A DNA stretch of 64,000 nt, taken from Cornus controversa (taxonomy: Eukaryota; Streptophyta; Magnoliopsida; Cornales; Cornaceae). Made by a program: the position numbers and the translations under genes. Of this stretch, positions 1 to 64,000 are shown piece by piece (position 1 is the first letter of the stretch; each line of letters starts with the position of its first letter). The stretch lies in contig CM048849.1 of assembly GCA_026545225.1 (NCBI GenBank), positions 54,320,836 through 54,384,835 of the forward strand, in the 5' to 3' direction. Under the pieces are notes generated by a model. It had not been told where the DNA came from. It was given only the letters and a program-made list of their open reading frames with translations, and searched no databases.

Positions 1-353
1 GAGAGACAGGAGGTCATGGGGGAGAGAGTGATGTGTTTGGTCTGATGGTAAATGAGAGAGATATATATATATATAATGATATTTTATATTATATATTATA
101 TATACAGATATAATGATATTTTATATTTGAAGATAGATTGATGGGAATATTATTTTAGGGGGAAGTTGGTGAATGTTTAAATTTAAATTTAGGTGGGAGT
201 GAATCATGGCCATTGATTTAAGATAGGGAGAGTAATTTCAGACTGTAGATAGGCATAGATATTTTGAACCGTCAGATAGGTTTTTTAAGCATTTTTTACC
301 GTTAGATGGTGAATTGTTTTGAGCGGGAAATTCAAACACAAATCTTAAATGTA

Positions 354-393
<40 letters not shown>

Positions 394-714
394 AACCTTT
401 TTTTTTTACATTCTTAAAAGCAAGAGTCCAAATTTTAATTGAGTTTGATACAGAGTAAAGGACTGGATTGGATGTATGTGAAGGTCGTGATGAGGCTGGG
501 TTTAGATGGGACTCTACGAAAGGCTGCGGCAGACAAGGGAAGGAGTATTCTAAAAAAGAGTCCAAGTATACGAAAACTTTGGGAACCAGGGGTAACATGC
601 TGAATTTGATAGATCGATGGCCAATTAGATACATTTGTGTTTTATCTTCTTTTATTTTCTTATATTCAGTTAATTATCTTGTGACTTAGGGTTAGATACA
701 ATGATATTATTTTT
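1..714. other. gene-free AT-rich stretch
   Basis: No gene is recognisable here. The stretch holds a short TA microsatellite near 61-75, a second TA run at 356-389, and unremarkable AT-rich DNA. The small open frames across 332-689 on both strands have no family features and overlap each other, so they look like chance frames. Confidence 0.6.
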
Positions 715-2727
715 GCTATACATAAATGCAGAGAACTTTGTATTAAGAGTTCCACAACCACTTTACAAACAATTGCATCACATTCAATCATTTTTAAACA
801 CAATAATCTCCCAGAATATTTCTCTGATCTCTACTTATTCTACATCTCCATTATAAATTTCTTGTTCCCTGCCTCCTCTAATCAATTTATCTATCTACAT
901 CTCCCTCACTTTCTATCTCACTCCTTGTTATCTCCCTCCTTCTACCTCCCCTCTTGTTACGATTCAGTCTCGCAATTCTTTGTACATAATTAAAAGTCCT
1001 CTTAATTGAGGCAAACAAGAACTCAATAGGGAGTTTGGTATTCTCTTTCCCTAGCCAATCGTCTGATCTAACACAAACTTCAAAGGAGATACTTGTGTTC
1101 AACCAACTGATATTATATCCAGCTGACTTCACAGCTCTGGCATGCCTGCACACGCTGACAATTCAATTGGTCTACTTGACTGATTAATTGATTAAAAATA
1201 TTTTGGCACACCCGGTGGGACTGGAAAAGTGCTAAAGAATTGAGAATATGCCACCTAAGCTAAGGTCCACACAGAACTCAGCCATTGGCGATGATGAGCA
1301 AGAGGAAGACTTCTCTCAGCCTTTCAGAGGCCCCGCAACCAACCCGTTAGATTTGGCAATCCTAATAGATGTTATACATACTTTGCACATTTAAATCGGT
1401 GAGGTTCAGACCAACATGGGTCAAATGGATGAGAAGATTACCCAGAATAGTGCTCGTTTTAATGATCGTATAGAAAAAGTGTTAAAACAGTCAACCATTC
1501 AGAACCAACCGATCATTCATAGCCCCATCACCCAAGATGCGACTTATCAACCGAATGCTCATCAAGCAGACTAAAAACAGAAAGGCCCAATATTACCTTC
1601 GCCTCAGCCTTTTGCACAAAGTAACCTACCGTCTAACAGCTCTCAACCTAGTGAAGCAAAAAATCAGTTATCGACTAAAATCGCAAACAGACGGCTGTCT
1701 GAGCAGCAACAGGTACACTCTCATAATAACTTCATAAGTTCAATCAACCTTAGAGAGGACCCCAACTAGGGAAGAAGGCAAGACCCCCCGATCGCACCTG
1801 CACCCGGGGGGCATGTAGAAAACTGACCATTTAGGTGGCAGGAACAGGAACAACAAATAAATCATGATGCTCTTGGGTTTTACCCCAAAATGCCTCATAC
1901 CATTTGAATAGAACATACTACATATAAGCACATCCCCTTTTCCACACCCAGGCGATGAGGAATTGAGCACCTTGTACCTTATTAGTGTGGTAGCTCAGCC
2001 CAGTGTCTATCTTTGCACCCGCCCACTCACACCCATCCACAAGGGTTACTACAATCCACCCCCTACGAGACCCGACGTCCTCGTCGGCACACTTTCGGCT
2101 GGGTTCAGGCTCTGATACCAACTGTAATACCCCCGCTCCAACACATGGTATGATATTGTCCACTTTAGGCCTGAGCCCGCACGGTTTTGCTCTTGGATTT
2201 TACCCCAAAAGGCCTCATACCATTTGAAGACAACATACTACATATAAACACATCCCCTTTTCCACACCCAGGCGATATGGGATTGAACACCTTATACCCT
2301 ATCAGTGTGGTAGCTCAACCCAGTGTCTGTCTTTGCACCCGCCCACTCATACCTTCCACAAGGGTTACTACAAGAACAATTATGTCCCGAACTATCAGCT
2401 AATATAGTTGAGGTGATCGAGCTTGACACTAAAAAACTAGATGCAATACAGTTGGCAGATTTGGAATCAACCCTAGCAAAATTAGATAATCTTAAGGCGG
2501 AGGTACAAAATCCTTTGCTAGATATAAATTTGGGGACAACTGGTGATCCTCGGCCTACGTATATTAATGCTCTTTTAGAGCCTAAATTCCAGGCTGAGAT
2601 GATCAAGCTGTTGAAAGAATTCAAAGACTATTTTGTCTAGAATTATGAGGAGATGTCGGGTTTGTCAAGAGAGATGGTAGAACACAAGCTGCAAATTCGG
2701 GAAGGGTATAAACCTCTCTATAAAGTT
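715..2727 (+). mobile_element. Ty3-gypsy LTR retrotransposon remnant
   Basis: Broken remnant on the + strand. An LTR-like segment at about 720-1195 is followed by a gypsy-type leader (TTTTGGCACACCCGGTGGGA near 1199) and then a gag-like segment beginning about 1247. From about 2373 to 2727 there is a piece of pol that reads like the start of a gypsy reverse transcriptase. Most of pol and the second LTR are absent. The interior is split by a nested miniature LTR element (1867-2372). A diverged copy of the LTR, without internal sequence, lies inverted at 24412-24848. The leader style suggests the Tat/Athila side of the family, which is inference. The element is heavily decayed with many breaks, hence old. 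Confidence 0.7.
1867..2372 (-). mobile_element. TRIM-like miniature LTR element nested in gypsy remnant
   Basis: One full terminal repeat (2123-2372, about 250 bp, TG...CA ends) and a shortened second copy (about 1867-2053) lie in direct orientation around an interior of only about 70 bp. Next to the full repeat, at 2111-2122, is the complement of TGGTATCAGAGC, the plant initiator-Met-tRNA primer-binding site, which orients the element on the minus strand. There is no coding capacity, as is usual for TRIM elements. It interrupts the gypsy remnant and is therefore younger than it. One repeat is incomplete, so it is broken. Confidence 0.72.
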
Positions 2728-3714
2728 ATTGTTGATACCATCATCAATATCTCTTATGGGTTCCAGAAATAAAACCACGAGATAAGGTGAAATAGTTGTA
2801 GACTATACATGTAAAATAACTGTCAAAAAAATAAGACTAAAACCAATTGCCCGACTAACAATTGTCGAAGGTCTAACTAGGTATAGGAATAACACTGGCC
2901 TCATTACTTATATCCATATGTCAAGAAATATTGGTTCGTAGAGAAATATTACGAATCATACAAGCATATAAGGGCTGGTCCTGGAAATAAATTACATTGA
3001 TTGATATTTTCATTCCTCCTTTCTGTCCTCCGTTTCCTCCTTGTGATTTTGGGATACTCTTCAGTAAAAATTTCTCCGTTCGGCTCCACTATAATTCTCA
3101 TTATTACCTCAGGATGAATCTCAAGTTTATGTGCAAGCACAGCAACTCGAATCACACAACTCTCAATTCGGTTGATAGCAGAACCATTCATCACAAAATT
3201 GAAGGTATTCTAAGTCTTCCACTTATGACTAACCGCTGTCATTGCTAGCCACTTAATCAGATTTGCAATACCTGATAAATCATCAAAAGAATTTTATTTT
3301 GATATTCTTCTTTTTCTCAATTATTATTATGAAAAAACAACTCATTAATTTATTTTATTTTTGGTAAAATGAATTATATTGAAGATAGCATTACTCAAGA
3401 AAAAAATAAAAAAATTAAAGTCGACTAATAACACCCGTTTTTGAAAATATATTAATTGATTAATAATGAATTGAATTATTATATATATTACTATTTCGTA
3501 TTCCCGCCGTCGTGTCCATGTCATATTTTTTTGTATATATCACTATTTCTTATTCTTGCCGTGTCGATTTCCTATTTTATATATATATATATATATATTA
3601 GTATTTCGTATTCCCATCATTTATATATATATATATATATTAGTATTTCGTATTCCCATCATTTCCATGTCCTATTTTTTAAATAAAAAAAATCGTGACT
3701 TCCTAGGTTAGCAC
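2728..3714 (-). repeat. tandem pair, copy 1: unrecognised coding-like segment
   Basis: This segment recurs at 3970-4924 with a period of about 1242 bp. Both copies begin with ATTGTTGATACCATCATC and end in CTTCCTAGGTTAGCAC. On the minus strand an open frame of 81 codons (2949-3194) contains AHKLEIHPEVIMRIIVEPNG followed by a Lys/Arg/Glu-rich tail. The same peptide is part of every full unit of the array further right, but here no copia sequence is joined to it. The minus strand also shows splice-acceptor-like TTTTTGACAG, so this may be a relic of a host gene with introns. I do not recognise the protein. The right third is TA-rich with repeated CGTATTCCC motifs. Confidence 0.65.
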
Positions 3715-3969
3715 TAAAGTCATCACTTTCCATATTCAATACCAAATCAACTCACTTGTTAGAGATGCATTAGTACCACGTCAAGCCTGAGAGGTTTCAA
3801 AGATTTAACAAACAAACATGCTAATTGATGAAATTTTCATAACATTGACAAAAGTTGTGCTACAACAAATAGAATTAGCCATTTGAATAATGCATGGAAA
3901 GTACAATACTAATTGCATTTATGAAATGTTAATACCTTCAATATTCACATAAAATAAAACTATAAGGCT

Positions 3970-4805
3970 ATTGTTGATACCATCATCAATATCTCCTGTC
4001 GGTTCCCAAAATAAAAGCATTAAGGTGAAATAATTCTAGACTATGCAAGTAAAATAACAACTGTCAAAAAAATAAGACTAAAATCAATTACCGGACCAAC
4101 CATTGTCGAAGGTCAACTCGGAATAGGAATATCACTGGGCTCATTACTTATATCATATGTCAAGAAATATTGGTTCTTAGGGAAGTATTAAGAATCATAC
4201 AAGCATATAAGTGCTGGTCCTAGAAATGAAGTATATATTTTCATTCCTTTCTATTATGTCCTACATTTACTCTTGGTGATTTTGGGATACTATTCAGTAA
4301 AAATTTGTTTGTTAGGATCAACTGTAATCCTCATTATTAACTGAAGATAAATCTCAAGTTTATGTGCAAACGCAGCAACTCGAATCATGACTTTCTGAAT
4401 TCGGTTGATAACAGAATCACCCATCACAAAATTAAAAGTATTCTTAGTCTTTCACTTATGACTAACTGCTGCCATTGGTAGCCACTTAATTAGGTTGACA
4501 ATGTCTGATAAATCGTCAAAAGATTTCATTTTGTTATTCTTCTTTTTTCAATAATTATTATGAAGAAAACAACTCATTAATTTTTATTTTTTTGGTAAAG
4601 TGAATTATATTGAATATATCTTTAGTATATAAAAAAAAAAGAGGATACATTAAAGCCTATTAACAACACCCTCTTTTGAAAATTTATTCATTGTTTGATA
4701 TTGAATGGAAGTATTAATTTATATAATATTATTTCGTATTCCCGCCGTGTCTATATTACATTTTTTTATATATGTTATTATTTCTTATTACCGTCGTATT
4801 CTAGT

Positions 4806-4858
<53 letters not shown>

Positions 4859-4924
4859 TTGTATTTCCGCCATCTCTATGCCCTATTTTTTTAAAAAAAA
4901 ATTTGTGACTTCCTAGGTTAGCAC
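3970..4924 (-). repeat. tandem pair, copy 2: unrecognised coding-like segment
   Basis: Second copy of the 2728-3714 segment, at roughly 80-85 percent identity by eye. It has the same order: intron-like part, coding-like part near 4200-4450, then AT-rich tail with a long TA run at 4808-4855. The coding-like frame is more decayed than in copy 1. A 255-bp unique spacer (3715-3969) separates the copies. Confidence 0.62.
4808..4855. repeat. TA microsatellite
   Basis: About 24 uninterrupted TA dinucleotides, one of the longest simple repeats in the window. It lies in the AT-rich tail of the second tandem copy. Confidence 0.9.
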
Positions 4925-5579
4925 AGATTTCCTATTTTTCCATCTTTAAAACCATCATCTTATTCTCCTTGCTCTACTTCTAATCCATCTTCAACTGGCA
5001 AAAAACTACTTATAAGTATTGATGAAGCAAAAAATCCACCCCGAACTGGTCAAACACCAACCTGTAAAAAGGACAAGAAAAGAGTAATCGAAATGGCATT
5101 GGCGCAATGCCGGTCGACTACGCTCCGACAATTAAGTCAGAAATCGAAAAGGCTTTAAAGCTGTAAAGGAACTCAGAGGGTATTAATTGCGTACCTTGGT
5201 ATATGAATCGTCTAGTATTTATAGTGACCAAGCGAAAGGCGTGTCTTAGTAAAACTCTACCTCCTCAACTTCCTTTTCTCTCTTGGGGTTAAATAGTCTT
5301 AGTCAAAGTATTCCTATCTTCCATGTCACATGTTTCATATTAGGAGTCAAACACCTATCAAGTATAATCCTCAAAGGGTCGTTGAGTCCAACGAACACTG
5401 GTTTCCACGTTTGGTCACTGAATACTGGAAAGATGTAGACTACTTATACCAACACCAACCAATAATATAATGACTGTGATGCAGGACAGATTGTTGTGTG
5501 TGCGTGTGTCTCTAACTATATATATATATATTTTATCTATATTGAATAATAAATAATTAACCCACTTGTTAGAGATACA
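4925..5579. other. unassigned stretch, possible LTR fragment
   Basis: No gene is seen. The middle (about 5080-5400) is less AT-rich and resembles promoter/LTR-type sequence of plant retroelements (CGGTCGACTACGCTCCGAC near 5111), but no partner repeat or primer-binding site is visible, so the assignment is weak. A short TA run lies near 5516-5531. Confidence 0.3.
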
Positions 5580-7718
5580 TTAAGAGCATATCAAGTCATC
5601 AAACATTGAACTCTATTTCAATGTAGTTCACTGAAATGAAAAAATAGTGTATCTTTACCCAAGTCAAAGACTTATACTGCACATACAAAATATAATACAA
5701 TTATAATGGAAAAAAAATCTAACTATATAAAAGAAAAAAAAAAGAAATAATAGTCACCTCAAAAGCATCTAGCAGTCCGCCTTCAGCGTTTGGCTCGCTA
5801 ATAGCCACTATTGAAATGTCCTCATGAATACGTTTTGGTGAAGATATCAGCAGCTTGAGTAGTAGAACTAACAGAAACTAATCTAAGAGTACCCTAAAAC
5901 AGATGATGATGTAAAAAATACAATCAAACTTAATGTGTTTGGTGTGTTCGTAAAAAAACATCATTATAAGCCAATCTGGATGGCACTACGATTGTCACAA
6001 TGAAGAGTAGTGACAGAAGAATTTGTAATACCCATGTCTTCTAACAACCAACATAACCAAAGAAGTTCAGATGCGGAGTCAATAAGCGCTCAGTATTTAG
6101 CCTCAATACTAGAGCATCAACAAAAGTTTGCCTTTTGCTACGCCATGAGATAAGGGAATCTTGCAAAGAAGTAGTAGCCAGTGATAGAACAACAATCAGT
6201 TGGGTCTCCAGCCCAATTAGCCTAAGAATAAGCATTATTAGCAGTAACTCAAATCATGCTTTTATGATTTCGGTTGATAGCAGAACCGCCCATCACAAAA
6301 TTAAAGAACTTCTTAGTCTTCCACTTATGACTAACCGCTGCCATTGGTAGCCTCACTTAATCAAGTTTGCAATACCTTATAAATAATCAAAGGATTTCAT
6401 TTTGATATTCTTCTTTTTTTCTCAAATCCTCTATCTTCCTAATTGTCTGAGTTTAGCCTATCGAATTCAACTGTCTTTTCAGTGATTTCTTAATTTAGCT
6501 CATCCCTTCTCTCCCTATTTTTGTCTCATTTCGAATAAGAAGCTAACCGCATAAGATTTGCAAGATCATCTTTGGCGACTCTCAACCCTTTTTCAATATA
6601 GTTCACTGAAACGGAAAAATCATGTATCTTTGCCCAAGTCAAGGGATTATACTGCACATACAAAATATAATACAATTATAATGAAATAACAGCTAACTGT
6701 GTAAAAAAAAAAAAAAATTAGTCACCTCAAAGGCATATAGCAGTCCGTTGCCAATGCCACTATTGAAAACGTACTCATGAATGCATTTTGGTTAATATAT
6801 CAACAGTCTGAGTTGTAAAACTAACAAAAATAATCGAAGAGTACCCTAAAACAGATGATGACGTAAAAAATGACAATCAAGCTCAATGTGTTTGGTGCAT
6901 TCGTGGAAAATATAATTATGAGTAATCTTGATGGCATCATGATATTTTCACAATGAAGAGTAGTGGTAGAAGAATGTGTAATACCTATTTCTTCTGACAA
7001 CCAACATAACCAAAGAAGTTCTGATGTCGTGTCAGCAAGCGCTCGGTATTCAGCCTCAGTACTAGACCGTGCAACAACGGTTTACTTTTTACTACACCAT
7101 GAGATAGAGGAATCTCTTAGAAAAAATCAGTAACCAGTGATAGAACGACAATCAGTTGGGTCTCCAGCCCAATAAGAATCAGAATAATCATTATTACCTA
7201 TTTGTCCATTAGGCTCCACTATAATCCTCATTATTAGCTCAGGATGAATCTCAAGTTTATGTGCAAATGCAACGACTCGAATCTTGCCTCCATGAATTCT
7301 GTTGATAGCAGAACCACCCATCACAAAATTAAAGATCTCTTAGTCTTCCACTTATGACTAACCGCTGCCATTGGTAGCCACTTAATCAGGTTGGCAATGC
7401 CTGATATATAATCAAAGGATTTCATTTCGATATTATTCTTTTTTCTCAAATCCTCTATCTTCCTAATCGTCTTTGACTTCAGCCTATCGAATTCAACCGT
7501 CTTTTTAGGGATTTCCTGATTTAGCTACTCCATTCTTTCCCTATTTTTGTCTCCATTATAATAAGAAGCTAGCTGATTAAAATCTCTAAGATTATATTTG
7601 GCCTCTCTTAACACTTTTTCAGCGTTTGGGTCGCCAATAGACACTATTGAAAGCATCCTCATTAATGCATTTTGGTGAAGATATCAGCAATTTGAGCAGC
7701 ATAATTAACATAAACTAA

Positions 7719-9231
7719 TTGATTCATGTGTGAGTGTGACTCAAAAATATATCAATTAAAAATTTCCACACTTCGCAATAGAACGAATTCCTTGCAGAAT
7801 AGGGCTATCGAAAGGGGTATCGTACCTCAGGGATTATGGTCTGATGAGTTGGAATACAGAATTAATTCTAATTAAATTTGTAAGAAAAGAATTCTGATTT
7901 TTAAACTAAATTAATTAAAAAGTAAAATAAAATAAATCAAAGATAAATAAGATAGTGAAGATAATATGAGAGAAATTTAGGGTGTTTGACTTCACCACTA
8001 ACTCCACAATCAATGGTCAATTGAATCAACTATAGGGGAATTACATCATGCATAAGTGGTGTTGGTGGCTACAAGCTCACCTTCATCCGTCAAGAAGATA
8101 ACATATGATTAAGGCTAAGCCATGGACTATCTTCGATTGGCATGGGCCATCTGCCTAACTACTCTAATTTAGGGTGCAGTATGGTTCATCTTCTCTAGGA
8201 ATAATCCATCAAAGCTCATAACAATATATTCAGTGATTACCATTGTGTAATAATCTCTCTCATGATCACAAAAAATAAGAGAGATTGAGTTCAACAACAA
8301 TAACTAAATATCTAAGACAAGATAAGAAATCATTGAGATTGAATTTACAAGACTTTTATTACTCAATTCTATAATAAGAATCCTCTAAATTACACAATCT
8401 ATGCATGTATATAAAGGTCCCCAATAATTAAAACAATCAAACCATTGATGCTTTGTTAGGGCTACATCAAAACCCTAGTGGATGAACTAGCCGCTCATGG
8501 TAGAAGAAGAAGCTTCAACTGTTGAGGAAGAAGACATCATCTTTCTGACTTCTGCGTATGACTTCGTTCTCCAATGGCTCTGCAATATGTTTCTGTTCTC
8601 TTCTCAGCCCTCTCCAAGCTCTGTTCTCTCTGTCTAATCTCTCCCCAATTCAGCCTCCAAGTCTTCACTTTATTCCCCAAGAGAATACACCAAAGTCCTA
8701 ATCCAATTAGGAATAAATTAGGGTTTCCCGCAGCACTAATCAGGTGGGTTTTTCCTGCTGACTTCGGCCCAACTTTTGACCCACTAGAAATCCGATTTAT
8801 GAAATTTTTGTAAAATACAAAAGTGTGCAGAATCAAATTTCGTTCAACTCTACGCAAAAATAATGTCGATTTGAGGCTCGAAAATAAGACTTCTGATCCG
8901 TTTTCCAAAATGGGATTAAGACTGTATTATGCGCAGATTTAGGCTTCAGGCCCGAAACCTTCTTAAACAGTTGTAATTCTCTTGGACCTCTTTCTTGGGC
9001 TGATTTGAGTTGAAATAAATGGTTGAGTGAATCTCCTTGATGTAGGCTTCATCTCACCATCTTGGATGTCTTTTTTAAAAACCCAAAAGCTTGGTTTTAA
9101 CTGAAATAATCATTAAGACCCTGAAAATACCGAAAACACTAAAACGAAGTAAAATAACAAAATAATTTATCACTAAGAGAATAAAATACATAACTTAAAA
9201 GGCTAGAATGCGTAACATTCAACGCCTATCA
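7719..9231 (-). mobile_element. LTR-like element (probable solo LTR), copy A
   Basis: A stretch of about 1.5 kb found twice in the window (other copy 22498-23967). In minus orientation it begins TGATAGGCGTTGAATGTTAC and ends past AATTGATATA. Length, TG start and lack of any coding frame fit a solo LTR of a long-LTR gypsy-type family, but no primer-binding site or internal domain confirms this. The array units on its two sides are not directly continuous: about 0.6 kb of unit is missing across the junction, so rearrangement accompanied or followed insertion. No clear target duplication was found. Confidence 0.55.
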
Positions 9232-10130
9232 GGTTTGTAATGTCTGATAAATAATAAAAGGATTTCATTCTCGTATTCTTCTTTTTTTTCAAATTCTCAA
9301 TCTTTCGTCTTCGACTTTAGCCTATTGAATTCAACCGTCTTTTTAGTGATTTCCTAATTTAGCTCCACCATTCACTCCGTATTTTTGTCTCCTTTAAAAC
9401 AAGAAGCTAGCTGCATAAGATCTACAAGATCATCTTTGGTGTCTCTCAACCTTTTTTTAATGGAGTTCAATGGCTTATACCTTACATACAAAATGTTATA
9501 AAATTATAATGAAAAAATAGTTAACTCTGTAAAAATAAAAAAAATAATAGTCACCTCAAAAGCATCTAGCAGTCTACCCTAAGTGTTTGGGTCGCCAATA
9601 GCCACTATTGAAAACATCCTCATCGATGCGTTTTGGGGAAGATATATGCAGTCTGAGCAAATAGACTAACAAAAACTAATCGAAGGGTACCCTAAAGCAG
9701 ATGATGACGTAAAAAATGACAATCAAACTCAATGTGTTTTGTGTGTTCGTGGAAAAACATCATTATGATCAATCTTGATGGCCCTACAATAGTCACAATG
9801 AAGAGTAGTGGCAGAAGAATGTGTAATACCCATGTCTTCTAACAACCAACATAACTAAAGAAGTTCAGATGATGTGTCAGCAAGCACTCGATATTCAGCC
9901 TTAGTACTAGACCGTGCAACAACGGTTTGCTTTTTGCGACGCCATGAGATAGGGGAATCTACGAAAAAGAAGTCATAGTCAGTTATAAAATGATAATCAG
10001 TTGGTCCTTAGCCTAATCAGCATCAAAATAAGCATTATTAGTTATTTGTCCATTAGGCTCCATAGTAATCCTCATTATTAGCTCAGGATGAATCTCAAGT
10101 TTATGTCCAAACGCAGCAACTCGAACCATT

Positions 10131-10401
10131 ACTGCAAAAGCCCAAAATAGTAATTGAAATTTGCACAACTAAATGTTGAAATTGCTATCCATGCCTATTA
10201 TTGTTCGACAAGTTGATGGATCCCGTAAAGATACATTGGCCAAGAAATCATGTATTAGACACAATTTAGTGGGTTGCTACTTATTTGTAGATCATCTACT
10301 GTGTCTAGAATTTAATTTCTTTGCTAAAAATATGTTTTGTCTGTGTACTCAGGGTAATGAGTGCGTCTCCGTATGTCGGCAAGCAATCTCTGGATTGCAG
10401 T
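10131..10401. mobile_element. 271-bp insertion with short terminal inverted repeats
   Basis: This sequence interrupts one array unit between two points that are adjacent in the other units. It begins ACTGCAA and ends TTGCAGT, a perfect 7-bp inverted repeat. It has no coding features and no second copy in the window. A small non-autonomous DNA transposon is the simplest reading. The target duplication is not clear. Confidence 0.5.
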
Positions 10402-13400
10402 GCCTCTATGGATTCAGTTGATAGCAGAAGCAACCATCACAAAATTAAAGATCTTCTTAGTATTCCACTTATGACTAACCACTGCCATTGGTAGCCACTT
10501 AATTAGGTTGGCAATTCTTAATAAATAATCAAGGGAATTCATTTTGATATTCTTATTTTTTGTCAAATCCTCCATCTTCCTAATCTTCTTTAACTTCAGC
10601 CTATCGAATTCAACCGTTTTTTAAGTGATACCTGATTTAGCTCTTCCATTCTCTCATTATTCTTGTCTCCTTTAGAACAAAAAGCTAGCTGCATAAGATC
10701 TGTAAAATCATATTTGGCGTCTTTAAACCCTTTTCAATATAATTCACTGAAATAGAAAGATCGCATATCTTTGCCCAAATCAAAGGCTTACACTGCACAA
10801 ATAAAACGTAATACAATTATAATAAAAAAAAAATAGCTAACTGTGTAAAAGAAAAGAAGAAAGAAATAATAATAACCTCAAAAGCATCAAGCATCCGCCT
10901 TCAGCGTTTGGGTCGCCAATAACCACTATTGAAAGCATCCTTATTAATGTGTTTTGGTGAAGATATCAGCAATGTGAGCAGTAGTACTAACAAAAACTAA
11001 TCGAATAGTGCTTGAATCAGTTGATGGCATAAAAAATGACAATCAAGCTTAATGTGTTTGGTGTGTTAATGAAAATATCATTATGAGCAATCTTGATGGC
11101 ACTGCAATTGGCACTGTAATACCCATGTCTTCTAATAACCAACATAACCAAAGAAGTTCAGATATGATGTCAGCAAGCGCTCGATATTCAGCCTCTAGAC
11201 CATGCAACAACAGTATGCTTTTTGCTACGCCATGAGATAAGGGAATCTCCTAGAAAGAAGCATCAGAATAAGCATTATTAGTTATTTGTCCCTTATGCTC
11301 CACTGTAATCCTCATTATTTGCTCAGGATAAATCTCAAGTTTATGTGCAAACGCAGCAACTTGAAGCTAGCTCCCTTCTCTCCCTATTTTTGTCTCCTTT
11401 AGAATAAGAAGCTAGCTGCATAAGATCTGCAAGATCATCTTTACCATTTCTCAACCCTTTTTCAAAGGAGTTCACTAAAACGAAAATATCGTGTATCTTT
11501 GCCAAAGTCAATGGCTTATACTACACATACAAAATATAATACAATTATAATGAAAAAATAGCTAACTATATAAAAGAAAAAAAGAAAAAAATAACCGTCA
11601 CCTCAAAAGCATCAAGCAGTCCGCCTTTAGCATTTAGGTCGCCAATAGCTACTTTTAGAAATTTCCTCATGATTGCGTTTTGGTGAAGATATTAGCAGTC
11701 TGAGTAGTAGAACAAATAAAAACTAATCGAATAGTACCCTAAAGCAGATGATGATGTAAAAAATGACAATCAAACTCAATGTGTATGGTGCGTTCATAAA
11801 AAAAATCATTATGAGCAATCTTGATGGCACTGCGATTAACACATTGAAGAATAGTGGCAAAACAATGTGTAATACCCATGTTTTCTAACAACCAACATAA
11901 CCAAAAAAGTTCAGACGTGGTGTTAGTAGGCGATCGGTATTCAGCCTCAGTACTAGACCGTGCAACAATGGTATGTTTTTTGCTAAGCCATGAGATAGGG
12001 GAATCTCCTTGAAGGAAGCAGTAGTCAATGATAGAATGACAATCATTGGGTCTCCAGCCTGTAGAATAAGTGTTATTAGTTATTTGTTCGTTAGCCTCCC
12101 ATGTAATCCTCTTTATTAACTCAAGATGAATCTCAAGTTTTTGTTCAAACGCATCAACTTGAATCATGCCTCTATGAATTTGGTTGATAGTAGAACCACC
12201 TATCACAGAATTAAAGATTTTTCAGTCTTCCACTTATGACTAATTGCTACAACTGGTATTCAGCCTCAGTATTAGACCATGCAACAACGGTATGCTTTTT
12301 ACTACACCATGAGATAGGGGAATCTCCTGGAAAGAATCTGTAGCCACTGATAGAACGATAATCAGTTGAGTCTCCAGCCCAATCAGCATCAGAATAAGCA
12401 TTATTAGTTATTTGGCCCTTATGCTCCATTGTAATCCTCATTATTTACTCAGGATGAATCTCAAGTTTATGTGCAAACGCAGCAACTTGAATCATGCCTC
12501 TATGAATTCGGTTGATAGCAAAACCAACCATCAAAAAATTAAAGATGTTTTAAGTCTTCCACTTTTAACTAACTACTACCATTGGTAGCCACTAAATTAG
12601 GTTGGCAATGCCTAATAAATAATCAGAGAATTTCATTTTGATATTCTTTTTATTTTCAAATCGTTCATATTCCTAATCGTGTTTGACTTTAGCCTATCGA
12701 ATTCAACCGTATTTTTAGTGATTACCTGATTTAGCTCCTCCATTCTCTCTCTATTTTTGCCTCATTTAGAATAAGAAGATAGCTGCATAAGATCTGCAAG
12801 ATCATCCTTGGCGTCTTTTAACCCTTTTTCAATGGAGTTCACTAAAACGAAACAAAAACATCACGTATCTTTGCCCAAGTCAAGGACTTATACTGCACAT
12901 ACAAAATATAATACAATTATAATGAAAAAATAGCTAACTATGTAAAAGAAAAAAGAAAGAAATAATAGTCACCTCAAAAGCATCTAGCAATTCGCCTTCA
13001 GCGTTTGGGTCACCAATAGCCACTTTTGAAAACTTATCATGATTGCATTTGGGTGAAGATATCAACCGTCTGAGCAATTAATCAAACAAAAACTAATCGA
13101 AGAGTACCCTAAAACAGATGATGACATAAAAAATGACAATTAAGCTCTATATGTTTGGTGTGTTCGTAAAAAAAATCATTATGAGCAATCTGGATGACAT
13201 TGCAATTGACACACTGGATGACATTGCAATTGACACAATGAAGAGTAGTGGCAAAAGAAGGTGTAATACCCATGTTTTCTGAAAACCAAATGACCAAAGA
13301 AGTTCAAATATGGTGTCACTAGACGCTCGGTATTCAGCTTGAGTACTAGACCGTGCAACAACGGTTTATTTTTTACTACGCCGTGAGATAGGGGAATCTT

Positions 13401-16400
13401 TTTAAAAGAAGCAGTAGCCAGTGATAGAATGATAATCATTTGGGTCTCTAGCCCGATCAGCATCAGAATAAATGTTCTTACCTATTTGTTCGTTAGCCTC
13501 CCCTGTAATCCTCATTATTAGCTCAAAATGAATCTCAATTTTTTTTTAAACGCAACAAATCAAATCATGTGTCTATGAATTCGGTTGATAGCAGAACTAC
13601 CTGTCATAGAATTAAAGATCTTCCACTTATGACTAACCACTACCATTGGTATCCACTTAATCAGGTTGACAATGCTTGATAAATAATCAAAGGATTTCAT
13701 TTTGATATTATTCTTTTTTCACAAATCCTTCATATTCCTAATCGTCTTTGACTTTAGCCCATCAAATTCAACCACCTTTTCAATTATACCCGATTTAGCT
13801 CATCCCTTCTCTCCCTATTTTTGTCTCCTTCAAAATAGGAAGCTAGCTGCATAAGATCTACAAGATCATCCTTGGCGTCTTTTAACCCTTTTTAAATGAA
13901 GTTCACTGAAACGAAAAGACCACGTATCTTTGCCCAAGTCAATGGCTTATACTGCACAAACAACATATAATGCAATTATAATGGAAACAAGCTAACTATG
14001 TAAAAGAAAAAAAGAAAGAAATAATAAACTGAAAAGCATCAAGCAGTCTGCCTTTAGCGTTTGGGTTGCCAATAACCACTATTGAAAATGTTCTCATGAA
14101 TGTATTTTGGTGAAGATATCAACAGTTAGAGCAGAATAACTAACAAAAATTTATCGAAGAGTACCCTAAAGCAAATAATGGTGTAAAAAATAACAATCAA
14201 GCTCAATGTGTTTGGTGCGTTCGTGAAAATACATCATTAATAACAATCTTGATGGCACTGCGATAGTCACAATGAAGAGTAGTGGCAGAAGAATGTGTAA
14301 TGTCCATGTCTTTTAACAACCAATATAACCAAAGAAGTTCAGATATTGTGTCAGCAAGCATTCGATATTCAGCCTTAGTACTAGACCGTGTAACAACGGT
14401 TTGCTTTTTGCGATGCAATGAGATAAGGGAATATACGAGAAAGAAGCCGTAGCCACTGATAGAACGATAATCAGTTGGGTCTTGCCCAATTAGCATCAAA
14501 ATAAGCATTATTAGTTATTTGTTCGTTAGGCTCCACAGTAATCCTCATTATTAGCTCAGGATGAATCTTAAGTTTCTGTCTAAACGCAGAGTCATGGCTC
14601 TATGAATTCAGTTGATAGTAGAACCACTCATCACAAAATTAATAATATTCTTAGTCTTCCACTTATAACTAACCGCTGCTATTGGAAGCCACTTAATAAG
14701 GTTTAACCAATTTTTTAATGATTTCCTGATTTAGCTCCTCTATTCTCTCCCTATTTTTGTCTCGAATAAGAAGCTAACTGGATAAGATCTGCAAGATAAT
14801 CTTTGGCATCTCTCAACCATTTTTCAATAGAGTTCACTGAAATGAAAACATCGCGTATTTTTGCCCAAGTCAATGGCTTATACTATACATACAAAATATA
14901 ATACAATTATATTGAAAAAATAGCTAACAGTGTAAAATAAAATAAAAAAGAAATAATAGTCACCTCAAAAACATCTAGCAGTCCGCCTTGAGCGTTTGGG
15001 TCGCCAATAGCCACTTTCGAAAACTTCCTCATGATTGCGTTTTGGTGAAGATATCAACAGTCAGAGTAGTAGAACAAACAAAAACTAATCGAAAAGTGCC
15101 CTGAAGCAGATGATGACATAAAAAATGACAATCAAGCTCAATGTGTTTCGTGCTTTCGTCAAAAAATATCATTATAAGCAATCTGGATGACACTGCGATT
15201 GACACAATGAAGAGTAGTGGCAGAAGTATTTGTAATACCCATGTTTTCTGAAATCCAACATAACCAAAGAAGTTCAGATATGGTGTCAGTAGGCGTTCGG
15301 TATTCAACCTCAGTACTAGACCGTGCAACAACGTTTTGTTTTTTGCTGCACCATGAGATAGAGGAATCTCTTGGAAAGAAACAGTAGCGAATGATAGAAC
15401 GACAATCAGTTGGGTCTTTAGCCCAATTCAACATCAAAATAAGCATTATTAATTATTTATCCGTTAGGCTACACTGTAATCCTCATTATTATCTCAGGAT
15501 GAATCACAAGTTTATGTGCAAATGCGGTAACTCAAATCATGTTGGCAATGCTTGATAAGGATTTCATTTTCATATTCTTCATTTTTTCTCAAATCCCTCA
15601 TCTTCCTAATCGTCTGACTTCAACCTATCGAATTCAACCGTCTTTTCAGTGATTTCTTGATTTAGCTCCCCCTTCTCTCTCTATTTTTGTCTCCTTTAGA
15701 ACAAGAAGTTAGCTGCATAAAATCTGCAAGATCATCTTTGGTGTCACTCAATCCTTTTCAATGGAGTTCACTAAAATAGAAGGATAGCGTATCTTTGCCC
15801 ATATACAAACAAAATATAATACAATTATAATAAAAAAAATAGCTAACTGTGTAAAAAAAAAAAAAAAAAGAAATAATAGTCACCTCAAAAGCATCTAGCC
15901 GTCCGCATTCAGTGTTTGGGTCGCATATAGCCACTATTGAAAACGTCCACATGAATGCGTTTTGGTGAAGATATCAACAGTCTGAATGGTAAAACTAACA
16001 AAAAATAATCGAACAATACCCTGAAACAGATGATGACATAAAAATGATAATCAAGTACAATGTGTTTGGTGCGTTCGTGAAAAAACACCATTAGGAGCAA
16101 TCTTGATGGCACTACAATTGTCACAATGAAGAATAGTGGTAGAAGAATGTGTAATACTCAAGTCTTCTAACAACTTACATAACCAAATAATTTCAGACTG
16201 TCCGACAACGGTATGCTTTTTGCTACGTCATGAGATAGGGGAATCTTCTCAAAAAAGTAGCGAATGACAATCAATTGGATCTCCAGCCCAATCAGCATCA
16301 GAATAAGCATTATTAATTATTTGTCCGTTATGCTCCACATTAATCGTCATTATTAGCTCATGATGAATCTCATATTTATGTGCAAACACAGCAACTCAAA

Positions 16401-17067
16401 TCATGTCTCTATGAATTCAGTTGATAACAGAACCACCCATCACAAAATTAAATATCTTCTTAGTCTTCCGCTTATGACTAACCGTTGTCATTGGTAGCCA
16501 CTGAATCAGGTTGGTAATGCTTTATAAATAATCAAAGGATTTTATTTTGATATTTTTATTTTTTATCAAATCTTCCATCTTCCTAATCGCGTTTGACTTT
16601 AATCTATCGAATTAAACCGTATTTTCAGTGATTACTTGATTTAGCTTATTCATTCTCTCCTTATTTTTGTCTCTTTTAGAACAAGAAGCTAGTTACATAA
16701 GATCTGCAAGATCATCTTTGGTGTCTCTCAATCTTTTTCAACGGAGTTCAATAAAACGTAAAGATCGCGTATCTTTTCCCAAGTCAATGGCTTATACCGC
16801 ACATACAAAATATATCACAATTATAATGAAAAAATAGATAATTATGCAAAACAAAAAATAAATAAATAATAGTCACATCAAAAGCATCTAACAGTCTGCC
16901 TTTAGCGTTTAGGTCGTCAATAGCCACTATTGAAAACGTACTCATGAATGTGTTTTGGTGAATACATCACCAGTCTGAGCAGTAGAACTAACAAAAACTT
17001 AAAAAAAATACCCTAACAAAGATGATGACGTAAAAAATGACAATCAAGCTCAATGTGTTTGGTGCGC

Positions 17068-17637
17068 TCATGAAAAAATATCATTACGAGGAATCTGGAT
17101 GGCACTGCAATTGTCACAATGAAGAGTAGTGGCAGAAGAATGTGTAATACCTATGTCTTCTAAAAACCAACATAACCAAAGAAGTTCAGATGTGGTGTCA
17201 GCAAGCGCTCGATATTCAGCCTCAGTACTAGACCGTGAAACAACAATTTTCTTTTTGCTACGCAATGAGATAGTGGAATCTCCTGGAAAGAAGCAGTAGT
17301 CAATGATAGAATCGCAATCAGTTGAGTCTCTAGACGAATCAGCATCAGAATAAGCATTATTAGCTATTTGTCCGTTAGGCTCGACTGTAATCGTCATTAT
17401 TAGCTCAGGATAAATCTCAAGTTTATGTGCAAACGCAGCAACTCTAATTATGCCTCTATAAATTCGGTTGATAGCATAAGCACCCGTCAAAAAATTAAAG
17501 ATCTTCTTAGTCTTCCACTTATGACTAACCGCTGCCATTGGTAGCCACCTTATCAGGTTGGCAATGCCTGATAAATAATCAAAGTATTTTATTTTGATAT
17601 TCTTCTTTTTTCTCAAATCCTCCATCTTACTAATCAT
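17068..17637 (-). pseudogene. longest open fusion frame in the array (fossil)
   Basis: An uninterrupted 189-codon frame spans the seam between the unrecognised segment and the copia RNase H fragment. The N-terminal part is rich in Lys and Glu (MEDLRKKK near the start), followed by WLPMAAVSHKWKTKK at about residues 31-45 and AHKLEIYPE at about 74-82. The RNase H part follows from about residue 97 to the end. Other units keep the same seam but are more broken. There is no start-site context, promoter or sign of a complete gene, so it is best seen as a relic whose frame survived by chance or by recent duplication. The non-copia half is not a family I recognise. Confidence 0.5.
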
Positions 17638-20600
17638 CTTTGACTTCAGCCTATCGAATTCAATCGTCTTTTCCTTATTTTTGTCTCATTTAGAACAATA
17701 AGCTAGCTGTATAAAATCTGCAAGATCATCTTTGTCATCTCTCAACCATTTTTCAATGGAGTTAACTAAAACGGAAACATCAAATATCTTTTGCTCAAGT
17801 CAAGTGCTTATACTGCACATACAAAATATAATACAATTATAATGAAAAAATAGCTAACTATGTAAAAGAAAAAAATAATAGTCACCTCAAAAGCATCTAA
17901 CAGTCCGCTTTCAACGTTTGGATCGCCAATAACCACTATTGAAAATTTCCTTATGAATGCGTTTTGGTGAAGATATTAGCAGTCTAAGCGGTAGAACTAA
18001 CAAAAACTAATCGAAAAGAACCCTAAAAAAGATAAAAACGTAAAAAATGACAATCAAGCTTAATGTGTTTGGTGCATTCGTGAAAAAACATAATTATGAC
18101 CAATTTGGATGGCCCTGCGATTGTCACAATGAAAAATAATGACAGAAGAATGTGTAACATCCACGTCTTCTAACAACCAACATAACCAAAGAAGTACAGA
18201 TGTGGTGTCAGCAAGCGCTCGATATTCTGCTTCAGTACTAGACCATGCAACAACGGTTTGCTTTTTGCTACACCATGAGATAGGGGAATCTCCAGGAAAG
18301 AAGCAGTAGCCAGTAATAAAACGATAATCAGTTGGGTCTCCAGTCTAATCAGTATCAGAATAAGCATTATTAGTTATTTGTCCATTAGGCTCTACTGTAA
18401 TCCTCATTCTTAGCTCAGGATGAATCTCAAGTTTTTGTGCAAGCACAGTAACTCGAATCATGCCTCTATAAATTCGGTTGATAGCAGAACCACCCATCAC
18501 AAAATTAAAGATCTTCTTAGTCTTCCACTTATGACTAACTGCTACCATTGGTAGTTACTTAATCAGGTTGGCAATGCCTAATAAATAATGAAAGGATTTC
18601 ATTTTTATAGTTTTCTTTATTTCTCAAATCGTCCATCTTCCTAATCGTTTTTTACTTCTGTCTATCGAATTCAACTGTCTTTTCAGTGATTACCTAATTT
18701 AGCTCTTCCCTTCTCTTCCTATTTTTGTCTCCTTTAGAATAAGAAGCTAGTTGCATAAGATCTGTAATATCATCCTTGGCGTCTCTAACCTTTTTCAATG
18801 AAATTTACTGAAACGGACAGATCGGGAATGTATACCCAAGTCAAGAGCTTATACTACACATACAAAATATAATACAATTATAAGGAAAAACAGCTAACTC
18901 TGTGAAAGAAAAAAAATAATAATAATAGTAACCACAAAAGCATCTAACAGTCCGCCTTCAGTGTTTAGGTCATCAATAGCCACTATTGAAAACGTCGTCA
19001 CGAATTCATTTTTGGTGAATATATCAGCAATCTGAGTAGTAGAACTAACAAAAACTAATCGAAGAGTACCCTAAAGCATATGATGATGTAAAAAATATCA
19101 ATCAAGCTCAATGTTATTAGTGCGTTCGTGAAAAAACATCATTATGAGCAATCTAGATAATCTTGCAATTGTCACAATAAAGAGTAGTTATAGAAGAATG
19201 TGTAATACCCATATCTTCTAACAACCAACATAACCAAAGAACTTCAGCTGTGGTGACAGCAAGCGCTCGATATTCAGCCTTAGTACTAGACCGTGCAACA
19301 ACAGTTTGCTTTTTACTACGCCATGAGATAAGGGATCTCCTGGAAAGAAGCAGTAACCAGTGATAGAACGATAATTAGTGTGGTCTCCAGCCCAATCAGC
19401 ATCAAAAAAGGCATTATTAGCTATTTGTTCGTTAGGCTCCACTGTAATCATCATTGTTAGCTCGAGATAAACCTCAAGTTCATGTGCAAACACAGTAACT
19501 CGAATCATGCCTCTATGAATTCGGTTGATAGCAGAACCACCAATCAAAAAATTAAAGATTTTCTTAGTCTTTCACTTACAACTAACCTCTGCCATTTGTA
19601 GCCAGTTAATCAGGTTGGCAATGCCTCCGAATAATCAAAGGATTTCATTTTGATAGTCTTTCTTTTTTCTCTCAAATCTTCCATCTTCATAATTATCTTT
19701 AACTTTAGCCTATCAAATTCAACTGTTTTTTTAAGTGATTACCTAATTTAGCTCATAGCCCTCCCTCTTTATTTTTGTCTCCTTTAGAATAAAAGGCTAG
19801 CTGCATAGGATTTGCCAGATCATCTTTGGCATCTCTTAACCCTTTTTTAATGGAGTTTACTAAAACAGAAAGATCCCGTATCTTTGCCCAAGTCAAGGGC
19901 TTATACTGCCCATCAAAATATAATATAATTATAATGAAAAAACAGTTAACTATGTAAAATAAAAAAATAAAAAAATAATAGTCACCTCAAAATCATCTAG
20001 CAGTCCGCCTTTAGTGTTTGGGTTGCCAATAGCTATTACTGAAAACATCCTCACAAATGTGTTTTGGGGAAGATATTAGCAGTCTAAGCAGAAGAACTAA
20101 CAAACACTAATCGAAGAGTACCCTGAAGCAGATGATGACATATAAAATGACAATCAAGATCAATGTGTTTGGTGCGTTCTTGAAAAAACATCATTATGAG
20201 CAATCTGGATAGCACTGCGATTGTCACAATGAAAAGTAGTGGTAGAAGAATATGTAATACTCATGTCTTATAACAACTAACATAACCAAAGAAGTTCAGA
20301 TGTGGTGTCAGTAAGCGCCGATATTCAACCTTAGTACTAGAACGTGCAACCACGGTTTGTATTTTGCCATGCCATGAGATAGGGGAATCTCCTAGAAAGA
20401 AGCAGTAGCCAGTGATAGAACGGCAATCAGTTGGGTCTCCAGCCCAATCAACATTAGAATAAGCATTATTTGTTATTTGTTATTTGTTTGTTAGGCTCCA
20501 CTGTAATCCTCATTATTAGCTCAGGATAAATCTCAAGTTTATGTGCAAACGCAACAACTCTAATTGCCTCCATGAATTCAGTTGATAATAGAACCACCCA

Positions 20601-22497
20601 TCACAAAATTAAAGATTTTCTTACTCTTCCACTTATGACTAACCGCTGCCATTGGTAGCCATTTAATCAGGTTGGCAATGCCTGATAAATAGTCAAAGGA
20701 TTTTATTTTGATATTCTTCTTTTTTCTCAAATTTTCCATTTTTTTAATCGTTTTTTACTTCAGCTTATCGAATTCAACTATCTTTTCAATGATTTCCTGA
20801 TTTAGCTCCTCCATTCTCTCCCTATTTTTGTCTCATTTAGAACAAGAATCTAGCTGCATAAGATCTGTAAGATCTTTTTTAGTGTTTCTTAACCCTTTTT
20901 CAATAGAGTTCACTGAAACGAAAAAATCACCTATCTTTGCCCAAGTCAAGGGTTTATATTTCATATAAAAAACATAATACAATTATAATTAAAAAAATAG
21001 CTAACTGTGTAAAAGAAAAAAAGAAAGAAATAATAGTCACCTCAAAAGCATCTAGCAATCTGCCTTCAGCGTTTGGGTCGCCAATAGCCACTATTGAAAA
21101 CGTCCTCATAAATGTGTTTTGGTGAAGATATCAACAGTCTGAGCAGTATAACTAACAAAAACTAATTGAAGCGTACCTTGAAGTAGATGATGACGTAAAA
21201 AAATGACAATCAAGCTCAATGTGTTTGGTGCGTTCATGAAAAAATATCATTACAAACAATCTGTGTGGCACGACAATTGTCACAATGCAAAGTAGTGGCA
21301 GAAGAATGTGTAATACCCATGTCTTTTAATAACCAACGTAACAAAAGAAGTTCAAATGTGGTGTCAGCACGTACTCGGTATTTAGGCTCAATACTAGATC
21401 ATACAACAACGGTTTTTTTTTTTTGCTATGCCATGAGATAGGGGAATCTCCTATAAAAATGCAGTAGCCAATGATAGAACGATAATCAGTTGGGTCTCCA
21501 ACCCAATCAGCATCAAAATAAGTATGAAGCTCGAGGGAAGAGTGAGCTAAGCAGTGAAGAGCCTGAAATAAAGTGCCCTTAATATAATAAAGAATGTGAA
21601 GTACCACAGCAAAATGAGAAGAACGAGGAGCAGACATAAACTGATTGATTAAGTGAGCAGCATAAACAATATTAGGGTGTGTAACTATAAGATAGACCAA
21701 ACTGTCAACTAGCTGGTGATAAAGAGTAACATCACAAAGCGGTATGCCATCTAACAGGGTAAATCAAAGATTAGATTCCAGAAGAGTTGATGCAGTCTTA
21801 CTATCAGTCAGGCCGACGTGAGATAAGAGATCAGAAGCTTACTTAGCCTGAGAGAGATAGTAACCATCAGAAGTAGAGGAGACTTCAAGACCTAGAAAAT
21901 AACTAAGAGGGCCAAGATCTTTCGTTTCAAAGTGTTGGCTAAGAAATTGCTTCAGATATTAGATTCTGGAGAAATCATCACCTATGATAATCATGTCATC
22001 CACATAAAGTTAGAGAAAACAAATCCCTGCATCAAGCTTGCGAATGAAAAGAACGATGTCATGTGAGCTTAAGGTGAAACCAAAATGCCCAATTGTAGTA
22101 CTGAATTTTGCAAACCAAGCTCTAGGTGCATGTTCGAGACCATACAGAGCACGATGAAGTTTGCAAACTTGTTGTGAAGACTGAGGAAACCTAAGGGGAG
22201 GTTGCATGTAAACTTCTTCTTATAAATCCATATTGAGAAATACATTTTTGACATCCATCTTGAAAATCTCCCATTTACGGACAACAGCACCATGACATGT
22301 CGATGACATGGTGGCACAGATTTGACATGGTAATGATGAGTTAGATGACGTGGCTGGATGACGCGGCATAATCGTAAATCTGGCACTGACATGTTAGATG
22401 ACAAAGCAGGCTGACGAGGCAAATAGGTTGACGTGGCTGATGGACTGGTGCGTGACAGCGTGTGACAAAAGTCGACAACACGTGACGTAGCGTGCAG

Positions 22498-23967
22498 TTG
22501 ATTCATTGGTAAGTATATCAATTAAATTACTACACTTCGCAATAGAACAAATTTCTTGCAGAATAGGGCTATCGAAAGGGATGTTTAACCTCAGGGACTA
22601 TAATCTGACTGAGTTGGATATACGAAATTAATTCTAGTTAAATTTCAAAAAAAAGAATTCTGATTTTTATAACTAAATTAACTAAATAATCAATTAAAAT
22701 TAAATAAGAGAAACTAAAGAGTGTAGAAAATATGAGATGAATCTAGGGTTGTTGATTTCACCAATAACTTCACAATCAATGGTCAATTGAACTAACTATG
22801 GAAAATTATACCGTGCATAAGTGGTGTCAGTGGCTACAAGCTCAACTTCATCCGTCAAGAAGATAATATATGATTAAGGCTAAGTCATGAACTATCTTCG
22901 ATTGGCATGGGCCATTTGCCTAACTACTCTACTCTAAGGTGCAGTATGGTACATCTTCTCTTGGCATAATCCATCAAAGTTTTTAATGATATATTCAGTG
23001 ATTACCATTGTGTAATAATCACTCTCATAATCACAGAAAATAAGAGAGATTGAATTTAATAACAATAATCAAGTATCTAAGATAAGATGAGAAATCATTG
23101 AAACTGAATTTGTAAGACTTTTATTGCTCAATTCTAAAAGAAAAATCCTCTAAATTACACAATCTATGCATTAATACAAAAATTCCAAATAATGAGAACA
23201 ATAAAACATTGATGTTTAGTTAGGGTTACATCAAAACCCTAGTGGATGAACTAGCCGCTCATGATAGAAGAGACTGCTTCAACTGTTAAGGAAGAAGGCG
23301 TCATCTTCATGGAATATGCGTAAAACCTTGTTCTCCAATGGTTTTTCACTCTAAAGCTCTGTAAGTTGCTATTCAAAAGTCTCCCCAATCTCTTAATACA
23401 GCCTCTCGTTCGCCACTTTAAACCCCCCAAGAGAATAAGAATAGTCCTTATCCAATTAGGAGATAATTAGGGTTTTTTCGCAACCCTAAACAGGTGGATT
23501 TCTCTACTGACGTTCGACCCGAGTTTTGACCCACTAGAAGTCCGATTCATGAAACTTTTGTGAAATACAAAAGTGTCCAAAATCGAATTTCATTTTACCT
23601 AATTAAGAATTGAGTCAATTTGATGCTCAAAAATAAGAGTTACTGGCTGTTTTCCAAAACTGGATTGTGCGCAGAATTGGGCTCAGGCCCGGAATCTTCT
23701 TAAACAGTTATAATTCTCTTAGACCACTTCCTTGGGCTGATTTGAGTTCAAATACAGAGTTGAATGGATCCATTTGATGTAGGTTTCATATAACCCTCTT
23801 AATGTCTTCTTTAAAAATTCAAAATCATGATTTTAACTGAAATAATCCTTAAGGCCCTGAAAATACATAAAACACTAAAACAAATTAAAATCACAAAATA
23901 ATCTCTCACTAAGAGAATAAAATATGCAAATTAAAAGGCTAGAATGCGTAACATTCAACGCCGATCA
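22498..23967 (-). mobile_element. LTR-like element (probable solo LTR), copy B
   Basis: Second copy of the 1.5 kb element at 7719-9231, in the same orientation, with about 85-90 percent identity by eye across its length. It lies within the copia remnant between the reverse transcriptase side and the gag-like/5' LTR side, so it inserted after the copia element. No coding frame of note. No clear target duplication. Confidence 0.55.
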
Positions 23968-24200
23968 GCAGTGGACCAGAATGTTCTAGCAGCACGTGAG
24001 GACTTATTTTTGATGGTTTCTAGTGGCTACGAAATCGTCTCAGCCTGTTCTTTTGCCTAATGTGATCGATATAGTTAAATAACACTTGGAAGAGTTGTTT
24101 ACGACACTAGACAGAAGTTGTGTGATAATTGACATGCCACCATGAAATTAATGAACGAAAGAGGAAAAAAAGGATTTTATGAACCTTAACTTTGATACCA

Positions 24201-24401
24201 TGTTAAATTAAGAGGAGAGAGAATAAGAGAAATCTCTATTATTTTAGTATATATTATATCAATTTTACAATACACATAAGGCCTATTTATAGGCATATAG
24301 TCTTGGAGACTAAGTTTACTTAGGAGATAAGAAACCTAATCCTAGATGGATTAGGATAGGATATACAATATACAAACATATATAATAGATATACACTAAC
24401 A
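24201..24401 (-). repeat. copia 5' LTR
   Basis: A 201-bp terminal repeat of the copia remnant, recognised from its TG...CA ends and from the adjacent primer-binding site complement (CTTTGATACCA at 24190-24200). It contains a TATA-like CTATAAATAGG on the minus strand (near 24287), typical of copia LTR promoters. The matching 3' LTR is not present in the window. Confidence 0.75.
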
Positions 24402-24411
24402 CTACTGTTCG

Positions 24412-24848
24412 ATCAATTAATCGACTGGACAGGCCGATTATATTATCAGCGTGTGTGTGGGTGTGCCAGAGCCATGAAATCGGCTCAAGAGAAAAATCAG
24501 TTGGTCGAACATAGTATCTCTTTTAAGTATTGTGTTGGATTAGGCGATTGGCTAGAGAGAAAGAATATCAAACTCTCTATTGAGTTCTTTTTTGCCTCAA
24601 TGAAGAGGACTTTAAAGTGCGCAAAGAATTGCGAGATTGAATCGTAGTAAGAAGGGAGGTAGAATGAGGGAGATAATAAGGAGAGAGATGTAGATAGACT
24701 GACTGATTAGAGGAGGTCGGGAGCAAACAAGTATGAGGGAGACGTAAAGTAAGGAGAGATAAAGAGCAATATTTTGTGAAAGATTACAAGATGCAATGTT
24801 TGTGAAGTGGTTATGAAACCCTAAACTAGGAGTTTCATTTATTTATAG
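24412..24848 (-). mobile_element. gypsy LTR fragment, inverted relative to 720-1195
   Basis: In reverse complement this segment matches the gypsy LTR segment at about 720-1195 along most of its length (shared CTCGCAATTCTTTG, CTCTAGCCAATCG-like and GCTCTGGCA blocks). It has no internal element attached and abuts the copia LTR within 10 bp. It is a solo or truncated LTR of the same old family. Confidence 0.65.
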
Positions 24849-27233
24849 TAATTAAGTGCATTACAAGATAAAATGGAATAACTGATTATATAAAAAGAAA
24901 TACAGAAATTAATATGTATCAATGAACGTATCTTCAAGTCCCTAAAATATAGTTTCTTTGCTTCGTCGTCTAAGAGTCCAAGTCGTACTCAACTTCAGCC
25001 TCACGTAATCTCCACAACTATCCTACCATAGCTTGCTTTGCATAGAGTCCATAATTGCACAAAGTCTTCAATTTAATCGTAATACATCTCAGACTTAGAG
25101 GAGACCATTTTATATATATATATATATATGTCACATAATATTTCATATATATCTGAAGTCTTCAAATATTGCCTTAAGAGTCCAAAGCACCCAAAACTCT
25201 ATCCTATCAGCATTCTAGAGTCTAAATCCCAATCTACCTTATCTTCATGTATAACCAACTATGTAGTAGTTCACACTTACATGGAGTCATTGTTTAATAC
25301 AAATTGATCCATATGTATACATATTCTATATAACCACCTCAAGTCCACTTGGTGATAAAAGTCTTTATAAAACCATTCTTCTAAAGTCTTATCTACATCC
25401 AAATTTGAGAGTCCAACTCCAATCAACCACTACATCATCCTTATCAATTGAATAACTGCACCAATTTAATTAGGATAAATTACACTGACCTCCCATCTTT
25501 TTTGTTATATTACACTAATCTCCCTTGAGATTTGAATACGAGAGATAACATAAACTTCCCTTCCGTTAGTGGTCAACATAGTCATTGACGAAAAATTATG
25601 ATGTCAGCAATTTGTATATTTTAAATTCCTGTTCTACCCTTGAAAAATATGCAAAGATGTAATTATCCCTATGAAATCACATGAAATACTTTAATACCTT
25701 CTTTAACTGAATAAAGTTGACAAAATTATCTCCTTCTTCTTTTTATCATTTCAAAAAGTCAAAAATTAATCTCTAGTGAAGGTTGCCAACAATAATTTCT
25801 AGTGGCAAGAGAGAGAAGTGATAAAATATTTTTTTCTCCTTTTTTCTTTCCACCATCACCCTCTCCCTACTTTTTCTCTTCACTTAATTCAATCGAGAAT
25901 TAAGATCTTGAAATTAGAGAGTTAAATTGTGTGGCTTGGCTTCATTGGAACGTATATGTGATTTCAGAATTGAGTTTAGAATAATTATGGTTAAATTATT
26001 TGAATTGGAGATTCTGAGTTCAATTTATGGAATAAATTTTTTTTTATTCTTTTTTTACGTTTTTAAAAGTCACAGTACAAAAGTTCGTTGTTTTGATTAC
26101 ACACACACTAGTATACAAAATTACAGAGTCAAGTAGCCAACCCATGTATAAAAGCTAGTAGCCAGCCAACCCATTTATTCTTTTCAATTTACGGCCATAT
26201 CTCTAAAAAAATATTGTTGTTCTCCTTGGTTACATACATAAATATAAACTCATTTCAATTCATGGATTTGTTTGTTAAATTTATGAATAGCAGATTCTTC
26301 ACTTATTTATTTAAACTACAATTGGGTTTAAATTGTCAAAAATATTTTATTTTCATCAATTTTAGATTTTGTTTTCTAAATGAACTGTTGAGCTCAGATG
26401 TGTCGTTAATGATAGTTAAGCGAAAGGAGAAAGTTGACCTGACGTTGGAATACAATTGGGTAATGGAATTGAACCTGTATCAACGTTATGCAACAGAATC
26501 GGTTATTGTCGTCGTGAATTTTTTTTGATCTCGCACATAAGATCCAAAATCTACCGATACGCAATGTGTTAATATATAATCCAATAAAGATGATTTTTTA
26601 GTAAATTAAAGTGATTTTTATTGAATTTTTTAAGACTATTTAACACATGTAATAACATTTATAATTGTTAAGTGGTTGATCTAATTTTTTTATTAAATTA
26701 ATGAATAATAATAAATTTAAGTATTAAATAAATGAACATTAATACCATCACTATATAATATGTGAGAAATACTAATAAAAAAATTAAGAAAAATATAATA
26801 CAGAATAAAAAAATTAAGAAAAATTATAATACAAGTACAACAAAAATTATAAACCATAACATATATATTATATGATGTGTATATACTGAATTATTTAGTT
26901 AATATACGACCTGTATCCCATTATAGAAAAAAAAAATGACAAATCGTCCTCTTTGGCCAATAAGAGAAGAAAAGATACGAAGAAGTTAATGAATATACTC
27001 CCTCTGTCAGACACATCAAGAAAGGTCTCCATCTTTGTCTCTGGATTTTTTTTTTACTTTTTTTCTTTATTCCACTGTATTAGAATCTAGATGCAGAGAT
27101 TTCAAGTAATTTGAGTTTCGGATGTAAGATGTGAGCTGTCAAGTATTGTCTTTTTCTTTTCCAATCGTTGCCGGGAGATTTGATCGGTTCTGCCTCAAAA
27201 GTCGGCCATTTCAACCGGCGAACTGGCCGGTTC
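24849..27233. other. gene-free AT-rich intergenic DNA
   Basis: No gene, RNA or complete element can be supported. There is a TA run near 25110-25128, and about 25470-25620 resembles a dispersed plant repeat without clear ends. The small frames near 25927-26528 are Phe/Leu/Asn-rich by base composition only and show no family features. Confidence 0.5.
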
Positions 27234-27712
27234 TTTAGGCATCATTTGGATTAAAAATTTTGAAATGATAAGGAGAGAAAAAAATATAAAGAGGATTTTT
27301 GTGTTTGTGTACTTTTAAATGAATAGAAAAGAGAGAATTGGGAGAATTCCTTGTATTATATCCTTCCAAAAAAAATGAGAATATTGAAAGGAAAATAATA
27401 GTGAGTTAAGTGGTACTTTCATAATTTCAAAAATGTTCTTAACAATTAAAAAAGTAAAATTATTATTCCACCTATGTCTCATAAATATAAAGGGATATAA
27501 CAGTAATTTGGTTTTTATCCTTTCTTTTCTTTTTCTCCCATATCTTATCCAAACAAATACTGTATTTTCTTTTCCTTTCTCTCTTTTTTATCCAAACACA
27601 AATATTAGTGATTGTTATCTCTCTTTTCTTTTCTTTTCTCTCATAACTAATGTTATCCACTATTTTCTTTTCTCTCTTTCCTATCTAAACGAAGTCTTAA
27701 AAATCGGCCAGT
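27234..27712. mobile_element. MITE-like foldback, hAT style
   Basis: The left end GGCATCATTTGGATTA and the right end TATCTAAACGAAGTCTT are imperfect inverted repeats of the CGTTTGGAT type common to plant hAT-derived MITEs. The two halves are roughly complementary pyrimidine-rich and purine-rich blocks (GGAGAGAAAAAA against TTTTCTCTCC), which gives a long imperfect hairpin. No transposase and no clear 8-bp target duplication. Confidence 0.4.
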
Positions 27713-28119
27713 TCTCACTTGCATAGTCTTAATAACGGAATCGATCGATACCGTTGCGAACCAACCAGTTCACAAAACCATAAGTAATAATCATTGTCAA
27801 TAAAAGCCCATTCACAAAACCATAGGTAAGAATTATTGTCAATAAAAGCCAATCTTTTGTGCGAGTAGAATGAGATTGAAAATTTGTACCTACCTAATTA
27901 TGTTCTAGATTGATTGGATAGAGATTTGGAAAAAGTCGCATAGGTTTTTTTGGGGGGGAAGGGAAAAAAAAATTGGTTCGTTTAACCCAAAAATCCACCC
28001 AACATGAAATATTCAGGTTTGGGTTAACCTGAACACGGTCCAACTTCGGTTTACCCAATCTCAATCTAGAATCGGGTTGGGTTCAGCCTCGAGTTGGGCT
28101 GCCCAATTTACACTCCTAC

Positions 28120-28815
28120 TTTTAGTTTCATCGATTCTTATCATTATTTGATTTTAGATGTGTCTTAACTAACTAAAATTTAAATAGTTTTATTTTCGTG
28201 AAAAATTGTACCTTAGAGGTTTTAATTTCTTTGAACTTCTTTTTCTTTTACCCCTCTCCTAATGAGTTTCCACTTTTTAGAGGTTTTACTGATTTTGTTT
28301 TTAGTTTCAAGTTTTTATCAGTATTTGAATCTGACTGTGTCTTAACTTACTAAAATTTAGAAAGTCTTATTTTGATGGAAAATTGTACCTTACGAGTTTA
28401 AATTTCTTTGAACTTCTTTTTCTTTTACCCCTCTCCTAATGAGTTTCCACTTTTTAGAGGTTTTGCTGATTTTTGTTTTTAGTTTCGTAAGTTCTTATCA
28501 TTATTTGAATCTAACTGTGTCCTAACTAACTAAAATTTAGAAAGTCTTGTTTTGATAGAAAATTGTACTTTTTCTTTGAAGTTCTTTTTCTTTTACCCCT
28601 CTCCTAATGAGTTTTCACTTTTCAGAGGTTTTACTGATTTTTGTTTTGAGTTTCACGAGTTCTTATCATTATTTGAATCTAATTGTCTTAACTAACTAAA
28701 ATTTAGAAAGTCTTATTTTGATGGAAAATTGTACTTTAAAAGTTTAAATTTCTTTGAAATTCTTTTTCTTTTACCCCTCTCTCAATGAGTTTTAACATTT
28801 TAGAGGTTTTACTTA
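28120..28815. repeat. tandem repeat, about 4 copies of 165-180 bp
   Basis: The block CTTTTACCCCTCTC recurs at about 28246, 28422, 28590 and 28768, each time within the same longer context (AACTAACTAAAATTTA before it, TTTTTAGAGGTTTTACTGATT after it). Spacings are about 177, 168 and 178 bp, in the range of plant satellite monomers. There are only four copies and no coding content. Confidence 0.85.
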
Positions 28816-29632
28816 GAGTCCAACTTGGAGTATTTGGTATGGTATTTTACCACCTTATTATACACATGCATGTATATAAATTGTATAAATGACGTGTGTA
28901 GGTGCAAAAAATTTGTTGACCAAGTTTAGTCAAACAAAATATACCGACACTCGAAATATGAAGGAAAAGAAATTGAAGTAATTCTCGAAAAGAGTTGAAT
29001 GGCCTTTATTGGGGCCTTTGCCCCTTTATTTATACAAAGATTTTGTATGGAATCTCAATTGGATTCTAATTAAAGCTAATTTTCATCTTATCCATTAATT
29101 TTCTTTGTTTGAATTGGACTTTACTTTGCCCAAACATCTATTTTAACGCGTTGTTCAATAGGAAACGAACTCTGCTGGGATCTAATAGGCTATCTTTGGG
29201 ATCTAATGGCTTTCTTTACTTATCGCCGCTACTTACAGCCGTGGTCAAATTTTGGGATCGACCCAACTTACTAGGTATAACAGATCGGGTATTTGTCTTT
29301 TAATTCAAAAGTTTAAACTATTGGATAGTGTTGCATACCCACCCTTATATATCCAAATCATTTTAATTCAAAAGTCTAAAATATTAAATAGTGTTGTATG
29401 TCCACTCTTATGTGTCCAAATTATTATTCATCCAGATCCTATGTAAGACAAGCGAGCCCCTCTAATACGAAACCTTTACGACAAGACAAGTTATTGGTCT
29501 ACCACGAATACCATGGTGCTTGATAGGTGGCGAACTTTGATTGGGAGCTCGCTTGCATAGATGTCATTCGGGGTGGACCAAGGAGTAGATTTGACTCTGA
29601 TACGAAATATAGCGGGTCACTCTTTAATTGGT
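28816..29632. other. unassigned, possible retroelement fragment
   Basis: No gene. The stretch has retroelement flavour: TTTATTTATACAAAG near 29025, and TGACTCTGATACGAAAT near 29590 that resembles a decayed primer-binding-site complement. It also contains a short direct duplication (TTTTAATTCAAAAGT near 29299 and 29363). No repeat pair or domain was found. Confidence 0.3.
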
Positions 29633-30785
29633 AGATAGTTTCTCCCACAGATTTTAGAAATCGCTCCTCACATTCCATGGTTGAGCTTCGCAAGTTCTGG
29701 AGGGGATACCTTAGAATTCCACAGGGTACCGTATTGTATTAAAATCCATTTCAGAGGTGGCGTTTAGTTGAACCTATTTGGGCTATTCTTTTTCTATTTA
29801 TTCTGTTTACCATATATTTGTACCGATGACTCTTTGACCCAAGGGATACTAAAATTTGTGCTTTAAAAAGTTCTATTTCTCAATTTTTTTACTTATTTCT
29901 CTCTTTGGGAGAAGAATTAACACAGCGAGAGCTTGACAAATCTAGGATTGCATAAATTCAACGCTTTTGTAAGATATTTTCTAATGTAAAAAAATTTACC
30001 AAATAGAAAAAAAAAAAAAAAAGTTACATTTTGCTCCTAAAGAAACTCTATCGTGCTTAGATCACCTAACACTAGTAAATATTTTATAGAGTACAAATGT
30101 GATTCCACATTTTCTGACTGCAAGTTCTCTGTGCAGATCAGAGTCAGGCCCATGATTGCCACCTCTTGCCTAGCATTATTGTCCTATCTTATAACAATTT
30201 TTATAACTATGTCGCTGAGCGTTTGTGTGCATGTGTATTTTTTTTTTATCTGTATTATAAGCTCATTTTTGCACTGTCAACTTGAATACACGTACAGTTC
30301 TACGTACAATAACCTGTCAACTGGGTTGAAGGATATTGTCTGGAGATCAGGAAATCAAACAATGGAACAAGGAAATGAAGGTTAGTATATGATACTATGG
30401 CTGTTACAAGATAATTACTTCGATTGAGTACTCTTTAATAGTTTTCTAAATGATGCAACGACCAAGTTGGAGAATATTTTTCTGCAACAATTATGCACCA
30501 CAAGGACAAACTTTGTTTATACGAAAATTGTTCGTCAGATGATTGGAATGTCCTCATGGTTGCACAGCTTCTATTAGCCTGGGAGATTGCATGGGAGTTA
30601 CACCCATTTACATGTTCAGCACATGTTCATGGGCATGCATGATACACATGAAATATGGCTATTAAATCATTTTTCACACAACTTACTTTGCATAACATGT
30701 TAATTGTTGTCTTATAGATAAATTACTTTGAAGATAGTGGCTTACAGGACATGAATTATTGTTCTCATTCTCTGTTTAGAGGAGA
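29633..30785 (+). pseudogene. partial duplicate of the CIPK23-like gene (exons 13-14 with introns)
   Basis: This stretch matches the 3' part of the kinase gene (about 42383-43668) and is in the same orientation. The exon 13 copy lies at about 29651-29731 after the same CCACAG acceptor, and the exon 14 copy at 30298-30380 with the same splice boundaries. It ends at the point corresponding to the exon 15 acceptor. Because introns 13 and 14 are included, this is a DNA-level duplication and not a retrocopy. It is not functional: exon 13 has a lost base (GCTCCTCAC where the gene has GCTCCCTCAC) and a gained base (AAGTTCTGG for AAGTCTGG), and exon 14 has four extra bases after TTCTAC. No kinase domain is present. 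By eye it is about 85 percent identical to the gene. Confidence 0.88.
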
Positions 30786-32061
30786 GAAGCAGCGAGCGAC
30801 GGGTAGAGACAGATAGGAGGGAGCGATTAATTTGGCTCTGTTACCAAGAAGATAATTTTTGTGTAATGGCCTACTCAAATACTCAATTAAAAATTGATTG
30901 AAGACAGGGATAGATCAGAAATGATAATTGTGTAATTTGAAAAATAATAATTATTCATCGGTAAAGTTAAGGTTAGAAATGTCATTTCTTCTCAAATGAG
31001 AGTACAAACGTAAAAAAAAAAATGAGTACGAATATAGCCTCCCTATATTAGATTTTGATCTTGTGTCTCGTACTACCCTTAATACATTTATTAAAAAGTC
31101 AACACTTCTCTTGCTAATCTAATAATGTTCTTACTAATCTAATTGAACTGAAAAAAATAATTTCGTGTGTTACGAGTACGTCTACAATACATCCGATGTA
31201 AATACACCGAGTAAATGTAGACCTTGCATGTTATACACGTGTGGTGGGATTCACTTTGTGTGTTGTACATGCACAGTCCAAATTTATTTGGTATATTCAT
31301 ACCAGATGTATTATAGATCTTATCGTGGTTCACACATAGAGTCACCCCAAACCATATATATATATATATATATATATGACTATTAGAACATGGACTTCCT
31401 TTAAGCAGCGCAAAACAAGTTTAATATAAAAATAATTCAAGGAACACACATATTGTCCATTTCTTCGTATTCAATTTGGCAGCCATGAAGACCCTTTAAT
31501 CATATCTTATAACTTTTCCCACCTATGAAATTTCCAGCTAAGCAAACAGATAAACTTCCCTGATAAACTTTGTGAAATCTTTACAGAATGTCCTACAAAA
31601 ATTTCCCCTTTCTAAATACCTCTCTAATTCTTTTTTTATTTCTCTTCTTCTTCAAGTTTTTTTGATTCCTTCGAAAAAATTTCCCTTGAAATTTGAGAAG
31701 TTAAAGTATCACAATTCCACGGAAAAATAAAAAGGCAAAATAAAAAACAGTACCAGTTATAGACGGGAGGTTTCTCATTTTTCAGGAAAACAAAATCTTT
31801 ATAAAAAAAATTGAAGAAGGAGAAGAAAACCAAACACAAAGGTATTCTAGACACCAATTGTCGTGAAAAATACTCTTGTTTATCCTCTCTAATTAATATA
31901 ACCTCAAATCCTTCATGGGCCGAAAACGTAGTTTGGGCTTTTAAAAATGTATGGGATTAGGCCCATAACAAATTCAATTATATAATTTTGGATTGGGCTT
32001 GGGTCTAACTAATTGCATGTAATTGATTTAGAGTGCAATTCTTTTTAGATGTGAATATGTG
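30786..32061. other. AT-rich intergenic DNA with MITE end
   Basis: No gene. About 30960-31047 matches, in reverse complement, the first 80 bp or so of the 45578-46488 MITE (ending ACGAATATAGCCTCCC), so it is a decayed end of that family. A TA run lies at about 31354-31377. The small opposed frames at 31139-31386 are low-information. Confidence 0.45.
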
Positions 32062-32222
32062 ATATTTCTTTCTTCTTTTTTTTTTTTTTTTGGCAAGGCA
32101 ATGTAAGTTTGTTTGTGTTAGCAATTAGTTGGGGGAGGGGGGAATCGAACATAGGCGGGCAGCACAAATGTGCAAGCTCCTGTCCACTGGGCCACAAAGC
32201 CACGCCTATATTTCTTTCTTCT
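32062..32222 (-). mobile_element. tRNA-derived SINE with perfect target duplication
   Basis: The minus-strand body (32077-32207) starts GGCGTGGCTTTGTGG. It carries an RNA polymerase III A box (TGGCCCAGTGG) and B box (GTTCGATTCC) at tRNA-like spacing, and ends in a poly-A tail seen as T's at 32077-32091 on the + strand. It is flanked by a perfect 15-bp direct repeat, ATATTTCTTTCTTCT, at 32062-32076 and 32208-32222, which proves insertion by target-primed reverse transcription. The body is about 130 bp, typical of plant SINEs. The intact duplication points to a fairly recent insertion. The exact SINE family is not assigned. Confidence 0.88.
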
Positions 32223-33749
32223 CACGAGAGAAATTGAGGATAAATAAGGAATGATGTCCAAGGAAAAGTGGCGCAAACCCTGGTAGAAATTCGAATTTGT
32301 GATTTGTGATTTTCACAAGGGACCGTTATATTTTGAGCTTGGGATGTGGGCCTTGTTTTCTTTTGGGTTGGGCAAACCTTGTTTTCTTGCTTATAAGCTT
32401 CATTTGAATTGGACCTTCACTGGGCCAATCTCAACCTCTACATATATTACTTCTTTTATTATTGAAAATGTGATTTATCTGCTGCTGCCGTGTAATGGGA
32501 GTAATTCCACAAACATCAGAGATTCCTTAAATATAGGAATTCCACCGATGATAAAACTCTTTTTTTTATTATTATAGAAAATCATAAAAAATGAATCTTA
32601 TTAGTGGTGAGATTCTTCCAATACACGGAATCCTAGTGGTATATAATAATTTATCGAGGAAGATATAGGGGTGGGCCCCCCAAAATTTTTATTATACTCC
32701 TAAAAAAATAATTAATTTTAAATAGTACCCTAAAATTTATTAAGATTTTTAATTTGGCCTCCCAAATCTTTTCAAAACACTCATATATTGACCCAAATAG
32801 AGAATTTGAAAATAAATTTAGCTCGTGTCCCCTTAAAAAAAATAATTTAAACTTAGACCTTGTAGCTTTTGAACACCCAAATATTATGAAATAAAAATTT
32901 AAATTCATTAACATTGTAATCCTTACCACAACAAATCGTTATTTCATTTACATATACATATGTACAATATCTATTATATTAATTCAAGATAGAAATACAC
33001 TAATGCCCTCTCATATTCAATAAAAATACATGAACCTTTCTTATCAAATGTTTTTTGTAAATTAATGTTTACAAGAAAAACATCTAGAATTATCTATCAA
33101 TTTTTATTTGCTAAATGACAAATTGAAAGGAAGAAAAACAAGTGTTGTGAGATTGTAAACCACAACACTGGTTGTATATACCAAAACTTTTAATGGTCAT
33201 TTACTAACAAATAAAAAATTATATTATTAATTTTTATATAAGTCACTAAAGAAATAATCTTATTTTATTAAAACTTGTGAGATTTTGTTTAGTTAAAATC
33301 ATTATTTTTTTGTAATCTTTCATCTAAGTAAAAATAATATATCTTTCTAAAGTGAAATCAAATCACTCAAAATCTTTTTCTAAAAATTGAATTTTTGAAA
33401 AACGGAAACCGTGTTTTTTTTCCTTTACTTCTTCACTTTTTATTGTAACTTATCATTTCATATTCTCAATTTTTTTCTTTCTTACATCAATTTTTTGTCT
33501 AGTTATTTAAGTTATATTTTTCTCAATTTTGATTTTTTTTTTTTTTCTGAACAATTTCATAGTGCAAATTTGACCCTTTTAAAGTAAATTTTCTCGCCGC
33601 CCGACTGACAGTTTTAACACATGTATCAAAAATGGAAAAAAAAGGAGTGCATTTGTAAGTAAATAAAATAAATAAATAAAAAGTTGTGAATATCACCTCC
33701 TAACAAACCTACGATTGGAATAGACAATAGACGCCGCATGTGCGTTAAT
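32223..33749. other. gene-free AT-rich stretch
   Basis: Nothing with coding or RNA features. About 32660-32930 resembles a degraded dispersed repeat (GGGCCCCCCAAAATTTTTATTATACTCC, repeated CCCAAAT motifs) without visible ends. Confidence 0.45.
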
Positions 33750-33940
33750 GACTAATGTCTCTTTCTCACTATGCAGTTTTGTGGCCCTCAACATCTCGCC
33801 CTATCTGCATTATTGCCTAACGTCTTTTTCTCATTATGCATCTTCGTGGCCATGAATACGTCTCTCTCTCTCTCTCTCTCTCTCCCATGGCTAGTGTCTT
33901 TTTCTCATTAGGCAGGAACATCTCTCTCTCTCTTCCCCTC
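33750..33940. repeat. short tandem repeat with CT microsatellite
   Basis: Three imperfect copies of a 60-75 bp unit containing GTCTTTTTCTCATTATGCA start near 33755, 33820 and 33893. CT runs occur at about 33860-33886 and 33920-33932. Confidence 0.65.
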
Positions 33941-35009
33941 CCTCCGCGGGTATATAATACATGTATACTCTCTTCTCTCAATTTAATCGTCCCTCTTCTT
34001 ATTTTTCTCATCCTAATTTAAATTTTTTTTGTTTAAAAAAAAGTCATATAATTACTGTATATCTTTCCACAAATATCATTTGACTATTTGAGATTGGACA
34101 ATTTGTCAAATTATAAAAGCTTCCATATTTTTTTTCTCCGATAGGCCAAAATTTTCCGGACACTGCATATATAGACTTAAAATCGTGACTTTGCGTTAAA
34201 TCATGTTAAAAGAAAGGAGTATAAAAATATACATATATTCCGGCGTGGCACTAAATAAGAAACTCAATCAAGTTAAATACTTATTTTTTGATTCAAAATC
34301 ATAAATCATTGGGTGATGTTGTCTACCACTTACTTATAAGTCTTAAGACTATTCACATCTCTATCAGGACTCGCTTCGTGTAATTTGAGGTCTTAGACGA
34401 ATATGTAAAAATGACCTTTAAATATTTAATATTTAAATATTAAATAATAGTTAATAACTTTTGTTTAAAAATCATATCATTGTTTTGAGCTCTTTAATTT
34501 TTTAGAGTTTAAGGTAGAAAAACAAGGGTTAGATGAAAAGTTTTATCGGTATAAATTAACTGTTAGATATACAAAGAGCTACTATTAATACATTCTATTA
34601 GTTAGGTTCCACGAATATAAGATGAATACAAATATATACAGCGGCCCAACATTATTACATCTTGTTGGTTGTGATGAGGAGATAGAGAAAATAAAAAAAT
34701 AAAAAAAACCGTGAGGAGAAATAAGGATAAAAAAATAAAAGGATAAAAATTAAGAGTTTTAAGAGAAAATTAGGAGGGATGAAAACCAATTATGAGTTTG
34801 ATAGGAATAAACATAGGATGATTAAATTGTAGGGTCCAAGATAAATAAAAATTCTTAGGGGCTATATTAATAGATTTTATTGGCTTCGAGCCTTAGGAGA
34901 TTGTCTAAGGGTCAGACCCGACTCTAATCCTTATCACAAATAAGGAATGGGATTGGTCACTTGTAATTTTTTTTACTATTTTATATTATAGACCATCCCT
35001 GTGCTAATA

Positions 35010-35530
35010 TTTATTTTTTTGAAGTCATTTTTAATGATTTCATCCAATGTTAATTTTAAGGGTCATCTTTGCATCCTACCCTCAAATTAATCAACCCCCT
35101 CTTCTCACCTGTGTATCTATAGATTTTCTATGTATATGTCTATATCACTTAAGTCTATTATCTCTAATCTTATCACTAATAGTTGTTACACCTAATTTCT
35201 TATCTTTTCTCGCCACTCTCATCATCCATCTTAACATCCTCATTTTCGTTATATGAATTCCTTATTCTTACTTCTTTTTTAACTTCGAACACTTCGCATC
35301 ATATATAATAGTTGGCCTAATAATTGTTTTATAAAAAATTTCTTTTAGGTTGTATGATATTATTTGTTTTAACTTTGATTGTCACCATTTTACTCGGCAT
35401 GCATGTGTCAATTTCACTAGTTATATCACCATCTATCCCTCCATCCTTTTGTATTAATATTAATGATCCTAAATAATTCATCTTTTTTTATCAACCTTAA
35501 ATATCAAAACTGTTCACTTTGAATAATCAT
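35010..35530 (-). mobile_element. LINE fragment, RTE-like reverse transcriptase 3' end
   Basis: The minus strand gives peptide pieces of the region downstream of the reverse transcriptase core that is typical of plant RTE-type LINEs: a MLRWM-like block, an ISDKIRDNRLKW block followed by a RHIHRKS-like block (the family has LRENRLRWFGHVQRR), and upstream a RPTIIYDAKC block (family IRPAMLYGAECW). The frames are broken by stops and shifts. There is no 5' end and no recognisable tail, so it is a truncated dead copy. Confidence 0.68.
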
Positions 35531-36054
35531 TTTATTTTGAAGTGTATGTGCGTATGTGACATACAAAACTGTGTGCCTAATGCCCTAATATGAAAAATAA
35601 ACTAATCGTAAGCCTATATTTTTTTTACCAAATTCTCTTACCAAAAAAACATATATCTTTTCACAAAATTCAGTATTTTATATTTTTTTCCTCAGTATTT
35701 TATAATTAACTGTTGGATTGAATGTTCTTCCAAGACAAGTTTAGAATATGATAAAAATATAAGATGACCTTTAAATTAAATTTTCACCCTACTAAAATTA
35801 TAATAATAAAAGAGTTTATTTTTACTACTTTTAACCTGTGGTGATATATAACATATTCTGACACACGATTTACCATATCAATAAGATAGAAAAACAAATA
35901 AACCACTGCGACAAATATGTCATTACCCTTAAATTTGCAAATTTGGGTAATTAGTCATATATTAAGTTTTTCTTTTCTGGTAGTGGTATTCACGCTCCAA
36001 ACAATATTATATGCTCCACTCTCATTCTCACTAAAACAAAATGACAACAAAACC

Positions 36055-36085
36055 CCTCTCTCTCTCTCTCTCTAATCTCTCTCTT

Positions 36086-36124
<39 letters not shown>
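36055..36124. repeat. CT and TA microsatellites
   Basis: A CT-rich run (about 36055-36105) is directly followed by a TA run (about 36106-36124). Similar CT runs lie near 36195-36210. They lie about 2 kb upstream of the kinase start codon, so a promoter role is possible but unsupported. Confidence 0.75.
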
Positions 36125-37329
36125 TTGCTCCAACAGTCAACATGACACACTAGCTCTCTTTTCCTGTCTATCTCTATATTTCTCTCCTCCTCTCGTGCGC
36201 TCTCTCTCTCAGATTCAATTTTGGAAGAGTATTCTTGATGATTTTGATCTCTCTATGCTTCCCCCACTAGCTGCTCATATCATACAGTTCTTAATATTTT
36301 TTAATTTATTATCTGAAAAAGCTGCAAATAACTAAATGTGAAGTCATTTATCACAAAAGAGTAGAAATATTTTAAAAGTCAAAATCTTACATGAGATGGG
36401 ACTATTATCTGTACAAAATCATTAAAATTGACAAATGGAAACACAAAGTTATTGAACATAGATTAAAACATAAAATTATCAATTTCATCATTTAGAATTA
36501 TGTCTATCATGATATTACTAAATGCCATTAATTTCGACTTTTGAATTAGTAAAGTTTGCAGTAGTGATGAGTAAAGAGAATTTTGTTCTTTTTGTTAAGG
36601 TGATTGTTATTAGGGTTTGTAGGAAAAAGGAGAGAAGAAAAACTGTCAAGAAAGAGTGAGTTTTTTGTCATTTTAATTTAATAAAATATGGGTGAAGTGC
36701 CGAGTATTTTTCTTTGGAGAATCTTTTTTGTAAAGTTATTAAAATTATTATTATTGTTATTTGTTTAGTCATGTATTAAATTAAATTCTTCTTCGTTCAA
36801 TAGGGTTTGTCTTTTTTGGTTGACTAATTTGCAGGTTTGATCTTTCATTCATTATTGTATCTCCTCTCTTCTGTTTCTTTTCATTTCGTTGGGTAGTGTT
36901 TGTGTCAGTCTTGCAGCTATTTTTCACTTTCCATTTATTCGACCCATTCCCCCATGTCATGGTGGAGAGAGTAGAGAGAGAAACGAGTGCCCGAGAGTGG
37001 AGAAGAAAAAGAGATGCCATTCCAAAGATTTATTTCTAAGTTATAAAAAAATCTTATCTTTTATCATTAAAAAAAATAATTATTGGATCATAAAAAAAGT
37101 AATTATCGGAATTCAGTTCATGCAAAACGAATATTTTATTAACTTCCGGAAAAAGAAAAAGGGATATTATATTGACTATGAATTATAAAACAAGAAAAAT
37201 TGTTCTATCTGTTTTCATTGACTTGTACAAGAGAGTATCAGTCTACCGAAAATATGGATCAATCCTAGCCGTCAGTTTAACCTTTTTTTTACTCTACGTG
37301 TCATCCTATTAGCAAATATAAAAAACAAA

Positions 37330-38031
37330 TCATTTTTGGCGAAGGCGAGCATTGAGATCTCAGAGACACAACCCGAAACTAGAGTGAGAAAAACAAGTTA
37401 ACGATTTCGATCCGAATCGAAACTCATACCCTTGCGCGTCGATCTAGGGTTACTCTAGATCGTTGTTTAAACTCTGTGATTCAATCCAAAGCATCATAAT
37501 ACCACCATAACTATGTAAATCAGGAAATTCCGATAATTTTGCACTTCCAAATCCATCCATATATCTATATCAGCTTTATCCGCAATTAATGGATTTCTAT
37601 GTGCGATCGTTGGTAGTTGCAATTTCATACTTAGTACTTTAGGATTTCTATATCGGTATATCTTTTGTGTTTTCTCTATCTAGAAAGGGAAGATGAATGT
37701 ATCAAAGTCTCAGGTATGGCAGCCTTGTAAGAAGAAGAGATCTTGATTATATATATATAGAGAGAGAGAGAGAAAAGAGCTTTTTAGTGAGAGAAACAAT
37801 GGATGGTATCTGTATCCAACTGTAAGGTGAGGCAGTCTTGCAAAAAAAAAGAAGAGATCTTAAAGGTTAAAGACATATATCTATCTTTATAGAGAAAGAG
37901 GAGCTTTTTAGTGAGAGAAATTAACAATGGATGGTATCTGTATCGAAGTGTAAAGTGAGGCAGTCTTGCAAAAAAAGAAGAGATCTTGAAGGTTAAAGAC
38001 ATATATCTATCTTTATAGAGAGAGGAAAGAG
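37330..38031 (+). promoter_or_regulatory. probable promoter-proximal / 5' leader of the kinase gene
   Basis: Base composition becomes less AT-rich from about 37340 (GAAGGCGAGCATTGAG, then CGATCTAGGGTTACTCTAGATCG), which looks like transcribed leader. The last 300 bp contain a direct duplication of about 124 bp (copy 1 from 37779, copy 2 from 37903). Each copy includes a tiny upstream ORF: 37799-37825 (MDGICIQL) and 37927-37953 (MDGICIEV). A third, diverged relative upstream starts an ORF at 37693-37746. A leader intron is possible (CAG/GTATGG at about 37711) but cannot be proven. Transcription start not determined. Confidence 0.5.
37779..38026 (+). repeat. 124-bp tandem duplication in the kinase leader
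   Basis: Copy 1 covers 37779-37902 and copy 2 starts at 37903 and runs to about 38026, just before the start codon. Both hold GCTTTTTAGTGAGAGAAA, the mini-ORF beginning ATGGATGGTATCTGTATC, AAAGAAGAGATCTT and AAAGACATATATCTATC. They differ at only a few positions, so the duplication is recent. A weaker third relative covers about 37690-37750. Confidence 0.9.
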
Positions 38032-41000
38032 ATGGCTTCTCGCTCAAGCGGAAGTGGCAGGACTCGTGTGGGGAAGTACGAACTGGGACGGACGCTCGGG
38101 GAGGGAACGTTTGCAAAGGTGAAGTTTGCTCGGAACGTGGAGACTGGTGAGAACGTCGCTATAAAAATTCTCGATAAAGAGAAAGTTCTCAAGCATAAGA
38201 TTATCAGTCAGGTACTTTTTATCTCTATATATATTTGATTCGATCTCTCTCACATAAAAACTTTTATTTTTTAATCTTTATTATCACTATTATTTTTTGT
38301 TAGATTTGTACGGAAATTCTATTAGATTCCATTACCGATTGACTTTTCAATGGTATGACCTGAAGTACCTTTTGCTTTCTGTCATTAATTAGCGTTTGTT
38401 TGGATGCCGAGAAAACGACCAAGGATACAGAAATTTTTGAATTATAATCGGTGTTGAGCTGATTATTTTCTTTAGTTTATTTAGAAAAACAGAGACTATA
38501 AGGTTCAGTTTTCTCTCACTATTTTCTTTCCCCTTCTAATTGTCTTATTCTACTTTTCAGCAAACAAAAGTAGCTGAATGGTTGTTCTTGTTTGAGACTT
38601 TAAGGCACTTCCTGCTAAAATTATAAACAAATATTGAAACACAAGTTTCATTGAATTTATAGAATTGAGCTCTGTTACATCAATATTTAACATGATTTCA
38701 TGATTGAACTATATTTTACTTTGATCTTTGATGTTCTGAACTGATAAAATATTTAGGCTGATCAGTCCAGAAACGCATGGGGTAAATTAACCTGTTTTAA
38801 CTGCCAGTTCAATCTTCTGTCTTCTTTCTCCTTTCCCTTGCATTATGTTGATCACAGCAAGGTTATTCTTTTTGACATATTATGATTAAATTTTTATTGA
38901 AGCTGAACTTCATTTTCTTTTGTCTGTCTGTCTTTTACCCCCCCTAATATTATTGGTAACATTGTAATCGTGTTTGGCTATTGCAGATTAAACGTGAAAT
39001 TTCAACCATGAAACTAATCAGACACCCAAATGTCATCCGCATGCATGAGGTTAGAATTTGGTCCAACACAAAATTCCTAGTTCTGGCCCTCCCCAGACCC
39101 CATAATGGCGAGAGCCTCGTGCATTGGGTTTGCCATTTACAAAATTCCTATTTCTCTCGAATAAACTTCTGGCATTGCTTCTAATTTGGTTTATCTCACG
39201 TGGACTTGTAAATGACATTACTTGCTATTTTTTTATCTATAAGGCTTTAATATCTGCTATACTTTTATGTAGATCAATTGGCAAGTTTCTGTTTTCTGAT
39301 TACCTCGAGTGACTTGAGATCTTCTGGTTGTAGGTTATGGCTAGCAAGACAAAAATATACATTGTTTTGGAATTCGTGACTGGTGGTGAACTGTTTGACA
39401 AAATTGTAAGATAGTGCTAGTTCAATTCTGCGTTTGCTTCCAATGCAATCCTTTTCTTAGCAACCAGTAATAAAGTGGCATATTTGAAATATTTGCTTTG
39501 AGCCAGTCTAGTAAAGGAAGGTTTAAAGAAGATGAAGCAAGAAATTACTTTCAGCAGCTCATTAATACAGTGGATTACTGCCACAGCAGAGGCGTTTTCC
39601 ATAGAGACCTGAAGGTGAGAAAATTATTTTTCTTCTCTCCCCTTTTGCCCCTCTATGTTCTTCAATTTAGCCTCCGAGGTGATGAGGAAATCAGTTATAC
39701 AGAGTTAAACCATCAAACGGTTTGTATTCACAGCCAGAGAATCTACTGCTGGACGCAAATGGAGTTCTTAAAGTTTCAGATTTTGGATTAAGCGCTCTAC
39801 CTCAGCAAGTTAGAGTGAGTGTGAAGCTTCCTGTGCTTTAGGAAATATACTTTTTCCATTAGTAAATTATTATCTGCATCCTAGTAGTAGAAGATGTGCA
39901 AACTTTTGTCAGTACTGCCTCATTCTGTGTTGTGTTTCATCTCATTACTTCAATTCTGTTATACTTTCACAACTTAAAACATTTCATCATCCATAAAAGA
40001 TTCCAGAATTGAGTTTCTGAATACTTATATTCAGGAAGATGGGTTACTGCACACGACATGTGGAACTCCAAATTATGTTGCTCCTGAGGTACGCTTTTAA
40101 CTTGAGGTTATTATATCCTCTCTCTTATGAACCATTCAGATCTCTGACTCTTTACTTCCTAGGTTATCAACAATAAAGGTTACGATGGTGCTAAGGCAGA
40201 TCTGTGGTCCTGCGGTGTAATTCTTTTTGTCCTTATGGCAGGCTATTTGCCTTTTGAAGACTCAAACCTCATGGCACTATACAAAAAGGTGATTTTTTAC
40301 CTTTTATTTGTTGTCATAAACCCCTCATGTAGTTTTGTTTTTTTTTTGCAAATTCTGTGAATTTGCATGATGTACTTTTGAGGCTAGTGAATTATTTAGA
40401 GTACTATTTAATCTTCTATGTTATTTTTAGGACTCTATCAAAACATCTTGATTGAACATTATTCGTCAGTGCCAATTTCATTTACATCCAGTGCTAACAC
40501 GGTCTAATCAAATGAATGACAAGACCAAGAAAGGAAAATAAATCATTTAAGGCATGAGGTGCAATAATCATGGTTTGCATGTCTAAGCAACCATTGTAAT
40601 ATAAGTGACATATTTGCCATGCATTCGTATAAGATTATCTTATGGACATCTATGCATAAGGACATTATCTTCTTTAGTTTATTTTTTTGAATTAGAAACC
40701 TAACTCCACTTGATTGCAGATATTCAAAGCTGACTTCACTTGCCCTCCGTGGTTCTCTTCAAGTGTGAAGAAACTAATCAAAAGAATCCTGGACCCTAAT
40801 CCTTCAACAGTAAGCAAACTTTTCTGTTGCTCTTTGATTGTAGTACTGTATTGTTCTTAGAAGTGAATTTTTTGCATATTTTGTTAACAGATTTGATTGC
40901 CCAATGCCCCTTGAGTGATGTCACCTGTAATTTCTTTTATCCTTTGTAACTCATCAAGTTTCTATATAATTTTATGGTATGAAACAGCGCATCACAATTG

Positions 41001-43691
41001 CTGAGGTCATTGAGAATGATTGGTTTAAGAAAGGATATAAGCCACCCAAATTTGAACAGGCAGATGTTAGTCTCGATGACGTGGATGCTATTTTTGATGA
41101 ATCAGAGGTAATGAGATCTTGTTTATGGCAATGTTATTTCAGAAACCTTCTTTTTTCTTCTTAAAATCATTTTCATTTGTATTCCTGTTTAATATGCATA
41201 GATAATTTGGCATCAAAATGACTTTGTAAATGGTGTTCCTCTTGGTGTACAGGAGTCTCAAAACCTTGTTGTGGAGAGGCGCACAGAACAGCCTGCAACG
41301 CCTGTCACTATGAATGCTTTTGAGCTTATAGCTACATCTAAGGGTCTGAACCTTGGATCTCTTTTTGAAAAGCAAATGGTATGACGTCTTGTGGCTTTGA
41401 TTATTGACTTTCGAACATAAAGTATCATGTATGTAAATTTTCTGTAACATCATGAATGGATCAGGATGATATTTGCAATCCTGATCCTTAAAGTTTCTTC
41501 AAACTGTTCATTACACTTATTTCCGACAATTCAAATGATTTGATAGATGAAAATTGATCTCAGTTGGGAATACAACTTGGTGGATTTGGCAGAAATAATT
41601 GTTGACTTGTTGACCAAAAAGTCCTAGTATATTATGACGATTCTTGCTCACAATCTCCGTTAAATGATGCAGTTGTCTCTCTTGATCTGGTTTGATATCA
41701 TGCTTTAAACATGAACCTTTACCTGACTAACATTTCCTTTATTGAGCAGGGTTTTGTTAAGCGCGAAACAAGATTTGCATCTAGACGTCCTGCCAACGAG
41801 ATTATTTCAAAAATTGAGGAAGCTGCCGTGCCTCTGGGTTTCGATGTAAAGAAAAATAACTACAAGGTAGAATAAAGCATTATGTATCTCTTCTCATCCT
41901 TAATTATCTTTAATTTGGTTTTATTTATGTTATTTTCATAGCAGTTCAGAATGAGTTTTTTCAGACTAGCAGTTTTCTGAGTTCAATAGGTGTTTAGACC
42001 AAATGAACCAATGTTAAGGATGTGTGTTTTCCTGCATCCTGATTTCACTGCTTGTAGCCTTTGTATTTTGTTTTTATACTTACTAGTTTCTAGGTTTGAT
42101 GTATCTCGAACAACTGGTGGTACTTTCTGGGTCCTTTTAATCAAGCGCATAGTAATATTGGATTAGATCAGTATTGATGAACAAGTTCAGTTCTTCTTCC
42201 ACATTCTAAATCATTTTTGTTATTCATCTCAGATGAAGTTGCAAGGGGAGAAAACTGGGCGTAAGGGTCATCTATCTGTTGCAACAGAGGTATGGTTCTT
42301 CGGATCACCTTCTTCAGGGGATCTTGTCGACTGAAAACTCACTAGTGTATTACTTGAAGCGATTTAGCTGGTTCTGAAGATAATTTTCTCCCACAGATTT
42401 TTGAAGTCGCTCCCTCACTTTACATGGTTGAACTTCGCAAGTCTGGAGGGGATACCTTAGAATTTCAAAAGGTATTATATTAAAATCCACTTCGGAGGTG
42501 GTGTTTAGTTGAACCTTTTTTGTGCTATTCTTTATCTATTTATTCTGTTTACCATAATATTTGTACCAGTGGCTCTTTGACCCAATGCGGCAGTAGTATA
42601 ATAAGCACTCCAAGGTAGCCATTCGGTGCATGTTTGGTCTACCAGTTGGCTGTCTGGGACTCTTTTGACTTTAGGAATAGCAGTCCCAATGTGCTTAACT
42701 ATAGGTGGCAGGTTGTCAGTTCCTGACCCAGGTTTATTAGAGCCATTAGATACATATTTTAGGCAGGAGCCAGGTCAAGGATTACATATACATTACAGTA
42801 ACAGAACCGGATATTGAACAGAAATGCTATAGTTTTACACAGTTACTAGAGATGATAAAAACTAACGAATTACATATTGAAAAAAAACATTTCAAAACAC
42901 AAAACACCCTGTTCCCAGATACTAAAATTTGTGCTTTATAAAATTCTCTCTCTTTTTTTACTTGGTTCTCTCTTTGGGAGAAGGTTGAAGTGTATGAACC
43001 ATAACACATCAAGAGCAGACATATCTAGGATTACATAAATTCAATGCCTTTGCAAGATATATTCCAATGTAACAATTTTTACCAAGTAGACAAAACGTTT
43101 ATGTATTTTAGTGATAGTATTAAAAAATATATATCTTGCTCCTGAAAGAAACTCTGTACAAATGTGATTCCACATTTTCTGCCTGCATGCTCTCTGTGCA
43201 GATCAGAGGTAGGACCTATGATTGCCACCTCTTGCCTAGCAGTAAATTTTCTAACCGCGTCACTGAGTGTTTGTGTGCATGTGTATTTTTTTTATCCGTA
43301 CTACAAACTCATTTTTGCACATCATCCATCTTAAATACACAGTTCTACAAGAACCTGTCAACTGGGTTGAAGGATATTGTCTGGAGATCAGGAGAGCAAA
43401 CAATTGAGCAAGGAAATGAAGGTTGGTATATGATATTATGGCAATTACAAGATTTTTACTATGATTGAGTACTCTTCAATGGTTTTTTAGATGATTGCAA
43501 TGGCCAAGTTCGAGAATGTTTATGGGCATGATACACATGAAATATGGCTATTACATTATTTTTCACACAACTTACTTTGCATAAGATGTTATTGCTTTAT
43601 TTTAGATAATTACTTTAAAGATATAGTAGCTTATAGGACATGAAATTGTTCTCATTCTCTTTTTACAGGTGCTGGTGTTGTGCCATCTTGA
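38032..43691 (+). CDS. CIPK23: CBL-interacting protein kinase, CIPK23-type
   Basis: Ser/Thr kinase of the SnRK3 group. In Arabidopsis CIPK23 is recruited by Ca2+-bound CBL1/CBL9 and phosphorylates AKT1, HAK5 and NRT1.1. Fifteen exons, all with GT-AG introns: 38032-38211, 38987-39049, 39334-39405, 39507-39614, 39734-39814, 40035-40088, 40163-40288, 40720-40809, 40988-41107, 41253-41378, 41750-41866, 42233-42289, 42397-42471, 43343-43421, 43669-43691. Together they give 456 residues without a break. Gly-rich loop GEGTFAKV at 23-30, catalytic Lys45, HRD 137-139, DFG 157-159, APE 184-186, NAF motif (MNAFELI) at about 318-324, then the phosphatase-interaction region and regulatory tail to SGGDTLEF. 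The start [19 protein letters not shown] matches the Arabidopsis N terminus and fixes the ATG. All key kinase residues are present, so it should be active. CIPK9 or CIPK3 would be the alternatives, but the N terminus and activation loop ([18 protein letters not shown]) fit CIPK23 best. Retention of intron 14 would swap the last residues and stop at 43468. Confidence 0.93.
42585..42917. other. 333-bp segment of intron 13 absent from the pseudogene copy
   Basis: The gene and the upstream partial duplicate align on both sides of this segment (GACTCTTTGACCCA... before, GATACTAAAATTTGTGC after), but the duplicate lacks it. It was therefore inserted in the gene or deleted in the copy. It has no clear inverted ends or target duplication and no coding features. 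Confidence 0.7.
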
Positions 43692-44179
43692 TTATTGGCT
43701 TCTGTAAAAAGGATTATATTGGTGAAATCTCAGAATAATCATCAGATATTTGAACTTGAATGATCAGGCTTTCTAAGTTGTATCTTGATTGTTTGTATAC
43801 TGTTTGGTACATTATTTTCCACTGGTTTAGGGTTTGGACTTTGTGAAACAGGATAAGCATTTATAAATAACTGAATTTTACTTGGTTTGAATCATACAAT
43901 TGATGGGCTTAGCTATCAATCTGGTTCGGTAGTGGGATTGGTATTCTGGATTTATTTTCCATGTTGCGAGGTTAAATCTGTTTCGAAGCTTACTCTTAAA
44001 GAGTCAGCATTAAGGTAGACAACCCATGAAGAAGGATGCAAGGAATAGTCTCGAGAACATCTTACTACAGAAGGTTGTAGACTTGTAGTAGTATCTCCTC
44101 AACCTTACAAAGTAGTAGGTAAGAAGGTTCAAGTCATCACAGGAGTAGATGGATTTGTGTACATCTTTCCAAGGGAAAG

Positions 44180-45577
44180 AGAGAGAAAAAAAGAATACAT
44201 TTCCAACGAGAAATATTATTTTCTAAATATTTAATTTTTTTTTTTTTTTTAGGTATCTAGGCTTTTTATTTCTTCTAGATTTTCAGATAAACTGAAAATC
44301 AGTTGATTTGTTCTTTTTATGAAGATCACCAAGCAAAACTAATAGAAGACCATTACTCCGTGTATCTTACGAGGCGATTTACTGTGGGATCTGTTTTACA
44401 AAAACACAGCAAAACAACCTCGTTTTTGCTTTGGTTACTTTTCCAATTTTTTGGGATCGAACTTGCTGATGTGGCGGCTGTCCGTAGCTCAATGGAAACG
44501 GACCCACATCCACATCAGCGCGGTAGAGGAGCTGATCCTTTACTGTAAACCCCCCTTGCTTACAAGTGTCGACCATATATATATATCTTATTCGGCTCTG
44601 CCCAAAGAAGTAAGGTGACAAAATTTTCTATAGAAAATGCAATTTGAATTTTTTATTTTTTTTAAATGCACACAAATTTTCAGTAGAATCCATTAAAGAA
44701 AGTAGTAGGGCTTCAACTCGAGTGAATTGGAGATCCAATTCGGACTCAACTCGATATATAAATTGTTTGTCCAAACTCACCTGATCTAATGAGCCTGAGC
44801 CTAACCCGTTTTTATTTTTAAAGTTCGGGTTGAACTTGGGATGCAATTCAAGCTGATTCTGGGTCAGGCTTGCAAGTCTCGACATGGTGGGTCTTTTATC
44901 AAAAAAATTGTAGTTAGGAAAGATCAAACTTGAGAATGCTTATAGCAACTTAACCATTTATTTATAATAGTCACAACAATGATATTTACTTTAATATACT
45001 GAAAGAGTGAACCACTTTTTTAAATAAGTTTGAAACATTAATTAAATTACAATAATATTTTTCCCTCATTTTGAATATAAAAAACTAAAGTTATTAATTA
45101 TATTAACTAATTAATTAAATCAATAACACAACTTTCACTATCTTGAAATCAAATAAAAATATTAATCTCACTCAAATAATAGAGCATTCAGAACAAACAT
45201 TCAATCTACATCTCATTGAATTAACATATCTTTAGATCATCATCAATTTCTCTCTACATTAATACAATATTAAGTTTTATATGATTGGTTAACTTTATCG
45301 TCATCAATTCCTCCCGACATTAATATAAATTAAGCTTTATATGTTTGGTTAATTTTTCTCATGTTTTGCATATCTTTTAACATTCTAATATATATCAATG
45401 TTGAAGTATTATTGTCAAAAAATAAAATGAGTGGTCTAACTTATATTACTTATAAATGTTACACGTTATATTATGTACTTCGAGACACTAAAGAAAAACT
45501 TAATTTCATAAAACTATAGATTTAGATTAAAACTATCCATCTCCAAGATCTCTCATTTTGGGTTTGCAATTTCAAAA
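44180..45577. other. intergenic DNA downstream of the kinase gene
   Basis: No gene. After the 3' end the sequence becomes AT-rich. A hairpin-forming segment is at 44465-44519. The stretch 45130-45420 contains short internal near-repeats (CATCAATT-CTC-ACATTAATA, twice). Confidence 0.5.
44465..44519. other. imperfect inverted repeat / hairpin
   Basis: The outer arms GCTGATGTGG (44465-44474) and CCACATCAGC (44510-44519) are perfectly complementary. The inner arms GTCCGT (44480-44485) and ACGGAC (44498-44503) are also complementary and enclose a 12-nt loop, with a 5-6 nt internal loop between the arm pairs. There is no following T run and no known RNA family, so the function is unknown. Confidence 0.7.
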
Positions 45578-46488
45578 GGGAGGCGATATTCAAACTCCCA
45601 TTTTCTACGTTCGCACTCCTATCTTAGGAGAAATGTCACTTCTAACCTTTACTTCACATGTGAATGATTAATTTTTTTCAAAATACTACAATACCCTTTC
45701 AGACATCCTATTTGTCTCTTATCTTTAATGTTTTTGGTCTTTTTTGATCGGTTAAAAAAAAATATTCGAAAAAAATTAATTAAAAAAATTTCTCTTTTTT
45801 TACAAGATCCAAAAAAAGTTATCTATGTTGAATAAATTATTTCTTTTGACAAGACCAAAATATATATAAATATATATTTGTTAAAGAAATTATATCTTTT
45901 GGCATGAGATAAAAAAAATATTTCTATTGAATAAATTATTTCTTTTGGTAGGAATTAAAAATTAAAAAGTACCCAAAAAATAGTTATCCTTGTTGAATAA
46001 ATTTTCTCTTGACAGGACCACAAAAAAAGTACATAAATTTTTTTATTCTTGTTGAATAAACGATCTACATTGAGAGTACCAAAAAAAAAAAGTTATTGTT
46101 ATTCAATAAATTATATCTTTTGAGAGGTTCAAAAAAAGAAATTATCTCTATTGAATAAATTATCTCTATTGGAAGAAGCAAAAAAATATTTTTTTTTTGT
46201 TGAATAAATTATCCATTTTGACAAGACCAAAAAAAAAAGTACTAAAGAAAGTTAAAAAGGTAAAAAAATGATTTCTTTTGACAAGAGTATAGGACCCAAA
46301 AAAAAACAAAATAAAGAAACTAAAGAAGGTAAAAAAGAGTTTAACTTGATAGTATAAAGGGTAGTTGTAGTATTATAAAATAAGGGATGATGTATTAATT
46401 AGTTTAGGGACCATCTTGTCATTTTTTTTTAAAGAAAAATGTAAGTGGAATGTAATTATAGAAAAAAGGAGTGCGAATATCGCCTCCC
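45578..46488. mobile_element. 911-bp MITE with 8-bp target duplication
   Basis: The left end GGGAGGCGATATTC and the right end GAATATCGCCTCCC are a perfect 14-bp inverted repeat, and CTCC-type similarity continues inward. It is flanked by a perfect 8-bp direct repeat TTTCAAAA (45570-45577 and 46489-46496), which fits hAT-type transposition. There is no transposase: the interior is AT-rich and filled with about eight imperfect 50-60 bp repeats around TTGAATAAATTAT. A decayed end of the same family lies at about 30960-31047. Confidence 0.85.
45830..46250. repeat. minisatellite inside the MITE
   Basis: The block TTGAATAAATTAT-TCTTTTGACAAGACCAAAAAA recurs about eight times at 45-65 bp spacing with length variation in the A runs. 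It explains why the element is longer than most MITEs. Confidence 0.7.
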
Positions 46489-46499
46489 TTTCAAAACCC

Positions 46500-47090
46500 T
46501 AATTTAAGTTTGCAATTTCAAAACCAGTCAAAATGTCTCATTTTCATTAGATCACAAATCATCACCACTACAAAACCAAACAATCACCTATCATTTTGGA
46601 GAATCAAATTAGGGTTTTGAAATTGCAGTGGCTATGGGGATTTTATTGGTCCATTGGGAACATAGGCAGTCCCATAAAAGAAGTTAATAGCACTATCCCA
46701 TATTTGAAGCGACCAAAATTGGTGTTCCAACTCAATCGTTTCATTTCTTACTGTTCATCTGGATTTCGGTCTTGCCTCATCGAAAGGTTGTCGTCACCAA
46801 TACCTTTATTCTTGAAGAGCCGCCGATGATGGAGAAGCCACCCATCTCCAAGATCTCTCATTTTGGATTTGCAATTTCAAAACCCTAATTTAAGTTTGCA
46901 ATTTCAAAACATCTCTCATTTTCATCATACTTCAAATTATCAACACTACAAAACCAAAGAACAAAACCAAACAATCACCTATCATTTTGGAGAATCAAAT
47001 TAGGGATCCAATAAATGACTTTGTCAGTGGTGACTATAGGAATTTTACTGGTCTCTGTCGGGGTAGTCATCAGAAAAATCCAGCAGCACC
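46500..47090. repeat. direct duplication containing the MITE empty site
   Basis: The sequence around 46500-46660 (TTTAAGTTTGCAATTTCAAAAC ... AATCACCTATCATTTTGGAGAATC...) is repeated at about 46880-47090. The sequence left of the MITE (45538-45577, ATCTCCAAGATCTCTCATTTTG) is repeated at about 46838-46877, where it runs on without the MITE. The duplicate is therefore a paralogous empty site. The frames inside (for example 46596-46829) are not recognised and probably not genes. Confidence 0.75.
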
Positions 47091-47103
47091 ATCACCTCTC
47101 TCT

Positions 47104-47105
<2 letters not shown>

Positions 47106-47149
<44 letters not shown>
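47106..47149. repeat. TA microsatellite
   Basis: About 22 TA dinucleotides in the second copy of the duplicated intergenic segment, absent from the first copy. Confidence 0.9.
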
Positions 47150-47151
<2 letters not shown>

Positions 47152-50100
47152 ATTGAGGGAATAATATTAATTAGACGTCTCTGGACTTTAATAAAATGGT
47201 AATTAATATATAAGTGTACTTTAATTCATAATGGAAATTAATGGGCATGAGGGGTCAAAGTGATAAACTCTATTAGAGAAAAAATTGGCAAGAGTGTAGA
47301 AGGGTATTTTGGATATTTTTTTGTTACTGTTTGTATGATGTAAGCAATTTGACCGTTGACAATGACGTCAGGGACTAAAGTGACTCAAGAGTGAAAATAA
47401 AGATACACAAATCTGAGAGGGTGAGATTAAAGCATGGACAAAGTTTAGAAGGTCAAAATATAATTTGCCCTTAATTTTGTTTATGCTCGAACAACGAGGG
47501 AAGAGGTTCATTTACTGTGCACTTAAAATCCTTCTTACAGTCAGTCTCTCTCTCTCTGATCGGTGAGCTCTCATAGCTCCACCTCCGGCAATCGATGACA
47601 GCACTGCTGGAAGAAAGTGGCATCCACCTTCGACCTCTTGTCAATATAAAATCGAAAGAAAGAAAGGTATATATATATATATATATACTATACTGCATGC
47701 TTCCAATGGAGAGGAGCTGGTTGCGGATTGTCACTCTTATTGAGCTCTCATAGTTCCACCTTCTTTCATTTTTTCTTTTTAAATTTTTTTGATGGAGATT
47801 GTGCAGCCAACAAGTCCATGACAGCCCAACAACACACGCTTTATTTCTCCAACAACAAATAGATACAAACCTGATCATTTCTCATCTTCTGTCTTTGCGA
47901 TTCTTCAACCAGAACCCACCCCAACACACGATTTAAATTATCAAAAGAAGACCAGATGCAATTAGAAAATAGTATAATTATGTTGTATATTAATATGACA
48001 CTTGGAACAAGTTTTAATGTACTTGGGTTGTGCAAATTATATTGCATAATGTTTGAATGTTGGTGAAAATATACATGGATTAAGCTTGAAATCTCGTCTC
48101 AATTTAGCAGTAATTAAGTGATATATTGATTTTTTTGGTAATTATAAATAAATTGTGCAATGTTTGTACAACGCCAATTGTGTTTTGTTTTAAAATTTTG
48201 TGCAACATTATTTGTACATCGCCAAATGTCTTTTTGGTTTTTCTCAACATCAAAGCAACATCACAACACAATTGTAAGTGCTTTGCTTCAAAATATTTTC
48301 ATGAAAACAACAACAATGTCAAACGAGGCCTAATGGATTGTTGCAATGTTGATTATTTGTGTAAACAAAAAAGTTTTAATTTATATGTGGAAATTTTCCC
48401 CTATCCTAATTTTTGAATTATATATTGGGCTGTGATTTTACATGTTTTTTTTATTATTATCATTTAAAAAAAAAAAAATCTGATGGAGACATTATGTTAT
48501 AAGAAAAGTCTGAAGTACTTCAAAATTTTTGAACTTCTTTTTGGAGTGTAAATTTTTTTATTTTTTAACCTACCTTAATATAAACCTCAAATCTCAAATA
48601 TTTAGATGCATTTTGGGTAAACAATAATTTTCATAAATATATAATTATTTATATATATTGTGGACCAGGTGATATACCAAGTGATGGGACCACACATGGA
48701 GTTTTTAATCTGCCTGTGTGGACAATTGTGGAGCAACTGGATTATGCCTCGTGGTTGAATACTAACCATTCAAGATTTGCATGGGCTGCTAGTTGTTCAT
48801 TGACGAAATTAGGTTAAGAATTTGACGAGAACTAAACTGGTTGATTCGTTGAACCAGATGGGGTCATGGGAAGGAAGATATTAATCAGTATCACTTTCCT
48901 CTGCTGCGATCATTTTTTTTTTCTTCTTCTGGATGTAGTTCTGAATTTGGTAATATGATAATACAAATATAAATATTCGAATGTTGAGAGCTCAGGATTT
49001 TATGTATGGACAAAGTGGGGCTGTGAGATTATTATCAAAATAATAATAATAATAATAATTTATATAACATTTAAATTTGGTATAATAAAATAGAAAAGTC
49101 AATCTAGTCAAAAGTAATTAAAAAATTAATAATATCTTTGTCTATCTACGATTTAAAATAACTTTATATAACGATTACGATTTCAAATACATAATAATGT
49201 TGTAGACACGAACATACACTAGTAAATAAATAAATAAACAAAAAATACTAAAGACTTTGGTTTAATGATAAAGTTTTGTGAAATGTGTGAGTTACTTGTC
49301 TCGCCATAATTAAAAACAAAAAAAATACATGAAAGAATGTTTATAGAGTATAGAGTAAAGACATAAATTGTGAGAAAGATCGGATGATGGAAGGGAGAAG
49401 AATTACAATGCATTTGGTACATCAGATAAAACACGCACTACTAAGTTTAGGGCAATGCATCTACACCCGCCTAACACATGTATGAACCAACAAAACTGAA
49501 CTCTAACAAGTACTGGTATTAAATGTATTATTTGTTGGTTTAACTTCTAAAATATAGTTTTTGAGAATTTTCTGAAAATATAAAATACTTTATAATTTTA
49601 AAGAAGCTATTATCTTAGTCAAATTATACTCAACCCTATTTTATAACCAACAGTTTACAAGAAAATTGTCAACCAAATAAATTTGAAGGGATTTTTTTTT
49701 ATATGCATATTGTTTGGAAATATAAAACTATTTTAAAATTTTGAATCGAGTAGATTCATAGTTTTTTATACTACATTGAAAAAATTATTAAATATTACAT
49801 AGGTACCGTGTATTTAGAAATCTCAACCATTACGTTTTTTAATTATTATATTTTCCATGATAATAGGAGATTATAAAAAATAAAAGTTTTGGTATCCACT
49901 GCCTTCAATTGACAATTGAAAGTTTGGTCATGAAAAAATTGTGACAATTCTTCAATTGATAGTTTGGTCATGAAAAATTGTGACAAAGCCAACCACGTGC
50001 AAGTATTTATAAGATTTTGTGTTGTCTACATATATATCAAAACCCACAATTCAACCATTATATAAACTACTATGTGACAATCCATTTCATAGTAAAAATT

Positions 50101-50500
50101 AACAAGAGAATGTTCCACCTTAGTAAAATATTTTTCAATTTTCTCTTTTGACTAATCCAATCGATGCATTCAGTCTTATAGGAGTTTCATTTCTATATAT
50201 TTAAATATTTTTATATATTTTAATCTTTGTTTTCTTTTTAATTTCATTACCTTGATGGGCTTTGGCATCTTGATACAGTACATGTATCATTTTTTGTACT
50301 TCAAAAATCTGTCAAAGATAAAACTCACAAGTCATGAGTCATGACAACAACTCCAAGCGAGATATGAGGTCGGGTTATGTAGTTGGGATTTCCGGGTCAA
50401 AGTAAGTATTCAACCCAAGTCGGATGGTAATGTAAAAAGTTACATCTACATGGTTCAGATTTGGCGTCGTCGTTGTCCTTTTGGTGCACAATAATGAAGT
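47150..50500. other. gene-free intergenic DNA
   Basis: No gene. A TA run lies at about 47669-47687. An AAT run lies near 49040-49060. A short tandem duplication is at about 49910-49985 (TCAATTGA...AGTTTGGTCATGAAAAA, twice). About 47230-47480 looks like a dispersed repeat ending in TATAATTTGCCC, without defined ends. Confidence 0.5.
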
Positions 50501-50559
50501 CGGTTAACATGACTACGTAAGCTCTAGTATTCTCTCTCCTCAAAACCAGGGTTTCGTCT

Positions 50560-50692
50560 TTGACCGCCCCTTCTGTTCCTCCCCCTCCCCCTCCCCCTCC
50601 CCCTCCCCCTCTCTCTTTCTCTCTCTACAAATTTCACTCCTCTCACCATCTACCTCTCTCATTCTATAGATATATTTTCTTCCTCATAGGAG
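50560..50692 (+). promoter_or_regulatory. CT-rich 5' leader of the prenyl synthase gene
   Basis: Just upstream of the start codon is a hexamer-like CCCCCT run (about 50578-50611) that passes into CT dinucleotides (to about 50630). CT-rich leaders are common near plant transcription starts. No TATA box can be placed with confidence. Confidence 0.45.
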
Positions 50693-53600
50693 ATGTTATT
50701 TTCTAGAGGACTTACTCGGATTTCGAGAACCAGCTTGAGCCGCTGCAGATGGCTTCTCTCATTTCCTCATGATCAGCAATTGGTCCATTCCAATAAATTA
50801 CACTCTCCGAGGGATTCCACCGGAAAGGTAAAACTTGTAGAGAATCTCATCTTTTGTTTTTATGGTTGATTATGATGTTTAATAGCCGTCTGTTTGGTTG
50901 CTGAGAAAATTGAGAGAAGCAAGATAATACGTACACATCACTGGAATTGTCAACTCAACTGTTCCACTTAGTTGTATTAGGCATTTCTGAATTCTGAGAG
51001 GTGTTTAGTTTCAGGAATTGCTTACCGTATATATATCTATATGTATGTAGTATGTACCCATATATATATGTATGTATTTATATATATGTATCTACATAGC
51101 TATGTATTTATGTTGTATATTAACTATTTTAATGCCGAAGAAAAGAGATACATGGAGCTCTAATTTTTCCTTTATGTTATGTGTTTATATTTGAATGATC
51201 AATGTTTTGGGAACTCTATTTTTTTTTCCTGTGTTATGTGTTTATAGTTGAAGAAATGATCTTTTGCAAAATTGTATATATTCATGGTATTTGCCTTTAT
51301 AAATTTTATTAAGAAAAATGAATGACCAGTATGTTCTTGGTGAATGGTGATGAAGAAATCTATGACGGTTGTGCAAGTGCATCACTGAACTTCATTTTTT
51401 GTATAAATTGTTGTCCTTGGCTTGATTTAGAAATGGTATAAGCCAAGTTGATGCATCATTTGGAAGGTTCTGCTTGAAATAGTAATCACTGACCTTTATA
51501 TGTAATGAAGCCGCGGAAGATTGGGTTAGCTTGATATGAAATGCATCCTAATTTTGATTGTTAAAATGTGTTGTTCTTCTAAATGACATACCAATTGACT
51601 GGTAAGTGAAACAAATCCAATATTCTGTAGCAAACATGATTTGCAAAGGTTTTCATGTGTTAAAGCAGATATTGCAAGGAATGTATGTTGAAGCTATTGA
51701 TGAAAGACACCTACACTTCAGCTGGTACTTGAAGTTTGTAAAACATTTCATGCCTTCAGCATGGGAGATCTCAGGTTGCATGTCAAGTCCCAAATTGGTC
51801 CTGTGCGATACTTTTCCTGCTTGTCCTAATCATAAAAACAGCAACATTGTATGAGTTTCAACAATGGAGATATCTTCTAGTTCTGCCTATCTTTGAGGCT
51901 TTTAGGCGTTTCTTTTGACAAAACAAATCTGTATGTGGACAATGGACAAGAAGATATTATTACACTACAAATAAGTGAATCAATTAAGCTTATTCTAATC
52001 ATATTACATTTGCTATTAACTGCCTGTGTCACAGCTTATCAGTTCCCTACAATCACATAAAAAAATCACTTATATAGTAAGCAAGTAGAGGCTGCTCGCT
52101 GGAAGCAAGCTTAGCAAAAGTAGATCCTATAATTAATAAAGTTGAATGAAATAACCAATTTTTTTTCTCCCGTGTTATAGGATTTATAATCACTTTGCTG
52201 TAAGTAATTGTAGGCTGTAGCCTGTCGATAAGATGAGACAAACAAATGGCATACTGTGTTGTTATTTGAAGTGACATTGGTTTTGGCCAAAAATGAAAGA
52301 AATTGAGAAGGATTGTCAGCATTCAATAGGGGTGTTCTATGCTGGAACAGAGACGGATGGTCATTGTTCTGTTGGGGTTGTCTTAACATCTTGTTCAAGG
52401 AGAGGTGGAGAAAGATCAGAGGATTTTCTATAATGGGTTGCATACTGAGGGATGTTGTATGATGTTCTGGACAACTTTTGGTGCGGGGATGCCTGACTTT
52501 GGATTTGCTTATGGACTTGCACAACATTGTGGTTAGTTAGAAAGCTAAATTTGTGGATTGAAGTGCTTGAAGCAGAGAAAGCTTTGGAGTTTTAGATTTG
52601 GAAGGCCTTCTGATAATTGGGAGTTAAAACACGTTTTTAAATTCTTGGAGAGTGATTGCAGGGCTAGGAGGAACTGGGGGATCCTCTGATGTCGGTAAGG
52701 GAATGATTTTGGGGTGTCTTTGTGAAGTCCTTTGATCACACATTATAGTGGTGAGCGAGAAAGCCCCTCCTCCCCTCCCCCACTTCGTTTTTTTTTTGGT
52801 GCTGTGAGGGGCTGGGATCCTTTCCTTTCCAAGGTGGGTTTGTACATTTTGCTGCCCTCTGAAGTAGCACTTACTTGTGGCTCTTCTGCACTGCAAAGTT
52901 CTAACTAAAATCAGTTCATAAACTAAATTGGGTGATTTTGGATCATCTAAGCAGAATGGGGCAATAGGTCACATTCCAATGCTTCATGTGTTTGATAATG
53001 GGAAGATTGATCCTGGATCTTCCACCAGGGGCTAATCAACGCTGGAAGTTGGCAATGTAGCAGAGGTTGGGATGGCTTCTCTCATATCTCATATGGTATA
53101 TGTAGGAGTAAAAGGATCTAAAAGCTATGCTAATATTGGAAGAAATATTTCTAAAATCCTTATATTTTGTGTTAGGAAGTTCTTATGGGTGTCTGCTTTT
53201 GGTTTCTTGGAATGGCAAATCACATTCAAGCATGTGTTATATACTTGCATCTTTAAATTTGACGTGTTATATATCTAGAAATGTATATCTTGTGTACCTC
53301 CAACCTTCCTGTTCTTTAATTTGTAAATTTGCTTTTACCTTTTAGAGAAAGCACCCTCCATAATATTTTTTCATTGATGTGGTCGTTATTACTACTGTAA
53401 GTTCCATCTTTTGCATACAATTCAAATTAAGCAGTTCAATTTATTGTATTGTTGTCTTTGTTGTGATAGTTTATACTGTGTACTTTTTATTGTTTCTGGT
53501 GATTAGTAGGCTTGTTATTGTTTCTGGTGATTAGTAGGTTTTGGGTTGCAGAGAAACTTATTCATGGGAGTCACGTGCCTTTCATGGCGTTGGACATCAA

Positions 53601-56600
53601 GTTCATCATCAGAGCAACACCATAGACGAGGTAAAATTGTAACCTATCATCTTTATGTTTTGGTTTCCAAAATTTTCAGGCGCTTTACTTGGTTCTTTCT
53701 TTGAATAATTGAACAAAGTCAAAAATGTCTCACGGGGCAAAGAAATTCTGTGTTTTTCTGTTCACGGTATGTGATCATTTTTTAGGTTTTCCATTTCTTT
53801 TATAAGGCTCTGTTGGTTACTTGGTTGCTGGTGAAACTGCAGAGAAGAACTAGGAGTCTCTCTTAATTCCTTTTGTTCTTGAGAATTGTAACACTTGCCT
53901 CATATAATTCAAGCAATTGTACCATGTTTAATAGAGTTGAATTTCATTTTATTTTCTTTCATTTTAGCTCACTCAAACAAAACTAAATTAGGCTTCAGTT
54001 ATTGCTTTTCCTTTAGTTTCCAGGCAATCTAGACTTCCAATTGGTTTATGTATTTCTTCCCTGAATTTTTGTTATTCTCGGAATATGGATACAAAAGTGG
54101 GACCCCAAAAAAAAAAGAACACAAGAATATGGATACAAAATAACTTTTGAGATTCTCAATGCAATAAAGCTTTATCTGGGACCTGCATTACAAATCCTTT
54201 TGACCAATCTGTTATAAGATTTTTCAGGATTCATTACAAGGCTGATTAAATTCTGAAATAAGACCTAAATTTAAATGACACATTTCAACTAATTTCATTC
54301 AAAGACCGAATCCAGTAATCGTAATCATGCGATCAGCTTCTCAAAGAGTTTTTTATGTATGGGCTAGTGTATCTTCATGGATGGAAGACAAAAGTAAAAT
54401 GGCTCAAGTTTCATTTTAACTGTGCCATCTTCCCTGTTTGCTCTTCTGCTGCCAGTTTAACTTCCTCACTGTCTACCATTTGCTTACAGAACTGTGGTCT
54501 TTAGTTCTAAAAAGAATCACTTTGTTTATGTTTTATTTTATATATTTTTTTGTTATTTAAATATTTCCTTCTTTGTCCTCTTCATGGAAATATCTGATTT
54601 TATTTCTTTTCCTACTCATATTCTTTTCTTTTCAGGAGCATCTGGACCCATTTTCCCTTGTTGCTGATGAACTATCAATTCTTGCCAATAGGTTGCGGGC
54701 AATGGTAGTTGCTGAGGTATCTGAAAGTCATTTTTCCTTTCCTTCTGATCAACTAGGGATTTTATTATGGAACATGAATACTTGGTAGGGAGAATACTGT
54801 ATTTTCCATTTATGGTAATTCTGGGATGTAATCTCATATAGGTCCCAAAGCTTGCATCAGCTGCCGAGTACTTCTTCAAGATGGGGGTGGAAGGGAAGAG
54901 GTTTCGACCTACGGTAAGTTTTATCAATGCTAATTCAAAGGTTTCAACCATGAAATTAGTTATTTTTTTTAAAGGATGCATTTACTTGCTTCCCTAGTTT
55001 AAAACAATATAAATTTTGTGTGCGTTCCTTAGAGGTCAACAGTTTATTTGCCTACTTTCCTGAAGATGTAATGCAAAATGAAATCCATAGTTAGTTAACT
55101 GTGATATAAGGTCACATGAAGAACAATATTTGTCTCACTGAAAGAAGAATTGTTTATTGAAATCATTCATGGTTGCAAGGACACAAAAGAAACTAACTCT
55201 TGTACACTTTTGGTTATGTCTTTATTTGTTCCGTAGAATGTTCAGGATTTTTGTATCCAATTAATTTTAATCATATCTTCATCCTATGTCACATGGACTC
55301 TTCAAAAGTGGTGAAGTACCCATGTTGGACACACATTGCTCGGACATGGGTATGGGATATGTGTCCGACACTTTTGGTTGGACATGTACCTAAAAAAACA
55401 TATCCAATAATTCAATTTTATTGTATTATTACTTCAAAGTGAGTGAAATGTCTATATTAAACATTATGTTACATAAAGACATTATTTTACTCTAGAAAAT
55501 AAAATAAAATATTAAATAAAATGAATATTTAGCACTGTCCATGTGTCATTTTGTTTGGGGATTTGACATGTAGATGCATACCTGTACCCAACACGCATAC
55601 CCGAGTCCATGTAACATTGTTTTCATCATATCCTTTATATTTGGGGTCCTAGTTAATTATGCTAACTTTTTACATTTTCTTTTATTACAGGAAATGTTAC
55701 TTTATTTACTCTATCCAATACTTATCCTACCCTTTATGACTACCATATGACATATTTTCTGTGCAGGTTCTATTGTTGATGGCAACAGCTTTGAATGTAC
55801 CTATTCCTGGATCAGCTCCTGATGGGGTGGTTGACACTTTATCGACGGAATTACGTACAAGGCAGCAGTGTATTGCTGAGATCACAGAGATGATCCATGT
55901 CAGTTTTACCTGGATTTTTGTTTCCCTTTAGTGTACATGCTGTTGAGTCATATTCACATTTCTTGCATTTGAAAGCAAATTATAGTATTGTCACTTATGT
56001 TATACGATGGATCCCAAATCTTCCACTTGTCCTTGATAAGTAAATTCTGCATGGCTGAAGGGGGTATTATAGGGTAGTGCTTAATTGGATGGTCAAGAGG
56101 GAATGCTTTAGGAAAGCTAGTCAATTGTTGCATGCGAGTTCACATCTTTATATGATTCTGTCATGCTACTTGGCCTTCCTCTTGCTCTATTGTTAAATTG
56201 TTAGTGCTGCAAGGCAGAAGATGATCCGGAGTCTTAAAGGTTATGGCTTAAACAGTGTTTCAAAGAGGGAATCTTAAAATGAGAACTGTAAAAAGAAATC
56301 ATGTTAATCAATGCAGGTTTGATAGAGAGAAATCATGTTAATAAATCCAGGTTTGAAAAAACTTGAAAATAACAATGTTTGATGAGGAAGAACAGAAAAA
56401 ACACGTTATTAATAACTTTGCTCAAACTAATTAAAGATGAAGGTCGAAGCAAAATCTGCAGTGACAGTTAGACCTCAAACCTTTCAGCTACTTCGCAACT
56501 TCCTTTCTCCATAGTTTAGTTTGTCCAATGATGAGAGCAAAGCAGAGAAATGGAGGAGATTGGGAAAGAAAGTGCATCTCTTTGGGCCCATAAAAGTTAT

Positions 56601-59600
56601 TTCATCTTGGATTGATTTAGAGAGAAATACATCATCTTAATTTGACGTTCAATTATAATAAGAAGGGCATGGGCGAGGCCCATCTTTTTCTTTATAGTCC
56701 TCCTGCTCCAATACTCCATCAACCCGTTAACTTAATCATGATATCCTCCATTAGACTTAGGCATGAGAAGGTGTTGAAACAACCACATAGGGTCAATAAT
56801 GATTCACAATTATGAGTTATCCGCAACTAAATAGTATTCCTCAAACTCTTCAAAACTATTGAGAACCACAAGCAAAAGGGTTTTCCTATAGGAATTAGTT
56901 CAAGCCATGAGCTTCGTACACAACTCTCCTACGCGTTTTACAATGTAGAAACTCGATTCATATAATGTTGAATAATAATTAAATTACGAATTGTTATAAT
57001 TCTGAATAATAATTAAATTACGAATTCTTGAATAAGAAACGTCTTATACCCTAAGTTCTGAATATAAATGATGCACATTATATTATTAAATTGAAGTTTA
57101 CACTATTATTGTGGGGAACCATATTTTTTTCTAGAAGGTTGAATTGTTCAAAATAAGGGATAAGCAATGAATGCATGTCAATGATAGTGGAGCGAATTGG
57201 ATTTACTTTAATTAGGTTTTTATTTTATAGTTGTATTCTGGTAGGGAATTTCTTCTCAGACAAGTCTTGGGCTCCAAGGAATTATAATCCTTGTGCAACA
57301 AGGAATTGGGTTTAGAACTCTATAAATAGATACCTAGGTTTTGGGTTGAGACTTGTGAGATTGAGAGAGATGTAGTCTCACGAGGGAGTTGATGGGTAAA
57401 GGTAGTATATGGGTTGGTAGAGTAGGAAAAGCACTGGTGGCATTGGTAGCGAGGGGACATGCTTATGGAGTGGTACATGGTGAAATGGCATAAACACGTT
57501 ATTCGATTATTGTAATATCTCTATAGAATCATAGTGGAATCTCTTCTCATTGGTGGATGTAGGCCGGTTTTGGCAAAACCGCGTTATATTTTGTGTTTGT
57601 GTGTGATTGCTTTGTTGACTTTCATTGGGTCTCCATGTTCGTGTGATTTATTTGTCTCAACAAATTGGTATCAGAGCTGAAGGTGAAGGAGATCCAGAAA
57701 TCACGAGGAGTTTCAACGGGTGTTGCAATGGGTTTCAGTTGCAGAGTCAATCGGCTTGTGTAATCACAATGGTCAAAAAATCTTGATTGGTTACATGGCA
57801 TGGAGCTCGAGTAGTTAAGGTGGAGCCTTGGAGGTTTGACTGATTGAGTAGTGTACAGAGTAGACATTTACAATTTTGCTGGGGGATTGCAACCGAAGAG
57901 TAAGGTGGATCTGGCTCCTTGAATCAGGTTGGGTCGGATTAACGGTCCGTGGGTGGAAGTCCCTAGAGTGGTGATTTGGTTTGTGTGCAAGATTGAAGTT
58001 GTCTGATCAATGCCGTGGAAATCGATGATTGGCTTGATGGAATTTGAGCCAAGGTGAAGATTGTTGGGAATTTTTGTCTCAAATTCCTACTTTAATCAGG
58101 TTTCTATTTTAGAGTAGTATTCTGTTAGGGAATTTCTTGTTAGACAAGTCTTGGGCTCCAAGGAATTCTAATCCATGTGCAACAAGGAATTGGGTTTGGA
58201 ACTCTATAAATAGATACCTAGGTTTTGGGTTGAGACTTGTGAGATTGAGAGAGATGTAGTCTCATGTGGGAGTTGATGGGTAGAAGTAGTATATGGGTTG
58301 GTAGAGTAGAAAAAACACCGGTGGCACTGGTAGCGAGGGGACACGCTCGTGGAGTGGTTCATGGTGAAAAGGCATGTACACGGTGTTGTTATTCTACTAT
58401 TGTAATATCTCTACATAATCATAGTGAAATCTCTTCTCATCCATGGATGTAGGTCGGTTTTGGCTAAGCCACGTTATATCTTGTGTTTGTGTGTGATTGC
58501 TTTGTTGGCTTTTATTGGGTCTCCTTGTTCTTGTGATTTCTTTGTCGCAACAACTTGATATATTATTTGCACATGAATAATATCATTGCGGTTGTGACGT
58601 GCTTAGTTCATTCTCTTGTCGATGTTAGTAGTTAGCAACTTAGCAATTAAGTTCTGTTTCAGTGATTGACTATTGTTGTAGCAGTATGGTCAATTATGGC
58701 AAGTGTAAACACTTACCAGAGAAAGCAAAAGTAAAAAGTTCATGCTACCATAGCAGTGAAGTAGTTTTTCATTTCTGTTTCTTCTTGGGATTCTAATAGA
58801 TTTTAAATTGACAGTTGAAATTAGTGTTGATATGAGGGTGAGATACTTAGTTATGAGGGTTTAAATCTGAATTGCAGCTTCAAAACTTTGTGTGATGTTA
58901 ACTGATTAGTTTCTTTTTATATTTTTGCTGCATCTTCATTTTTCTTCTTAGTCTTAAATGATTTTTTTTTTCTCTTTTTGGTCATCAAATTGCTGACTCA
59001 TGGGTTTTAACAACGATCACTATTTAAATTGCTAAGTAGCAATTAAATGTCCTAGTTCTGTTCCAAACATCTCTTGTATTAATTCCTAATCTCATTTGAA
59101 CCAATTTACCTTAAAATGTAAATGCAGTTCTCCCATATTGTGCTTAAAATTTGAAGGTCATGCACAAGTACTACTCATGTGAGTGGCATTGTTGGCAATT
59201 GGCAAATTGACATGCATGGAACATCTTTGTGCTTCATTATGGTGTTTAGTCCTTGCTATGTTTTATTCTCTTGTATACTTCATGTACTTGTTTGTCTCCC
59301 CTTTTGATACATTTAATGAATTCTACTGATAAAAAAGGACCTGCTCACTTTTTCGCCGATGCTTAAACTCATTTAGTACACAGTTCCTCATTTGAAGGCA
59401 AGACATATTTTTATTAATGCTTCAAGACTAATTTTCTGCTGCTTTATCTTAGGTGGCAAGCCTTCTTCATGATGATGTATTGGATGATGCAGATACAAGA
59501 CGTGGCATTGGTTCATTAAACGTTGTCATGGGGAATAAGGTATCATATTTTTTTATTATCTTAGTTCATTGGCTTATGAATATTGTTTACTGAATCTTTA

Positions 59601-61182
59601 CTTGTGTGTTTTTTTGTTTGTTTTTGTTTTAAGGTTTCTTAGGGTCTGTTCTTTGTTATCACAGGATTCATAAATCCTAAAAATTGACATCTACTGCATT
59701 AGAAATTCTTTGATTGATAGAAAATTTCATGTTCAATTGACCTGGGATTTTAAAGATAAAATTAAGGTGATACAAAATCTAGTTTTTTCTTTTTCTTTTT
59801 TTAAAAAAAACAGGTCCTAAATTGTGATATGGGATTTCTTACCATACATCAAAAATGATATCTTTTTTGTTTTAAAGATGCACATAAATGCTTATAATCA
59901 AAATGCAAATAATACCACTAATTGGCACTCAATGTAACTTTACATACAAGTCCAAGTGATTAACTACTAATTACTATTCGACATCTCAAAATGCAACCAT
60001 TACATACATAGAGAACATGAGGTTTAAAGGGCGATCTCATGGAAAAGCAATCCAAATAAAATACCATGAAAGATAAGTAAAACTAGTAAATTTCCTGCAA
60101 TTGGAGCGTGCATGTAGCACATTCCTAAATTTTGGTACAGAAGAAGAACAACTTATCAATAAAAATACTAGGATGCTTGAAAGTCCCAACCTCCTATTCC
60201 ATTAATAAGAATGGGCCTGTTGTCATCATCTACAAAATATTGAGATGAAAGTTCTTATTTGAGTATGAAGATGAATTTCTCTCTCCCCCACCCTTCAATT
60301 CGAAATAGCAAAAGCAATGTCTCCTTGCATGATATGGATTCAAAACATTCATGGTCTGAATGTGAATGAGTCGAATTACTTATCCCTTGGGAGCTTATCC
60401 ATGCGGTTATGCACTCTTCGAATAGGAATCCAGGGGGGGAGGGGTGTTCTGTGTTTTGTGGTGCATCTTTTATTTTGTTGATCTTTCGTAATCAATGTAA
60501 TGTACCTGTCAGGAGGGATTGTTTCCTTTTGTGGGCCTCACCTATAACGTTAGGTCTATTTTATGGAAAAAATTAACTGTCAGTTATTTGTAATTCTGTT
60601 GTTTCAGCCTGTTAGATAGTAATATAAGATACTTCTTACAATTATCAGGCAGTTTTAATGGTCTGATACCTTGATAGTTGAGATACCCTTTGCTGGGCCT
60701 TAATGAGTTTATTACCTCTATTATAGCCCCTCCAACCCAGAATGCGGCGTGTATAACTGCATAGGCGTATTGCTGAAGACATCTGATGTTATATCTTAGA
60801 GATTTCCTCTTTTTTTTTTTTTTTTTTATAAATAACAATTCATTAAAAGGCGCTCAAGAGGGGAGCGCTCCCAAGAACATTTCTTCTTTTTTTCAGCTTC
60901 CTCGTCTTTTTAATTAAAATAACTTGTATTAAGGTTGTTTATGATGAACCAAATCATGAAAAAATTGTGGCAATTTTTTTCTTTTTTGTCATAATGCAGT
61001 TATCCGTATTAGCTGGAGATTTCCTGCTTTCTAGAGCTTGTGTGGCACTTGCATCTTTAAAGAACACAGAGGTTTGTACTAAATTTTTCTTTTTTAAGGG
61101 GTACAGTTGCAATCTTTGATTCACCACTTTCTTCTGTACTTGCATTGCCATACGGAATGAATATCCAGATATTAGTCCAAAA

Positions 61183-61218
<36 letters not shown>

Positions 61219-62646
61219 CTCTTTTCCACTACACCACATTTTGGTAACCTACTGAATCATTTATAGTAAGGCATGTTTCTGTTGCACTTCCTGTTTTATA
61301 CCTTTCGTTGTACGTGAATACAGCTGGCAGCAGAAGATCTATTTCAATAAGTCTATCCTTTGCAGCTAGATTGACATGGATTCCCATGGTCATGGTACTA
61401 CTATGACTGAGTACATCACAATTCTGTTCACCATCTATATGCTTACAGCATTGAGTCTAGGTGGTCTTATAATTTCATATGCTGCTTTATGTGTTTATCA
61501 CTACTATTCTTTTTTGGGGGTGGGGCCTTTGAGAAATTGGTTTAAAGATTATTCACAACTTGCATTTTACATAAATAGTAGTACTTAACTGTCTGCAACA
61601 TTACTGTGCTTTTGCAGGTTGTATCATTACTAGCAACAGTTGTAGAGCATCTTGTTACTGGTGAAACCATGCAAATGACTAGTACATCTGCGCAACGTTG
61701 TAGGTAAGATGCTCCATATTTTTTATGTGCTTCTTGTTTCATTGTTTATGAGAGCAGACATGCAAATTCCCTTGGGACATCACAGAAAAATTTCCAGCAA
61801 AAAGGCTATTTGACTTCTGCTCTGTTCTTACTATCTTTTTCCTCTTCTGAGGTTTTTTTGTTAATTGTATGGATTAGTGGACTTCCTGGAGTTTTTAGGC
61901 TGTCAAAATTCCTGCAATAATTCAGAATTTAAAAGGCAAGAAAAAAAAGGAAAACAAAATTGCGTGAAAAGCGTTGTGTTATAACCTTTTAATAAATAAA
62001 GGAACAAAAAATTCCTATATATGTATCATATGAATCCTGTTTTACTTTTATAAGAGACTATAGCTTAAGAAAATGAATGTTTGCTGTTGACTAGGTGACA
62101 GAATTGCTTAAAATTCAATAAACTGGGTTTCCAAGAGTTTTCTGGATGCCAAAATTCTAGTAACAATTCTGAAATTTGAAAGAATATGAAAATTCAAATT
62201 TTGTGGAATAAATTAATTCTTCACAAATTGCATGAAAAGTTAACTTTTTATAAACTTTTAGTACATAAAGAAACAAAAAATTATATACAGGTACCATATT
62301 AATCCCATTTTACATTGATTAAGAAGCTACAGCATATGCAAATGAATGCTTGCATTGTCTAGGCGAACTATGACACATCTCTGGCGCTGTCATTTATATT
62401 TTTTGAATATCCATTTTGTTGGTTCATTAATTGCTATTTTTATGATGATTTGGAGTGCATTTCAACGCTTTTCTTGCAATAAGGTATGTGATACCAATTG
62501 TTTGTGATTGCAGCATGGAACATTATTTGCAAAAGACGTATTACAAGACTGCATCATTGATTTCAAACAGCTGCAAAGCAGTTGCCCTTCTAGCTGGGCA
62601 AACTGCAGAAGTATCAATGTTGGCTTTTGAGTATGGCAAAAATCTG
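50693..62646 (+). CDS. SPS3: mitochondrial-type solanesyl diphosphate synthase (5' part, runs off the window)
   Basis: Trans-prenyltransferase that extends allylic diphosphates with isopentenyl diphosphate to make the C45 side chain of ubiquinone-9. Nine exons are visible: 50693-50827, 53538-53630, 54636-54716, 54842-54913, 55767-55898, 59453-59539, 61000-61071, 61618-61703, 62514-62646. They give 297 residues without a break, ending ...FEYGKNL. The family continues with the second Asp-rich motif, which must lie beyond 64000. The start [12 protein letters not shown], rich in Arg and Ser and without acidic residues, matches Arabidopsis SPS3 and suggests mitochondrial import. GKRFRPT at 121-127 is the isopentenyl diphosphate site. 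The first Asp-rich motif DDVLD is at 178-182. Ala173, five residues before it, is the small residue found in long-chain enzymes. Exon 2 is the least certain: the acceptor at 53537 keeps the frame and the similarity to SPS3. The exon 9 donor (CTG/GTCTGT) is weak but sits at the conserved boundary. Confidence 0.9.
53487..53538 (+). repeat. 28-bp tandem duplication at an intron acceptor
   Basis: TTATTGTTTCTGGTGATTAG and the following TAGG occur twice, at 53487-53510 and 53515-53538. The second copy supplies the acceptor used for exon 2 of the prenyl synthase gene. The first supplies an identical acceptor 28 nt upstream, whose use would shift the frame. Confidence 0.8.
55287..55616. mobile_element. 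330-bp MITE in intron 4 of the prenyl synthase gene
   Basis: The ends TGTCACATGGACTC (55287-55300) and GAGTCCATGTAACA (55603-55616) form a 14-bp inverted repeat with one mismatch. Inside each end are related TGGACA/GGGTATG-type motifs (CCATGTTGGACACAC, ACCCAACACGCATACCC). There is no coding content, and the target duplication is not evident. The transposon superfamily is unassigned. Confidence 0.65.
57176..58552 (+). mobile_element. short non-coding LTR element in intron 5 of the prenyl synthase gene
   Basis: Two direct repeats of about 490 bp (about 57176-57662 and 58062-58552, both ending CAACA) flank an interior of about 400 bp. The interior begins with the primer-binding site TGGTATCAGAGC (57666-57677) and ends with a purine-rich stretch (AAGGTGAAGA at 58051-58060) just before the second repeat. 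It encodes no protein, so it is non-autonomous: a large TRIM or a small LARD. The repeats contain a TATA-like CTATAAATAGATACC. By eye they differ at roughly one base in ten, most strongly at the left end, so the insertion is old (a few million years at usual plant rates). Both repeats and the interior look present. Target duplication not identified. Confidence 0.82.
59205..59337 (+). mobile_element. L1-type LINE 3' tail in intron 5
   Basis: The sequence CTCTTGTATACTTCATGTAC ... CCCCTTTTGATACATTTAATGAATTCTACTGATAAAAAAG has the form of plant L1 3' ends (a TTTAATGAA-type motif shortly before the A-rich tail). It is strongly 5'-truncated with no coding part. The 5' edge is approximate. Confidence 0.5.
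60814..60875 (-). mobile_element. L1-type LINE 3' tail in intron 6
   Basis: In minus orientation it reads GGGAGCGCTCCCCTCTTGAG, then GCGCCTTTTAATGAATTG, then a poly-A of about 17. This is the form of plant L1 3' ends. Similar short sequences on both sides (ATTTCCTCTTTTTTT and ATTTCTTCTTTTTTT) may be the target duplication. Extreme 5' truncation. Confidence 0.5.
61184..61216. repeat. TA microsatellite in intron 7
   Basis: About 16 TA dinucleotides in intron 7 of the prenyl synthase gene, 110 bp after the exon 7 donor. Confidence 0.85.
61876..62365 (+). repeat. old tandem duplication of about 245 bp in intron 8
   Basis: The copies cover about 61876-62100 and 62125-62365. Shared landmarks in the same order are GTCAAAATTCCTG / GCCAAAATTCTAG, TGCGTGAAAAG / TGCATGAAAAG, AATAAAGGAACAAAAAATT / CATAAAGAAACAAAAAATT, and AAAATGAATGTTTGC / CAAATGAATGCTTGC. 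Divergence is about 20-25 percent, so it is old. Confidence 0.7.
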
Positions 62647-64000
62647 GTCTGTCCCTCCGATGTATCTTCTCTGTTACTTATTATAGAGATCAAGCTTGGA
62701 ATGTAGAATTTGTTGGGTTTTATGGGCTGCATCCACCTTAAAGACAATTGATAGATTCATGGGAAGTTAAAATTAGTTTTCTAATGAATTATCAGATATC
62801 CATGCCTCTATCTATTTTATGCTCAAAAAATAACATAAGCTGAATGGTTCTTGGTCTGTTATACATACATCTGGAAAAAAAACTGCCTAAATAAACTAGA
62901 AGTATTTTTGATTGCCTAAAATTAGGCCCTGTTTGATGACCTCATTCAGCGTTTAAAACTGAACACGGTCAGCAATTTTAAAAAATAAGTGCGTTTGGTA
63001 AAGATTTAGGATATCACTTAAAACATTAAATACCGCTTAAAAGTGGCCAAAATTTTAAGCGACGGGAAGGTCACTTATCGTGACAAGAAGGTCGCTTATC
63101 TCAGAGCACAGTCAGTGGTAAGTTTTTAAAAAAATATTCTACTCACCAATTGACTCTCGTATAATCACGAGGCTCTTCATCGTTTGGCAGGTTATCTCTC
63201 AACACGTCTCTATTCTGCAAATCTCTCTAGGGCTTCTTCCTTAAAATTCCTTTCTAGTACGTCATAGAGCAGCATTCGTTCTCGGTTTTCATCACTCGAC
63301 CAAAATCCTGTAGTCATGGGTTCTATAATCTGCTTCTGGCAGTAGACTAATCAACTTATACCACAAATTATTATACAAAATTATATGTATCAAACAACCC
63401 AAGTTCTAAAAACAATCAAGTTCCACCCAATTATCAGTCACATGAAGCTTTGGCTATGGGCTATGGCGAAATTCAATATGGGATCTGCATGTATACACTC
63501 GTGTATTTATTACTGCTACCAGTTCTTGAACATGTTTAATGTTTATCCATAGGGTTATGTATATAGCATGTTCACGTTTCCATATCACAGTGTGTTTTTA
63601 TATAAGATATGTAAAGAACATGTGATCAATAGCCCAAGGCATATAATAGCATGCTTGCATGAATATTAAGCTACATATCATCTCTCAAGCAGTAGCATTT
63701 AATCAATGCAGTCAAACAGTACCATATATCTACATGTGCTCGGTGATTCCATGTGCACGTATCTGATCAAGTGTTGATGGTTAATTTGTGTGACCAAATT
63801 GCAAATGATTTAATTAGTTACTCAAGTTAAATTTTTATATGTTTAGCTTAATTTAACAGTTTTGAGACATTTGCTTTTAAAATTATGTTGATGAGTATTG
63901 CTGGAATAATGTTCATTATTTAACTTGATTGATATATTTCTTTGGGTGAAATTTATTGTTTTATATATGCTTTTATATTATATTGTTTTATATATGCTTT
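62647..64000 (+). other. start of intron 9 of the prenyl synthase gene
   Basis: No exon matching the rest of the synthase is seen in either flank of this stretch, so the intron is at least 1.35 kb long. About 62935-63060 starts like a hAT-type MITE (TTAGGCCCTGTTTGATGACC), but the opposite end is not identifiable (TATCAAACAACCC near 63388 is a weak candidate). Confidence 0.5.

Follow-up and report, generated by a model that had tools for sequence, protein, structure and literature searches.

A decayed tandem array in Cornus controversa that joins the end of a copia pol gene to a piece of a spliced gene

A 64,000-nucleotide stretch of the Cornus controversa genome (C5:54320836-54384835 in the 771.7-Mb assembly of 61 contigs that was searched; hereafter the window) contains a tandem array in which the last part of a copia pol gene is joined to a piece of a spliced gene, here called gene X. 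The array is probably non-functional and the product of one copia-gene X fusion and one rapid amplification (or of a period of uniformity that then froze), followed by neutral decay.

Self-BLAST of the window gives a lattice of direct matches with a repeat period of ~1.0 kb across the whole array, and a unit compared with the window matches at 73.7-88.3% identity. This lattice confirms the tandem array of direct copies proposed in a first-pass annotation of the same DNA. The limits given there (5580-21280) need correction to 5606-21525, with the source copia running onward to 24401, and the estimate of about 14 copies of 1.0-1.05 kb needs correction as well. When the array is cut at its seams, 16 whole or partial direct unit bodies are obtained, all on the minus strand, from U01 (ending at 21525) to U16 (starting at 5606). 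Their lengths range from 330 to 1058 bp (U12 being counted without its last 85 bp); seven of the 16 (U01-U05, U08 and U09) are at least 1.0 kb long and the other nine are shortened.

Read along the minus strand, a unit begins with ~430 bp of copia RNase H, the last part of pol, and reaches a first seam (copia to gene). Beyond this seam lie a 17-codon exon remnant (exon 1), a ~80-bp GT..AG intron and a 160-codon exon (exon 2), after which ~9 nt of filler form the link to the RNase H that opens the following unit (the second seam). The longest open frame running from gene to RNase H, listed under U04, covers 17071-17685 and encodes 205 aa. All features are collected in the table.

Table. Features of the array and its surroundings (window positions).
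Feature	Position	Strand	Evidence
Complete array: 16 units, some of them partial, and two foreign inserts	5606-21525	-	self-BLAST, unit alignment, seams
Source copia: 5' LTR ~24401-24201, RVT_2 22219-22013, pol end 21094	21094-24401	-	Pfam, genome-copia alignment
U01, edge unit, upstream continuous with source copia pol	20482-21525	-	unit alignment, copia alignment
Seam 1 of U01, where the end of copia pol meets exon 1 of gene X	21093-21094	-	copia alignment, seam comparison
Seam 2 from U01 to U02 (exon 2 of gene X, then filler, then RNase H); extra 7-nt repeat in filler	20475-20481	-	seam comparison
U02	19423-20474	-	unit alignment
U03	18376-19415	-	unit alignment
U04	17366-18368	-	unit alignment
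U05	16319-17358	-	unit alignment
U06, shortened	15455-16311	-	unit alignment
U07, shortened	14517-15447	-	unit alignment
U08	13484-14509	-	unit alignment
U09	12419-13476	-	unit alignment
U10, 330 bp, middle deleted, without seam 1	12082-12411	-	unit alignment, seam comparison
U11, shortened	11281-12074	-	unit alignment
U12, split by insert 2	10045-11273	-	self-BLAST, seam comparison
Insert 2: 275 bp, 97% match on C1	10126-10400		genome search
U13, shortened, cut by insert 1	9227-10036	-	unit alignment
Insert 1: abundant repeat, LTR-like ends	~7720-9231		genome search
U14, shortened, far side of insert 1	7200-7722	-	self-BLAST, unit alignment
U15, gene end deleted	6242-7192	-	unit alignment, seam comparison
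U16, partial, left end of array	5606-6241	-	unit alignment
Left-flank copy 1 of a copia-free part of gene X exon 2	4303-4549	-	self-BLAST, DNA search, distances
Degraded N-terminal SDP1-like patatin lipase piece, after gene X copy 1	3964-4191	-	DNA match, tblastn
Left-flank copy 2 of a copia-free part of gene X exon 2	3070-3320	-	self-BLAST, DNA search, distances
Degraded N-terminal SDP1-like patatin lipase piece, after gene X copy 2	2727-2951	-	DNA match, tblastn

The first seam lies at an identical place in all 15 units that span it, U10 being the one unit without it. The second is complete at 13 of the 15 junctions between units and alike in all 13, with an extra 7-nt repeat at the U01-U02 junction and greater divergence at U08-U09. 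The U15-U16 junction retains only the right half of this seam, and the U13-U14 junction has been lost beneath insert 1. The earlier claim that both chimeric seams are common to the units is borne out by these counts, and the common seams support a single founding fusion followed by amplification as a block. As for the upstream seam (gene, filler, RNase H), its sharing stands, and its interpretation can be refined: because U01 is continuous with the pol gene of the source copia, the most suitable reading of this seam is that a tandem duplication created it as its junction.

U01 runs unbroken into the pol of the source element, in which Pfam detects a copia-type reverse transcriptase (RVT_2, E 1.6e-9). 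No RNase H domain was scored by Pfam in the unit pieces scanned (17071-17685 and 21329-21763), so the copia part of the unit is presumed to be RNase H from its position after RVT_2 and from its motifs. The first six genome copias retrieved (L001-L006) were aligned to window positions ~21094-22289; four match in a single piece, L004 matches in two, and L006 reaches only to 21544. Beyond the position of the first seam all six continue into different sequence toward the start of the LTR. One relative (L005) has two LTRs that are 89% identical. The window copia has kept its 5' LTR, and in the interval from 20000 to the first seam no match to an LTR was found. Since U01 is unbroken into pol and the 5' LTR is still there, U01 can be identified as the edge copy that still carries the source copia. 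A tree was built from 14 of the units, two with less than 300 bp of RNase H being left out, together with 22 genome copias chosen among the matches listed; in it the two sets fall on opposite sides of one branch with a FastTree support of 0.998.

The source copia carries a further repeat inside it (22499-23967), with TG..CA ends and a 5-bp target-site duplication. Both this repeat and insert 1 were considered as parts of the copia or as longer units and rejected, as both belong to another abundant sequence with TG..CA ends. At insert 1 a target-site duplication was looked for and none was seen, and the units flanking it are cut at different positions, which suggests that recombination may have removed some units there.

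The gene half was evidently taken from coding sequence. In the frame that starts after the first seam, none of the 177 codon columns has a majority stop (one shared by at least half of the units), whereas the two remaining exon 2 frames contain 15 and 20 such columns. Judged by this frame, the gene X piece was once coding, and the open frame and the GT..AG intron vindicate the earlier description of a gene segment with an intron-like gap. A DNA search of the genome with the gene half gave 22 matches, all 22 of them in the window (best candidates scored). Protein searches of the whole genome with gene X gave nothing below E 0.45 outside the array locus among the best candidates scored, the weak matches there being two on C3 (E 0.45 and 0.88) and one on C2 (E 3.1). 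The sequence fetched for the first of these (L025) was rejected as a relative of gene X; its only match to the window is short, simple-repeat-like and confined to 5495-5531.

Pfam scans and PDB searches with gene X likewise yielded weak matches only, which are put down to chance, and no convincing relative. The best PDB matches were SIW14 (E 1.3) in one search, none in a second and S100-A6 (E 0.23) in a third. The best Pfam match, to RSS_P20 (E 0.0045), occurs in a single one of the nine A3 members, which is not member 1, and is probably a chance match of a helical sequence. The predicted fold of the longest open gene X piece has a mean pLDDT of 44.5. Given that the Pfam and PDB searches and the genome searches, the latter judged on best candidates, gave no convincing relative, the donor of gene X would have disappeared, have diverged too far or be absent from the assembly. 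The sequence lying upstream of the copia (24402 onward) was a candidate for the 5' portion that gene X lacks, and was rejected, as it is a dispersed repeat.

Two further parts of gene X exon 2 lie in the left flank, without copia, and each is followed by a degraded piece of a lipase that is presumably SDP1-like. The relatives of these pieces in the genome are on C8 and C4, and the ORF of the C8 relative (L023) contains DUF3336 (E 1.2e-30) and Patatin (E 3.3e-19) domains. The window pieces themselves lack both domains; they match the N-terminus of this ORF with tblastn E values of 0.001 and 0.002 and a DNA identity of 72-82%. The flanking gene X parts differ from the units by 0.158 and 0.182, compared with 0.145 between units over the same stretch. 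These similar distances make the flanking parts about as old as the units, and they do not separate the order of the fusion and the first duplication of gene X.

Pairwise distances among the 14 longer units have a mean of 0.163 and range from 0.139 to 0.189 (13.9-18.9% of sites), and the standard deviation of the 91 pair distances is 0.0098, against 0.0129 expected from sampling. Neighbouring units had been expected to cluster on the tree, and they do not; distance shows no rise with separation along the array (Mantel r -0.19, p 0.94; 14 units). Distances in the copia half and in the gene half are uncorrelated (r -0.19). The unit tree is a star with small later groups rather than a perfect star. 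These groups are U07/U09/U11 (99/98), U08/U13 (96/96) and U08/U10 (91/95), and their partly alternating arrangement suggests a possible later duplication of a two-unit block. The mean K80 distance between units is 0.187; at a plant substitution rate near 7e-9 per site per year this would make the array roughly 13 million years old, with an uncertainty of at least twofold.

The array consists of 16 head-to-tail units in one orientation. The label of satellite, which the first-pass annotation had used, is nevertheless too strong, because the gene half is found at the array locus only (22 of 22 DNA matches among the best candidates scored) rather than in many copies at several loci or in very long arrays. 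Nor are the units homogenised, given the mean pair distance above and neighbours that are no closer than other units.

Changes in exon 2 are spread equally over the three codon positions (0.092/0.097/0.097), and 298 of the 569 are G>A or C>T. The RNase H part has values of 0.115/0.108/0.070 over its first 300 columns and 0.104/0.116/0.078 overall, with no third-position excess in its columns. The greater change at third positions that marks a tandem gene family under selection is thus absent from both exon 2 and RNase H. The 17 codons of exon 1 change unevenly (0.129/0.071/0.067), a point counted against the preferred reading. There is no sign of coding constraint after the amplification, and the equality of the three positions in exon 2 identifies the subsequent change as neutral decay.

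A sequence of four steps would account for these features. The sequence itself indicates that a copia which retains its 5' LTR lost its 3' end and became joined, just past the conserved end of pol, to the interior of an exon of the spliced gene X. A tandem duplication would then have linked exon 2, through ~9 nt of filler, into the RNase H of the same copia to give the ~1.0-kb unit; the seams can be read directly, and the repair route that produced them is inferred. The star shape of the tree suggests that the unit next multiplied quickly, for example by rolling-circle copying and re-insertion or by repeated unequal crossing-over, or alternatively that exchange held the units alike for a time and then ceased. 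The copies have since decayed independently, losing pieces and gaining inserts, and this last step is visible in the array itself. The common seams, the continuity of U01 with pol, the 5' LTR without a 3' match, the well-supported branch between units and genome copias, the open gene X frame, the star with its uncorrelated distances in the two halves and the equal codon positions all count in favour of this reading. The imperfection of the star, with its three groups, counts against it, as do the flanking gene X parts, which are about as far from the units as the units are from one another.

The three groups speak for gradual growth by unequal crossing-over between neighbours, ongoing or recent, since they hint that two adjacent units were later duplicated together. 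Such growth is improbable, however, as distance does not rise with separation and even the lowest of the 91 pair distances is 13.9%. An assembly artefact has to be considered for any long tandem repeat, these being prone to misassembly, but it is extremely improbable here; any two of the 14 longer units are unlike at 13.9-18.9% of sites, with private deletions and inserts, which makes a duplicated contig implausible. The two unrelated gene pieces that lie in the same orientation in the left flank raise the possibility that a gene-capturing transposon of the Helitron or Pack-MULE type joined gene X to the SDP1-like piece before the copia fusion. This is unlikely, and it would supplement the preferred reading rather than replace it, because the array would still need the fusion and the duplication.

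The founder might instead have been a new chimeric gene, consisting of an ATG from the copia tail, exon 1, the intron, exon 2, the filler and ~102 codons of RNase H, and the array a gene family that later died. The RNase H frame is in phase with gene X, its first majority stop falling at codon column 102, the gene X frame has no majority stop, and an ATG is present at the first seam in 11 of 15 units and in none of the six genome copias at the same place. However, the open stretches are explained by the coding parents, for which reason this reading is given little weight and is held to be doubtful at best; a single junction would fall in the right phase by chance about one time in three, and the codon positions show no constraint since the amplification. 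An extended version, in which the array would keep the remains of a gene otherwise lost from the species, as an in-frame chimera with the copia-tail ATG that became a short-lived family by one rapid amplification, is likewise given only a slight chance. If the lost-gene reading were true, this genome would have no trace of the parent gene other than the remains in the array.

Under the preferred reading of a single fusion, a burst and neutral decay, the locus is a small and legible example of the birth of a tandem repeat, with the source element, first fusion, duplication junction and decay visible at one place. It shows that an array can start from pol coding sequence combined with part of a spliced gene, and the star shape of its tree makes it possible to distinguish a burst from gradual growth.

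Tandem arrays derived from retroelements are a known kind, and the unusual part of this one is the piece of a spliced gene without a findable donor. No report of a tandem unit combining pol with a spliced gene was found among the titles and abstract openings listed by searches of an open-access library, which is weak evidence of novelty. Retrotransposons are known to form chimeric genes, and the likeness to these is a fragment of a host exon that is fused with coding sequence of a retroelement and at the second seam runs into it in frame. In the present array, by contrast, the element has no 3' LTR match, the copies are decaying neutrally, and the presence of the intron means that a spliced transcript was not the source of the gene piece. 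Local tandem duplications that leave a short filler where the copies meet are also familiar, and resemble the array in their adjacent direct copies, single junction and few filler nucleotides; they differ in giving few copies of nested age, as against 16 units on a star tree. The likeness to Lathyrus sativus lies in a piece of an LTR retrotransposon seeding a tandem array; most of the satellites studied there are reported to derive from repeats in the 3' untranslated regions of Ogre elements (PMC7004042). As described in that study, the Lathyrus satellites came from short tandem repeats of the untranslated region and are spread genome-wide (PMC7004042), whereas the array in Cornus controversa combines copia pol with a spliced gene piece, at one place and in 16 copies.

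The insert that splits U12, one unit of the copia-gene X array, is 97% identical to C1:104602850-104603124 on another contig of the same assembly, and the genome search returned no match beyond this one. A few bases shared at the ends of the insert suggest that it arose recently, as a templated insertion while a break was being repaired.

Features in and around the array (window coordinates)
Feature	Position	Strand	Evidence
SDP1-like patatin lipase, degraded N-terminal piece	2727-2951	-	sequence match
SDP1-like patatin lipase, second degraded N-terminal piece	3964-4191	-	sequence match
341-bp element	5020-5360		TG..CA ends, AGTAT target-site duplication
~1.5-kb abundant sequence, copy 2	~7720-9231		TG..CA ends
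275-bp insert within U12	10126-10400		match on C1
~1.5-kb abundant sequence, copy 1	22499-23967		TG..CA ends, GCAGT target-site duplication
Dispersed repeat	24402-25100		directly adjoins copia 5' LTR

Self-comparison of the window places both lipase pieces within a direct duplication (2718-3744 and 3960-4954, 80% identity). The dispersed repeat has 1079 first-look candidates in the genome. The same comparison detects an inverted relative of it at 804-1192, and direct duplicates elsewhere, at 29639-30782 and 42385-43669 (pieces of 75-87% identity, spaced by 12.7 kb) and at 57204-57671 and 58088-58561 (89% identity). A tandem repeat with a 177-bp period (3.9 copies) occupies 28120-28813.

The 341-bp element, with 2999 first-look candidates genome-wide, is a probable solo LTR. 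The ~1.5-kb sequence is very abundant (8651 first-look candidates), and its two window copies are 81% identical; because copy 1 has a target-site duplication, both are probably solo LTRs as well.
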